Assembly: GCA_008330645.1 (NCBI GenBank)
Contig: VLTN01000022.1
Span: 1 to 64,000, forward strand
Source of the DNA: Cafeteria roenbergensis
Taxonomy: Eukaryota; Sar; Bigyra; Bicosoecida; Cafeteriaceae
DNA length: 64,000 bases
Reading direction: 5' to 3'
The translations under genes were made by a program, and so were the position numbers. Positions 1-64,000 of the stretch are shown here, one piece after another. Within the stretch, counting starts at the first letter, position 1, and each line of letters opens with the position of its first letter. The notes under the pieces are model-generated. The model made no database searches and had not been told where the DNA came from. It saw nothing but the letters and a program-made list of their open reading frames with translations.

Positions 1-1906
1 GCTGCGACCGTCGCCCCCGCCAGACGGCAGCACACGCACATTCGCACACCGCACCACGCCCTGCACCCCCAGCGCCCGGCCCCGGCCTGACAACCGCACC
101 ACGCCACCGACCCTGACCCTGACCGACACACCACCAGACCCCACGACACCCCGTGCCGCCGCCACGCCCCCTCCGCGACCGCCACCCCACACCCGCTGCG
201 GACACGCCGCCTCGCACACTGCGCGCAAGCCGCGGCGCCCCACCAACGCCGCCGGCCGTCCACTGCCCGCACCCGTCCACCCCCAACCGTACGCGCACAA
301 CCCACCCCGTGGCGGACGCCGCGACGCCGCAACGCCGCTCCGCCTCCGCTGCCACGGATCAACACCACCGCTCACCTTGTTTCGTGCCTCCACGTCGGCG
401 CCGCGATCCAGCAGCAGCCCCGCCGTCGACTCGTGGCCGTTCTGTGCAGCCAGCATGACCGCCGTCCAGCCCTTCTGCAGTCGCATCACCCAGCAACGAC
501 CACGCACAGCCACGCCAGTCGCCATCATGGCCGCCTCACCACCGCATGCCCTCCACCCACACACCGACCCGTGCGACACCCACGCCCCGGCCATCCAGCA
601 CAATGCCCAACACAGACACACCACACGCCTGCGCCCACCCGCCCCGGACCTCCTCACGGCCGCCGGCCATGCACCCGCAGCAGCACCCCACACACCACCA
701 TCGGCCACGGCTGCGACCCTCGCCCCCGCCAGACAAACAGCAACACGCACAGCCGCACACCGCACCACGACCTGCGCCCCCAACGCCCGGCCCCGGCCCC
801 GGCCCGCCACCCGCGCCCGCCACCGACCCTGACCCTGATCGACACACCACCAGGCCCCACGACACCCCGTGCCGCCGCCACGCCCCCTCCGCGACCGCCA
901 CCCCACACCCGCTGCGGACACGCCGCCTCGCACACTGCGCGCAAGCCGCCGCGCCCCACCAACGCCGCCGGCCCACCACTGCCCGCACCCGTCCACCCCC
1001 AACCATGCGCGCACACCCACCCCGCGGCGGACGCCGCGACACCGATCCGCCTCTGCTGCCACGGATCGACAACACCCCCGCTCACCTTGTTTCGTGCCTC
1101 CACGTCCGCGCCGCGATCCAGCAGCAGCCCCGCCGTCGACTCGTGGCCGTTCTGTGCAGCCAGCATGACCGCCGTCCAGCCATTCTGCAGTCGCATCACC
1201 CAGCAACGACCACGCACCGCCACCCCAGTCGCCATCATGGCCGCCTCACCACCGCATGCCCTCCACCCACACACCGCCCCGTGCGACAGACACCCACGCC
1301 CCGGCCATCAAGCACAATGCCCAACACAGACACACAACACGCATGCGCCTGCGCCCACCCTCCCCCAGAGCTCCTCACGGCCGCCGGCCATGCACCCGCA
1401 GCAGCACCCCACACACCGCCAGCGGCCACGGCTGCGACCCTCGCCCCGGCCAGACAAACAGCAACACGCACAGCCGCACACCGCACCACGACCTGCGCCC
1501 CCAACGCCCGGCCCCGGCCCCGTCCCGCCGCCCGCGCCCGCCACCGACCCTGACCCTGATCGACGCACCACCAGACCCCACGACACCCCGTGCCGCCAGC
1601 CATGCCCCCTCCGCGACCTCCACCCCACACCCGCTGCGGACACTCCGCCTCGCACACTGCGCGCAAGCCGCCCGGCCCCACCAACGCTGCCGGCCCAGCA
1701 CTGCCCGCACCCGTCCACCCCCAACCATGCGCGCACACCCACCCCGCGGCGGACACCGCGACGCCGATCCGCCTCTGCTGCCACGGATCAACAACACCCC
1801 CGCTCACCTTGTTTCGTGCCTCCACGTCCGCGCCGCGATCCAGCAGCAGCCCCACCGTCGACTCGTGGCCGTTCTGTGCAGCCACCATGACCGCCGTCCA
1901 GCCCTT
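1..1906 (-). repeat. ANK-A tandem exon-intron array
   Basis: This is the left edge of a tandem array whose unit is one 99-bp ankyrin exon plus an intron of about 610-620 bp. Unit starts are spaced 710 and 722 bp apart. The introns resemble those of ANK-B but carry their own shared variants. For example, all ANK-A introns seen read gccatgcacccgcagcag where ANK-B introns read gccatcgccccygcagcag. The plus strand is strongly A+C-rich, so the transcript is G+T-rich. Confidence 0.85.
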
Positions 1907-2517
1907 CTGCAGTCGCATCACCCAGCAACGACCACGCACCGCCACGCCAGTCGCCATCATGGCCGCCTCAATGCCTCGCACAACCTGAACGCATGACAGA
2001 AAGCAATGCCATGGCGAGCACATGCCCGAGTGTCAAGTCCAGGGTGCTTCGCAGGCTTCCAGAGTATTCTTCAACGCAGCCGTCAACAACCTCTCAGCTA
2101 CCGGCGCTCACTGGCGCCTCTGTCTCCACGTCCGCGCCACGGTTCAGCAGCCCTTCCACGAGGACGGTTGCTCCGGCAGCTGCTGCCTCGATGAGCAGCG
2201 GGCGCCCGCTCTGCAGGCAAGACATCGCAGCGAAAACAGCAAACAAACGTCAAGCTGCTCCCGACCTGCGCGGCTGCCTGTTCGCACCGAGCGTGCCCGC
2301 GCGCACCTGCGTCGCATGCCCCGGCATGCAAACGCCCAGTCTTGACCCCTGGCCAATCCGGCTGCGGGGTGCCCCAAGAGCCTGCCCCACAGCGGCCATG
2401 CGGCAGACGCACCAGACAGCTGTCCTTGCTGAGCCCGCCGTCGACTGCTGCCAGCACCTTGTCGAACTGGCCGGCCGCAATGGCGTCCGCGAGCGCATCT
2501 GGGGTGAGGTTGGCCAT
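376..2517 (-). CDS. ankyrin-repeat protein ANK-A, 5' part (3' end beyond left edge)
   Basis: This minus-strand gene encodes an ankyrin-repeat protein; its binding partner is unknown. Visible exons in coding order are 2413-2517, 2112-2210, 1808-1906, 1086-1184 and 376-474. The first exon (35 codons) starts at an ATG in a good context (gccATGGcc) with MANLTPDALADAIAAG, an N-cap-like half repeat, and ends at a GTGCGT donor. Each following exon is exactly 99 bp, encodes one 33-residue ankyrin repeat (core GWTAVMVAAQNGHEST followed by LLLDRGADVEARNK) and is bounded by CTGCAG acceptors and GTGAGC donors in phase 0. The gene continues off the left edge. The first three exons and the upstream region are nearly identical to ANK-B at an offset of 11,648 bp. 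The frames seen here are intact, so this looks like a working paralogue rather than a pseudogene. The splice model is inferred without transcripts. Confidence 0.82.
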
Positions 2518-3978
2518 GGCTGCTGGGGAAACGAGCCGCGCTTGAGCTGCTGAGGGTGCGCCTTGGCCTGAGGCGTTGCTTGCAGAGCGAGCAGCCGCAA
2601 TATTGCCGCGAATGGTCAATACTCGGCGCAGCGGCGCCGTGCAGACGACCGTGTTCCGAGCGTCGGCAGGCCGCGTGCGAGTGAACAGGCCAAGGTGGCT
2701 GGAAAGCTCAGGCACGGCGTGCCGGGGACCACACGGGGTCGCCCTCCGTGCCATCCCGAGGGACGGGAGGGGCGAGGCAAGCGATGGAATTGTGAACCGA
2801 GACGCTGCAGAGCACTTGCCTCAGCGCAGAAAATTGACAAGCCCAGGCGCAAACGGCCGTTCGGACGAGCGCACCCGATGACGCCCTGCGACTCGCGTTG
2901 CCGCCAGACTGTCGGGATCGATTGAACGGCGGCCGCTGCTCTCGTCATTGCTGCCCACTGGCGTCCGCGCGGGCGCGCCGTCCTGGCAGGCCCGAGTTGC
3001 AAAGCTGGACCTGAGCGTCCGGCATGGCTGCCCCCGCGGGGCAAAAGGCGCCGCACGGGGCCAAGGTTCTCAAGATGTGCGGTCTGAACGTGCTTTTTCC
3101 AGCCACGCACACCCCTTTCCCGGCCCAGAGAGGGCTCATGTCCGCTGCCGTGCGGGCGCTGGAGTCGGGCTCCAACGCCCTGCTTGAGTCGCCGACGGGA
3201 ACGGGCAAGACCCTCGCGTTGCTGTGTGCCGCCCTCTCGTGGCAGCGTGCGGAGCGGGAGCGGCTTGCGGAACGCCAGCAGAAGCGGGCAGCGGCCGTTG
3301 AGGCCGAGGCGAACCTCGCGCTGGACGCCGACGAGACCCCAAACATCGAGGCGCTGCTGAAGCGCGTGCAGGAGAACAACGCGGCTGCGCAGCGGGAGAG
3401 GGCGCCCCGGGTTGTTTTCGCGTCGCGCACGCACTCTCAGCTGCGGCAAGTGGTCAAGGAGCTCCGACGCTGTTCCTTTTTCCACTCGCATCGGGCATTC
3501 GTGGTGCAGGGCGGCGAGGAAGGCTTCTCGGCGCAGGGCCCTGCGGGGCAGGGAGGCACCGAGGGGGGCGCAGGGCGGGCTAGGGCCGCGCCGGTGGATG
3601 CCCCGGCGGTCGGCGGGTGCGCCTCCTCTTCGACCTCGTCTTCATCCTGCGGCGGAGCACCCGCAGCCGCAGCCGCCGCCAGCCCGCGCGCGTGGGGCAC
3701 ATCGGCAGCGTCCGTCGCGCACCGGCTCCGGGAAGACTCTGACTCGGACGGAACCGAACGCGGCGGCTCTGCAACCGGGCTCCGTGCGCTCGGCTGCACA
3801 GCGGCTTCCAGCCGCTCGCGGTTCCGCATGACCACTCTGGGGTCCCGCAAGCAGTACTGCGTCCACCACTCCGTGTCTCGTCAGTTGTTGGGGCGCGACG
3901 AGCTCTGCAGGGACCTGCTCCGGCGGAGGCAGTGCCCTCGCTACTCGGCCAAGACATCCTTGCTCATGTCGCTCCCTC
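1806..3978. repeat. left copy of segmental tandem duplication
   Basis: This segment matches 13454-15626 at a constant offset of 11,648 bp with no net insertion or deletion. It spans the first three exons of ANK-A, the divergent upstream region and the first 318 codons of FANCJ. In the helicase part I counted 12 base differences over about 955 bp, six synonymous and six replacement. Identity stops abruptly after position 3978. To the left of about 1806 only the looser array-level similarity remains. Confidence 0.9.
2518..3023. promoter_or_regulatory. divergent intergenic region, left copy
   Basis: These 506 bp lie between the start codon of ANK-A (minus) and that of the truncated FANCJ copy (plus), and presumably hold both promoters. 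I see no TATA box or other clear core element. The region is duplicated nearly unchanged at 14166-14671. Its role as a bidirectional promoter is inferred from position only. Confidence 0.4.
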
Positions 3979-3989
3979 GTTGTTTGTGA
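3024..3989 (+). pseudogene. truncated 5' copy of the FANCJ/BRIP1-like helicase gene
   Basis: The frame from the ATG at 3024 encodes 321 residues. The first 318 correspond to the N-terminus of the complete helicase at 14672. Walker A (ESPTGTGKT, residues 55-63) and motif Ia (FASRTHSQL) are present, as are three of the four Fe-S cysteines (CVHH, LCRD, QCPR). The match ends after position 3978, within the codons for SLP, and three unrelated codons and a stop follow. The fourth Fe-S cysteine, the DEAH box and all of helicase domain 2 are missing, so it cannot act as a helicase. Six residues differ from the intact copy, one of them next to a cluster cysteine (CPR instead of CPH). It may still be transcribed, because the whole upstream region was duplicated with it. 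It most likely arose as the broken edge of the tandem duplication. Confidence 0.85.
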
Positions 3990-4010
3990 TGTAAATTTGT
4001 GCTTGCTGTC
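3981..4010 (+). repeat. left arm of 30-bp terminal inverted repeat
   Basis: The arm begins TGTTTGTGATGTAAAT and ends GCTGTC. It matches the reverse complement of 4565-4594 apart from two single-base gaps. It starts two bases after the duplication junction. The flanking bases do not show a clear target-site duplication. Confidence 0.65.
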
Positions 4011-4132
4011 TTGTTTCTGGTTGGCAGAGTGGAGGCGAGAATCGCCGATGCTGACCTAGTGGCTGAAGATTCGGCTCGGCGGGGACCGCCACGGTCGCCC
4101 GAGGGACGGGAGGGTGGGTCAAACGAGTTCAC

Positions 4133-4212
4133 GCACACACCACACGGGGCGCGCGCGCGAGACGGTACGGGGGGTCGCCCGGGAAGCCCATGTGGGCTTG
4201 AGCACCGGGTGC
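4133..4212. repeat. imperfect direct repeat, copy 1
   Basis: An 80-bp segment begins with CA repeats, then ggggcgcgcgcg, and carries a palindromic centre aagcccatgtgggctt. It resembles 4371-4450 in the same orientation and lies inside the inverted-repeat pair. Confidence 0.5.
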
Positions 4213-4370
4213 GCTCGCTTCTGGGAGGGCGCAAAACGATTGACGATCGGCGAGGTGCAGCTCTGCCGTAGAAAGCAGAGCCACATGCGCTCGCAAGGTT
4301 TAGCGGTAGCGTTTCGATGCCAACCAAGTTGTACAGCAGCCCTAGATTTCGATCATTTCCAGAATCGAGC

Positions 4371-4450
4371 ACACACACACCACTCGGGGCGCGTGCGTGC
4401 GGCGGGACGGGGTACGGCCGGTGAGCCCCACGTGGGCTCGAACCGGTGTG
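4371..4450. repeat. imperfect direct repeat, copy 2, with a B-box-like motif
   Basis: It has the same layout as 4133-4212, with centre gagccccacgtgggctc. On the minus strand it reads GGTTCGAGCCC, which fits the RNA polymerase III B-box consensus (GGTTCGANNCC). I could not find a convincing A box or a tRNA cloverleaf, so this is only a hint of a tRNA-derived SINE. Confidence 0.45.
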
Positions 4451-4564
4451 CCCGCCCCACAGGGCGAGCTTGAGGGCGGGTCGAATGGCCCGCGCCTGCC
4501 ATGGGGCAGAGCGGGCCTGGGGTGGTTGCCCTGTCTTGAGGGCGGCGGCCGCTCAACTCGAGGG

Positions 4565-4594
4565 GACAGCAGCACAAGATTTACATCACAAACA
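4565..4594 (-). repeat. right arm of 30-bp terminal inverted repeat
   Basis: Read on the minus strand it begins TGTTTGTGATGTAAAT, like the left arm at 3981. It ends 49 bp downstream of the ANK-B stop codon. The two arms may mark a small non-autonomous DNA transposon (MITE-like) or a foldback sequence. Confidence 0.65.
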
Positions 4595-4643
4595 GGGACG
4601 AATCGGAGGCGTTGGTGGACAGCAGGTTGAAAATGGAACAAGC

Positions 4644-7600
4644 TCACCTCCAGCCACAGGCTCGGCGCCACAAGGCCAGGCTTGCGCGCCGATGCCAACG
4701 CTGGAAGCAGTCAGCTCGCTCAAGCACCCTTGCCACTGAGTCGTTGGCGGCAACGGAGAGCGCAGTTTCGCCGGCCTGTGAGCAAAAAGAAACAGGGCTC
4801 CGTGCAAGCAAACAGTGCATTGTTCAGCGCCAAGACGAGCGCTTCGAGAAAACCAACAGCAGCGCAGGACGTGCGGAGCACGAAAATGCCGCTGCCCGAC
4901 TCTTGTTCGCCTGCAAGGAACGTGGAGCAGCCCGAACCGAAACCAGGCGCAACTTACGACATTGGTCACCGCCACGTCTGCGCCCCGATCCAGCAGCTCC
5001 CGCACCATGGATTCCGTGCCCGCGGAAGCGGCCGTCAGCAATGCATTCCAGCCATCCTGTGCTCATGCGGCCCGGTCCACGATGCGCGCTCTTGTTGAGA
5101 GGCAACGGTGCCCACGAGCGAATTGAGGCACGAGATCCAACGCGTGCCAAGAGAGGCGAGTCGCGCGCACAGCGGATAGTCAGCCGCATGACGGCTCCCG
5201 AGTGCTACCCTCCTCACCTTATCGCAGGCACCAATATCGGCACCTGCCTTCAGGAGTAGACCAGCAACACCGAAACGGCGCCTTTTCAGCGCAATCAGCA
5301 GTGCCGTGGCGCCTGACTGCAAACCACGGCGGCTCAGAAGGACACGCACAAGAACCAGGCGGTGGCTTATAGCGCAAATCAGGAAGCAAGCGTGACTGGA
5401 ATGGTGCCTGAGGGCAGGAGAACAGCCAAGGGGCGCCAAGGCCGCCCGACGAGCGAACGGCCACGTGAGGCGCTCTGCCCGCCATTGTAGCAGCAGCTGC
5501 AAAGCAGACGTGTAGCTCCAGCGGCCGGTGGGAAGTCTTCGGAGAACGTGCCTTCACTTCACTGCCCGTGGACGCGAGGCGCTGCAAAGCACAGCAAAGG
5601 CGCACCGAACTCCGCGCCCCTACGTCGGCGCCGCGATCCAGCAGCAGCGCCGCCGTCGACTCGTGGCCGTGCTGTGCAGCCACCATGACCGCCGTCCAGC
5701 CATCCTGCAGTCGCATCACCCAGCAACGATCACGCACAGCCACGCCAGTCGCCATCCCGGCCCCCACGCCACCGCATGCCCTCCACCCACACACCACCCC
5801 GTGCGACAGACAGCCACGCCCCGGCCATCCAGCACAATGCCCAACACACACACCACACGCCTGCGCCCACACCCCCGAGCCTCGTCACGGCCGCCGGCCA
5901 TCGCCCCTGCAGCAGCACCCCACACACCGCCATCGGCCACGGCTGCGACCCTCGCCCCCCGCCAGCCAACCAGCGACACACACAGCCGCACACCGCGCCA
6001 CGCCCTGCGCCCCAAATGCCCGGCCCCGGCCCGCCACCCGCGCCCGCCACCCGCGCCTGACCCGGGCCGACACACCACCAGTCCCAACGACAACCCGTGC
6101 CGCCGCCATGACCCCCTCCGCGACCGCCACCCCGCACCCGCGGAGGACACGCCGCCTCGCACACTGCGCGCAAGCCGCAGCGCCCCACCAACGCTGCCGG
6201 CCGACCACTGCCCGCACCCGTCCACCGCCAACCATGCGAGCACACCCTGCCCGTGGCGGACAACGCGGCGCCGCTTCGCCACCACGGACACGGATCAACA
6301 ACGCCGCTCACCTTGTTTCGTGCCTCCACGTCGGCGCCGCGATCCAGCAGCAGCCTCACCGTCGACTCGTGGCCGTGCTGTGCAGCCACCATGACCGCCG
6401 TCCAGCCATCCTGCAGTCGCATCACCCAGCAACGATCACGCACAGCCACGCCAGTCGCCATCCCGGCCCCCACGCCACCGCATGCCCTCCACCCACACAC
6501 CACCCCGTGCGACAGACAGCCACGCCCCGGCCATCCAGCACAATGCCCAACACACACACCACACGCCTGCGCCCACACCCCCGAGCCTCGTCACGGCCGC
6601 CGGCCATCGCCCCTGCAGCAGCACCCCACACACCGCCATCGGCCACGGCTGCGACCCTCGCCCCCCGCCAGCCAACCAGCAACACACACATCCGCACGCC
6701 GCGCCACGCCCTGCGCCCCAAATGCCCGGCCCCGGCCCGCCACCCGCGCCCGCCACCCGCGCCCGCCACCCGCGCCTGACCCGGGCCGACACACCACCAG
6801 TCCCAACGACAACCCGTGCCGCCGCCATGACCCCCTCCGCGACCGCCACCCCGCACCCGCGGAGGACACGCCGCCTCGCACACTGCGCGCAAGCCGCAGC
6901 GCCCCACCAACGCTGCCGGCCGACCACTGCCCGCACCCGTCCACCGCCAACCATGCGAGCACACCCTGCCCGTGGCGGACAACGCGACGCCGCTTCGCCA
7001 CCGCGGACACGGATCAACAACACCACCGCTCACCTTGCTCCGTGCCTCCATGTCGGCGCCGCGATCCAGCAGCAGCCTCACCGTCGACTCGTGGCCGTTC
7101 TGTGCAGCCACCATGACCGCCGTCCAGCCGTTCTGCAGTCGCATCACCCAGCAACAGCCACGCACTGCCACGCCAGTCGCCATCACGGCCGCCACGCCAC
7201 CGCACGCCTTCCACCCACACACAACCTCGTGCGACAGACAGCCACGCCCCGGCCATCCAGCACAATGCCCAACACAGACACACCACACGCCTGCGCCCAC
7301 ACCCCCGAGCCTCGTCACGGCCGCCGGCCATCGCCCCTGCAGCAGCACCCCACACACCGCCATCGGCCACGGCTGCGACCCTCGCCCCCCGCCAGCCAAC
7401 CAGCGACACACACAGCCGCACACCGCGCCACGCCCTGCGCCCCAAATGCCCGGCCCCGGCCCGCCACCCGCGCCCGCCACCCGCGCCTGACCCGGGCCGA
7501 CACACCACCAGTCCCAACGACAACCCGTGCCGCCGCCATGACCCCCTCCGCGACCGCCACCCCGCACCCGCGGAGGACACGCCGCCTCGCACACTGCGCG

Positions 7601-10600
7601 CAAGCCGCAGCGCCCCACCAACGCTGCCGGCCGACCACTGCCCGCACCCGTCCACCGCCAACCATGCGAGCACACCCCGCCCGTGGCGGACAACGCGCCG
7701 CCGCTTCGCCACCGCGGACACGGATCAACAACACCGCCGCTCACCTTGCTCCGTGCCTCCACGTCGGCGCCGCGATCCAGCAGCAGCCCCGCCGTCGACT
7801 CGTGACCACTGTCTGCAGCCAGCATGACCGCCGTCCAGCCATCCTGCAGTCGCATCACCCAGCAACAGCCACGCACAGCCACGCCAGTCGCCATCACGGC
7901 CGCCACGCCACCGCACGCCCTCCACCCACACACAACCCCGTGCGGCAGACAACCAACGCCCCGGCCATCCAGCACACAATGCCCAACACACACACCACAC
8001 GCCTGCGCCCACACCCCCGAGCCTCGTCACGGCCGCCGGCCATCGCCCCCGCAGCAGCACCCCATGCACCGCCATCGGCCACGGCTGCGACCCTCGCCCC
8101 CGCCAGCCAACCAGCAACACGCACAGCCGCACACCGCGCCACGCCCTGCACCCGCAAAAGCCCAGCCCTGGCCCGCCATCCGCGCCCGCCACCCGCGCCC
8201 GCCACCGACCCTGACCCTGGCCGACACACCACCAGACCCCACGACACCCCGTGCCGCCGCCATGACCCCCTCCGCGACCGCCACCCCACACCCGCGGAGG
8301 ACACGCCGCCTCGCACACTGCGCGCAAGCCGCAGCGCCCCACCAACGCTGCCGGCCGACCACTGCCCGCACCCGTCCACCGCCAACCATGCGAGCACACC
8401 CCGCCCGTGGCGGACAACGCGACGCCGCTTCGCCACCGAGGACACGGATCAACAACGCCGCTCACCTTGTTTCGTGCCTCCACGTCGGCGCCGCGATCCA
8501 GCAGCAGCGCCGCCGTCGACTCGTGGCCGTGCTGTGCAGCCACCATGACCGCCGTCCAGCCATCCTGCAGTCGCATCACCCAGCAACGATCACGCACAGC
8601 CACGCCAGTCGCCATCCCGGCCCCCACGCCACCGCATGCCCTCCACCCACACACCACCCCGTGCGACAGACAGCCACGCCCCGGCCATCCAGCACACAAT
8701 GCCCAACACACACACCACACGCCTGCGCCCACACCCCCGAGCCTCGTCACGGCCGCCGGCCATCGCCCCCGCAGCAGCACCCCACACACCGCCATCGGCC
8801 ACGGCTGCGACCCTCGCCCCCGCCAGCCAACCAGCAACACACACATCCGCACACCGCGCCACGCCCTGCACCCGCAAATGCGCAGCCCTAGCCCGCCACC
8901 CGCGCCCGCCACCGACCCTGACCCGGGCCGACACACCACCAGACCCCACGACACCCCGTGCCGCCGCCATGACCCCCTCCGCGACCGCCACCCCACACCC
9001 GCGGAGGACACGCCGCCTCGCACACTGCGCGCAAGCCGCAGCGCCCCACCAACGCTGCCGGCCGACCACTGCCCGCGCCCGTCCACCGCCAACCGCACGA
9101 GCACACCCACCCCGTGGCGGACACCGCGACGCCGCTTCGCCTCCGCGGACACGGATCAACACCACCGCTCACCTTGTTTCGTGCCTCCACGTCGGCGCCG
9201 CGATCCAGCAGCAGCCCCACCGTCGACTCGTGGCCGTTCTGTGCAGCCACCATGACCGCCGTCCAGCCCTTCTGCAGTCGCATCACCCAGCAACGACCAC
9301 GCACAGCCACGCCAGTCGCCATCCCGGCCCCCACGCCACCGCATGCCCCCCACCCACACACCACCCCGTGCGGCAGACACCCACGCCCCGGCCATCCAGC
9401 ACACAATGCCCAACACACACACCACACGCCTGCGCCCACACCCCCGAGCCTCGTCACGGCCGCCGGCCATCGCCCCTGCAGCAGCACCCCACACACCGCC
9501 ATCGGCCACGGCTGCGACCCTCGCCCCCGCCAGCCAACCAGCAACACACACATCCGCACACCGCGCCACGCCCTGCACGCGCAACAGCGCAGCCCTGGCC
9601 CGCCACCCGCGCCCGCCACCCGCACCTGACCCGGGCCGACACACCACCAGACCCCACGACACCCCGTGCCGCCGCCATGACCCCCTCCGCGACCGCCACC
9701 CCACACCCGCGGAGGACACGCCGCCTCGCACACTGCGCGCAAGCCGCAGCGCCCCACCAACGCTGCCGGCCGACCACTGCCCGCGCCCGTCCACCGCCAA
9801 CCACACGAGCACACCCACCCCGTGGCGGACACCGCGACGCCGCTTCGCCTCCGCGGACACGGATCAACAACACCCCCGCTCACCTTGTTTCGTGCCTCCA
9901 TGTCGGCGCCGCGATCCAGCAGCAGCCCCACCGTCGACTCGTGGCCGTTCTGTGCAGCCACCATGACCGCCGTCCAGCCATCCTGCAGTCGCATCACCCA
10001 GCAACGACCACGCACAGCCACGCCAGTCGCCATCACGGCCGCCACGCCACCGCACGCCCTCCACCCACACACAACCCCGTGCGACAGACAGCCAACGCCC
10101 CGGCCATCCAGCACACAATGCCCAACACACACACCACACGCCTGCGCCCACACCCCCGAGCCTCGTCACGGCCGCCGGCCATCGCCCCCGCAGCAGCACC
10201 CCATGCACCGCCATCGGCCACGGCTGCGACCCTCGCCCCCGCCAGCCAACCAGCAACACACACATCCGCACACCGCGCCACGCCCTGCACCCGCAAATGC
10301 CCAGCCCTAGCCCGCCACCCGCGCCCGCCACCCGAGCCGACACACCACCAGACCCCACGACACCCCGTGCCGCCGCCATGACCCCCTCCGCGACCGCCAC
10401 CCCACACCCGCGGAGGACACGCCGCCTCGCACACTGCGCGCAAGCCGCAGCGCCCCACCAACGCTGCCGGCCCAGCACTGCCCGCACCCGTCCACCGGCA
10501 ACCACACGCGCACACCCCGCCCGTGGCGGACGCCGCGACGCCGCTTCGCCTCCGCGGACACGGATCAACAACACCCCGCTCACCTTGTTTCGTGCCTCCA

Positions 10601-13600
10601 TGTCGGCGCCGCGATCCAGCAGCAGCCTCACCGTCGACTCGTGGCCGTTCTGTGCAGCCACCATGACCGCCGTCCAGCCATTCTGCAGTCGCATCACCCA
10701 GCAACAGCCACGCACAGCCACGCCAGTCGCCATCACGGCCGCCGCACCACCGCACGCCCTCCACCCACACACAACCCCGTGCGACAGACAGCCACGCCCC
10801 GGCCATCCAGCACACAATGCCCAACACACACACACCACACGCCTGCGCCCACACCCCCGGACCTCGTCACGGCCGCCGGCCATCGCCCCCGCAGCAGCAC
10901 CCCATGCACCGCCATCGGCCACGGCTGCGACCCTCGCCCCCGCCAGCCAACCAGCAACACACACATCCGCACACCGCGCCACGCCCTGCACGCGCAACAG
11001 CGCAGCCCTGGCCCGCCACCCGCGCCCGCCACCCGCACCTGACCCGGGCCGACACACCACCAGACCCCACGACACCCCGTGCCGCCGCCATGACCCCCTC
11101 CGCGACCGCCACCCCACACCCGCGGAGGACACGCCGCCTCGCACACTGCGCGCAAGCCGCAGCGCCCCACCAACGCTGCCGGCCGACCACTGCCCGCACC
11201 CGTCCACCGCCAACCGCACGAGCACACCCACCCCGTGGCGGACACCGCGACGCCGCTTCGCCACCGAGGACACGGATCAACAGCGCCGCTCACCTTGTTT
11301 CGTGCCTCCACGTCGGCGCCGCGATCCAGCAGCAGCGCCGCCGTCGACTCGTGGCCGTGCTGTGCAGCCACCATGACCGCCGTCCAGCCCTTCTGCAGTC
11401 GCATCACCCAGCAACGATCACGCACAGCCACGCCAGTCGCCATCCCGGCCCCCACGCCACCGCATGCCCTCCACCCACACACCACCCCGTGCGACAGACA
11501 GCCAACGCCCCGGCCATCCAGCACACAATGCCCAACACACACACCACACGCCTGCGCCCACACCCCCGAGCCTCGTCACGGCCGCCGGCCATCGCCCCCG
11601 CAGCAGCACCCCATGCACCGCCATCGGCCACGGCTGCGACCCTCGCCCCCGCCAGCCAACCAGCAACACACACATCCGCACACCGCGCCACGCCCTGCAC
11701 CCGCAAATGCCCAGCCCTAGCCCGCCACCCGCGCCCGCCACCCGCACCTGACCCGGGCCGACACACCACCAGACCCCACGACACCCCGTGCCGCCGCCAT
11801 GACCCCCTCCGCGACCGCCACCCCACACCCGCGGAGGACACGCCGCCTCGCACACTGCGCGCAAGCCGCAGCGCCCCACCAACGCTGCCGGCCGACCACT
11901 GCCCGCACCCGTCCACCCCCAACCACACGAGCACACCCACCCCGTGGCGGACACCGCGACGCCGCTTCGCCTCCGCGGACACGGATCAACAACACCCCCG
12001 CTCACCTTGTTTCGTGCCTCCATGTCGGCGCCGCGATCCAGCAGCAGCCTCACCGTCGACTCGTGGCCGTTCTGTGCAGCCACCATGACCGCCGTCCAGC
12101 CGTTCTGCAGTCGCATCACCCAGCAACGACCACGCACAGCCACGCCAGTCGCCATCACGACCGCCACGCCACCGCACGCCCTCCACCCACACACAACCCC
12201 GTGCGACAGACAGCCAACGCCCCGGCCATCCAGCACACAATGCCCAACACACACACCACACGCCTGCGCCCACACCCCCGAGCCTCGTCACGGCCGCCGG
12301 CCATCGCCCCCGCAGCAGCACCCCATGCACCGCCATCGGCCACGGCTGCGACCCTCGCCCCCGCCAGCCAACCAGCAACACACACATCCGCACACCGCGC
12401 CACGCCCTGCACCCGCAAATGCCCAGCCCTAGCCCGCCACCCGCGCCCGCCACCCGCGCCCGCCACCCGCGCCCGCCACCCGCGCCCCACCCGCACCTGA
12501 CCCGGGCCGACACACCACCAGACCCCACGACACCCCGTGCCGCCGCCATGACCCCCTCCGCGACCGCCACCCCACACCCGCGGAGGACACGCCGCCTCGC
12601 ACACTGCGCGCAAGCCGCAGCGCCCCACCAACGCTGCCGGCCGACCACTGCCCGCACCCGTCCACCGCCAACCACACGAGCACACCCACCCCGTGGCGGA
12701 CGCCGCGACGCCGCTTCGCCTCCGCGGACACGGATCAACAACACCTCCGCTCACCTTGCTCCGTGCCTCCATGTCGGCGCCGCGATCCAGCAGCAGCCTC
12801 ACCGTCGACTCGTGGCCGTTCTGTGCAGCCACCATGACCGCCGTCCAGCCGTTCTGCAGTCGCATCACCCAGCAACGACCACGCACAGCCACGCCAGTCG
12901 CCATCACGACCGCCACGCCACCGCACGCCCTCCACCCACACACAACCCCGTGCGACAGACAGCCAATGTCCCGGCCATCCAGCACACAATGCCCAACACA
13001 CACACCACACGCCTGCGCCCACACCCCCGAGCCTCGTCACGGCCGCCGGCCATCGCCCCCGCAGCAGCACCCCATGCACCGCCATCGGCCACGGCTGCGA
13101 CCCTCGCCCCCGCCAGCCAACCAGCAACACACACATCCGCACACCGCGCCACGCCCTGCACCCGCAAATGCCCAGCCCTAGCCCGCCACCCGCGCCCGCC
13201 ACCCGAGCCGACACACCACCAGACCCCACGACACCCCGTGCCGCCGCCATGACCCCCTCCGCGACCGCCACCCCACACCCGCGGAGGACACGCCGCCTCG
13301 CACACTGCGCGCAAGCCGCAGCGCCCCACCAACGCTGCCGGCCGACCACTGCCCGCACCCGTCCACCGCCAACCACACGAGCACACCCCGCCCGTGGCGG
13401 ACGCCGCGACGCCGCTTCGCCTCCGCGGACACGGATCAACAACACCCCCGCTCACCTTGCTCCGTGCCTCCACGTCGGCGCCGCGATCCAGCAGCAGCCC
13501 CACCGTCGACTCGTGGCCGTTCTGTGCAGCCACCATGACCGCCGTCCAGCCCTTCTGCAGTCGCATCACCCAGCAACAGCCACGCACAGCCACGCCAGTC

Positions 13601-14165
13601 GCCATCATGGCCGCCTCAATGCCTCGCACAACCTGAACGCATGACAGAAAGCAATGCCATGGCGAGCACATGCCCGAGTGTCAAGTCCAGGGTGCTTCGC
13701 AGGCTTCCAGAGTATTCTTCAACGCAGCCGTCAACAACCTCTCAGCTGTTGGCGCTCACTGGCGCCTCTGTCTCCACGTCCGCGCCACGGTTCAGCAGCC
13801 CTTCCACGAGGACGGTTGCTCCGGCAGCTGCTGCCTCGATGAGCAGCGGGCGCCCGCTCTGCAGGCAAGACATCGCAGCGAAAACAGCAACCAGCCGTCA
13901 AGCAGCTCCCGACCTGCGCGGCTGCCTGTTCGCACCGAGCGTGCCCGCGCGCACCTGCGCCGCATGCTCCGGCATGCAAACGCCAATTCTTGACCCCTGG
14001 CCAATCCGCCTGCGGGGTGCCCCAAGAGCCTGCGCCACAGCAGGCAGTCGGCAAACGCACCAGACAGCTGTCCTTGCTGAGCCCGCCGTCGACTGCTGCC
14101 AGCACCTTGTCGAACTGGCCGGCCGCAATGGCGTCTGCGAGCGCATCTGGGGTGAGGTTGGCCAT
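4644..14165 (-). CDS. ankyrin-repeat protein ANK-B, one repeat per exon (17 exons)
   Basis: Complete ankyrin-repeat gene of about 573 codons; partner and location are unknown (no signal peptide or membrane segment seen). Exons in coding order: 14061-14165, 13760-13858, 13456-13554, 12755-12853, 12006-12104, 11294-11392, 10584-10682, 9884-9982, 9173-9271, 8466-8564, 7745-7843, 7034-7132, 6312-6410, 5606-5704, 5218-5316, 4958-5056, 4644-4775. Exon 1 (35 codons) begins MANLTPDALADAIAAG. Exons 2-16 are each 99 bp, one 33-residue repeat, phase 0 on both sides. Exons 3-14 are near-identical (xGWTAVMVAAQxGHEST, then LLLDRGAD). Exons 2 (SGRPLLIEAAAAG), 15 (SGATALLIALKRR) and 16 (DGWNALLTAASAG) are divergent and flank the array. 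The last exon holds a partial capping repeat (AGETALSVAANDSVARVL), then a basic, Trp-containing tail and TGA. Most introns are about 600-650 bp. Splicing is inferred from consensus sites and from perfect phase agreement. Confidence 0.85.
5606..13554 (-). repeat. ANK-B tandem exon-intron array (12 near-identical units)
   Basis: Twelve units of one 99-bp exon plus one intron run from 13554 down to 5606. Successive exon starts are 701, 749, 712, 710, 700, 711, 707, 721, 711, 722 and 706 bp apart. Introns are nearly as similar to one another as the exons are, including sequence far from the splice sites. This means whole exon-plus-intron blocks were duplicated or homogenised. Some of the length variation comes from copy number of a 13-bp minisatellite. 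Confidence 0.9.
12432..12483. repeat. 13-bp minisatellite within an ANK-B intron
   Basis: Four perfect head-to-tail copies of gcccgccacccgc lie in the intron between exons 4 and 5. The same block is present in fewer copies in neighbouring introns, for example near 6740-6775 and 10311-10327. It accounts for much of the extra length of this 749-bp unit. Confidence 0.85.
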
Positions 14166-15626
14166 GGCTGCCGGGGAAACGAGCCGCGCTTGAGCTGCTG
14201 AGGGTGCGCCGTGGTCTGAGGCGTTGCTTGCAGAGCGAGCAGCCGCAATATTGCCGCGAATGGTCAATACTCGGCGCAGCGGCGCCGTGCAGACGACCGT
14301 GTTCCGAGCGGCGGCAGGCCGCGTGCGAGTGAAGAGGCCAAGGAGGCTGGAAAGCTCAGGCCTGGCGTGCCGGGGACCACACGGGGTCGCCCTCCGTGCC
14401 ATCCCGAGGGACGGGAGGGGCGAGGCAAGCGATGGAATCGTGAACCGAGACGCTGCAGAGCACTTGTCTAAACGCAGAAAATTGACAAGCCCAGGCGCAA
14501 ACGGCCGTTCGGACGAGCGCACCCGATGACGCCCTGCGACTCGCGTTGCCGCCAGACTATCGGGATCGATTGAACGGCGGCCGCTGCTCTCGTCATTGCT
14601 GCCCGCTGGCGTCCGCGCGGGCGCGCCGTCCTGGAAGGCCCGAGTTGCAAAGCTGGACCTGATCGTCTGGCATGGCTGCCCCCGCAGGGCAAAAGGCGCC
14701 GCACGGGGCCAAGGTTCTCAAGATGTGCGGTCTGAACGTGCTTTTTCCAGCCACGCACACCCCTTTCCCGGCCCAGAGAGGGCTCATGTCCGCTGCCGTG
14801 CGGGCGCTGGAGTCGGGCTCCAACGCCCTGCTTGAGTCGCCGACGGGAACGGGCAAGACCCTCGCGTTGCTGTGTGCCGCCCTCTCGTGGCAGCGTGCGG
14901 AGCGGGAGCGGCTTGCGGAGCGCCAGCAGAAGCGGGCAGCGGCCGTTGAGGCCGAGGCGAACCTCGCGCTGGACGCCGACGAGACCCCAGACATCGAGGC
15001 GCTGCTGAAGCGCGTGCAGGAGAACAACGCGGCTGCGCAGCGGGAGAGGGCGCCCCGGGTTGTTTTCGCGTCGCGCACGCACTCTCAGCTGCGGCAAGTG
15101 GTCAAGGAGCTCCGACGCTGTTCCTTTTTCCACTCGCATCGGGCATTCGTGGTGCAGGGCGGCGAGGAAGGCTTCTCGGCGCAGGGCCCTGCGGGGCAAG
15201 GAGGCACCGAGGGGGGCGCAGGGCGGGCTAGGGCCGCGCCGGTGGATGCCCCGGCGGTCGGCGGGTGCGCCTCCTCTTCGACCTCGTCTTTATCCTGCGG
15301 TGGAGCACCCGCAGCCGCAGCCGCCGCCAGCCCGCGCGCGTGGGGCACATCGGCAGCATCCGTCGCGCACCGGCTCCGGGAAGACTCTGACTCGGACGGA
15401 ATCGAACGCGGCGGCTCTGCAACCGGGCTCCGTGAGCTCGGCTGCACAGCAGCTGCCAGCCGCTCGCGGTTCCGCATGACCACTCTGGGGTCCCGCAAGC
15501 AGTACTGCGTCCACCACTCCGTGTCTCGTCAGTTGTTGGGGCGCGACGAGCTCTGCAGGGACCTGCTCCGGCGGAGGCAGTGCCCTCACTACTCGGCCAA
15601 GACATCCTTGCTCATGTCGCTCCCTC
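13454..15626. repeat. right copy of segmental tandem duplication
   Basis: This is the counterpart of 1806-3978 and contains ANK-B exons 1-3, the divergent upstream region and the start of the intact FANCJ gene. The helicase frame continues past 15626 here, so this side keeps the original structure. Confidence 0.9.
14166..14671. promoter_or_regulatory. divergent intergenic region between ANK-B and FANCJ
   Basis: These 506 bp separate the ANK-B and FANCJ start codons, which point away from each other. It presumably carries both promoters. No TATA box or named operator is recognisable. It matches 2518-3023 closely. Confidence 0.4.
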
Positions 15627-16696
15627 CTGTGTGGGACGTGGAGGACGCGGTGGCGATGAGCCACGCAGCAACCGCGCGCGGCCGGCTGGGTGGCGGGTCG
15701 AGCAGGCGGGTGACAGGCGGCTGCCCTTTTTATGCGGCGCGAGACATGGTAGAGTCCGCAGATCTGATCCTGTGCCCCTACACCTACCTGATCAACCCGT
15801 CCATCCGCGCCGCGATGAGTCTGCAGTTGAGCGGCGCCGCCGTAGTGCTGGATGAGGCGCACAACATCGAGGACCAGTGCCGAGAGGCGGCATCCTTCTC
15901 CACGGGGCTGGAAGAGCTCAAGGGCGCAGCGCTGGGCATGGCACGCGCCGCCATCAGCGCCCACTACGCTCGGCACCCGCCCCCTGCTTCTGGCTCTGCC
16001 GGCGTGAGCGTGCAGCCAGACCCCTCCGTCGTGCCGGAGCTGGTCGCCGCGTACCGGGAGCTGACCCGCTTGCTCCTGCGAGTGTGCGCGTGGGCGGAGC
16101 GCGCGGCGCCGGACCTGCCCGCGGCCGCCCAGGCAGGCTCCGTCAATGCGCGAGGGGGACGGGACAGAGCCGGGTGGGGGCGGGGCCGCGGCCGGGCTGG
16201 GCAGTCAACTGGCATCGTGCCGCTCGACGAGCGACCCACTTCGCTGGCGGCAGAGCTGGGAAAGAGCGAGGCGACAGTTCGGCTCGTGCTGGGCAGTGAC
16301 ATCATGGACGAAGTCCTGGGAAGGGTTCCGGAATCCGTTGCCGCCTGCGCGCGAGGGAGGCGGCAAGAGGACGTGGCGAGTAGGGCCGAGGTAGTGGCCG
16401 CTGGTGCGCCGCTCGACGGACAGCCAGCAGACGCGGAGCACGACTTGGCGACCATCGCAGCCGAGGCGATCAAGGCGGCTGGCTCTGCCACGGGTCCGCC
16501 GCACTCTTCCCGAATCGGGCCGTCGCTCGTGTGGTCAGGAAAGCAGCCTCGTGGTGAGGCTGCAACGGCCAAGTCCCCGCTCGAGGCAGCTGCCGCCAAG
16601 TGGGGCGTTCCGTCTGCGAGGGCCGTGGCGGCGTTCGCCGGCCTGCTCAAAGCAGTGGGCGACGACGAGGCCGGAGACAGCAAGCAGGATGCCGAC

Positions 16697-16748
<52 letters not shown>

Positions 16749-19700
16749 GCGGCGGCGGCAGCAGCAGCAGCAGTGGCAGCAGCAGTGGCGGCGGGGGCAG
16801 GGGCCGCAATATGCGAGTGATGGCCGGGCAGGCCACGCTTGCGCTGGTGGGCGAGCTGCTGCAGACACTGGGGTTTCTCCACTCCACGGTTCGGGATGGC
16901 CTGGGTGCGGGCGGAGGCGCAGAGCGGCCGGCGGCAGACGCATTCAGACTTGGCCTCGCCAGGACGCCTCGGCGGTACTGCAGCCACCGGCCAATGCCCT
17001 GGGCAAATGCGAGCCGCCGGGCAGGGGCTGGCTCCGAGACCGGCGGTGGCGAGGCCGCATCTGCCGGCTTCGTAGAGTGGGTGGACGCTTCTGGCGACGA
17101 CGCTGACGGCCTGGAAGCGGGCCCTTCGGGAGTGACACCGGCCAGCAGCGCGGCGCAGCCGAGCGGGGCAGGGAGCGGGAGGCGTTCCTCCCGCAAGCGC
17201 GCCGTGGCAGCGCCCGGCTGGATCCAAGGAGACGTTCAGCTGGACCTGTGGTGCCTCAACGCCGCGGTGGCCTTCAGCCCTGTGCAGGCGACGGCACACT
17301 CAGTGCTTCTCACGTCCGGCACGCTGTCTCCCGCAGACAGCTTCGCGAGCGAGCTGGGCACCAGCTTTCCCGTGCGGCTGAGCGCTCCGCACCACGCAGG
17401 GCTGTCTTTGCTTCCGTCGTGGGTCAGCGAGTGCTGCGGCGTGGAGCTCGACGGCTCGGCTGTGAGTCGCAAGAGTGCCGTGTGGCAAGACGCCCTGGGC
17501 AGGCTTCTCGTCGAGGCCGCCGGGCGCATTCCTGGGGGCCTCCTGGTGTTTTTCCCGTCGTACGACACGCTGACGAGGTGCGTGGAGCGCTGGGCGGAGA
17601 GCCCTGCGCGGATGGTGACGGCAGCCAACGCGCTTCGTCCCGCCGGGGAAGGGGTCGAGGCTGCTGCCGAAGCGGCAACGCGCCCTCCCAACACGCTGGA
17701 GCACCTCGCCGCGTTTAAGCGCCTTTGCGTGGAGCCCCGCTCGCAAGGCCCTCATTTTAAGCGTGTGATGCGCAAGTACGTGCGGTCGATTCGCCGCTGG
17801 CAGCGACGCGCCGGACGAGAAGAGCTGCAGGAGGCAGCCGGCGTGAAGGCAAGGTCCGATCCCCGCTCCGACGAGCGGCGCAGCCGGGGGGCGGCGGCGC
17901 GACCCTCCGCAGCCGAGGGCGTGCGCCTGTCGTTCGAGAAGGCGTCGGGCACACTCGGCCGCCGCTGGGGCAACCGCGACCACGACGGCGAAGGTGACAG
18001 TGACGGTGAAAGTTACGTTGTCGCGGACGGCGTCGGTGACGGTGGCGCCGCCGATTGCGAGGGAAGCGGTGAAGACAGCGGGGAGCCGGCGTACGCGAGC
18101 AGCGAGGAGTCGGATCTGGGCGCTGTCGACACGGCGGGTCGAGAGGCGGTGAGCGTGGGGGACGCGGGGAGGAGGCGCAGGCTTGAGGCGGCAAGCCTGC
18201 GCGCTCGGTTGCAGGCCGCGAGAGCTGGGCAGGGGCGGGGCGCAGGCCAGCGGGGAAGGTGGCGAGGCCAGGATGCGCTCGGCGGCCACACGGGCGGCTT
18301 CCGATCAGGCGTTCCGTTGCTTCGGCGGCTGTGGAGCGAGCGGTCGGACTTTGGGCCCGGGGCAGGCATGCCGGCCGACGCTCAAACTGGCGCAGTGCTG
18401 TTCGCGGTGTTCCGCGGAAAAGTGAGCGAGGGAATCGACTTCGCGGACGATGCGGCCAGAGGCGTGATTCTGGTGGGCACGCCTTACGCCGCCCTGGACG
18501 CGCCTGTGAGGCTGAAGCAGGCGTACCAGGACGAGCTGTCATCTGAGTACAGGGCTGCAGAGGCAGCCAGTGGGGCGCAAGGGCAGCTGCAGCTGCCACT
18601 GGGCTCCCAGCCAAGCAGCCCTGCGCGCGGCGCGAGGTCGGCCCGCGCATCGCAAGAGCCCCTTGCTGGCGGGCTGTGGTACCGTCACCAAGCCTACCGC
18701 GCGCTGAACCAGGCACTGGGGCGCTGCATCCGCCACGCGAACGACTGGGGCTCGGTCATCCTTGTGGACTCACGTTTGCGGGAGCAGCTCGTGCGCCCCC
18801 CGTCTGACTCGCTCCTTAGCGCGTGGTTCGTGCGCAAGTTTCAAGAAGCTGGGGTGCGGAACGGGTCCACTGCGGTGTCGGTCCTCACAGCCACTGCGGG
18901 ATTCTCGCAGAAGCAGCTGGCGAAGCCGCAGCGCCCCTCTCAGGGCGCCCTGCCCGTGCCCGGGAACCAGTCCGAGGCCCCTTCGTCGGCGTCGTCGTCC
19001 GATGCTTCAAGTTCGCCTGTTAGCAGTCCGCGGGGGAGCGGCCTCGCTGGCACACCCGCCTGTGCCTCGGCACAGGCCCAGGTCCCTCCGCCTCCCCCTG
19101 CCACCAGCCAGCACCAGGCGCCGCCCTCTGCGCCAAGCTCTTCTGCCGCCGGGCACGCGGCCGCCACCCGACAGGCTCCCCGGCGCGTCAGTCCGGTTCA
19201 GCAGCGCTCGCCTGGGCAGCTGCTGAGCTGGGCAGGGCCTCAGGCCGCGCAGGAGGCGGCGACTGTGGCCATCGACGCCGACCCGTCGCCTGCTGCCGGA
19301 GCGCTCGGCACCCGCGGGGTGCGAGACTTGCTCGAGGCAGAGCCAGTGAGCCCCGCCCGCCCCCCTGGGTCCTTCCAGCTGTCAGCCTCGTCGCTCTCGG
19401 GCGGCACCATTCCCGCCGCAGAAGCGCCGTCGCGCCGGCTGTGGTGCGCGTTGTGCGCCTGCCGCGTCAACGTGGATGCTGGGCCCGACGCGCAGGACCC
19501 CCCTCCGCTGCAGCTGCCCGTTCCCTTCGCCCCCTCCTCAGCGCTGCACCGCAAGTTCGCCTCGCACTCGGACGCTGGGGCCGCGGCTCCGGGAGGCGCC
19601 GCGATTTCGGTCGCGTCTGGCGGGGCTGCGTCGCCGGCGGCCCCGCCTCGGTGCTGGGTGGTTCGCACCGATTCCCTCACGCCTTTCCACGCGATGCCGG

Positions 19701-20263
19701 TGGTGGCCAGGCCAGTCGTGGCCGGGGTCGAGGCCGCGGGCGAAGCCAGGGCTCCGCCCTGGGTAGAGGAGGCGGCACGGAGTTTGGGATTGCTGCCAGG
19801 CGCAGGCGCCAGTGCCCCGCCGGCCGCGCTGGAGGCATGGTGCGCCCACTCCGGCGTGGCTGTCCGGCCGCTCTTCTGCCGCTCGAGGCCGACCCGCCCC
19901 GAGTTCCTTGGCGTGTCCGTTGTGGCGGCCGCCTCGCCTGAGCTCAGAGGGTGTACGTTGTTGCTGGCAGACGCATGCCTCACGTCCAAGCCCGAGCCGC
20001 TGGACGCCGCCCCTGCAGAGCAGACGGCGGAGCCCCTTGAGCCGGCCGCACCGGCCCTCGCGGCCGCTGCCTGCCCGCCGTCCTCGCAGCCAGCCCTGGG
20101 CGTGGCTCGCGCGGGGAGCACGACGGCCCACCCCAGGAAACGCGAGCGATCGCCCCCCTCGCTCACGCAGCCTGCGGTTTCAGGCCCCAAGCGATCTGCT
20201 CGGCCGGCGCAGCCCAGGATACGCCAGCTGGAGCTGCGGCCTGCCGGACAGGCGCCGTCGTAG
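14672..20263 (+). CDS. BRIP1: FANCJ/BRIP1-like Fe-S DNA helicase
   Basis: Superfamily 2 Fe-S helicase of the XPD group, closest to FANCJ (BRIP1), a 5'-3' DNA helicase acting in interstrand-crosslink repair and G-quadruplex unwinding in the nucleus. The ATG at 14672 opens a single 1,863-codon frame. Visible landmarks are the LFPATHTPFPAQ Q-motif region, Walker A ESPTGTGKT (55-63), motif Ia FASRTHSQL, Fe-S cysteines 279, 295, 304 and 351, DEAH at 394-397, motif IV LTSGTLSPADSFASELG, motif V GKVSEGIDFADD and motif VI LNQALGRCIRHANDWG (about 1345-1360). The last is diagnostic for FANCJ as against RTEL1 or XPD. It is longer than the human protein (1,249) because of disordered inserts, including a Ser run near 676-692 and acidic Arg/Ser/Gly-rich linkers, and a long C-terminal tail containing WCALCACRV. 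The last 1,024 bp overlap the ERI1-like frame on the other strand. Confidence 0.9.
16698..16747 (+). repeat. AGC trinucleotide repeat coding for serine
   Basis: An uninterrupted run of about 16 AGC units encodes a polyserine stretch in a disordered insert of the helicase. Short GGC/AGC mixed repeats follow, giving Gly-Ser tracts. Confidence 0.9.
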
Positions 20264-22648
20264 CTCGGGTCTTTGGGTGCTTGGTCGCGACTGGCGAGCT
20301 TGGCGAGCGTTGCTTGCCCCTGGCGCAAGGAAGGACTCCGCTTGGCCAGCTCGAGCGAGCAAACACAAAGTTTGAGCCAATCACACGAAACGCATGAGCG
20401 GCAGCCGAAAGCGTCACGCAACTCATCGGCCAAAGCACTGGCGGCCAAGCCGCCATCACAAGCACAGCAGCGCCAACCCCGGCTTCCCACGCGCTGCGTC
20501 ATGGCGTGTGTGGCGGCGCCTTGGGGCGCGGGCGGTTCGGCGACCGCGTCCCGGTCGCCGGGGCCGCGCCACCCCTTGCTGCACTTCGAGCGGCAACAGC
20601 AGCAGACTCCGGGCGCTGGCCCGAACGGCCCGATCCGTGCGGCCCAGCACCGGCAGGGCGTCCAGCCCCGTCTGCCCCGCTGCCCGAGCGCTTGCTGCGC
20701 CGGCGCCCGCCCCTGTGGCCCCGGCGCTTGCGCGCGTCTCCTGGCCCAGCCTGCGGCCCGGCGCCGACAGCACCCGACGACGAGGACGAAGTCGCTGACC
20801 CGCAGGCCGGCCGGCACTTTGCCCCAGCCTGAGCAGGCGGCAGCGCCGCCTCTGCAGGGCCGGGACTGCCTCCGCCGTCGTTCGGGCCGCTCGGTGACAG
20901 CGCCAGTCCCGTCGCTGCTGCTTCTGCTGCTGCTACGCGGCTGCCGCCGGAGGACGACCCGCCGCTGGCTCCGCCGGACTGATGGCCGTGGGTGGTGCGA
21001 GCGGTTTCGCCCCCCCCTCTGCTGCTCGAGGCGGCTCAATCGCTGCTGCTGCCGCCGCCGCTCGACCCACAGTTTTCGCTGGATGCCTGGGCCCGGGGAG
21101 CTGTCAGCCTCGGCGTCAGCATCGCCGGCCGCGACGGCGTCCGCCCAGCTGCCGCTGCCCTCCCCCGACCCCGAAAAGGCCCCTGGCGAGGCCCTGAACG
21201 ACGCGGCATCTAGCGCGCCAGGCGACCCCCTCTCCCGCGCCGCCGCCGCCGCCAGCCGACGGCGCGACCACCGCTCCGCGATGACAGGAGAGAGGCCCTC
21301 GTTGACTGAGAGCCGAACCCCGCGGGCCAGCATGGCGCGGGCGATTCGTGCAATGTTAACTGCGTCGTGCAGACCGCAATGCTCCTCCCCCACGAAGCGC
21401 AGTCGCAGCGAGGCCAGCATGCTGCGGACGTTGAGCCGGCGGCCGGCGCTGAGCGTGTCGGCGTGAAGCTGGCGCAGGTTTACCCAGGCGTCCCAGTAAG
21501 GGGGGTGGGAGGGCCATGCCGTCTCGAGCAGCCCCTTCCGCGCGCACTCGGCGTGCAGGAAGGACTTGATGTCCCAGGGGCCGTCGGTCACGAAGGCGAA
21601 GGGCGGCAGCGCCGCAGCTGCGGCTCGGCGTGAGGCAAGGTCACTCGCGGCAGAGGACGGGGGGGGCGCCTCGCACGGCGCAGTCGCAGTCGCAGCCGCA
21701 GCCCCAGCTGCAGCGCCAGCCGCAGCGGTGGCAGCCACCGCGGGCTCCGCGGGTGCCTTGGTCACGTCGTCGTACAGGTCCGGCACGGGCAATCCCCTGT
21801 CGTCGGCTCGAGCGCGAACGCTGTGCGGGGCGGCAGCATTGAGCCTGAGGAGCGCAGCGCGCAGCCACGCATCGGCCACCGGGAGCGCCTGGCCGAGGGT
21901 GGGCGCCGCGTCAACGCACTCCTGCGTGATGCCAGTGAGCTCCTTGCAAAAGAGCGTGAGCCGTGGGAAGGTCTCGGGGCGCACGTACGTGCGGAAGCAG
22001 GCGGCCACGGTGCCGGGCAAGCCGTCTTCGTTGCGGCTGGCGCTGGTGGAGAGCGGCTGGCGGACGTCCACCACCACCATGGGGAGCTCGATCACCTCGG
22101 ACGCGAACGCCCGGTCGTCCTTCTGCGCGACATGCGCCGTCGTTCAGGCGGAAGCGGCAGCGGCAGCAGCAGCAGCAGCAGCAGCAGCAAAGCGGGCAAG
22201 GTCGAGAGCGCGAGAGCCGGGTCGGTGGCTGGGGCCGCACGAGATGCATGCCACTCGCGCCTTGCCACTCGGCGGGGCGGGGGAGGGACGGGCGGGGGGG
22301 AGGGGGGGGGGGGCGGATGACACTTGCGAATCCACGCAGGCGTTTCCCGCCCCCAGCCCCCTCCGACGACCACTCCATGCCCGCCCCGCAGCCCGGCAGC
22401 ATGGTAGCGACGACTCCCACCCAGTCGCCGCAAACGGGACTCTGGCCGGCGCGCCCGGACCATTGCCGCCCTCGCGAGAAAAAAACTGGCGGGCGGCGGG
22501 AAATATTTTTGCGCCAGCACTCGCTCCCTGCTCCGTGCGCAGCCAAGCACCGCTGTGCCCTCACCACACAGGTCGCCTCCACGTCCATCACCACAATAAA
22601 GCTTGGCTGGGCCTCACCGGCCCACTCCTCCGGGTCTTCGGCGGCCAT
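19240..22648 (-). CDS. ERI1-like DEDDh 3'-5' exoribonuclease
   Basis: ERI1/THEX1-type exonuclease; relatives trim histone mRNA, 5.8S rRNA or small RNAs. Exon 1 is 22565-22648 (28 codons, starting MAAEDPEEW) and carries VVMDVEATC with catalytic D22 and E24. Exon 2 starts at 22122 in phase 0 with KDDRAFASEVIELPMVV. The family landmarks follow in order: FRTYVRP, FCKELTGITQECVD, FVTDGPWDIKSF (D208) and EEHCGLHDAVNIARIA (H276, D281), so all five DEDDh residues are present. A 75-residue Ala/Pro-rich insert precedes the TDGPWD motif. The 3' end is unresolved. The frame stays open to 19240, but after about 21200 it is Arg/Ser-rich and from 20263 down it lies antisense to FANCJ. A Cys cluster near 20570-20680 (PCRCW then CCCCRSKC) could be a degenerate GRF zinc finger as in ERI2, with low certainty. 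The 442-bp intron contains a CTG run and a G tract. Confidence 0.8.
22123..22564 (-). other. intron of the ERI1-like gene with simple repeats
   Basis: This intron has a GTGAGG donor at 22564 and a CGCAG acceptor at 22123. It contains a (CTG)n run (22163-22189, close to the acceptor on the minus strand) and a G-rich plus-strand tract (22271-22316) that is C-rich in the transcript. Confidence 0.7.
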
Positions 22649-22971
22649 TGCCACCAATCGGGTTGCTCCGCCGCCAGGAGAGCAGCGGGAGGGGCCGGGG
22701 GCAGCTGCTGCGCTCAGGCCCAAGGCCCACGAGTCTCCAACCGCCCGGGTGAACCAGGGGAGGTCCTTGAAGGGAACCCCGAGGGCCTGCGCGTGCGAGG
22801 GTGCTAGGCAACCGTCAGCCGTGGGCTGCACTCTCGCGGGACTCAGGGCAGAGTCGGGCGCTTGAATCGCGGCACCCTTGGCGGGTTGAAGCCTGGGTGG
22901 CGGCTGGGACAGCTTGCCACCCCGCCGCTGCCGGCCTCCTTGGCCTGCTCGGCAGCGAGCCGCCTGGCGAC
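22649..22971. promoter_or_regulatory. divergent region between ERI1-like and BEACH genes
   Basis: About 323 bp separate the two proposed start codons. It should contain both promoters and 5' UTRs. I recognise no specific element in it. Confidence 0.35.
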
Positions 22972-25900
22972 ATGCCCTCAGGGCGTTTGTGGCGCAGTGG
23001 GACTGTGCCGGTCTCGTGAGTCTGGCGTTTGGTGCTCAGCCCAGCGGTCACGTACGGCTCGCCATTCGCCCTCAAGAGGCGCGCCCCCCTCCCTCGCCCA
23101 GCGCGGCCGCGCCTCAGGCCGCGCCGGCCGCCACGGCGCGTGGTCTGCAGCGCACCGCGGAATGCGTGCGCAGGCAGCGCCGCGACCCCCGGGGCGGCCA
23201 AAGTCGGCGCGCGTGCGCCGCGGCGACCTGGCAAAGCTCTTGTTGCAACGCCGGTCACTGCAAGCTGAAGCGTCTCCCTTCCCTCCGTGCTTTGCGCCCC
23301 GCGTGGCCATTTCCCGCCGGCTTGCTCCGTCCTCCCCCCGTCTCTCCGAGCTGCAGCGAGCCCTTGGGGACGCTGGCCGCCGCTCTCACGTACGCTCGCA
23401 CCCCGGATCCCGATTTCTTCAAGGCTGCCTTTGGGCTGCGAGGCTGGGCAGCGGAGGCAAACGCGTCTGAGCTCCAGCCCCTTGCGGCCTTTGACGCAGT
23501 CCAGCGCGGCCTTGCACGCGTTCTTGGCTGGCAGGTGGCTGCTGGCGTGCAGCCAGTGGCCGAGTTCGCTTCCGACGCCGCGGGAGCTCGCTTCAGCGAT
23601 GCAACACTGCCGCAAGCGCTCCATGTTGCCACGGCCGAGGAGGCGCTCGCGGCCCCCGCGGACGCGCATTCTGGCGCGAACACCCGCGCGCTCGTGTGCC
23701 TCCTCGAAGCCGCGGCTGTTCTGGCGGAGCACCCTCTGAATCGCGTGCACCTGCACGCGCGGCACATGCTGACCCTGGTCGTTCCGCTGCTTTCCCGCTG
23801 CGCCGAGCAGCTGTCCGCGGTGCCGAAGGTCGACTCCCTGCGCGGCGACCACCGGCGCGCGCCGGCCTTGCGGATTCCCGAGGGCCTGCCCCGCCTGCTC
23901 GAGGTGACTTCGGCCGCGCTGCGAGTTCTGCTGCTCGTGCTGCAAGGCAACCGGCGAGCCCAGCCCTCGTGCGCTTCCGGGCGGCGCCCGGGGTGGCACC
24001 CCGAAGCCGACCGCTGCGACACCCGCGGTGTCATCGCGTGCCGCACGCGCCGCTGGCAGCGGAAGGCTCGGGCCGCGCCGGGGGAGCCGCAAGTCGCCAT
24101 GCCTCCGTCTCTGCCGCCGGGCCCGTCTGCGGGCCTGACCGGCGACAACGCCGGTCCTCCCGCGCCCCGCTCGCCTCACAGCGCACCGTCCTCGCCACCC
24201 GTGGGCCCTCCCCACCCGCCGGCGCCGGCGGCCAGCGCGCCGGACCAGGCTGCCTGCTCCCGCACCGAGCGGGGCCTGCTGCGGGTGCTTCTGCCGCGGC
24301 TCTGCCTCCCGGCAGTGCTGCCCAGCCTCGCCCAGGCCCTGTCGTCGCTGGTGGTGCTTGCCGCAACAGCAGCAGGTGCCGTTCCGGCCGCGTTGGCGCC
24401 CGCCGACCCCGCGACCGCCCAGCACGCGGCGGAGGGCGAAGCCGCCACGCTGGTCAGGGCGGCAGCACAGCGGCTCGTCGCCCAGCTGTGCGCCCGCTCC
24501 GCCCACCGCTCACGCCCTGCTGCCACCGGGGGCGCCCCGCCGCTCGCGTCGTCGCCTCCTGCTTCGGCCTCGACACCAGCCGCGTCTGCAACTGCAGCAG
24601 CTGCAGCCGAGAGCGCAGCTCCGGCCGCCGGTCCGCTGACCCTCGAGGCGGCCGCGCTCCGCCGGGGGGCCCACCCTGCCGCGCTGGCCGCCTCAGCAGC
24701 CGCGTCACTGGCCCGCTGTTTCTGCTGCATCGACTCGGCGGCCTCTGCCGGGCTCCTGGCCCACAGAGGCGTGCCCCCCTCGTCGTCCGCCGGCGCCAGC
24801 GCCGGGGACACTGCGACCGCCGCAAACTCCGTGCGTCGCGTTGCCAGTGGCGGCTCCCTCGCCTCGCTCGGCAGGCACAGGACGTCGACGCCGCGCTCCA
24901 GGCGGCTGTCGTCGCGGGGCGCGGCGCGGCCTGGCTCGGAAGAGCCCTCCATGCTGGACCAGTTGGAGGAAGGATCGGGCTCTGCGCTACTTGCAGCAGC
25001 AGCTTCGGCGGCAGCAGCCGCGGAGCAGGCCGCGCTCGTGTGGGTTGCGGTGCCGGCGCTTGGCTCTGCCGATTGCACGGGCGGTGGCCCAGCGGACGAC
25101 CCTGCGCAAGACGCTGAGGGCGCCGGCGAGGAGGACGCCGCGGGCGAGGCCTCCGCTGAGGCCGAGCGCGGGCTTCGTCATGCTCACAGGGCTGCCGCCT
25201 CGGCTCCAGACAGCGTCACCGCAGCCCTGGCGGCGGTGCCAGTGGCCGCGCTGCGCGCAGTCGCAGCGGTCGTGAGACGATCCCGCGCCGTGGCGGAGCG
25301 CGTTGCCGCGGCCGAGGGCGCAGCGAGCGGTCCCCTCACGGCCTGTCTCAGAGCGGCGGCGGCCGTGGCAGCGGCTCGCAGCGTTGCTCGCCTTGCCAGG
25401 CAGGCGTTTGCCCGCCAGCTTCGAGCAGACCCGGGCGATGCGCTGGCACAGGCGCCGAGGCCGGCCAGCGGCGCGCCGGCCAAGGCCGCTGGATCGCCGT
25501 CCACTTCCAGGCCCGAAACCGCGGCCGCTGCGCCTCCGGACGCGCCGACCGGCCGCAGCGGGTCAGCAGGGTGCATCGCTGCCAGCGACGCATCGTTCAC
25601 GGCGTCGCTCACCGGCGGGGTCGGCCCCGTCCCCGCCTCCTTCGCGCTCGCCGCCCCGGGCGGGGAGCCCGGCGAAGCCGCCTCCTCGGCAGGCCCTACC
25701 GCCGGTTTCCGGCCTGGCGACGGCACGGACAGGCGCGCCAATGGCAGCTACGTCGTGGCGGCGACACAGACCCCGCTCAGCGCCCTGGCGCCGGACCCCG
25801 CTCACCCCGGCACGTGGGCCTACGCAGAGTGGCTCGCGCTGCGATGGACCCCGGCGCAGCAGCAAGGGGTTGGCCTCGGGGGCGGCGCAGCGGTTCGCGC

Positions 25901-28900
25901 GGGTTCTGCGCTGTCCTCCAGCGGCGCGTGGGCCCCAGGCGCGGCCGCGTGGCCAGTTCGCCAGCTTGCGTCGCCAAGCAGGACCGTCTCAGCGCTGCCT
26001 GGCGGCCCGCCCTCCGTGCAAGCGGCAACAGCGGCTGCCGCTTCAACTGCAGCAGCAGCAGGAGGAGGAGGAGGACACGCGACGCCGGCCGGGGTGGTCG
26101 GCGGCGGCAGCGGAAGCGGCGGCCTGTTGGTCGACGCTCGGTGGGACCTGCTCTGGGAGCTCCCACTGCTGCCCGCCGGCTCGACCGGGCAGGAGGCCGG
26201 CGAGGTCCCTGCCCCTGCTCCCGCCACTGCTGCGCTCGCTGCCTGCGTTGCGGCCCTGGCCTGCGCTGCTGGCCCGTCGCGGGGACATCAGGCCCCGCGC
26301 AGCGCGGCCACAGGCGCCACGTCTCTTGCCAGGGCGGCCGCGCGCTGCGCCGTGCTGGCGGCCACGCCTCCTCGCCGGGACTTGCTGTGGGACGCGGAGC
26401 AGGCCCTGCTGGCGGACGCGGCATCGGCGCCGCTGCAGCGCCTCCTCCGGTCAGGGGCCGCGCGCGACTCCGGCGCCGGCCACTGCCCAGCGACTGCCGT
26501 GGCCGTGGCTTCCCGGCACTGGCTTGCGGCGGCTGCCAGCCTGCTCGCTCGCCGCGTGGCCGAGACGTCGCCCGCCGCCGCGACGGCTCTGCTCAGGGAC
26601 TCGGCCACCGGAAGAGGCGCCGGCCGGCCGGAGCCCGGCGGGGTCGCTGCGCTGCTGCTGTCGTCGGCCAGCCTCGCGCTGGCGTCGGTGCCGGCCTCTG
26701 CAAAGATCTCGCCCCTCACAGCACGCTGGGCAGAGCTTCCCTTCGGGGCGGCCCCAGGCGACGCGCTCCCCCGAGCGGCAGCGCCCCCTCCCCCCAAGCC
26801 CCCGGCAGCGTCGTCTTCGGACTCCAGCTGGGCCCGCCACGACGACCTCGGCAGGGACAGCCATCGCGCCGGCTCTGCCCGCGCCTTCGCCTGCCCTCCG
26901 TCGTCGGTCCTGAGCGACGCTGTGCTGCCGCGAGCGCACATCGCAACGGCGACGCCGCTCGCCGCCCAGGCGAGCGCCTTCCCGCCCCCGCACCCCGTGG
27001 CCGCATTGGCCGCCTTCGCGTCGGCGCTGCGCGCGGGCGAGGAGGCCGCCGTTCTCGTGGCGGCCACCTCCGCCCGCCGGGGGGACACCGTGTCCACGCT
27101 CAGTCCGTACTTTCGCCTTCTCGTGGACGCCATACACCTGCACCAGGACGACGACGCCGCCGTCTCCGCGCTCGCCGCGTCGCTCTCACGCCTCGTTTTC
27201 TGCCTCCCCGGCGTGGCCCGCCCTGCCCTCACGGAGACTGCGCCCCTCGCCACTCTCGCCACCATCCTCCACCGGCAGAGCCGTATCCACGACGCCAGCG
27301 CCACTGCCGCGGCGCTGGGGGACACTGCCGTGGCGGTCGCACCCGCTCTGCCGGAGTCGCTGCTCGCATCGCCTGTGCGGCCGCAGGGCGGGCGCTTTCC
27401 CAGCCCCTTCTCGGGTCCGGCGGGCGCGGCCGCGCCTGGGGCCTCGGCGGGGAGGGACGACTCAGCCCAGAGCGCAGGCGCAGGCGCAGGCGCAGGCGTT
27501 GGGGGTCGGGGCGCGGGCTTCGGCGACCTGCCTGGCCAGCGGCGGCTGCAGTCGCGCGCAGCAGTGTCGGCCCGCACCTCCATGATGACGCGGCCACGTC
27601 CTCCGCAACAGCAGCACCACCAGCCGCTGCAGCAAAGTGGCCCGCTTGCGAGAGTCAAACACCTCTCCGATTCCCCAGCGCTGGGGTCGGCGTCGCCCGG
27701 CTCCCAGAGTGGGCTTCGCCAAGACAGCGGGCCGCTCAGCAGCCCCGAGGGCGAGGTTCTGCTCGCTGGGTCGATGGCCAGCGGCCTGCGCGGGGAGGAC
27801 TCCTCAGGCAGCCTTGCGGCTTCGCCCGACGTCCTGGGCAGCTCTGGCGGCCTGCGGCGGAGCGCTGCCGTCGGGGGCGCCGCTTCGCAGCGCTTGGGCA
27901 CGGGTTCGAGGCGCGTGCGCTACGGCGACGAGGCAGGGGAGTCGGACGACGAGCGCGGCGGGCCCACGGACCACGCCAAGGCCCTGGCGGCCTCAGCCGC
28001 GGGCAGGGCCGAGGCCGCGCGCGTCGGCTCGCTGGCGCTCTCACCGTCGTTGTCCGGCGACGGGCTCGGCGCCCTCCGCGGCGAGAGCGACTCTCCGGCT
28101 CTGGGCCGCCACCGGTCCGACGGCACGTCGGTGTCCACGCTCTCTCGCGAGCGGAGCGGACCCCTCGCTCGGTCCAGCAGCGGCGCCTCGCTCCAGCCCC
28201 CTCCGGGCCTTGCGTGGGGCCTGTTCCTCTCCCGCCGGGCGATGCGCCGGCGCAGCGCGCCCCCTGCGTCGCGCCCCCTCCTCCCCGCTGCGCGGGCTTC
28301 CCTCGCCAGGCTGCTGGAGCTCTGGCTGGCCGGGGCCGCCGGGGCGGAGTGGGAGCCCGGCGTGGTCGTGGCGCGCGCGCGCGCGATGCTTGGCCTGAAG
28401 GCGCTGCCGCTCCGCGACGGCCAGTCAAGCAGCCTCGTCATCGGCAGGGTCTGCCGCGTGTGCGACCCGGTGCAGGGCGCGGCCTTGGAGCCCGAGGCCG
28501 ACCCTGCGCCGCACTGGATGCGCCCGCAGGCCGCGGCTGCAGATGCCGCGATCTCGGGGCAGTGGCCAGTGGCGGCGCCGCGCCCACCGCCGCCCTCGTC
28601 CGCTGCCGGTGCGGGTCGCTTCGCCGCGGCAGCGCGCTCACAGTCGGCTGACTCCCCCGGGTCCTTGGCCCTCGCCTTTCGCGGCGGAAGCGGGCAGCCC
28701 GGCCGGCCAGAGCAGGCTGCCGACGAGGCGAGCACGCCCACGGCCCCGCCCCCCGCGGCGGACGGCCGCTCCTCCGGCTCTCCGCTCCGCCATCAGCTGG
28801 TTCCCCCGATTGCGGTGCCAGGCAGCGGCGGCGACCGCTCGTCGCCCACCACGCCCGTCGGCCAGCGCGAAGCGGCCAGCCGCCCCGGCTCGCAGCCGCT

Positions 28901-29339
28901 CGGTCTCCGCTCGTCACCGCACAGCGCGCCGCGCTCCCGCGAGCCCCGCTCGGCTCGCGCACGGTCCATCGACTTTGCCGCGGACGACGCCCGGCAGCCG
29001 CTGCTGTCGCTGCAGCCTTACACCTCAAGCCCGCTTCAGGGCGCGCGCCGGCAGCTCCGCCCTGCCTCCTTCAGCTCCTGTGTTCCGGCTCTGCCGGCCG
29101 TTTCGGAGGCGACGCGGTTCGGCGAGCCGCAGCCCAGGACCGCGGCACGGGCGCCCTCGCTGGGCGGCGGGGCAGCGCCCGTCACCTCGACCCGCGCGCT
29201 GCAGTGGCAGAGCCCGGTGGCGGTCCGCTCCCCGGTTCCGCGGCGCCGCGCGCGAGGCTCCGCCTCCTCCTCGTCGTCCGGCAGCGACGGCCCCGCCGTG
29301 CGAAGCCCGTCCCGCGCCAATGGGGACTTTGGCGGAGGC

Positions 29340-29380
<41 letters not shown>

Positions 29381-30828
29381 TCCCACCGAGGCCGACGCGT
29401 GGGTGCCCCCCGCTGCCGAGGAGCTGCAGGGCGGGGGCGCCGGCGGCGTGGCCGGCAACGCTCGCGCCAGGGCGGCGGGCAAGGAGGCTCTGCCGCAGTC
29501 CCTGGTGGCGATCAAGCCGGTGTCGAGCCGCGATGCCGCTGACCTGGCAGCGCGGGCCGCGGCCCACGCAGGGGCGGACGGGCCCCAGGAGGGCTTCGCC
29601 CCGGCGGCGCCAGCCACGCGCGTGGTGGTGTGCCAGGAGCCGCCCGTGGTGGACGAGCCGGTGATGCTGCTGCTGCCGCAGGCCGCCGACCCTTCCATCG
29701 GCGGGCCCGTGCGGCGCGTAGTCGGCCTCATGCTGCAGACCTCCGACATCCACTGGCGCCGAGCGGTGGCGTGCGTCGTGCCCGAGGGCCCCGCCGCGGC
29801 GTCGGCCGGCGCGGACCGCTCCAGCGGCCCGGGCGCTCGCGTGCCGGCTCCTCGCCGACCCAGCGTCCCCCGCTCCGACCGCAGCACAAGCCCTGGTTAC
29901 AGCGCCGGCGCTGGGGTTGAGGGGTACGACCTCGCCGACGTGGGGGCGGTCCTCGACTCCGTCGGGCTCGCGGAGCCGAGCAGCAGGCCTCGCGGGGCGT
30001 CCTCCGTCAGCGCAGGGTCTTCCCGGGCCGCCACGACCGAATCTCGCTTCTCCGGCTCGTCGCGCTCCAACCAGCTGCGCATGCCGGCGCACGCCTTAGG
30101 CCGCGGCTCGCAGCCCGACGTCGACGGGCGCCAGCCGCTGTCCGACATGGCGCCAATCCCGGGCATCTCGCCAGGGCTCGGGGAGCAGATGTGGTCCTAC
30201 GCCTCCGCCCAGCTGCCCTCCGACCTCGAATCGCCCACGACGCCTGACGAGGCGGAGGGGACTCCCCGGCCGCCGCCGCCAGCCCTGCTCGGGGCCCGTC
30301 TCGGCGGGCCGCTCCAGGCGCCAGCCAGGCGCAGCGCCGGCCGGGGCGGCGGCGACGCGGACGCCGTGGCTACCCTGCGCGGCGCCGTCCCGCCATCGCC
30401 CAGCGAGGCGGAGGGCGCCGAGGAGGGCGACCGCGCGGGAGGAGACGCGTACAGCGACGACGGCGGCAGCCACAGCGGCGACAGCGCATGGTCACAGTCC
30501 TCCGGCGGCCGGGGCAGGCTCCCCCTCGCCGAGCACACGGCCAGCCTGCGGGACGCCATGTGCGCTGCTCCCATGGCGATGATCGCGGGCACCTCTGCCA
30601 TCGACCTGGAGCCCGGCGCCGTGGAGCGCTGCCGCCTGCAGGCCCTCGACGCGGTGACGCACGAAGTGCTCTCCCTGGGATCCACGGCCAGCAGTGCCTG
30701 CTCCCGGGTGGGCGAGCGGCTCCAGGCGTCGGAGGCGCGGCACGACGGCCTGCGCCCGCCCTCCTCGCGGCCAGTTGGTCCCGTTACGCGTGCCCAGGCG
30801 GCCGAACCTCTGGGCCGCCGCCGCCGGC

Positions 30829-30863
<35 letters not shown>

Positions 30864-33800
30864 CCGCAGGAGCCGGAGAGCGGGCGTCGGGCCTCTGGCA
30901 GCGACCAGCACCCCGACGCCACTGCGCTCGACAACAGCGCCACTGGAGTCGATGCCGACGCGGCGGGCAGCGACGGTGGCCCCGGATCGGACCTGGAGGC
31001 GGAGGCCGATGCCGAGGCCGACGCCCTGGCCGAGGAGGAGGAGCTGGCAGCGGCGGACGAGCGCATGGCACGCACCGAGGCCGCCCTGGCGGCCAGGCGT
31101 GGCGCGGAGGACGTTCGGGCCATGTTCGTTCTGCTGCGGCTTTGCCGAGCGGCAATGGTGCGGCCGCGGCGCGGCGCGGGGGCGTGGCTGCCGCCTCCCC
31201 TGGCCGCGTCGGCGCTGCCGCTCGGCAGCCCGGCCGTGCGCGCGGCGCAGGGCTTGTCAATCGTCTTCCCGGCTCTGCCCGCCCCGGCGTGGCTCGCGCA
31301 GGAGCAGCGCGGCCGCAGAGGCGACGCTCCGACCCGACTGCGGCCGGGCGTGGCCGTGTCGGTGTCCGCTGCTGAGCTCGTGGCCGCGAGCGGCTACGGC
31401 TGCGGTGCGGGCGTCTGGTGGTCTCCCGCTCACTCGGAGGCGGCCGAGCCGCACTTGAGCGCCGGGCGCCGCTGGTCGCAGGCGTGGTCGCAGGCGGCGG
31501 CGGCCGCCTCGGACCCGTCAACCGCGCCACACCCGCTCTTCGAGCCTCTGGAGGCGGACCACTGCCGCAGGCAGAGCTTCGCGGCAATGCGCATGCTGGA
31601 GGGGCTGCTGGGCCTCGGGCAGCCGATTCACGACATGGTGATGGGCCTGCCTCCCAAGGTGGAGGTGCTGCTGCGAGCCGCCACCGCGGACCTGCGAGCG
31701 GACACGCACCTGGCGGCAGAGGCGTCCCCTTGGGCGCTGCCGTCACAGGGGGCCGCCAGCGGCTTGCTCGCCCCCGAGGGCGCCTTGGCAGCCGCGTGGC
31801 GCGAGAGCCTCGCCGCGCAGTGCCGGCGTTCGTCGCTCGCGGAGGCGGGCAGCCTGCGACGCTGCCCCCGCCCCGGCGGCGCGGAGTGGACGCTGGCCCT
31901 GCCCCCCTTCGCTCCGCCGCGGATCTTTGACTCGCTTCGCGAGGTGCAGCTCTGCACCGACGCCCTCGCCCACGACGCCGGGTCCGCGGGCCCCTCCCCC
32001 GCGCAGCGCCCCGGGTGGTCCACGGCCATGGTCGAGTTCGCCTCCAACATCGAGCGCGTCTCGCTGCGTCGCGACCGCAAGCCGGGCGGCCGCTCTTCCA
32101 AGGCGCCATCGAGCAGCGCCGCGCTCGCTGGCGGCGCGTCGCTGCGGGGCGCGCCCTCGGCTCACAGCTCCCGCCGACGCTCCTCTGCCTCCGAGGCGCT
32201 GCACTCGCGCTCGCAAGCCCCGCAGGCCGACGAGCCGCTCCAGGCCCTCGGGGTCGGCGTCGTCCTCGCTCTGGTGGCGAGCGTGTCGGGCGGCCGCTGC
32301 CTGCCGGCCGAGATCCCGGCAGGGTTCCTCCTGGTGGCCGACGACGTCACCGACCACCCCGCCGTGCGCGGCCACCTCCTGGCGATTCTGCCGGCCCAGG
32401 CGCCTCCGCTGCCCGCCGGGCTGTGCCTGCCCCTGCCGCTGCCGCTGCCAGTCACGGGCAATAAGCTCGCCGACCCCTCCACGGCCTCGTGCATGCTTCA
32501 GCTGCTGCGCCTGGCCACCCCCGCTGCGCAGCGCGTCGGCCTGTCCGCGGCAGCTGCCTCGCTCGTGGGGCGCTTCCGCCTCAGCAACCTGGATACGCTG
32601 GCTTCCTCGCAGCACAGGGCCGTGGATCTGATCCTGGACCTGCTCCCGCACTGCGGCGCCCAGCAGCGCCTCCTGGCCGCCCGAATCCTCGCCGAGCTCG
32701 GCACGCGAGGGCTCTCGCACTCGCAGCTTCGCACGACCCTCCGCCTGGTCGGCAGCAGCGTGCTGGGGGGCAGCCTCGGGGGCACCGCCGCCGCAGCCCA
32801 GGCGGGGCCCGCCCCCTGGTCGCTCGTCTCCGCCCTGGGGGCGATGGTAGCCCGAGGCTGGCGCGGGCCCCGCCGCGAGATCATCTGCGACGGCCCGGAC
32901 GCCGGCCTTCGAGCCGTTGCTCGCCCCCACGGCGCCGCCTCCGTCGCCAGGGCGCGCCGGGAGCTCCACACGTCCTGGGTCGCCCACCACATCGCCATGG
33001 CAAGGGCAACAACGCCTTTGCCTGCCGCGCACGACGCCACGGCCGCCTCGGCAGGAGGGGCCTCTGCCGCAGCTGCGGCTGCGCCCTCCCGCCAGCCCAG
33101 GCCGCGCAGCCGCGCCAGCGCCGCGCTGATGATGCCCCTGCCCGCGCCGCCCCGCGCGGGGTCGGGACCCCAGTTTGCAGGAGGAGGGCCGCCTTCCGCG
33201 GACAGTGGCCTGGCGCAGGCCACGGGTGCGGAGTACGACTCCGACGCCGAAGAGGCGACGGGAGAGGCGGAGCGGGCGCGCGTGGCGGCCTTGGCCCAAG
33301 CCCGAGCCGCAGCGCGCGAAGCAGTCGCCGCAGAGTCGGAGCAGCGCGGCAGCGGCGCGGATTCTTGCCCGCTCGAGCCGCTGTCCTGCGGCCTGCCCGT
33401 GTGGCCCACGTCTTCGTCAGTCACGCTGGCGCTCTGGGCCCGCATCGAGCCGCAGGCGGAGCGGCCGAGCGGCGGCGCCTCGGACGAGGTCCGCCCCCTG
33501 CAGTCGCACGCGGTGCGGGGACCTCTCGAGGGGTGCTACGCGCCTGCCCTCCTCAGCGTGTGGGACGGCCAGGGCCGAGCCATCGGCCTGGACGCCGTCA
33601 GCATCGACCCGGGCCCGCAGAAGCAGCAAGCGGCGGCCGCGCCGCGGCGGCCCGCGTCCAGGCTCCCCGGCCAGCCACCGAGCGCCGTCCCCGCCCACCC
33701 GCAGCAAGAACGGGGCGAGGCCTACCGCCAGCACGGCCTTGCGTTCCGGCCCCGCGTGTCGCTGCTGCACCACAAGCAAGCGCCGGGATTCCTGTTTCCC

Positions 33801-36800
33801 CGCGACTGCCGTCCGGACGGCCGGCCCTGGCTGGTGTCCGGGCGCTGGCACCACATCGTGCTGTCGCTCGAGGCCAGCGGCATCTCGTGGGGCTGGTCGG
33901 GCCCCGAGGGCCACGTCCGCCTCTTCATCGACGGCGTGCTCGCTGCCGAGGCCTCGCGAATGAAAATCCCCCACCTGGACGCTTCGGCGGCCCACTCGCC
34001 GTGGACGCTGGATGACAGCCTCCTGCGCGTCTTCCCGGCCGGCCTGCAGGGCCCGGAGCCCGCAGGCGCCCGGCCGGCGCAGGGGGTGCAGCTCGCCATC
34101 GGCCGCCCCCTGCCGCCCACCGTGCGGTCGGGGAGCGCCGCCGAGCGGGCGGGCGGCGGCGAGAAGGGCTCTCGCTCCGGCCTGCAGAGCCCCGTGGCGC
34201 TCAAGCCCGAGCACGTGTCGGTTCTGCGTGGCGCAATCGGGCCGTTCGCCCTCATCGAGGGCGGCTGCGACGCCGAGAACGCGCTCGCCTTGTTTGCGTG
34301 CTCTGCCGAAGTGCTGCTTCGGAAGGAGCGGGGGGCCTCCGGGCCCGAGTCCGCCTCCCTGCCCGGCCCCGCCGGCGCTGCGCGTCGAGTGGCGACGCTG
34401 CTTGACATGGTGGGCAGCCCGGCGGAGCTGTGGCCGGGCGCGGTGGAGCGCGCGCGGCGCCTGAACGAGACTGTGGAGACTGCCCGCCGCGGCGGCGTGC
34501 TCGCCGGCGCCCTCGGCGAGACCGAGGGCCAGGCGTCCCGGAGCGCCGGCGTGGCCTTTGGCGGGAGCGCGGCAGAGGTGGCCGAGACCGACCCGAGCGT
34601 GGTGTCGCCCTGGCTTCGCGTGGACTCGGCCCCGCTGAGCTGCGGCGGCACCAGCGACGCTGCCTCCGCCTCGGGAGGGCAAGCCGGCGCGCCGCTCTAC
34701 GGCCAGCCCGCGGGGTCGGCGGCCTCGCCCGGCGGCCCGGGAGGCCAGCGCGGAGACCGCCGCTCCGGAGGCGCGGGCCGAGGCGCCTCGTCTGGCCCCA
34801 ACGCTGCGGACTTCCGGCCTCCGGTCATCGTCGTGCCGGCTGCCTTGCCGTCCATGCCCCGCTCAATGGCGCGGAGCGTGCTGCTGGCGCTGTCGCCGGG
34901 AATCAGCTCGGCCTCCTTCTTCCCCAGCGCGGCCGGCGCCTCCGCACCCGAGCGGTGGGGAACCCTCCCCGCCAACGCGTTCCGGATCGCCTCGCCCGAG
35001 GAGGAGGCGTTCAGGCGCCAGTGCCTCGCCGGGCTCTCGCACCTGGGTGCCCAGGCGGGGGCAGGCGCCAAGGCTGCCCACGCTGCGCCCAAGCAGCGGG
35101 GCGGCGGCGGCCTCATCGCCTGGGTGACGGGCTCGTCGGCGGCCAGGACGCCGGCCGACGCCGCCGCCGATGAGGGCAAGCGGTACTTCGCCGACCGCCC
35201 GCCAGTGGGCGGAAGCACCGAGGCCGTGGCAGTTGACGTGCAGATGATGGCTCTGCCAGGGACATCGCCGATGCACGCGCAGCCGGCGCGCGAGGCAGTG
35301 GAGACTGCCGGCGGAATGACCGTTCTGCTCCCGCTGCTCGCCATCCTCAGCGCCAGGGACCGGACCTCCGGGCGGGGCGCGGTCGCGGGCGAAGCGGCCT
35401 TTCGCTGCAGCGCGTCCGCTGGTGACGACGAGGCCGCGCTGTGGAGCGAGGCTGCCGCCGGCGCCGCCGCCACGCTGCTGGCAGTGGCAACGGCCGCGGG
35501 CGCGCCCTCGCCACTGCCGTCGGCCCGCCCGCGAGCGGACAGCTCCTCCGTCAGCGGAGCGGCGGCTGCCGGGGACGGCCGCATGCCGGCGCCCCCCCGC
35601 CGGCGCTTCGTCGTCCCGGCCTCGTTTGCCGGCATCGACCTCGCGGACCGCTTCACGCGGCTGTCCATCCAGCCCCCCGTCCTGCCCTCGCAGCTGTCGG
35701 TGCGGCACATTGACCCGGTGGCCGACACGCTGAGCCTTCTCCGGTCGCTGGCCGTGCCTCGCAGCGCCAACGGCACCAGCGCCTCGGCCTCCGCCGGGGC
35801 GGCCGGGCTGCTGCTGTCGCGGTCGGGCCCCCGGCTGCTTGCCCACGTGCTCCGCGGCGTGCGTCCCAGCCGGCTGTCAGCTGCGGCCGTCTCTGCGGCG
35901 TGGGACTTGGCAGGAGCCGCAGCGCGCGCGGTGGACCCGTCGCTGGCCGTGCTCGCCGTCCTGCCGGCCTCTCTCCGATCGCTCGGCGTGGGCGGCCGGC
36001 CTCGCCCGCTGTCGGCCAGCGGCGACGACCAGCGGACCGGCCCCAGCCTGCCCCCGCCCGCGCCGCCCTCCCTGGCGTCTGCTCGCTACGCCGCGGCCAT
36101 GCGGCGGCACATCCTGCTCGACATGGCCATGTGGGGCAAGGCCTGCCCGCAGGCGCGGCTCGCTGCGGCGGCCAGGGCGCTGGCCTGGGCGCACGAGGAC
36201 CCGGCGGCAGCCGCGAAGGAGCTGCCCCCGCGCCGCCTCATCCGGTGGCTCTGCCGCTTCTTGCCGCCCTCGGCCACCCAGCTGCGCTCGCTCCAGCGCC
36301 TGGCGCCGATCCTGGCGGGCGAGCCGGTGGGCGGGCGGCCGCACGAATCCGGCTCCGCGCACTCGGGCAGCCACGGCTCCTCCCTCCCTGGGGTCGCGCG
36401 CGGCTACCGCAAGCCCGCCCTCTCGCACGGGGCGGCCGCGCGGAGCTCCGCGTCGCCCGTCGCGCAGCGCATGGCAGCCGTCTCGGCTGACGTGTGCGCC
36501 CGGGCCGCACGCGCCTGCGTCGTGTCCATCGTGGAGCTCTTCCTCTTCGGCGCTGCCGTGCCCGACAGGGGGTCGCACTGGGCCGGCCAGGAGCCCTCCC
36601 CGCCTGCCCGCGATGTGCGCATCGCGACCGCCTCTGCGGTGCTGTCGTGCATCGCTGCGGCGGGCGAGGCCAAGGCCGCAGCTGCCGCCGTCGCGGCCAT
36701 GCGGCCGCACGTCGGGGAGGGCCCGTCGGCGGCTTGCGAGCTGGCGGCGGCGTCGGAGCTTTCGGGCATGCTGCTCCGCCGCATCAACGCGGGCAGCGCG

Positions 36801-37474
36801 TCGGCCCGCGGGGTGCTCTCTGTTCTCATGCCCATGACGCAGGACGCGGCAGAGCCGCTTCGCGTGCGCACGGCTGCAGGCCGGCAGGTGCTCACCTCGG
36901 CGGCGATGCTGGCCACAGAAGGGACGTGGACGGGCGCGGCCGACGCGGCCGCCTCGGGCGCGGCCCTCGAGTCGCTGGTGGCGAGGGCAGACGTCGTCTC
37001 GGCTGGGGTGGGCGAGCGGGCAGCTGGCATGCTCTCCGCCCTGGCGTCGCGAAACCGCCTCGTGTGCTCGCCATCGGCCCTCCCTGTTGTGGCTGCGCCC
37101 AGCGCGCTCGGAGCCTCCCTCCCGGCCGTGAGCGTGGCTCCACCGCGCGATCATTCCGGCGCCTCGCGCGGCCGCTCCAGCGCACGCTTCGCCGCGTCAA
37201 TGGCGGGCGTGTCGCCCGTGCTCGCTCCGCAGGACCTCATGCCAGCGCTCTCGGCCATGCCCGGCGTCGAGCCCCTCGACCCCATGGCGGCCAGCCTGCT
37301 CAGCGCCCGACCAACGAGCATTGAGGCGGGCTCTGGCGCCGGAGACGCCGGGCCGCCGACCGCGCTATCCCGCTCTACCAGCGCTCCGCCGGAGCCCAGC
37401 TCGGCCGCGACGGCCACCTCCCCCGAAGCGCCTGCGGTTGGCGCCGATGCCGCAGCCTCGGACGCCGACCCCGG

Positions 37475-37505
<31 letters not shown>

Positions 37506-40500
37506 CCGGCCCCGCCGCTGGTCCCACGATGCCTTGCGGTTCAGGACGTCGCGCTGGGCCGCTCACGCACCGGCGTGATGGACAGCATCACGGCGCTGCT
37601 CATCGGCTCCGCCACCAAGGCCCTGCCGGGCCTGCGACAGCAAGCGCTGTCGCTGGTGGTGCGGCTCAGCGTGGCGACGACCCAGCTCCAAGGCCAGCTT
37701 CCGCAGCCGCAGCCCCCGCAGCCCGGCCTGCACGCGTCGCCTCCCGGGTCGCCGGCGCCCGAGCTGGATGCTGCTGAGGGTGGCCCAGCGGCGGAACCTG
37801 GGGCTTTCGCTGGCGCTGCATCGCCGCGCACGCCGCTGCCTTCGGCTTCGTGGATGGCCTCAGATGCGCCCCCTGGGGGTGCCGAGTCCTTCTTCTCGCC
37901 GTCGCCTGTGGCGGAACGCGGCCCGGCCGCCGGCCCGGACGGCGAGCGGGCCGATGGCAGCATGCCAGGGGTCGCCACGCCGCCGAGCGGCGGGCACAAG
38001 CGGTCCGCGTCCTCGAGCGTTGTGGGAGTGCGGGCGCAGCCGGTTCCCTCGCCGGGCCCGCCACGGCCCCTGGGGGTGCGCGCTGCCGCGTCCGGGCTTA
38101 CCATCCGCGGGACGTCGCACACGCCGCAGCCGGGAGGGCTGGCCGCGGGGGGCGTGCGGGGCCGCGCAGCCGGCGGGCCGGTGGCCCGGTCCAGCTCCGA
38201 AACCAGCCACGCGATGCAGCGAGCGGCCGTGATGTCGCGGCTGCCCGCTGACGCGCGGGCTGCGGCGCTTCGTCTGGAGCACCAGCAGCGGCAGGGCGAT
38301 GGCCGGGGAGGGCTTCCTGGCGACGCGTTGCCCTCGGCACCCGACAGCGTGCTGTCGAACGAGGCTCCAGTTGCGACGCCCTTCGACGCCAGCACCCCGG
38401 CCGATGCAGCCGGCGGTGGTACGCCGGGCTTTTCCGGGGCCGAGCCGACGCCCTCCACGCCGAGCCGCTCCCGCCGCTCTGGGCTCACGGGCCAGCCGTG
38501 CGGCTCCCCGGGCAGCCCGGGCGGCATCGACGGCGGCGGCGGCGGCGGCAGCGGCGGCAGCGGCAGCGGCGCCCCGCGTCCCAGCCGGCCCTGGAGCGCG
38601 CGCATGGCAGCCAGGTGCGTCACCGCCGCTGCCGCGCTCGGCTCGACGTCTGCCAGCACGCCCCGGGCGGCAGTGATCGAGTCATGGCTCGCGGCCTCCG
38701 CCGAGGCGGCCGGCTCGCTGCCCGCCTGGCGCGAGCCCGTGATGAGCGCGCGCATGCACAGCGGCTTTGGCCTTTCCTCGCCCACCCCTCCGGCGCGCAG
38801 CCGCGCCGTTGCGATGCTGTCCCACCCGCGCGCCGCCGAGGCCCTGGGGGCCGCCCCCGCCGATGCGCTCAACGTGCTACGTGCGCAGGCCCCGGCCTTC
38901 GACGGCTCCATGTACTCCGGCATCCTCGCGCAGTGGGCGCTCGGTGGCAAGGACGCCGGCGTTGGCGGCGACGGGCCGGATCCCAGCTCGCTTCAGCTGT
39001 TGCAGCCCCCTGCCGCCCGCGGCCTGTGGGAGCCGCCGCTGGCGCCGCTTCCGGGCGCGCCCCCAGCCACGCCTGGCATGCGCTCGCTCCTCACTAGCGA
39101 CGGCGTCGACGCGGGCGCGATGGCGCTCGGCGATGCAACGCCTGGCTCTGCCGTGAGCAGGACCGGCTCGAGAGCCTTCGCTGGCCGCGTCGGCCGGCAG
39201 TCGAGCACCGCCTCTGCCGGACCCATCGACGTGCCTTCGCAGCGCCGAGCGGCGGCCGGGCCCAGCGACCCTCAGTTGGCCTCTCTCGCCGCCGGCGTGC
39301 GCACGCGATCCCGCCAGTCGTCCGTGGCCTCGGCTGTGCCAGCCAGCACCCACTGGCAGGGCGCCGGCAGGCCCCGCAGCCGCGCCTCCAGCGCTGCGGG
39401 GGGCGGCGTGCCGGCTCACGCGCCGCTCATTTCCGCCCTGGGCCTCGTCGCCCGGGACGTGACGTCGCTCCTGCACACGGGCAGCCATGCCCTGGTCGCG
39501 TCCGTGGCGACGGCGTCCGCTGCGGCCGCCGCAGCGCGCGGCCGGGACCACCGCCGCGCCTCGGCGGAGCTGGAGGCTGCCGCCGCCGACCTCATGGCCC
39601 TCGCCGTCTTCGGCTCGCTCGAAAAGGCTCGTCGCTTCGTGCGGCTGGCCTCTGCGGCGGCGGCGGCGGCATCGGCGGGGTCGGCCGCGCCAGCGGCCGC
39701 CCCCAGCAGCCCGGCGTCTGCGGGGTATGCGGGCGGGGTGGCGGCCCCATCGCCCGCGGGCGGCCGGGGCCGCCGCGGCTCGGCTTCGTCCAACGGCCAG
39801 GCGTCCCGGGCCGGGTCGCAGGCCACGCCGTCCGCGCCACCCAGGTCGCAGACGGGCATGGCTGGCCTCCGGGCCGCTGTGGCAGAGGCGCTTGCGCCAG
39901 ACGAGGCCGCTGCCTACTCCGCGGCCATGGCCCACGACTCGCCCTTCCGGGCGGCAGGTCTCGGCCCGGCGCAGCTGAAGGAGGCCCTCCACGGAGCGCA
40001 GCGCGCCTTCCACGAGGCGCAGGCCGTGGCCCCCGGCCCGGTCGTGATTGCGGCCACGCAGGCGTCCCGCGGCCGGGGCAGGGGTAGCCCGCGCTCCGAC
40101 GGCGGGGACGGCTCGGCACGGTCCGGCAGCCTGCGCCACTCGTGGGCGAGCGCGCCTCGCGAAGGCGCCCGCATGATGGCGCTGTACCAGTCGCTGCCCC
40201 GCAACACGCTGGCCTTTCGCCTCACCATTCAGACCCCCGCGCTGCTGCCGGCCGCGCTCTCGGCCGCCGCGTCAGTCGGCCCGCGGTGCCTTCGGAACGC
40301 GCTCCTCGTGGTCTCCTCAGTCATGAGCCGGACGGCGGCGCCGGACAGCTCCGGGCTCGCGGGAGCGGCCTCCTCGCGCTCCCTGCTTGCCGTGCTGCGC
40401 GGCCTGGCCCCTGCCGGCGCGGGCCTCTGGGTGGTCCCGTTCGCCGACGCGCTCAGGACCGTGCACGAGATTGCGGTCCGCCAAGACGCGCCCCAGCGCA

Positions 40501-43500
40501 AGCCCGCGGCCGCCAGCTCTGCCAAGAGCGACATGGTTTTGGCTGGGAGGCAGCGATGGCGGAGCAAGCCGTCAGGGCACTCGCGCACCCACAGCAGCTC
40601 CACGAGCGCGCGCCACTCCTCCCCACCGCTGGCGCCAGCAGCAGCTGGGCCGGAGCTCGACGCCGCCGCGCGCGTCGGCGGCGGCGCGCACCCGCCAGCG
40701 CTGGCGATGCTGGTGGATGAGGACACAGGCCGGTACCTGGGAGACTGCGTCGCCGCCGCGGCCGACATTGCGGCGCAGGTGGTGGTTGGCACGGTGGCCA
40801 ACGTGAAGCTGACCGACGCGGCGGCACTGGCCTCCGGGTGGTGGTTCCCCGCCACCGACGCCGCCGTGCCCGGCGCGGCCGTGGATGGCAGGGACGGCGT
40901 AGGAAGCCTCCATTGGAGCCGCCGGGCGGCGTCCGAGGCGGCGGGAGTGCTGTCTGCCATCTGCGCTTCGTGCGGCGACGCGCGGGCTCCTGTGACGGGG
41001 GAGTTGGTTGCCGCGTCGTTCGGCTCGCAGTTCCTGTCCAAGACGGTGAAGCTGCTGGCGGCGCACGCGGAGCGGGCGGGCGCACTGCTGGACGCCGAGG
41101 CCGTCGGGACCGCTGCCGGCGACGCGACGCTGCCGCGGTTCACGGCACGCCAGGACTTGGCAGATCTGGTTGCCACGCTCGGCAGGGTGTTGGCGGACTG
41201 GGCGGACGCTCGCGGCATGGTGCCGGGCCGGAGCGGACACCCCTTCGCCCACGCCGAGTGGCACGTGCCGAGCGCCGACGGCGGGGACAGCGGCGGCGGC
41301 GGCGGTGGTGGTGGTGGTGGTGGTGGCGCACGCTCGGCGACCGAGGGGCGGGCGGCGCTGCTGGAGGCGGTTGCGGCGTGGAGCGACCTGGCCAGGCGCG
41401 CTGGCTGCGACGCTGTGCCGGCCATGGACGGCGAGGCGTGGGTGGAAGAGGCGCTGGATTCGGACGCGCCGCCCGCCCTGGCAGCGGCGGTGTCCGCGGC
41501 CAGAGTCCTGGCCCTCGTGGCCGCCGCCTCGGTGCGGTCCAGAAAGTCGCTGCGAGCAGACGAGTCGGCTGAGGCGGCGCAGGCAGCCGCGGACGCAGCT
41601 GCCGCGGGGCACGCCGGAGGCGCTGGCGACGTGACTGCGAAGCCGGCGCACCAGCGCTCTGCAAGCGCCGGGGCGTCCAGGCAGGGAGGCGCCGCCGGTT
41701 CGCCCATGAAGGCTGCCATGGTGGCGCTGGCGTCGCTGCTGGGCTCGATGCAGGATGCGCGTGCGGCGGCCGCGTGCGCGGCCTCGCTTGCTGACGTGCG
41801 CTCCACGGCGGGGAGCGACGGGCGCAGCGCGTCCCCGCAGCAGCAGGCTGCCGGCGAGCGCGGGACTCACGCTCGCGCTGCCGGCCACGGCGGTGCCGAC
41901 GACGGCGTCGACGGTGACCGGGCTTGGCAGGCGTCGGCAATGTCCGTCGTGCGCGGCGCTGCGCTGCTGGGGAGCTGGAGCGCCAAGGCCCTCGACGGCG
42001 TCGCGTCCGCAGCGCAGGCTGTGCTGGACGCAGCGAGCGCAACGCTTGCGTCGGGGACCGCCTCGCCTCTTGCCGCGCGCACGGGCGGCGCGCAAGCCTC
42101 GCCGGCCGCCGCAGCGGCCCTGTCAGACGCGGACGCAGACGACGAGGCCGACTTGGTCGAAGTCGCCGCCGCCGTGGTCTCAGAGGCAGAGGGCCTCGCA
42201 GCGGACTCTGCCAGCCTGCGCTCGCAGCTGGGCCGCATGGAGGACGAGGACCCGCTGTCTCCAGTGCCGACTGTGGACGCCTGCGCGCCGTTCGCAGCGC
42301 TCTGCCAGAACCTGCATCTGCTCTTCGGTGGAGGCGGCGGGGCCTCGGGCGGGCTGCCTCGCTTCGCCTCCGACGGCGCTGTCGTTGGGCAGAGCGCGTC
42401 GGAGGAGCACCGCGCCGGCGACCGCCTGGCGGCGGCGCGGGAGCAGCGCGCGGCCGTGTGGCGGGACATTGGCGAGTGGCAGCGCCAGGCAGCGCTGGCG
42501 CAGGCGTGGCGACGTGCGGAGTTTGCCTTCTCCGCTCGCCGACTGCTGCAGCGCCTCTCCAGGCAGGCCGACGCGACGCAGCTGCTGTCGGCGCAGCGGG
42601 CGGCTGACACGCGCGGCCGTGCCGACGCGGCCGGCGGGGCGGAGTTTGCCGCCGTCTTTGCCACCGTGGCTGCGGAGCGCGGCCCGTGGGGCGCCGCGTC
42701 CGTGCCTGCCGCGGGCACCTTGCCGGGCCGCGAGGCCGGATGGGTTGTCCCAGGCAGCGGCGCGGCTGGCGGCAGCAGAGTGAGCAGGTGGGAGGTCTCG
42801 GGCTTCACCGACGCGCTGATGCGGACTGGAGTCCTCCTGCGCAGGCAGCGGCCTGAGGACGCGGTCGACTACGCGCCTGCGACGGCATTCTCGTACATGG
42901 CCTCCCAGGCGCAGACTGTGCCGTCGGGCGCCGCCAGCGCGGTGAGCGCGGCGGTCGAGGAGCCGACTCAAGAGGAGCTGGCTCTCCGCGCTGGGTCTGG
43001 AATCATCGCCGAGATGCTGCGGGCGCAGCAGCGCGGCATGGGCCGGATGCTGCTCCTCCCGGCCAGGGACGTGCCGGGCGAGGGCTCGGACGGCGAGGCG
43101 GGTCCCGCGGCCGCGGGCTCGGGGCACGGCCGCCACAGCCGCGCCGATGGCACCAGCAGTGGCGAGGGCTCCACCGCGGGCAGCGGAGTGGAGCTGGGAG
43201 GCCAATTCAGCGGTGCCGCTGGTGCCATCGGCGCGGCGGCGGGCGAGGCGGCGCACGGCTTGCGGCACGGCGGCGGGGATGCGCTCGAGGGCGGCTTGGC
43301 GCTGCCTGGCCACGCAGCGGGCATGCACGTCGGACCTCCAAGCTCCGCGGCAGCCCTGGCGATCAGGCCTCCGGCGTTGGAGGTGACTGGCAGGGCTGCG
43401 GGGGCGGCGCCTGGGGGAACTGCGTGGCCTGTGGAGGGCGCGTCAGGCGAGGACGTGAGCGGCACCTCCTTCGCTGCGTCAGACGGCCAGAGCAGCCCCG

Positions 43501-46500
43501 TCTCCCCGTCAGGGCCTGACCGCGCTGCCGCGAGCGGCGGACGAACTCCAGTGTCGCCGACGGCTAGGCGGGGGTCGGCCAACGGCAGCTCTGCCGTGCC
43601 GCGCTCGCTCTCGAGCAGCACCAGCGGCCGCGGCAACTTGGAGGGCTCCGACAGCGACGACTGGGACGGACCCGGGAAGCGGCTTCGCGAAGCCGATGAC
43701 GAAGACGAGGAGGACGAAGACGAGGAGGACGAGGGCAGGGCAGGCAGCCGGCCCCGCCAGTCTCGCAGGGAGGGCGGCCCGGACGCCTTGCCGTCGCAGT
43801 CGCCGTCGCGTTCGCTGCGCGGCGGGACGGCGGCGGGCAGGTGGTCGCCGGGGAGGCGAGGCCGCCCGTCCTCCGCCGCCTACTCCCCTCACCGTGGCAC
43901 AATGGGTGGCTCCCGCGGCGGCAAGGCGGGCGACGCCAGGCTGCTGTGGCACGGCCCCGCGCGCCTGGTGAGCAAGCTGTCCACGTTCGACGGGGACCTC
44001 TTCGTGACCACGAAGCGCATCCGCTGGCGGCCCGACCCCGTCCAGCTTCGCGAGCTGGTTGCGCTGCGGCAGCAGGGTGACAGGACCGCGGACCGCAAAG
44101 CGTACAAGCAGGGAATCCTTCCGCTTCCGCGGGTGCTGGACATCCCCCTCGCAACGGTGGCTGCGGCGGAGATTCGGCGGTACCTGTTCGAGCTGCGGGC
44201 CGTGGAGATCTTCGTGTCGAAAACGCTGGCGACCATGGGGGCCGCACAGGTCCGCCCCGACAGCGGTCGCCGCCGCAGGGTCGGAACGGCGACCGCCGGC
44301 CGTGGCGGGCGGTCCGCGGCATCGGGGGCCGGTGCCGCGGCTGCAGGCACTGCTGCTGTGGCGGCGGCAGGAGCAGGCGGCGGGGGCGGGGCTTCGTTCG
44401 GCCCTGGCCGGAGTGGCCCCGCAAGCAGTGCTGGCGGCGGCTACGACGACGGCGACGACGACGATGACGATGACCCGTACATGACGGACGACACTGAGGC
44501 CGCCGAGACGCGAGAGGGCGCAGGGTCGGCGGCCGTTGCCGGACTGCACGACCAGCGGTCTCCCCGGCTCACGCCTGCGTCTGCGATGCGCGCCCCGGAG
44601 GCCCTGCCCGCGCCGTGGCAGGTGCAGTCCACGTCGTCTGGCTTTCCTCTGCTCCCCGACCCGCTGCAGGGGTGGATGGACTCGTCCTCGGCCTTCTTCG
44701 TCCTCGGCGGGGCGGAGGACCGTCGCTCGCTCCTGGCGGTGCTGGCGGAGCACTCGAGGGCGGAGGTCGTTGCCTCGGAGCGAGCCCTCGTTGCGCCGCT
44801 CCGGGCCCTCACCTCCCAGTGGCTGGCGCGCAAGCTGAGCAACTTTGAGTACCTCATGTGGCTGAACAGGGTGGCCGGTCGCACAACGCAGGACCTGGCC
44901 CAGTACCCTGTCATGCCCTGGGTCATTGCCGATTTCGACAGCGACAGGCTGGACCTCGAAAACCCGGAAACGTTCCGCGACCTGACGTGGCCCATCGGCG
45001 CGCAAACGCCGGCGGCGCAGGCGGAGCTTCGCACCAAGCACAAGGAGCAGGAGCGCGCGTTTGAGATGCAGATGCGGATGGGAATCCTCGACGAGACGCT
45101 TCGCATCATCACCGGCACGCCCCACCACTACGGCACCTTCTACCTCAACCCGGGCTTCGTCCTGTGGTTCCTCTTCCGCCAGGAGCCCTTCCTGCGGCTG
45201 CACGTGGAGCTGAACGACGGCAAGTTCGACCACGCCGACCGCATGTTCCACGACATCAAGGCAGCCTACCTCAGCTCCACCAAGGCCTCCGAGGTCAAGG
45301 AGCTCCCCCCCGAGCTGTACTGCAACCCGGAGGTGCTCCGGCACAACAGCGGGGTGGACCTCGGCACCCGCCACAACGGCGTCGCTGTGGATGACGTCAC
45401 GCTGCCCCCGTGGGCCAGCGGGTCTGCCGACACGTTTGTCCGCGGCATGCGCGCCGCGCTGGAGAGCGAGTACGTGTCCCAGCGCCTGCACCACTGGATC
45501 AACCTCATCTACGGAGTGCAGCAGCGCGGCCCGGCGGCGCAGGAGCGGTGCAACCTCTACCACGAGCTCATGTACGACGGGTCGGTCGACCTGGCCCAGC
45601 TGCGAGTCAAGAACAAGCCGCTGGCGCAGCAGGTCGAGGCGTTTGCGCGCAACTTCGGGCAGCTGCCGCCGCAGCTCTTCGCAGCCGGCCACCCCAAGCG
45701 CGCCTCCATCCTCAAGATGCCCGTGTGCATACCCCTCATCTCCCTGCACCCGCCCGCCTTCTCGACCGCCGCGTCGCGGGCTGTCGCAAGCCTGCCCCCG
45801 AGCCGCCGCGCAAGGGTGCTGGCTGGCGTCGTGGCCTGGAGCCAGCACCTCCACGGCAGCCCGTCGCGGTCGCGCGCGAGCGCGGGACTCGGAGCGGAGA
45901 GCGGCGCGCTGATCCGGCACGGCGGCCCCGCCGCGGCCGCGGCCGCGGCCTCCCCTCGCCCGGAGCAGCTGGACGAGGACGAGGACGTGACTGAGCCGGC
46001 CGGGTCGCCTACCGCCGCCTCTCGGCACTGGGTGCCGCTGCTGCTTCAGCCGTGGCTGCCCACGTCCTCCAAGCCAGACTCTGAGCCCGCCAGGTACGCC
46101 ATGTCGGTGCTGAGCAGGCGCTGGCAGGGGGCCGTGAACGCGACGAGGGCGGTGCAGGTGCACGTCCAGACCGACCGACGCGCGGCGGACAGGGCCGCGG
46201 CGCAGCCAGCCCGGGCGGCTGCCGGCGGCGGAGCGACGCCGCCTGGCCAGCCAGCGAGCCCCAGCGCGGCGGCTCGCAGCCGCGCGGCCACGGGGCGCCG
46301 CTCAGCGTCTGCCACGAGCGCCCCCGGCGCTGCGGCCGGAGCCTCCGACGCGGCGACGCCCTCGACGCCGCCGCGCCGCGTTGCTGGCGGGGACCTCGCG
46401 CCGGCGGCTCGGGCCAGCTTCGCCAGCGAGGGGCCCTCCTCCCGCGGCCTTGCGGCTCCCTCAGCGAGCGCGGAATTGCCCAGGCCGACCGCAGGCCACA

Positions 46501-48851
46501 TGGCGAGCCCGCGGCGCGCCTATGTTCCCCTGCAGCTGCACGAGTCGCCCGTGGTGGTGGCGGTCTCTATTGCCGGGGACTCCCCTCGCATCGTCACCGT
46601 GGACGCCCGGCGGCACATCGGCGTGCACCGCTGGTGCCTCCGCGCCACGGCCACGCCGCACTACGAGAGCACGTGCGACCCGGAGAGGCTGGAGCTCGAC
46701 ACCAGGCTCGCCCAGGCCGGCGCCTTCGTGCAGCAGCTGGCGCCGCTCTTCACCCCTGCGCCGTGGGCCACCGGCCGGCTCGCGCCCCCCGGGCCTGCCA
46801 ACCGCGGGGAGGCGGTGGGCCAGGCCCTGGCGCCCGCCGTGCCCCGGTCGGCTGGCGGGAAGCGAGGCAAGTCGCCCGGGCAGGACCTCCGGCAGGACTC
46901 GGCTCTGCCGCTGGCAACGGGGGGCGTTCACGGCGAGCGGTGGCTAAGCTCGGAGCTGGTGGCCTTCTCCTCCGACGGCGGCCACATGGTGCTGGCGGGG
47001 CAGTGGGACAGCGCCGCGCGCGTAATCTGCCTCCTGGGCGGGTGCCCAGTCACGTGCACCGTGCAGGGCCACGCGGACACGGTCACCGCGGTGGCGGTGG
47101 CCCCCGTGCCCTCCCCCTGCGCAGAGGTGGGCGCCGTGGCGTCGCTCAACAGGCAGGTCTCCGGCCGGCCGCTGGCCGTGCACCTGCCCCTCAGCGTGAA
47201 GGGGGAGGCTGGAGTGGTGGTCGCCGGGCCCTCGTCGCAGGGCGCCGTCACGGCGGGCGGCGTGATGGACGCGTCAGCCATCGCCCGGTCGATGCTGTCG
47301 CTGTGCGAGCAGGCGGACCGCGCTGGCGGCGCCGCCCTCGTGGCGGAGACGGCCTCGGACCGGGCAGGGTCGCTCTCGGAGCTGGCGGCCAAGGTGGTCG
47401 CTGCGTCGGCTTGCGCCGCCGGGCCCGCAGACCCCGCGCTGCTGGCGGCTGCCTCGCGCGTGCTTCGCGCGGCCGGATCCTCCGCCTCGGGGGGCGCCCT
47501 CGCCCGCAGCGACAGGGGCATCGCGGCTCGCGCCTCGATCGGGGAGGGCGTGCTGGAGTCCACGGCTGCCAGCGTGGGCTCAGTGGTCACCAAGGCGGTG
47601 TCGGGCGGCGCCGCGGACGGGTCGGGCTCCGGCGGCGCGTTCGGCTCTGGCAGGATGAGCGACGCGGTGAGCCACTCGGCCATGGCGGCCGCGAGGGCCT
47701 ACGGGCTGCTGGACTCTGTGCGGTCGCCCGTGAGCGGCTCCAGGACGGAGGGGCTCGCTGGGGGCTCGGCGGCCGTGCTGGACTACCTGGTGACGGCCTC
47801 CGCCGACGCCTCGGTGCGCGTATGGCTGATGCACGGCGGGCTCGTGTCGCGCCAGCCAATGTACATCCTCCACGGGCACGACGCGCCCGTCACCAGCGTG
47901 GCGGCGGACTCCTCGCTCGACGTGCTGCTCAGCGGCAGCGACGACGGCACCGTCATCGTGCGCCAGCTCAGCTCCGGCCGCTACGTCCGCACGATCGAGC
48001 CCCTGGCAGCCGAGCTCGCGGCCATTGCCGAGTGGCGCCGATGCCGGCACAACCTTCGCATGTCGCGTCTGGCCGAGGCGCAGCGGCGCGAGGAGCTTGC
48101 GCGACGGGACGAGGTCGCGGCCGGGGACAGCGTCGTGGTGGACGTCAGCGAGCCCATGGCGGCGGGCGAGGCGGAGGACGCCGCCACGTACGAGAGCATG
48201 CGCGAGCGAGCGATTGCCCAGCACTCTCGCGCCGGCCCCTCCCCCGTGGAGTGGGTGGGCGTCAGCTCTGCCGGCATTGTGGTGCTGCGCATCGGCGACA
48301 AGCTGCTCCGCTCCTTCTCGCTCGACGGCCGGCAGCTCTGCCGCTCCCCGCTGATGCTGGGCACCACGCCGCATGCCTTGCTCTTCTCGGAGGACGGCCG
48401 GTACTTGCTCGTGGCGGGGGGCTCGCCCTACATCATCATCGTGCTCGACGCAGAGTCGCTGGAGCCGGTGCAGTACATCGGCTCCGACCGCAACCGCCTG
48501 GGCGTGGCCGTCACAGACGTGCAGCTGGACCCGGCGATTGCCTCCAGCGGCGGCCACCTCTCGGGCGCCTCTGCTGCTGCTGCTGCTGCTGCTGGCAGTG
48601 TGGACGGCTCCAGCGCGGCTGGCAGCCACGCCCGGTCTCGCCATCGAGGCGCCGACTACCGCCGCGCCATCCCCAAGCTCCCGGAGGACGTCGACCCGTT
48701 CCACGTGCCGGTCACCAGCCTTGCCTTCTCGCGCGGCGAGCGGCACCTGCTCGTCGGCCTGGCCTCTGGCCAGCTGATGATCCTCAAGTCAACGCAAGAG
48801 CTGGGCCAGCAAGCTGTCCACCTCGCTCGCGAAAAGCTCTTCGTGAACTAG
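22972..48851 (+). CDS. giant BEACH-domain protein (ConA-like, PH-BEACH, BEACH, WD40)
   Basis: BEACH protein of the LYST/neurobeachin/LvsA class, cytosolic scaffolds in vesicle and lysosome traffic. Proposed exon 1 is 22972-23015 (ATG, GTGAGT donor); exon 2 runs 23357-48851 with a matching phase-2 junction, giving about 8,512 residues. The N-terminus is uncertain: the frame is open upstream but lacks an ATG, and the next in-frame ATG is at 23766. Domains in order: long Ala/Ser-rich helical and disordered region; ConA-like domain about 33415-34310 (VTLALWARIEP, RWHHIVLSL, VRLFIDGVLAAEA); armadillo-like stretches; PH-BEACH from about 43935 (LLWHGPARLVSKL, DLFVTTKRIRWRPD), split by an acidic insert; BEACH about 44812-45700 (SNFEYLMWLNRVAGRTTQDL, YPVMPWVIADF, HYGTFYLNPGFV, WINLIYGVQQRG); WD40 repeats about 46500-48830 (LHGHDAPVTSVA, LLSGSDDGTVIV). 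The size is more than twice the usual 2,000-4,000 residues. Hidden in-frame introns cannot be excluded. Confidence 0.88.
29348..29380 (+). repeat. GAC repeat coding for polyaspartate
   Basis: Eleven consecutive GAC codons follow a Gly-rich stretch within the BEACH protein. The run lies in a disordered region. Confidence 0.9.
30831..30860 (+). repeat. CAG repeat coding for polyglutamine
   Basis: A pure run of ten CAG codons encodes glutamine after an Arg-rich stretch in the BEACH protein. Confidence 0.9.
37476..37502 (+). repeat. second CAG repeat coding for polyglutamine
   Basis: Nine CAG-type units encode a Gln tract in a disordered part of the BEACH protein. Confidence 0.88.
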
Positions 48852-49273
48852 CGGAAGGCGTGGCCGACGGGTGTGCCCCCAGCTGCGCCCCCCTTACATC
48901 ACGCGGCGCACCAATGGCTTTGCGCAAGCCAGACTCGCATGCCGGTGCAACCGGCAGCGCTGACGCGAGGTTGGACGCGAAGCGCCTCGCGCGTGCGCGC
49001 GTTGGCGGCGCACAATCTGATTTATTTGCACAAGCGCGCTGCAGCGGTGGGCTGTTCCCCACGAAGCGCGCGTCCATGTGTGTGTGTGTGTGAACTTGCT
49101 CTGTGGTTCGCAATTTTGCTTCGTGCGGCAGCTGGCTTGGTGCGCCCCGCAAAGTTTCTCTCACTCGGGCGTGTTCCTTTGCCGTGCAGTGGCGGCCATG
49201 GCCCAGCATCAGACACGCGTGTGTGCTGAGCACGTGCGCATACACAGTGCGACGTTGGGAGCAAGCCGAGCGC
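48852..49273. other. convergent intergenic region between BEACH and NUP85
   Basis: These 422 bp hold the two 3' ends. The only feature I see is a (TG)8 dinucleotide repeat at 49077-49092. A short T-rich patch (tgatttatttgc, near 49017) is unusual for this GC-rich DNA and may belong to the BEACH 3' end. Confidence 0.6.
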
Positions 49274-52200
49274 TCACTGCCACAACGCCCGAGGGGCCGC
49301 GTGCAGCGTGCCGCCGGCGGTGCGGGACACAGGCTGCGCCGCCCGCACGCCGGTGCTCACGGGGCTAAACCCGCTGCCGCCCGGCACGCCTGCTGGCGAG
49401 GGCGGGGCGTGCGTTGAGAAGAGCTCTGGACGGGCAGCGGCAGCCCCGGCCCACCCGACGGAAGCATCGAAGGTGGCCGCGCCCTGCGCCGCTGCCGCGG
49501 GGGCCGCAAAGGCAGCAGCCTCTGGCGCAGCGTCGGTCTGCGTCGCTACGGCCTGCGCCGCAGCGGCATGGGCCGGAGCGACTGAGGCTGGCTCGCCGAT
49601 ATCTGTGGCCAGCGCGGCCGCGTCGGCGTCCTGCGCAGCGGCTCGGGCCATGGCGCTCACCATCGCCAGCCGCAAGCCGTGCAGCTCGGCGGCCGACACG
49701 CCAATCGCCTCCTCCTCGCTGGTGCCCGGCTCGGCTGCGCACGTGAGCACGGACACAGCCTCCTCCATGGATTCCATCAGCTGGCAGACGTCTGCGGCGG
49801 AGACTCCCGAGGAGTGGCTCTGCAGCAGCCCGGCCCTGCAAGCCGTGGAGAGCACCGCGATGCGGAACCGGTGCGGGGCGATGGTGGGCGAGAGCGACGC
49901 GCAGAGCATGACGACCAGGGCCGCGCCGGCGGCAGACTCCGCCGCGGCCGCCTCGGCGGGGGTCGGGGCGTCTGCGGCGGAGCCCAGCAGGCCGAGCCAG
50001 TCGTGCAGCGCCACCGCAAAGGCCAGCTGCGGGCACGCGCGCATGGCAGCGGCGGCCACGCGCTGCTGCGGATCGAGGCACGAGCTGGCCTCCCGGGCCT
50101 CGGGGCACGCCTCGGGGCTGCCGTGCAGCGGCGACGGCAGCGGGTAGACTCCCGGCAGCGACGGCTGCGGCACCGCCAGCGCATCCAGCGCCGCCGTCAC
50201 CGCTTGGAACCGCCCGCGGCCGCCGTCGGCCTCGGCGGGGGCGTCGCCCGCGCCGATGAGCATGCGCACCACGAGCTCTTGCGCGCAGGACCGGAGGCCC
50301 CAGGTGCAGCCGGCGTTGGCGTACCCGCAGAGGGCAGAGCCAAGGTCGCCGGCGCGGCGGCTCGAGGTGGCAAATGTCGCCCACAGCTCCGCCGCGGCGT
50401 CGTCGCTGCCAGGCAGCTGCAGCCGCGCCGCCTCCCCGGCCAGGAGCGCGACCGCCGACATGGAGGCGGCCTTGCAGCGGGTGAGGACGGCGATGGCCTG
50501 GGCAGCGGCCCGGCACGACGCCACGGCGGCAACGTATCGGGCAGCAATGCGGCGGCGCGCCACGGCGCTGTCGGCCCAGCAGTGGGGCTCGGACCCCGCT
50601 TCCGACGCGTCGACGTCCCCTGCCAGCTCGAGCTCGTCTGCCCCAGCGAGCGGTGTGGAGCTGGCCACAGCGGCGGCGAACCGGGAGAGGAGGCGAGCGC
50701 GGGCGGGGCCCGCCCACTCCGGGCTCCCAGACCGCGCGGCCGCCGAGGATGCACTGCCGGAGCCACGCCCAGCGGCAGACGAGGCGGCGGCGGCGGCAGA
50801 CGAAGACGACGACGACGACGAAGACGACGACGACAGCAGGGCTGTGGAGGCGCGGCCCGCCCCGAGGCCGCGCAGGCCCGCCGAGGTCGCCAGCCAGGGA
50901 GCGCCCCTCTGCAGGCGCGCCGGCACCGCCACGAGATCCCCCAAGTGGGCCCCGACCCACTGGCAGAGCCCTGCGATGGCCGCCGCTCGCTGGGCCTCGG
51001 CCACCGCCTCCCAGTCGCCCGCGGCCTCCTGCAGCCCGATGGCAGCCTCGGAGAGCAGCGCATCTGCCCTGTCAAGCAGCTGGTCCACGGCCGGCCGCAG
51101 CGCCCCTCTCGCCGCCATGAAGCCAGCAGCGTAGCGCGCCCGCGCCGCGTCGGCGCGCATGCGCTCCGTCAGCGCCCGTACAGCCTCGGCCTCCTCCTGG
51201 GCCGACGGGTCGGCCGCCAGCGCCGCCTCCGCCTCGGCAGCCTCTGCCGCGGCTTCCGCCTCGAGCTCTGCCGCCACCGTCTCCAGGGCCGAAACAGCGT
51301 CCTCCCTCCCCGCTGCGGCCACGCACTGCGCGTAGCAGAGCCGGCATGCGACAAGGCGCTCCCAGAGGAGCTGCCTAGCCTCCTCGGCGGGCGGCGCCAC
51401 GGACGCGTCGGCGGCACCGGTGGTCTCCGCCCACGCCCGCTCGAACTCCTCCTCCTCCTCCTCGGCGGAGAGCGGGGGCGCGCCGGGCGGCATCCCGGCC
51501 GTGACCGCAGACTGGCTGAGCCGCGCCCACAGCCGCCGCGCCGACGCCGTGTCACCCTGCAGCAGCGCGCTGCACAGCACCAGGCCGGTCACCGCGTCGC
51601 TCGGCTGCGCCCCCGCGCCGCCTCGCTGCAACGCCACCACCTCCCGCCGCGCCATCTCCGCCAGCGGCAGCACGTACCCCTCGCGCCACTCCACGAACCG
51701 CCGGCGCTCGAACGCGAGGTCGAACGGTCGGCTGGCGCCAGCGGCGGCGGCCCCGAGCGCGTCCCCATCGGCAGAGCCACCGGCAGAGCTAGACGCGTCC
51801 TGCGCTGCATCCGGCATGGGCCACTTCTTGAGAGTGGTGATCAGCTGCGCCATCGCGTCGCTGGCAGAGCCCTGCTCTGCCCGAAGCGCGTCGATGACCA
51901 CTGCAGCCGCGCCTGGCCGCAGGGATGCCACCAGCAGCGCAGCCACCTGCCAGGCCACGGGGCGGGCAGCGCTTCGAGTGCGACTGCGGCCGTGGGCAGG
52001 GCAGGGAGGGAGCGGGGGCGGTCGACTTCGCAAGTGGGGGGTCGATAGTGCGGGGGCGGTCGATACCGCAAGGCTGGGCTGGGCTGCGTGATTGCGAGCC
52101 TGGCTGTGTCTGGTGGGCCCGCAGGGGCGCTGCGGTACGCGCTGCGGCTGGCTCACACACTGTCCTGCACCGCCTGCACGTGTTCGTCGAGGAGTTCCCG

Positions 52201-52920
52201 GCCGCTCGCCATCGGCGCCCACTCCGACGCGAGACGCCACGCTGCCTCCGCAGGGTGGCACAGGGCGCCGATGCGGATGAGGTGCCCCACAAGCAGGGGC
52301 TCCATGCTGCGCGTGCGCGGGGGCAGGTAGGCGAGAGGGGCGGCGCAGTGGGGGGGGCGGATGCGACGTGGGGGCGGAGTGGCAAGCAGAGCAGCCGCGG
52401 CTGACGCAGACTCGCGAGTGAGGCCCCGCCCGCGAGCGCGATGGTCGGAGCGGCGCGCGCGCCCTGGCCTGCAGCGCGATGGTACGCGCTCGAGGGGCCA
52501 AGGTCCCGCGAATCGGTCTCACGCGGCGGCAAGGCTGCCGGAGGACGGGTCTCGCAGCTCGTCCTTGCCCTCGATGCTATCGCGGAGCAGGTCCAGGTAC
52601 CGACGGGAGGCCGTGCTCAGCACCCATCGCACTCCTGAGACGGGAATCGCCTCGCCGTACTCGGCGGCCAGCGCGGCCAGCTGCGTCTGCACCTGGGCAA
52701 ACGTCTCGCTGCCCTTGGCGAGCAGCCCGAAGGGCAAAACGGTGGGCGGGAGGCGAGCACCCGCGGCCACCGCCAGCGCCGCCCCGCACTTTTCGGGGCC
52801 CGACAATGACAACACAGCAAAGTGCTGCCGGCCCGCCTGGCCGCTGCGCAGCGAGTTGGCCTGCCGAGCAGCCTCCCTGGCATCGCGAATGGCGGCCACT
52901 GCTGCCGCGCGCTGCTCCAT
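49274..52920 (-). CDS. NUP85: nucleoporin NUP85 homologue
   Basis: NUP85 is an alpha-helical (ACE1-type) scaffold subunit of the Y complex of the nuclear pore. Three exons fit in phase: 52523-52920 (ATG at 52920, MEQRAAAVAAIRDAR), 52159-52306 (MEPLLVGHLIRIGAL to EHVQAVQDS) and 49274-51946 (VAALLVASLRPG onward), about 1,072 residues. Family signatures are FERRRFVEWREGYVLPL (compare the KWQHWHEEC segment of human NUP85), AGDLGSALCGYANAG (compare LGSALSWSIRAKD) and the C-terminal SLSPTIAPHRFRIAVLSTA followed by DVCQLMESMEEAV (compare [20 protein letters not shown] and YELMRCLEDL). The match is from memory of the human protein but covers several ordered blocks. It is longer than usual (about 650-750) owing to Ala-rich helices, a Ser run (about 50800-50840) and a variable C-terminal tail. 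The donor of exon 2 (GTGTGA) is the weakest splice site. Confidence 0.82.
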
Positions 52921-53279
52921 AACGCGCGGGTCTGCCGGCTGCAGCGACGAAAGCGTGCGGGTCGCGCGCAGCGGGCCTCTGGCCCGGTGGTGCCGCCTCT
53001 TCCCCCAGAGGGCGCAGCCCAGCTGTGGCGGCGGGGCGCCGGCGCAAAGCGAGGCTGCCGCTGGCCCTCTGTTGGAGCAGAGTCGAAGGTCGGCAGAGCT
53101 GGTGATTCGCAGACCTAGTTGCCGTCAACCAACGCTGTGAGAAGCCGAGCGCGAGGGACGCGATTGCGCTCTGCGCCGGGACGCGGGCGCGCTGGGCGGC
53201 CGGCGGCCAGCGGGCTGCGCACGCGTTCCCAGCCCAGGGGGCGTCGCGGAGCTTCACCCAGGCGCCCGCTCGGGCGGTC
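52921..53279. promoter_or_regulatory. divergent region between NUP85 and formin
   Basis: These 359 bp separate the two start codons, which face away from each other. It presumably holds both promoters. No specific motif is recognisable. Confidence 0.38.
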
Positions 53280-56200
53280 ATGGACACGAAGCGCTCCGCG
53301 GCCGCGGCTGGCCAGGTTGTGGCCCGTTACGGGACCTCGGGCACTCTGGGCGTGCCGCTTTACGCGACAGATGGCCGCAGCCTGCCTACCGTGCGTGCCA
53401 TCAAGGACGCGCTCCGCGATGGCAGCCTGGTTGACCTGGCATCAGCCGGCGAGGCCCTTCGCCACCAGAACGCGATGCTCAGGCGCTCGCAGGCCTCCAG
53501 CCTCGTGTCATCCGCGAGCTTGCAGCAGTGGCGCGAGTACAAGGCGGACCTCGCGCGGGCAATCCAGCTGCTGCAGGCGCGCATCGCCCAGCGAAAGCAA
53601 CAGCCCAAGCCGGGCCAGCCGCGGCAAGCAACTGCGGCGGAGGCGCCAGCGCCCGCCCGTCGAGCCGACGACCCTGCGCCAGCCGGCAGCCGCAGCGGGA
53701 GCCGCGCAGACACCGCGGCTGAATCGCGCTCGGCTGGCCATCTGTGGGGCACTGCCGCCTTCGAGGGCGAGCAAGCCAATGGCCGCGCCGGGACCTGGGC
53801 CGAGCCGGCCGCCGCGGCCCCGCCGCCGCCACCGCCGCCACCGACGGCCTCATGGCGGAAGGTGTCGGCCTCGGCCTTCACGCCGCACGGCGGGGCGGCC
53901 CCGACGGCTCGCCACCCCGGGCACGCGTCCGCTAGTCGCGACCGGGCACCGAGCGGCCGAGCAGCCGGCCCGCAGGGCGAGAGCGCGCTCGGCTCGGTGC
54001 CGTCCGGGCACGAGCCCGATCGCCACGAGGGCGGCGGGGCGGCATGGGGGACAGCTGACAGTGGAGCGGCATGGGGGGCGGAGGGCGGCCTTGCAGCCGG
54101 GGCGTGGGGGGAGCCGCTCGACGGTGGCGCCAGCCGGGGGTCCCACCGGTTGGACTCGACTGCCGGGGCGGGTGCTGCCGGGGGGGCGGAGAGGGGTCCC
54201 GACCGTTCGTTCGGGGGCGCGCACGAGGCTGCCGAGATGCTGTCCAGACTGGCAGCTGATGCGGGCGCTCTTGACTGGCCCGAGGCCGCGGAGGACGGCC
54301 CTGCCACGGGGCTGAGCGACGCGCAGAGCCGCGGCAGCCGCGGTGGCGGCGATGGTTCCCGGTCGCGTCAGCGGGGCGACGACTCATCTGCGGGTGGCTG
54401 GCGTGGCGAGGCGACGGGGGCGCCGGGCCGCCTGCCCGGCCGAGGGCGGACGGACGACCCCCGCTCGGGCCACGGCGGCGGCGCGGTGGGGCGCGCTGAG
54501 GGGGGCGGGAGCCACACGGGCGACGGCGGCACCGGCATCCGCGGCCGGCGCGGCAGCGGCACCTGGCTTGTCCCTCCCACTCCAGCGTCAGACAGAGCCG
54601 AGGGCTTTGGGAGCGGAGGCCGTCGGTCCAGCGGCCAGACTGGAAGCGGCAGGGACCATCCCGCGGAGACGGACCGGTGGCGAGGGCTGGGCGACACGCT
54701 CGGCTCTGTCGAGGGCGGCGACAGGACGCTTGAACAGATCCGCGAGCTGGCGGCGTCACTCAGGCGGCTGAGGGCCCAGGAGCCGTCGGGCGGCCTAGGC
54801 CGCAGCGGAGACCCCAGCGACACGGGGCGGTGGAGCTCAGGCCGGAAGACAGGGTGGGGAGGCGGGTGGCCAGACTCGTGGCTGGCGGACCAGGGGGGGC
54901 AGCGGCGGCACGGGGCGTCCACGGCGGGCGGCCGGGGCGGTGGCGGGGGCCGCGGCGGTGGCTCCGGTGAAGGCTCCGGCGGGGGCTACGGCGGTGGGGG
55001 CTACGGCGGCGGGAGCTACGGCGGCACGGGTGACGATGGGAGGGGCGATGCGGGGGGCGGGGGCACCCGCAGCGGCACGGGCGGCGCGCAGGGGGAGCGT
55101 AGCGGAGCGGCACGCGGACGTGAGTACGCTCGAGGTGAGGGCGGGGCGGAGGGCTGGTCGCCGGGGGCCTCTGCCTCGGCCGCTGGCGTTGAGTGGGGCA
55201 GCGAGGACGGTGAAGGCACTCTCGGCCGCGCGGCCGCGACTTCCGACGCCCCGCGGCTGGCGGGAGGGGTGCCCATGGCTGCGGGCTGGGGGCAACCGTC
55301 GGCGGAGCTGGCGGGCGGGCAGCGGGGTCGCAGCCACGATGCCTCCGCTGGAAGCGGAAGCTGGAACGGCGGCGGCGGCGGCGGCGGCGGCGGTCGCGGC
55401 CACAGGGGTGCTAGCAGCAATGGCAGCGGGCACCGTGGCGGCAGCGACGGCAGCGGGCACCGTGGCGGCAGCGACGGCAGCGGCAGCGGGCGCGGCAGCG
55501 GCAGCGGGCGCGGCAGCGGCAGCGCAGGCGGAGGCAGCATTTCGGGCCGGTCGCTGTCTGGCCTCAGCATTTGCACCCCGCCCCGACGAGACAGCAGCGA
55601 GGACGGATCAGCGGCTGCGTCGGGCCGTGCCGCGGGTGGCTTCGCCGAAGGCGCCGGGGGCAGTGGCTATACAGGGCACGCTGCAATGGGCGCGAACACA
55701 GGGGCCGGCATGAGCCGTGGGGGGCACGCTAGCAGGGTCCAGGCCGAGCTGATGAGCGACGCGGCTCCCTCCACCCCCGCGATCCTTCCAGCCGGCACAC
55801 TGACCAGCATCCGGAGCAGTCTCGCGGGCCAGGAGTGGCTTGTGGCCGCGCCGGCTGAGCACCCGGACGGCGGGGAGGTGCGGAGAGGCAGCCTGCTCGA
55901 CGGGAAGCTGATGCGGCAGAGTGCCAAGGACGTGCAGGCGGCCAGAAGCGCGGCCGTCGCAGCCGCGGCAGCCGCAGCGCACGATTCCGGTGCGGGCGGC
56001 AGCGGCGCCTTTGGCTCGACGGTGGCATTGCTCGGCGGCGCCGGTGCTGGCGACGCCGGCTGGGGGGCCGAGGAGGAGGAGGAGGAGGAGGCAAAGTCAG
56101 CTGACCAGGGGCACGACAGCAGCGGCTCTGCCTGGCGCAGCTCGGGTCCAAACGCGAGAGTGAGCCATGCTGAGGACGACGACGCCGTGCCAACGCTGTC

Positions 56201-59200
56201 CGCTGTGACGGACGGGCAGGCCGTGGAGGCGGCGGACCACCCCGAGAGGGACATCACGGCGCCGCGGCTCGGGCCCGCAGAGGGCGGAGAAGGGGCCCGG
56301 GTTCGCGTGGGGGCGTCCTCGGTGACGGAAGCGGACTTGGCCGAGGCGGAGGAGGACGACGAGGACGCGGCGGCGGCAGCCTTTTGGGCTGGCGGCAGCG
56401 GGCTGGGCACTGCTCGCAGCGGGGCGAGCGGCTTCTTCGCGGGCGAGGGCGGGCAGCCCCAGTCGGCGAGGGCGCGGGGCGGTGCGGGAGCGACGGCCGG
56501 GGCGGGCGGCAGCGGGGCGGGCGGCGAGTGGGGCGGCGCCGGGGGTGGCACGGCGGGCGCTGGCGGCGCCGGGTCGCACACCCTGTATCTCTCGGGGGCT
56601 GCGAGGAGACCGGCGCGACAGGCGGGCGGCAGCGCGGCGGCTTCCGGCGCCAGCACCTACGGCCGCGTGGACGCCTCTCAGCTGACCTTCTTCGGCCCGG
56701 AAGAGGAGCTGGCTCGGCCTGCGCCGCCCGCCGAGGGGCTGGGAGCGGGGGCGTCGTCCAGCCGGCGGGGGACAGCAGGCTTCGCAGCGGGTCGGAGGAC
56801 GAGCGGCGCGCAGCACCACGAGAGCGGCTCTGCAGGGAGAGGCTCTGCAGGGAGCGGCTCTGCGAGGCTTGATGGCAGCAGGAGTGTGACAGACGGTGGG
56901 GGGGCGCCTGCGCGTTCCGAGGGCAGAGACGACAGCGGCGCCAACGCGGCCCAAGGCGGCGATGCGCCCCCGGGAGGCGGCAGCGGCACAGAGGGCGATG
57001 CCAGACCCGCAAGCGGCGGCGATGCCGCGGCGGCGCGCGGGGCCGAGACGGCGCGCGGTGGCAGAGCGGCGGCGGAACACGCGTCTCCGGGCGAAGCTGC
57101 CGGCTGGGGCGGGATGGAGTTGGTGACGGACGGCGACGCTGACGCCATCGCGGCTCGCCTGTGGGGGCAGGGCACTCCCCGCACTCCGCGGCGCGCCGAC
57201 GCCAACGCGGGGTCGCGAGGTCTCACTCCCGCAATGCTCAGCGACCCGAGGGTGATGGGCGCGCTCCGCCTGGCCCAGCGTGAGGGCGTCAGCATGGACG
57301 TGGCCATGCGCCTGCTTGCTGCGGCCAGCGCGGACGCGGAGGACAGTGCCGCCAGCCCAGCGCAGGGCGCCGGCGGCCGCGGTCCCAGCAGCGCGGCGGC
57401 CACCGCCAGCGTCACGCCGGGCGGCCCGGCTCCGGAGCCACACGCCGACCTGGCGGGGGCGGGCCCCACGCGGCGCCGGTCGCCCAGCGTGCAGGCCATC
57501 GTCCCGGTGCGCCACGGCAGGCGGGTGAAGGTGGTCACGGTGCGAGCGGAGGAGCTGTGGGCTCTGCCGTCGGTCAGAGGTCGCTTGGCGGCGCTGGGCG
57601 TGCTTGCCGTGGCGGCGAGGCAGGCGCGGAGGCGGAGCGTGGCGGCCAAGCTGCTGGGGCTGGGAATGGCGGCGCGGGTGTGCCGGCAGAGCCGTGAGGC
57701 CCGCGTGGCGGCCAAGCTGCTGGCCGTGGGCCTGGCTGCCGGCTCCAGGCGGCGGAGGGTGGTGGGGTCGCTTTCGGCGCGGCTCTTCGCGGTGGGGCTG
57801 CCGCTGCTGCAGCAGCGTTGGGATGCGGCGGAGAGGGCTGCAGCGGCCGAGGCGGCGGAGCGCAAGGCGCAGAAGCAAGCGGCGAAGCTCGCCAAGGCTG
57901 AGTCGGCGAAGGTGCGTCAGGTGCGGTGGGGGGTGCTTACCGAGGCCGACGTGGCCGAGGGCTCTATGTGGGCCAGGCAGAGCGGCGAGGGGGAGGCCGC
58001 GCAGGAGTCGGGCCAGGCCGCAGCCAGCGAGGTCGACGACCTCATGGGCCGCGTGAAGCTCGCGTTCGCAAAGGTGGCGCCAGCGCAGGGGCGAGGGGGG
58101 GGCGGCGCGGACAGCAAGCCGGCCAAGGCCCGGGCGGCGAAGCCAACCAAGGTGTCTCTCATCGCGGACGCGAAGACGCAGCGCGCCCTCGGGATCGGCA
58201 TCGCGGGCGCGGTGCGCGGCACGACGCTGGATGAGCTGAGCAAGGGTATCGCGCAGCTAGACGCCGACGCGCTGGGCGGCCTGGACGCCGCGGAGGCGCT
58301 GCTGGGCATGATGGAGGAGGTGCCGCCGGAGGCAGAGGCGGCGGTGCGGAGCTTTCAGGGCGACCCCTCCACGCTGGACCTGCCCGAGCAGTTCATCCTG
58401 CGGTGCGTGGTGGAGGTTCCTCGGGCCAAGGAGCGGCTCGCGCTGGCCACGGCCCAGGCGTCGCTGTCCGACTCCATGCGCATCGTGCGGCAGCGGGCAG
58501 AGCTCGTGGAGAAGGCGTGTGCGGAGGTGAGGGGGAGCTGGAGATTTCGGTTCCTGCTCCGGGACGTGGTCGTCCCCATCGGCAACCAGCTCAACGCCGG
58601 CACGAAGCTGGGCCAGGCGGCAGGCGTCCGCATCGACACCCTGAGCAGCCTGGTGCAGACGCGCGCGGCCGACAACCGCACCTTTCTCCGATTCATCGTG
58701 GAGGGCCTGGTGGAGTCGGACGACGGCGCCGACTTGCTGCACGTGGTGGACGACTTCCCCACCATCACGGGCACCGCGCCGGCCTTCTTCGCTTGGGACG
58801 CGCTCACTAGCGAGACGGCGGCGCTGCGGAAGGGGAGCGCGCTGGCGAGCAAGGTTCTCGTCATTCCCGAGTGAGTTTGAATCGGCGGGGCATGTGCCGG
58901 CTCGCGCGCCATCAGTGGCTGCGCGGGCGCGCCGCTGCTGCATGCCGGTCGGCTGCGGCAGCCTTGGGACTCGCAATGTCACTTCGCCAAACGCCCTTGC
59001 TGCCTTCGAGTGCTCTCCGCGCGCCCCAAGCCTCCCGCCTCGTCCCCTGATTCGCTGCCCTCGCTTCGATCGCAGGGTGGAAGCTGACGCCGAGCTGTTG
59101 GGACGCGTTCAGGCAATGGCAAGCGACGCCGCTGCCGCTGCCGCCGCCGCCGCCGAGGCCTTTGCAAGCTGCCGCGCGTCGTTTGACGGCATCTGCGAGT

Positions 59201-60162
59201 TCCTCGGGGTGCCACAGGGCGAGATGCCGCCCGACAAGCTCTTCCCGCACATCGCAACGTTCATCGAGCTCGTGGCCAAGGACACCAACTTCGTCGTTGC
59301 GAGGCGGGAGCGACAGCGCAAGGCCAGGGCGCAGGCGGAGGAGAAGGCTTCCCGGGAGCAGACCGCCTCGCCCCCCTCCGCAGAGCCCCTGCCCACTACG
59401 CCGCTGGCGCCGCCGCCTGTGCGCAGGCAGCCGCCTGCCACTGCCCCGCACCCGCAACCGCCCCAGCGGGCCCGCCCCGCCCCGCCGCGCCTCCGCCCGC
59501 CGCCCCCACCCCCGGTCAGCCCCCCCGCCACACCCGACGGCGTGGGCGGTGGGCCGGGGCAGCTGCAGGATGGGACCGTCCCGGCAGCCTCGTCGGCGCC
59601 CGAGCGCAGCTTGCGGCGGCAGCAGCAGCAGGCCGCGCGGTCCCGCGGGTCCAGCTGGGCACGCCGTCACCCAGGCAACGCCGGTGGGCAAGCCTTGGGC
59701 AACGGCAGGTGCGACGACGCGGACGAGCAAGAAGACGACGACGGCGACCTGGATTTCGGCAGCGAGAGCCCTGGCCCGCTGCGAGGCTCCACTGGCACCG
59801 CCTCGACCGCACTCGGAAGGCCGCCCTCGCAGGCGTCTGCCCCCGCTAGCGTGTCCGGCGACGTCCCGATGGCTCTGCCGCGCATGCAGCGCAGCTCCTC
59901 TGCAGCCCCCCCTCGCCGCAGCCGGCGCGCGTCGCTCCTGTCCGACACGGCGTCGGCACGTCTGCCCCAGCGCCAGGGGAGCATCGCTCCCTCGGACGGG
60001 GCCTTCTCGGACCGCATTGCATCCTCTATTCGGTCGTCGATCCGGCGGAACATGCGGCAGAGCGTGGTGGCGCTTTCCGCCCTGAGCGCGTTGGGCAGCT
60101 CCAGGTCGATGGAGGGGCTGATGCCCGAGGCCGAACTGACGGTGGAGTCGGACGATGAGTAA
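53280..60162 (+). CDS. formin (FH2-domain actin nucleator)
   Basis: Formins nucleate and processively elongate actin filaments through a dimeric FH2 domain. Exon 1 is 53280-58870, with the ATG in a clean context. The intron is 58871-59075 (GTGAGT donor, CGCAG acceptor). Exon 2 is 59076-60162, and the phase-2 junction restores IPEVEADAELLG, giving about 2,225 residues. The FH2 domain starts near residue 1544 (VRQVRWGVL, SMWARQ), continues with DLPEQFILRCV and the hallmark VVPIGNQLNAGTKLGQA (GN at about 1768), and ends in exon 2 around KDTNFVVARRERQRKARAQAE. The first 110 residues are well-ordered and helical; residues about 130-1500 are Gly/Ser/Arg-rich and disordered. A run of eight prolines sits near residue 181 and another proline-rich block follows FH2, but none lies directly before FH2, where FH1 normally is. 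Four short helical repeats (AAKLLxxGLAA type) precede FH2. No GBD/FH3 or C2/PTEN domain is recognisable. Confidence 0.87.
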
Positions 60163-60613
60163 GGCGACTGGAGCGTGTAGGTTGTGTGGAGCTGGGGTGC
60201 GCAACAGCGAGATGGCAGCCTGACTCTGAATAGAGGCTCGATGTTCGAATAGCGGCGACATTCACGGCTTTTCGCAACTACGATCCATCGTATTGGCCAG
60301 CAGCGAGTCAACACTCTGGCACAAGAGCATCAGACCGGTCGGGCGCCAAGTGAGGGGGGCGAAAGCCGCCGCGGAAAGCAACAACCCAAGGCGCAGGGAA
60401 CGCGCGGCTGGGTCCGAGGGCTTGTTGCTCTCATCCGCTTGAGCCGGAGGCTTACCCTGCCTCGCGGCGGCGAATGTCGTCACCCGCTCCCCCGCAGTGA
60501 CGGACCGGAACCCAAGTCAGCACCTGCTTGGGCGAAAGTGCAACAATGTTTGCGGGGGCGCTGCGGCCGGCGAGAGGCCTGAGCCGGCCACTGTTCCATC
60601 AAGCGAGCCGGGC
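60163..60613 (+). other. intergenic region between formin and CLU/TPR gene
   Basis: These 451 bp lie between two same-strand genes. The reading frame of the downstream gene is open back to 60443 without an ATG. A good acceptor-like sequence (cgctcccccgcag, ending at 60497) raises the possibility of a short 5' exon further left. I could not identify one with a matching ATG and donor. Confidence 0.5.
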
Positions 60614-63600
60614 ATGTACGCCGACGACGCGTTTGGCCATTTCGCGCAGGGAGGGGCGGGCCCGTTCGTCAGCCGACCCGACGCTGCCCCTCAGCATTGC
60701 CCAGGCAATCCTGATGGAGACGGTTGGCCCGCTGGGGAAACCATCGGCGACCGCGCCTTGCGACTGCGCAAAAAGCCAACGCTGACCAACCACGAACACC
60801 AAGAACGACTGGAGGAGCTTGCCGAAGCCAGGCGGGAGTTCCAGCGCATCACGGAGGGCGCCGCAGATGTCATCGCCCGGGCCTTCCACGAAGCCAAGCA
60901 GCGCAATCGCAGCGGCGACGCCAAGACGCTGCGGAAATTTGCACAGGAGTGCGTGGACGGGACTCCAAGCGGCAACTCTCTGACCGTGGTGGAAGGAGGC
61001 ATTGCGGGCGGCGTCAAGGTGGCCGACCGCAGCACGGGGGCCTTCTTCAAGATCGCCGAGGACACGGTGGGCATCTACAAGGGCTCCTCGGTGATGGCGG
61101 ACAAGGCGGCCAAGCACGAGCTGGCCATGCTCACGCACCTCCACGAGGCGGATGCAGCGCGGCTGCTGACGGTGCCGCTGGCGTCGTGCGTGGACGTGAC
61201 GGTGCGCGATGCCGAGGGGCGTGTCGAGGGCGTGTACCGAGTGCAGGGCTTCTCCCGCCACGCTGTCAGCGGCCGTACGCTGCGAGTGGGATCGGGCGAC
61301 GGCGGAGACTCACTGCACGTGTGCGCGGCGCTGGACAGCGTGGCGGAGGAGCTGGCGACGGGGCTGCACCTGGCCCCGAGTCTGGTGACTCCCAGCTTTG
61401 GCTTGTTCACCCGGCACGAGTACCGGGCTGTGCGGGGCGCCAGGGACGCGGCCCGCTTCCCACAGGCAGGACCGGCCACGGACGCGCTGCTGGCGAGAGT
61501 GGGGGCGGGTCGGCATGCGGCTGAGAGCTCGGGAGTGTGTGCGCAGGTGGAGGCGGAGCACGGCGTGGTGCTGGACCCGCTGCGGCCGGTGCACGCGGAG
61601 CACAGCGCCACCGCGGCAGGCGATGCCGGAGGTGTCACCAGGCGCCTGCCGTTCGATGTGGAGCTGCACGCGCTGCCGTGGGGCGAGGTGGTGCTGCTGG
61701 ACACGCACCGGCTGTGCATCCCCGACGCGGTGGGCGATGCCGAGGCTGCAGGCGGCGGTGGCGGCGGCCAGGTGGCAATCGTGTGGGCTGCTGCTGGCGC
61801 GGCGGCGGCTGCTGCAGCAGCTTCGGCCGCGCCCTCGCCCGCGGCGCTGCATGTGGTGTCTCTGCCAGACACGGGGCTTGACGACGAGGCCCTGGCCTCG
61901 CAAGCTGCACGGAGCGTGGGCCTGCTGTCAGGTGCAGCACGGCCTGAGCGGAGGGATGCAGACCTGGACCCGATGGCTTCGTGCTGCGGCGTGTCCGTGC
62001 TGGAGTCGCGCGATGGCCACCTGCGGGTGCTGCTGCCGCGGCCTGGCCGGTACTGGAGGGCAACCCACCTGACGGCACTCTTCCGGCCCGAGGCGGCGGC
62101 TGTGCTGCGGGAGGCGGGGGCGGACACGGTGTCTCCTGATGCTTTGATGGCAGGCGGAGCTGATGGCGATGGTGTCGAGAGAGCGCGACTGGTGGCGGCT
62201 CACGGTGTGCTGCTGGGCGCTGACAACGTGCGCAGGGCGGCCGATGCGGTGGAGGAGCAGCTGGTCGAGTGCTGGCGGTCGGGGCGGGGCGACGACGTGG
62301 TCTCGGTGCGGGGCGCGGTCAAGGCCGGCCTTCACTCCCGCGGGCTGGGATTGCGGCACGCCTGGACGGTAATGTCCGTGTTGCTGGACCGAGCAGCCGA
62401 GTCCGAGGCTGGCGGTGCCCTCGACCCGGCGGTGATTGGCACCGCCGCGGCGTGCTCAAGCCTCCCGAGCCCCGGGTCGAGCGCAGCTGTAGCCCTCGAG
62501 CAGCTGGTTGCGTGTGGTCCAGCCGGCTACCAACACACCGAGTCGTGGCTTCAGGCGTGCTGCGTGGCTCGAGGGTTGTCGGCGAGGGGGCGAGGATTGT
62601 CCTTCAAGGAAACGGTTCGCTTGGCCGAGATTCTGCGGGAGCGCAGCGCCGGCTGTGTTCTTGCGTGGACAGCGATGCAGGGAGGGTGTGCGCGTCGCGT
62701 CAAGGTATCGGGCTCTGGCGCCCAGCGCGAGCGGGAGGGCGCAGCGCTGGCCCATGGGGAAGGCGGAGCTCGACAGGGCGAGCAGGAAATCAAGACGCAG
62801 TTGCTGGCCCTGCGACAAGCGCAAGGCCTGCGCGCGGTTGCACAAGAATGGCACTTCGGCGCGCGAGCGAAAGACCTGGCGGAGGCGTGTGCTCGAGGCG
62901 CGATCAACGCGGATCTCGAAATGCTCAGCCGGCTCGCAGCAGCGGCTGCTGGGCAAGAGGAGACACCGGGCGATGCTTGCGCTCTCAGCGTGCGAGAATG
63001 CGCGACAAGCTTGAGAGACAAGGGCGAGTACGATGCGGCACTGGAGCTGCTGGAGCGGTGCAGGGTCACTGATGCCACGTCGCTGGGCGAGGAGCACCCG
63101 CAGTTCGCGAACACACTGATGATAATGGCACAATGTTGGATGTTCAAGGGCGAGCACGATGCGGCGCTGGATCTGCTGGAGCGCTGCAAGGACATCCAAG
63201 CCTCGTCGCTGGGCGAGGAACACCCGCACTTCGCGATCACGCTGGGCACAATGGCACAGTGCCGGATGCTCATGGGTGACTACGATGCGGCACTGGACCT
63301 GCTGGAGCGCTGCAAGGACATCCAAGCCTCGTCGCTGGGCGAGGAACACCCGCACTTCGCGAGCACGCTGGGCGCGATGGCGCAGTGTCACCGCGACAAG
63401 GGCGAGTACGATGCGGCGCTGGATCTGCTGGAGCGGTGCAGGGACATCGAGGCCTCGTCGCTGGGCGAGGAGCACCCGAGGTTCGCGAGCACGCTGGCCA
63501 CGATGGCGCAGTGTTGGATGCAGAAGGGGGAGTACGATGCGGCGCTGGGGGTGCTGGAGCGGTGCAGACGCATTGAGGCCTCGTCGCTGGGCGAGGAGCA

Positions 63601-64000
63601 CCCGAGCTTCGCCCACACGCTTTTGTCTACGGCGCAGTGTCGGATGTTCAAGGGCGAGCACGATGCGGCGCTGGATCTGCTGGAGCGCTGCAAGGACATC
63701 CAAGCCTCGTCGCTGGGCGAGGAACACCCGCGGTTCGCGATCACGCTGGGCACAATGGCACAGTGCCGGATGCTCATGAGTGACTACGATGCGGCACTGG
63801 ACCTGCTGGAGCGCTGCAAGGACATCCAAGCCTCGTCGCTGGGCGAGGAACACCCGCACTTCGCGAGCACGCTGGGCGCGATGGCGCGGTGTCACCGCGA
63901 CAAGGGCGAGTACGATGCGGCGCTGGATCTGCTGGAGCGGTGCAGAGACATCGAGGCCTCGTCGCTGGCCGAGGAACACCCGCACTTCGCGAGCACACTG
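60614..64000 (+). CDS. CLU-domain protein with kinesin-light-chain-type TPR array, 3' end beyond window
   Basis: CLU (clustered mitochondria, TIF31-type) proteins bind mRNAs for mitochondrial proteins; this is a divergent relative. The frame from the first in-frame ATG (60614) is open for 1,129 codons to the window edge. CLU landmarks by residue: GAFFKIAEDTVGIY (about 142-155; family FKFAxDxxxxY), DKAAKHELAML (family KAAGHELKGL), VPLASCVDV (187; family VPLMALIDY), TLRVGSGDGG (222; family TLVYGSSDGG), VVLLDTHRLCIPD, LTALFRPE and AGLHSRGLGLRHAW (about 571; family MHxRGINxRYLG). From residue 804 there are TPR repeats of 42 residues (DAALDLLERC, ASSLGEEHP, FASTLGAMAQC), as in kinesin light chain and the C-terminus of CLU. 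The N-terminal ubiquitin-like CLU_N domain is missing, so a 5' exon may be missing from the model. The CLU assignment is by motif order and needs a profile search. Confidence 0.75.
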   Translation, partial: MYADDAFGHFAQGGAGPFVSRPDAAPQHCPGNPDGDGWPAGETIGDRALRLRKKPTLTNHEHQERLEELAEARREFQRITEGAADVIARAFHEAKQRNRSGDAKTLRKFAQECVDGTPSGNSLTVVEGGIAGGVKVADRSTGAFFKIAEDTVGIYKGSSVMADKAAKHELAMLTHLHEADAARLLTVPLASCVDVTVRDAEGRVEGVYRVQGFSRHAVSGRTLRVGSGDGGDSLHVCAALDSVAEELATGLHLAPSLVTPSFGLFTRHEYRAVRGARDAARFPQAGPATDALLARVGAGRHAAESSGVCAQVEAEHGVVLDPLRPVHAEHSATAAGDAGGVTRRLPFDVELHALPWGEVVLLDTHRLCIPDAVGDAEAAGGGGGGQVAIVWAAAGAAAAAAAASAAPSPAALHVVSLPDTGLDDEALASQAARSVGLLSGAARPERRDADLDPMASCCGVSVLESRDGHLRVLLPRPGRYWRATHLTALFRPEAAAVLREAGADTVSPDALMAGGADGDGVERARLVAAHGVLLGADNVRRAADAVEEQLVECWRSGRGDDVVSVRGAVKAGLHSRGLGLRHAWTVMSVLLDRAAESEAGGALDPAVIGTAAACSSLPSPGSSAAVALEQLVACGPAGYQHTESWLQACCVARGLSARGRGLSFKETVRLAEILRERSAGCVLAWTAMQGGCARRVKVSGSGAQREREGAALAHGEGGARQGEQEIKTQLLALRQAQGLRAVAQEWHFGARAKDLAEACARGAINADLEMLSRLAAAAAGQEETPGDACALSVRECATSLRDKGEYDAALELLERCRVTDATSLGEEHPQFANTLMIMAQCWMFKGEHDAALDLLERCKDIQASSLGEEHPHFAITLGTMAQCRMLMGDYDAALDLLERCKDIQASSLGEEHPHFASTLGAMAQCHRDKGEYDAALDLLERCRDIEASSLGEEHPRFASTLATMAQCWMQKGEYDAALGVLERCRRIEASSLGEEHPSFAHTLLSTAQCRMFKGEHDAALDLLERCKDIQASSLGEEHPRFAITLGTMAQCRMLMSDYDAALDLLERCKDIQASSLGEEHPHFASTLGAMARCHRDKGEYDAALDLLERCRDIEASSLAEEHPHFASTL
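63023..64000 (+). repeat. 126-bp TPR repeat array, at least eight units
   Basis: Units start at 63023, 63149, 63275, 63401, 63527, 63653, 63779 and 63905; the eighth is cut by the window edge. All are exactly 42 codons. Units 2-3-4 closely resemble units 6-7-8 both in DNA and protein, giving a four-unit higher-order period of 504 bp. This indicates recent duplication of a multi-repeat block. Confidence 0.92.

What the first reader, a model, noticed from the sequence alone, without database searches (positions are those of the whole stretch)
4644..14165. Exact one-exon-one-ankyrin-repeat gene with all-symmetric phase-0 exons
Fifteen successive exons of ANK-B are each 99 bp, start at ankyrin position 1 and end at position 33, with phase-0 introns on both sides. 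Any exon, or set of exons, can be skipped, duplicated or deleted without changing frame or cutting a repeat. The near-identical introns would favour unequal crossing-over and alternative pairing of splice sites. Together this gives a modular locus able to change repeat number by recombination and possibly repeat composition by splicing. Ankyrin genes elsewhere often have mixed phases and boundaries, so this regularity is striking. Whether the cell uses it to diversify the protein is my inference.
Basis: partly seen in the sequence, partly recalled or inferred. Interest (0 to 1): 0.75.

Follow-up and report, generated by a model that had tools for sequence, protein, structure and literature searches.

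The report
One-exon-per-repeat ankyrin gene arrays
A high-GC eukaryote carries many genes in which each ankyrin repeat sits on its own interchangeable 99-base exon, and the repeats differ mainly where ankyrins touch their targets, which looks like a gene family built to vary what it binds.

Summary
ANK-B (window 4644-14165, minus strand) gives a clean 573-residue, 17-exon model in which fifteen successive internal exons are exactly 99 nt, each one ankyrin repeat, phase 0 on both sides. It is not unique: the same ~712-bp exon-intron unit occurs in at least eight other genes or gene pieces, and a second family has a ~341-bp unit. In 21 stretches 177 of 193 ankyrin hits are AG|99|GT, against 0 of 46 repeats in intronless ankyrin genes of this genome.

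The better finding is the exon-intron comparison. Within arrays, introns are similar while the six codons that DARPin design randomises (positions recalled) change amino acid 2.7-17 times faster per site than introns in 12 of 16 arrays, ANK-B included (4.4x). Best reading: arrays grow and homogenise by recombination in repeated introns, and selection diversifies the binding face. This works like brown-algal one-exon-one-LRR ROCO genes and fungal NLR repeats, but ANK-B has no receptor domain. Splicing diversity, strain polymorphism and an immune role are untested.

The parts
14061..14165 (-). ANK-B exon 1 (105 nt, ATG at 14165, ends phase 0 before GTGCGT)
13760..13858 (-). ANK-B exon 2, N-terminal capping ankyrin repeat, 99 nt
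13456..13554 (-). ANK-B core repeat exon 1, 99 nt
12755..12853 (-). ANK-B core repeat exon 2, 99 nt
12006..12104 (-). ANK-B core repeat exon 3, 99 nt
11294..11392 (-). ANK-B core repeat exon 4, 99 nt
10584..10682 (-). ANK-B core repeat exon 5, 99 nt
9884..9982 (-). ANK-B core repeat exon 6, 99 nt
9173..9271 (-). ANK-B core repeat exon 7, 99 nt
8466..8564 (-). ANK-B core repeat exon 8, 99 nt
7745..7843 (-). ANK-B core repeat exon 9, 99 nt
7034..7132 (-). ANK-B core repeat exon 10, 99 nt
6312..6410 (-). ANK-B core repeat exon 11, 99 nt
5606..5704 (-). ANK-B core repeat exon 12 (last core exon, different donor GTGCGC), 99 nt
5218..5316 (-). ANK-B diverged C-terminal repeat exon, 99 nt; conserved in C29 and C85
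4958..5056 (-). ANK-B diverged C-terminal repeat exon, 99 nt; conserved in C29 and C85
4644..4775 (-). ANK-B last exon with stop codon
5606..13554 (-). tandem array of ~712-bp exon-intron units (introns 601-650 nt)
1..2517 (-). ANK-A, paralogue with N-cap exon (2112-2210) and core exons 1808-1906, 1086-1184, 376-474; cut off by the start of the contig
   Evidence: its ATG at 2517 read from the alignment

Best explanation
ANK-B is one member of a large family of ankyrin genes whose repeats are carried one per exon on symmetric phase-0 exons. A unit of one exon plus one intron is the piece that is duplicated, deleted and homogenised by unequal crossing-over or gene conversion within each locus (supported by within-locus similarity and by different repeat numbers in paralogues; which of the two processes is inference). 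Selection keeps most of the ankyrin framework and the splice sites but favours amino-acid change at the few codons that form the ligand-facing surface (supported by substitution rates against introns and against framework synonymous sites). The product is a capped ankyrin solenoid whose length and binding face vary between genes. Its likely use is recognition of variable partners, for instance of a parasite, virus or mate; that last step is inference only.
For: Gene model of 573 aa with ends conserved between loci. Same unit in ANK-A and at C29, C85, C111, C133, C14 and two genes of C38; longer matches are 93-98% identical within ANK-B, 84-89% at ANK-A, C29, C85 and C111, and about 67-72% at C14 and C38. 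177 of 193 ankyrin hits are AG|99|GT in the exon-array stretches, 0 of 46 in four intronless ankyrin loci. Amino-acid-changing steps per site at the six DARPin-randomised codons exceed intron changes per site in 12 of 16 arrays at p<0.003: ANK-B 4.4x, C34 16.9x, C101 10.8x, C18 8.9x, C94 6.2x. Nonsynonymous distance at nine contact codons exceeds framework synonymous distance in 15 of 16 arrays, e.g. ANK-B 0.124 against 0.045, C29 0.206 against 0.036, C94 0.435 against 0.080. Synonymous-only differences at five contact codons are rare in several arrays (4 of 478 pairs in C94, 0 of 148 in C29, 0 of 160 in C14).
Against: Four of 16 arrays do not pass: C38a p=0.024, C38b 0.19, C78d 0.32, C63b3 0.095; their introns are the more diverged ones, with C51 and C78a2. 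In ANK-B itself the effect is modest: 8 changes at six codons, and the contact-versus-framework N/S test is not significant (p=0.28). Introns may be too slow a yardstick: framework amino-acid change per site exceeds intron change in 5 of 16 arrays (C14, C94, C18, C63a, C101) and framework synonymous distance exceeds intron distance 2-4 fold in C101, C18 and C63a, so the large ratios there shrink to about 2-3 against synonymous sites. C85 has 22 of 66 and C38a 12 of 94 synonymous-only pairs. Multi-base changes imported in one conversion tract would inflate the counts. No polymorphism, expression or ligand data. Contact positions are recalled from DARPin design. Intronless ankyrin arrays look similarly conserved, so the exon structure may be incidental.
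Confidence: 0.65

Rival explanations
1. Ordinary ancient exon-repeat correspondence plus neutral tandem duplication: ankyrin genes of this lineage inherited one exon per repeat, arrays expand and are homogenised by recombination, and variable positions are simply those where ankyrins tolerate change.
For: Surface positions vary in ankyrins generally (established knowledge, recalled); diverged N-cap and C-terminal exons share the same boundaries, so the exon pattern is old. C38b, C78d and C63b3 show no clear excess over introns. In five arrays even framework codons outrun introns.
Against: Tolerance alone cannot exceed the neutral rate; contact codons exceed intron change 2.7-17 fold in 12 of 16 arrays and framework synonymous distance in 15 of 16.
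Confidence: 0.25
2. The exon cassette also works by splicing: near-identical introns and symmetric exons let the cell skip exons and make many isoforms from one locus, as reported for brown-algal LRR exons. (Compatible with the best explanation.)
For: All 15 ANK-B exons are phase-neutral and their donors and acceptors are near-identical along the core array; six internal exons elsewhere are out of frame and would be tolerable only if skipped (my reading); brown-algal ROCO genes with such exons have several splice variants (passages).
Against: No transcript data. Uniform sites equally predict constant inclusion. The out-of-frame exons may be assembly errors or mark dead genes.
Confidence: 0.25
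3. Targeted hypermutation of the contact codons, rather than selection, produces the variation.
For: Change is concentrated in a few codons and often involves two or three bases of a codon (means of 1.38-2.29 differing bases per differing codon over 16 arrays).
Against: Synonymous-only differences at contact codons are rare in several arrays (0 of 148 pairs C29, 0 of 160 C14, 4 of 478 C94; but 22 of 66 in C85), which needs selection on the protein. No mutator was looked for.
Confidence: 0.05
4. Assembly artefact: collapsed or chimeric reads created the arrays.
For: Contigs C22 and C133 end inside arrays, and C129 holds a damaged-looking stretch.
Against: ANK-B units differ from the query unit by 2-7%, all 15 ANK-B exons are intact, and the same architecture occurs at many loci.
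Confidence: 0.03

Closest known systems
Brown-algal ROCO (LRR-ROC-COR) genes with shuffled LRR exons, and brown-algal NB-ARC-TPR genes (passages of PMC11378527; Zambounis et al. 2012 not held)
   Same: One repeat per exon of constant length, symmetric phase, tandem exon duplication, diversifying selection on the concave side of the repeat.
   Different: There 72-bp phase-2 LRR exons joined to a GTPase domain; here 99-bp phase-0 ankyrin exons in a protein with ankyrin repeats only (ANK-B). Alternative splicing is reported there and untested here.
Fungal NOD-like receptors with WD, ANK or TPR repeats of high internal conservation (passages of PMC4986451)
   Same: Highly similar repeats within a gene, different repeat numbers, diversifying selection on the concave binding surface of ANK repeats, suggested concerted evolution.
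   Different: Fungal genes carry NACHT or NB-ARC and effector domains; the word intron does not occur in that paper's text. Here no such domain was found in ANK-B and each repeat has its own exon.
Vertebrate ankyrin genes such as ANK1 (recalled, no call)
   Same: Many repeat exons of 99 or 198 bp that follow the 33-residue repeat.
   Different: Old, diverged repeats and introns; no within-locus homogenisation or contact-codon diversification known to me.
DARPins (passages of PMC8683736)
   Same: N-cap, internal 33-residue repeats with fixed framework and variable surface positions, C-cap.
   Different: Designed binders; the position numbers used here are recalled, the passages seen do not give them.

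Membership tests
Ankyrin repeat proteins (Pfam Ank clan) | 33-residue ankyrin repeat in tandem | tested here: met
   Pfam Ank_2 E=9.4e-171 for the spliced model; single exon matches Ank 1-32 of 33; PDB ankyrins and DARPins match three joined repeats
One-exon-one-repeat shuffled candidate receptors (brown-algal ROCO / NB-TPR type) | each repeat on its own exon, same length, same phase | tested here: met
   15 of 15 repeat exons in ANK-B; 177 of 193 hits over 21 stretches, the other 16 being 10 first exons and 6 shifted exons by my reading
One-exon-one-repeat shuffled candidate receptors (brown-algal ROCO / NB-TPR type) | diversifying selection at ligand-facing sites | tested here: met
   12 of 16 arrays p<0.003 against introns, ANK-B 4.4x, p=8.7e-4; no formal codon model was run, and introns may be slow in some arrays
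One-exon-one-repeat shuffled candidate receptors (brown-algal ROCO / NB-TPR type) | LRR or TPR repeats with ROC-COR or NB-ARC domain | tested here: not met
   ANK-B: ankyrin families dominate; VWA_3_C, MreC and Peptidase_M16 pass their cut-offs only as sums, with no single stretch passing, and overlap the repeats
One-exon-one-repeat shuffled candidate receptors (brown-algal ROCO / NB-TPR type) | alternative splicing of repeat exons | not testable with these tools
   no transcripts
Fungal NLRs with high internal conservation | repeats over 85% identical within the gene | tested here: inconclusive
   mean pairwise identity 0.872 among 12 ANK-B core repeats, range 0.76-1.00; 0.895 in C29, 0.863 in C14, but 0.806 in C34, 0.727 in C94 and 0.723 in C63a (six arrays examined); the published measure over 100 residues was not computed
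Fungal NLRs with high internal conservation | NACHT or NB-ARC domain | tested here: not met
   none in ANK-B; not tested for the other loci

The most novel reading that the evidence does not exclude
This GC-rich eukaryote holds a germline (and possibly splicing-amplified) repertoire of exon-cassette ankyrin receptors: dozens of genes whose interchangeable repeat exons are reshuffled while their binding codons are driven to change, an ankyrin-based recognition system parallel to the LRR and NLR systems.
Probability: 0.3. Interest if true: 0.82.

Novelty: new variant of a known kind. Interest (0 to 1): 0.6.

Why it matters
Each repeat brings its own yardstick, the adjoining intron, so recombination, conversion and selection can be compared repeat by repeat. 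If the diversification reading holds, it adds ankyrins to LRR and TPR as repeats that eukaryotes have packaged as one-exon cassettes for variable recognition, and gives a testable candidate recognition family. I found no description of such ankyrin exon arrays in my searches of open-licence papers, which miss most subscription journals.

Tried and rejected
Intron retention as coding sequence: disfavoured for ANK-B because 7 of 11 introns carry a stop in the continuing frame, lengths are not held to multiples of three, and introns diverge more than exons between loci.

Allele comparison: C10 against C129 looked like two haplotypes with different exon numbers, but C129 holds a stretch that looks like damaged consensus and single-base indels, so I draw nothing from it. 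The end of C63 and the start of C78 are collinear, 98% identical over 2.1 kb, with about 3.4 kb, roughly one gene, extra in C63; alleles and paralogues cannot be told apart without reads. C133 is 100% identical (rounded) to the helicase of C22 over 2,722 bp, then 97.5% over 3,488 bp, then a differing array; same limit.

Shuffling of short modules between loci: 11 of 55 codon 11-14 haplotypes of the second family occur in two or more arrays, among the listed ones often in closely related array pairs such as C63b3/C78d and C34/C101; not used.

Naming the organism: the 18S search failed three times.

Full report
What was checked. The window is the first 64 kb of contig C22 of a 36.3-Mb, 167-contig assembly without a name, 65-78% GC in 2-kb steps. 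Spliced together with a 105-nt first exon and a last exon they give a 573-residue protein from ATG 14165 to a stop ending at 4644, exactly the interval given. Pfam finds ankyrin repeats throughout; VWA_3_C, MreC and Peptidase_M16 also pass their cut-offs as sums of many weak matches, with no single stretch passing, and I disregard them. A single exon aligns to positions 1-32 of the 33-position Ank profile, so 'starts at position 1, ends at 33' is right in Pfam's register.

Are the introns introns? No transcripts were available. The indirect evidence agrees: 7 of 11 core introns have a stop in the frame continuing from the exon (4 do not), and their lengths are 2, 1 and 0 mod 3 in 5, 4 and 2 cases; exon consensus is 89-98% identical between six loci while intron consensus is 66-90%; the second family keeps the same repeat boundaries with shorter introns, mostly 239-245 nt. 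In four intronless ankyrin loci of the same genome, AG|99|GT occurs at 0 of 46 repeat registers that my pattern recognised.

It is a family. The 712-bp unit searched as DNA finds the window's two arrays and arrays or pieces on C29, C85, C111, C133, C14 and C38, weaker pieces on C146, then by the exon end alone many loci of the second family (the search scores only its best candidates and lists a part, so counts are lower bounds). In 21 stretches (window plus 20 fetched) my scan at a score of 45 found 193 ankyrin hits; three shuffles of the window gave one chance score above 45. 177 of 193 are AG|99|GT. Of the other 16, by my reading, 10 are first exons, which have no acceptor, and 6 are shifted by a base. 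A query from the 5' part of a second-family gene gives 57 rows, 28 of which reach past its first coding exon (my count; it includes the query itself and near-identical C63/C78 pairs). A single repeat of that family gives 150 scored matches out of 1083 candidates, also on C10, C129, C8 and C15 at spacings near 300-313 bp; of these only C10 and C129 were read, and their repeats are mostly AG|99|GT too.

Recombination. Longer matches within ANK-B are 93-98% identical to the query unit, ANK-A 88-89%, C29, C85 and C111 84-89%, C14 70-72%, C38 67-71%. Adjacent ANK-B units are slightly more alike (0.968) than the most distant pair (0.947). Gene ends are conserved while core number differs: 12 in ANK-B, 13 in C29, 14 in C14, 9 and 7 in the two C38 genes. 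This supports growth, loss and homogenisation of exon-intron units; whether by unequal crossing-over or conversion is inference.

Where the repeats differ. Over 69 exons of the first family and 93 of the second (only AG|99|GT exons, those below a score of 115 or 85 left out), nonsynonymous distance in the second family peaks at exon codons 11, 3, 12, 14 and 1 (0.66 to 0.46), is 0.08 or less at codons 2, 4, 6, 9, 10, 21-27 and 29, and is intermediate (0.16-0.33) at codons 15-20. In DARPin numbering (recalled) exon codons 33, 1, 3, 11, 12, 31 are positions 2, 3, 5, 13, 14, 33, the randomised ones. I looked at the variability before fixing this set, but the set comes from DARPin design. Of 21 arrays defined, the 16 with five or more exons were tested. 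Counting minimal amino-acid-changing steps per nonsynonymous site against minimal changes per intron site, 12 of 16 pass p<0.003: C22B (ANK-B) 4.4x, C29 3.9x, C85 4.2x, C14 4.7x, C94 6.2x, C78a2 2.9x, C34 16.9x, C18 8.9x, C63a 5.9x, C63b2 4.3x, C51 2.7x, C101 10.8x; C38a (p=0.024), C38b (0.19), C78d (0.32) and C63b3 (0.095) do not.

Limits of that test. Framework amino-acid change per site is below the intron level in 11 of 16 arrays but above it in C14, C94, C18, C63a and C101, and framework synonymous distance is 2-4 times the intron distance in C101, C18 and C63a. Introns are thus a slow yardstick there. Against framework synonymous distance, nonsynonymous distance at a nine-codon contact set (partly chosen after seeing the data) is higher in 15 of 16 arrays, C63b3 being the exception and C38a and C63b2 nearly equal. 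A permutation of codons, on 11 arrays, puts the five a-priori contact codons above random codons at p<0.05 in 8 of 11 (C85 0.051, C14 0.061 and C38b 0.28 do not). Pairs are not independent and conversion tracts could inflate step counts, so p values are indicative.

ANK-B itself. The effect is present but modest: ten distinct repeats among twelve core exons, mean identity 0.872; eight changing steps at the six codons; contact-versus-framework N/S test p=0.28. The tryptophan at exon codon 3 is fixed in ANK-B, unlike in the second family.

How it probably works. A capped ankyrin solenoid whose repeats are cassettes: recombination between repeated introns can add or remove a repeat without touching frame or fold, and selection favours new residues on the binding face. 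Shown: anatomy, paralogue variation in number, rate excess at contact codons. Inferred: splicing, polymorphism within the species, binding, and any role in recognition. One second-family gene (L054) ends in a charged, heptad-like tail by eye, which would suit oligomerisation.

Comparison with print. In passages of PMC11378527, brown-algal ROCO genes have each LRR on its own 72-bp phase-2 exon, four positively selected concave sites and several splice forms; the paper credits Zambounis et al. 2012, which is not held. In passages of PMC4986451, fungal NLR repeats, ankyrins included, have high internal conservation, repeat-number polymorphism and selected sites mostly on the concave surface. PMC1553488 (passages) discusses exon shuffling as one of several routes of repeat expansion. 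So the principle is known; I did not find the ankyrin, phase-0, receptor-domain-free form described in my searches (open-licence papers only). Verdict: real, regular, part of a large family; a new variant of a known kind, raised in interest by the contact-codon result.

Noticed in passing
window 1-3978 and 11633-15626: Segmental duplication at 92% identity: ANK-A with a copy of the start of the neighbouring helicase gene, which breaks off near 3978.
   Followed up: partly
window 14672-20263: 1863-residue DEAD_2 / Helicase_C_2 helicase ORF, starting about 500 bp from the ANK-B start codon on the other strand.
   Followed up: partly
window 4004-4361: Dispersed repeat of 358 bp: 38 of 54 listed matches cover 300 bases or more at 85-100%, the window's own included; only 40 of 174 candidates were scored.
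   Followed up: partly
window 60497-64000: Open frame running off the window with a 126-bp period array of highly similar 42-residue repeats, TPR-like by eye, without introns.
   Followed up: no
L002-L005 (C28, C126, C162): Intronless ankyrin genes with 34-residue very similar repeats; the C126 and C162 frames (612 and 523 aa) look like versions with different repeat number.
   Followed up: partly
L048, L054, L058, L049 (second family): Introns of constant 242 nt (15 of 16 in C94, 6 of 6 in C18, 5 of 5 in C101) and of 240-243 nt in C78a2 and C51 although copies there differ by about 20%; reason unknown.
   Followed up: no
L048-L058, second family: Donor sites mostly GTCAGC, with C at intron position 3, unlike GTGAGC of the first family.
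   Followed up: no
L041, L043, L049, L050, L053, L056: Single out-of-frame or truncated repeat exons inside otherwise regular arrays; could be assembly error, dead genes or skipped exons.
   Followed up: no
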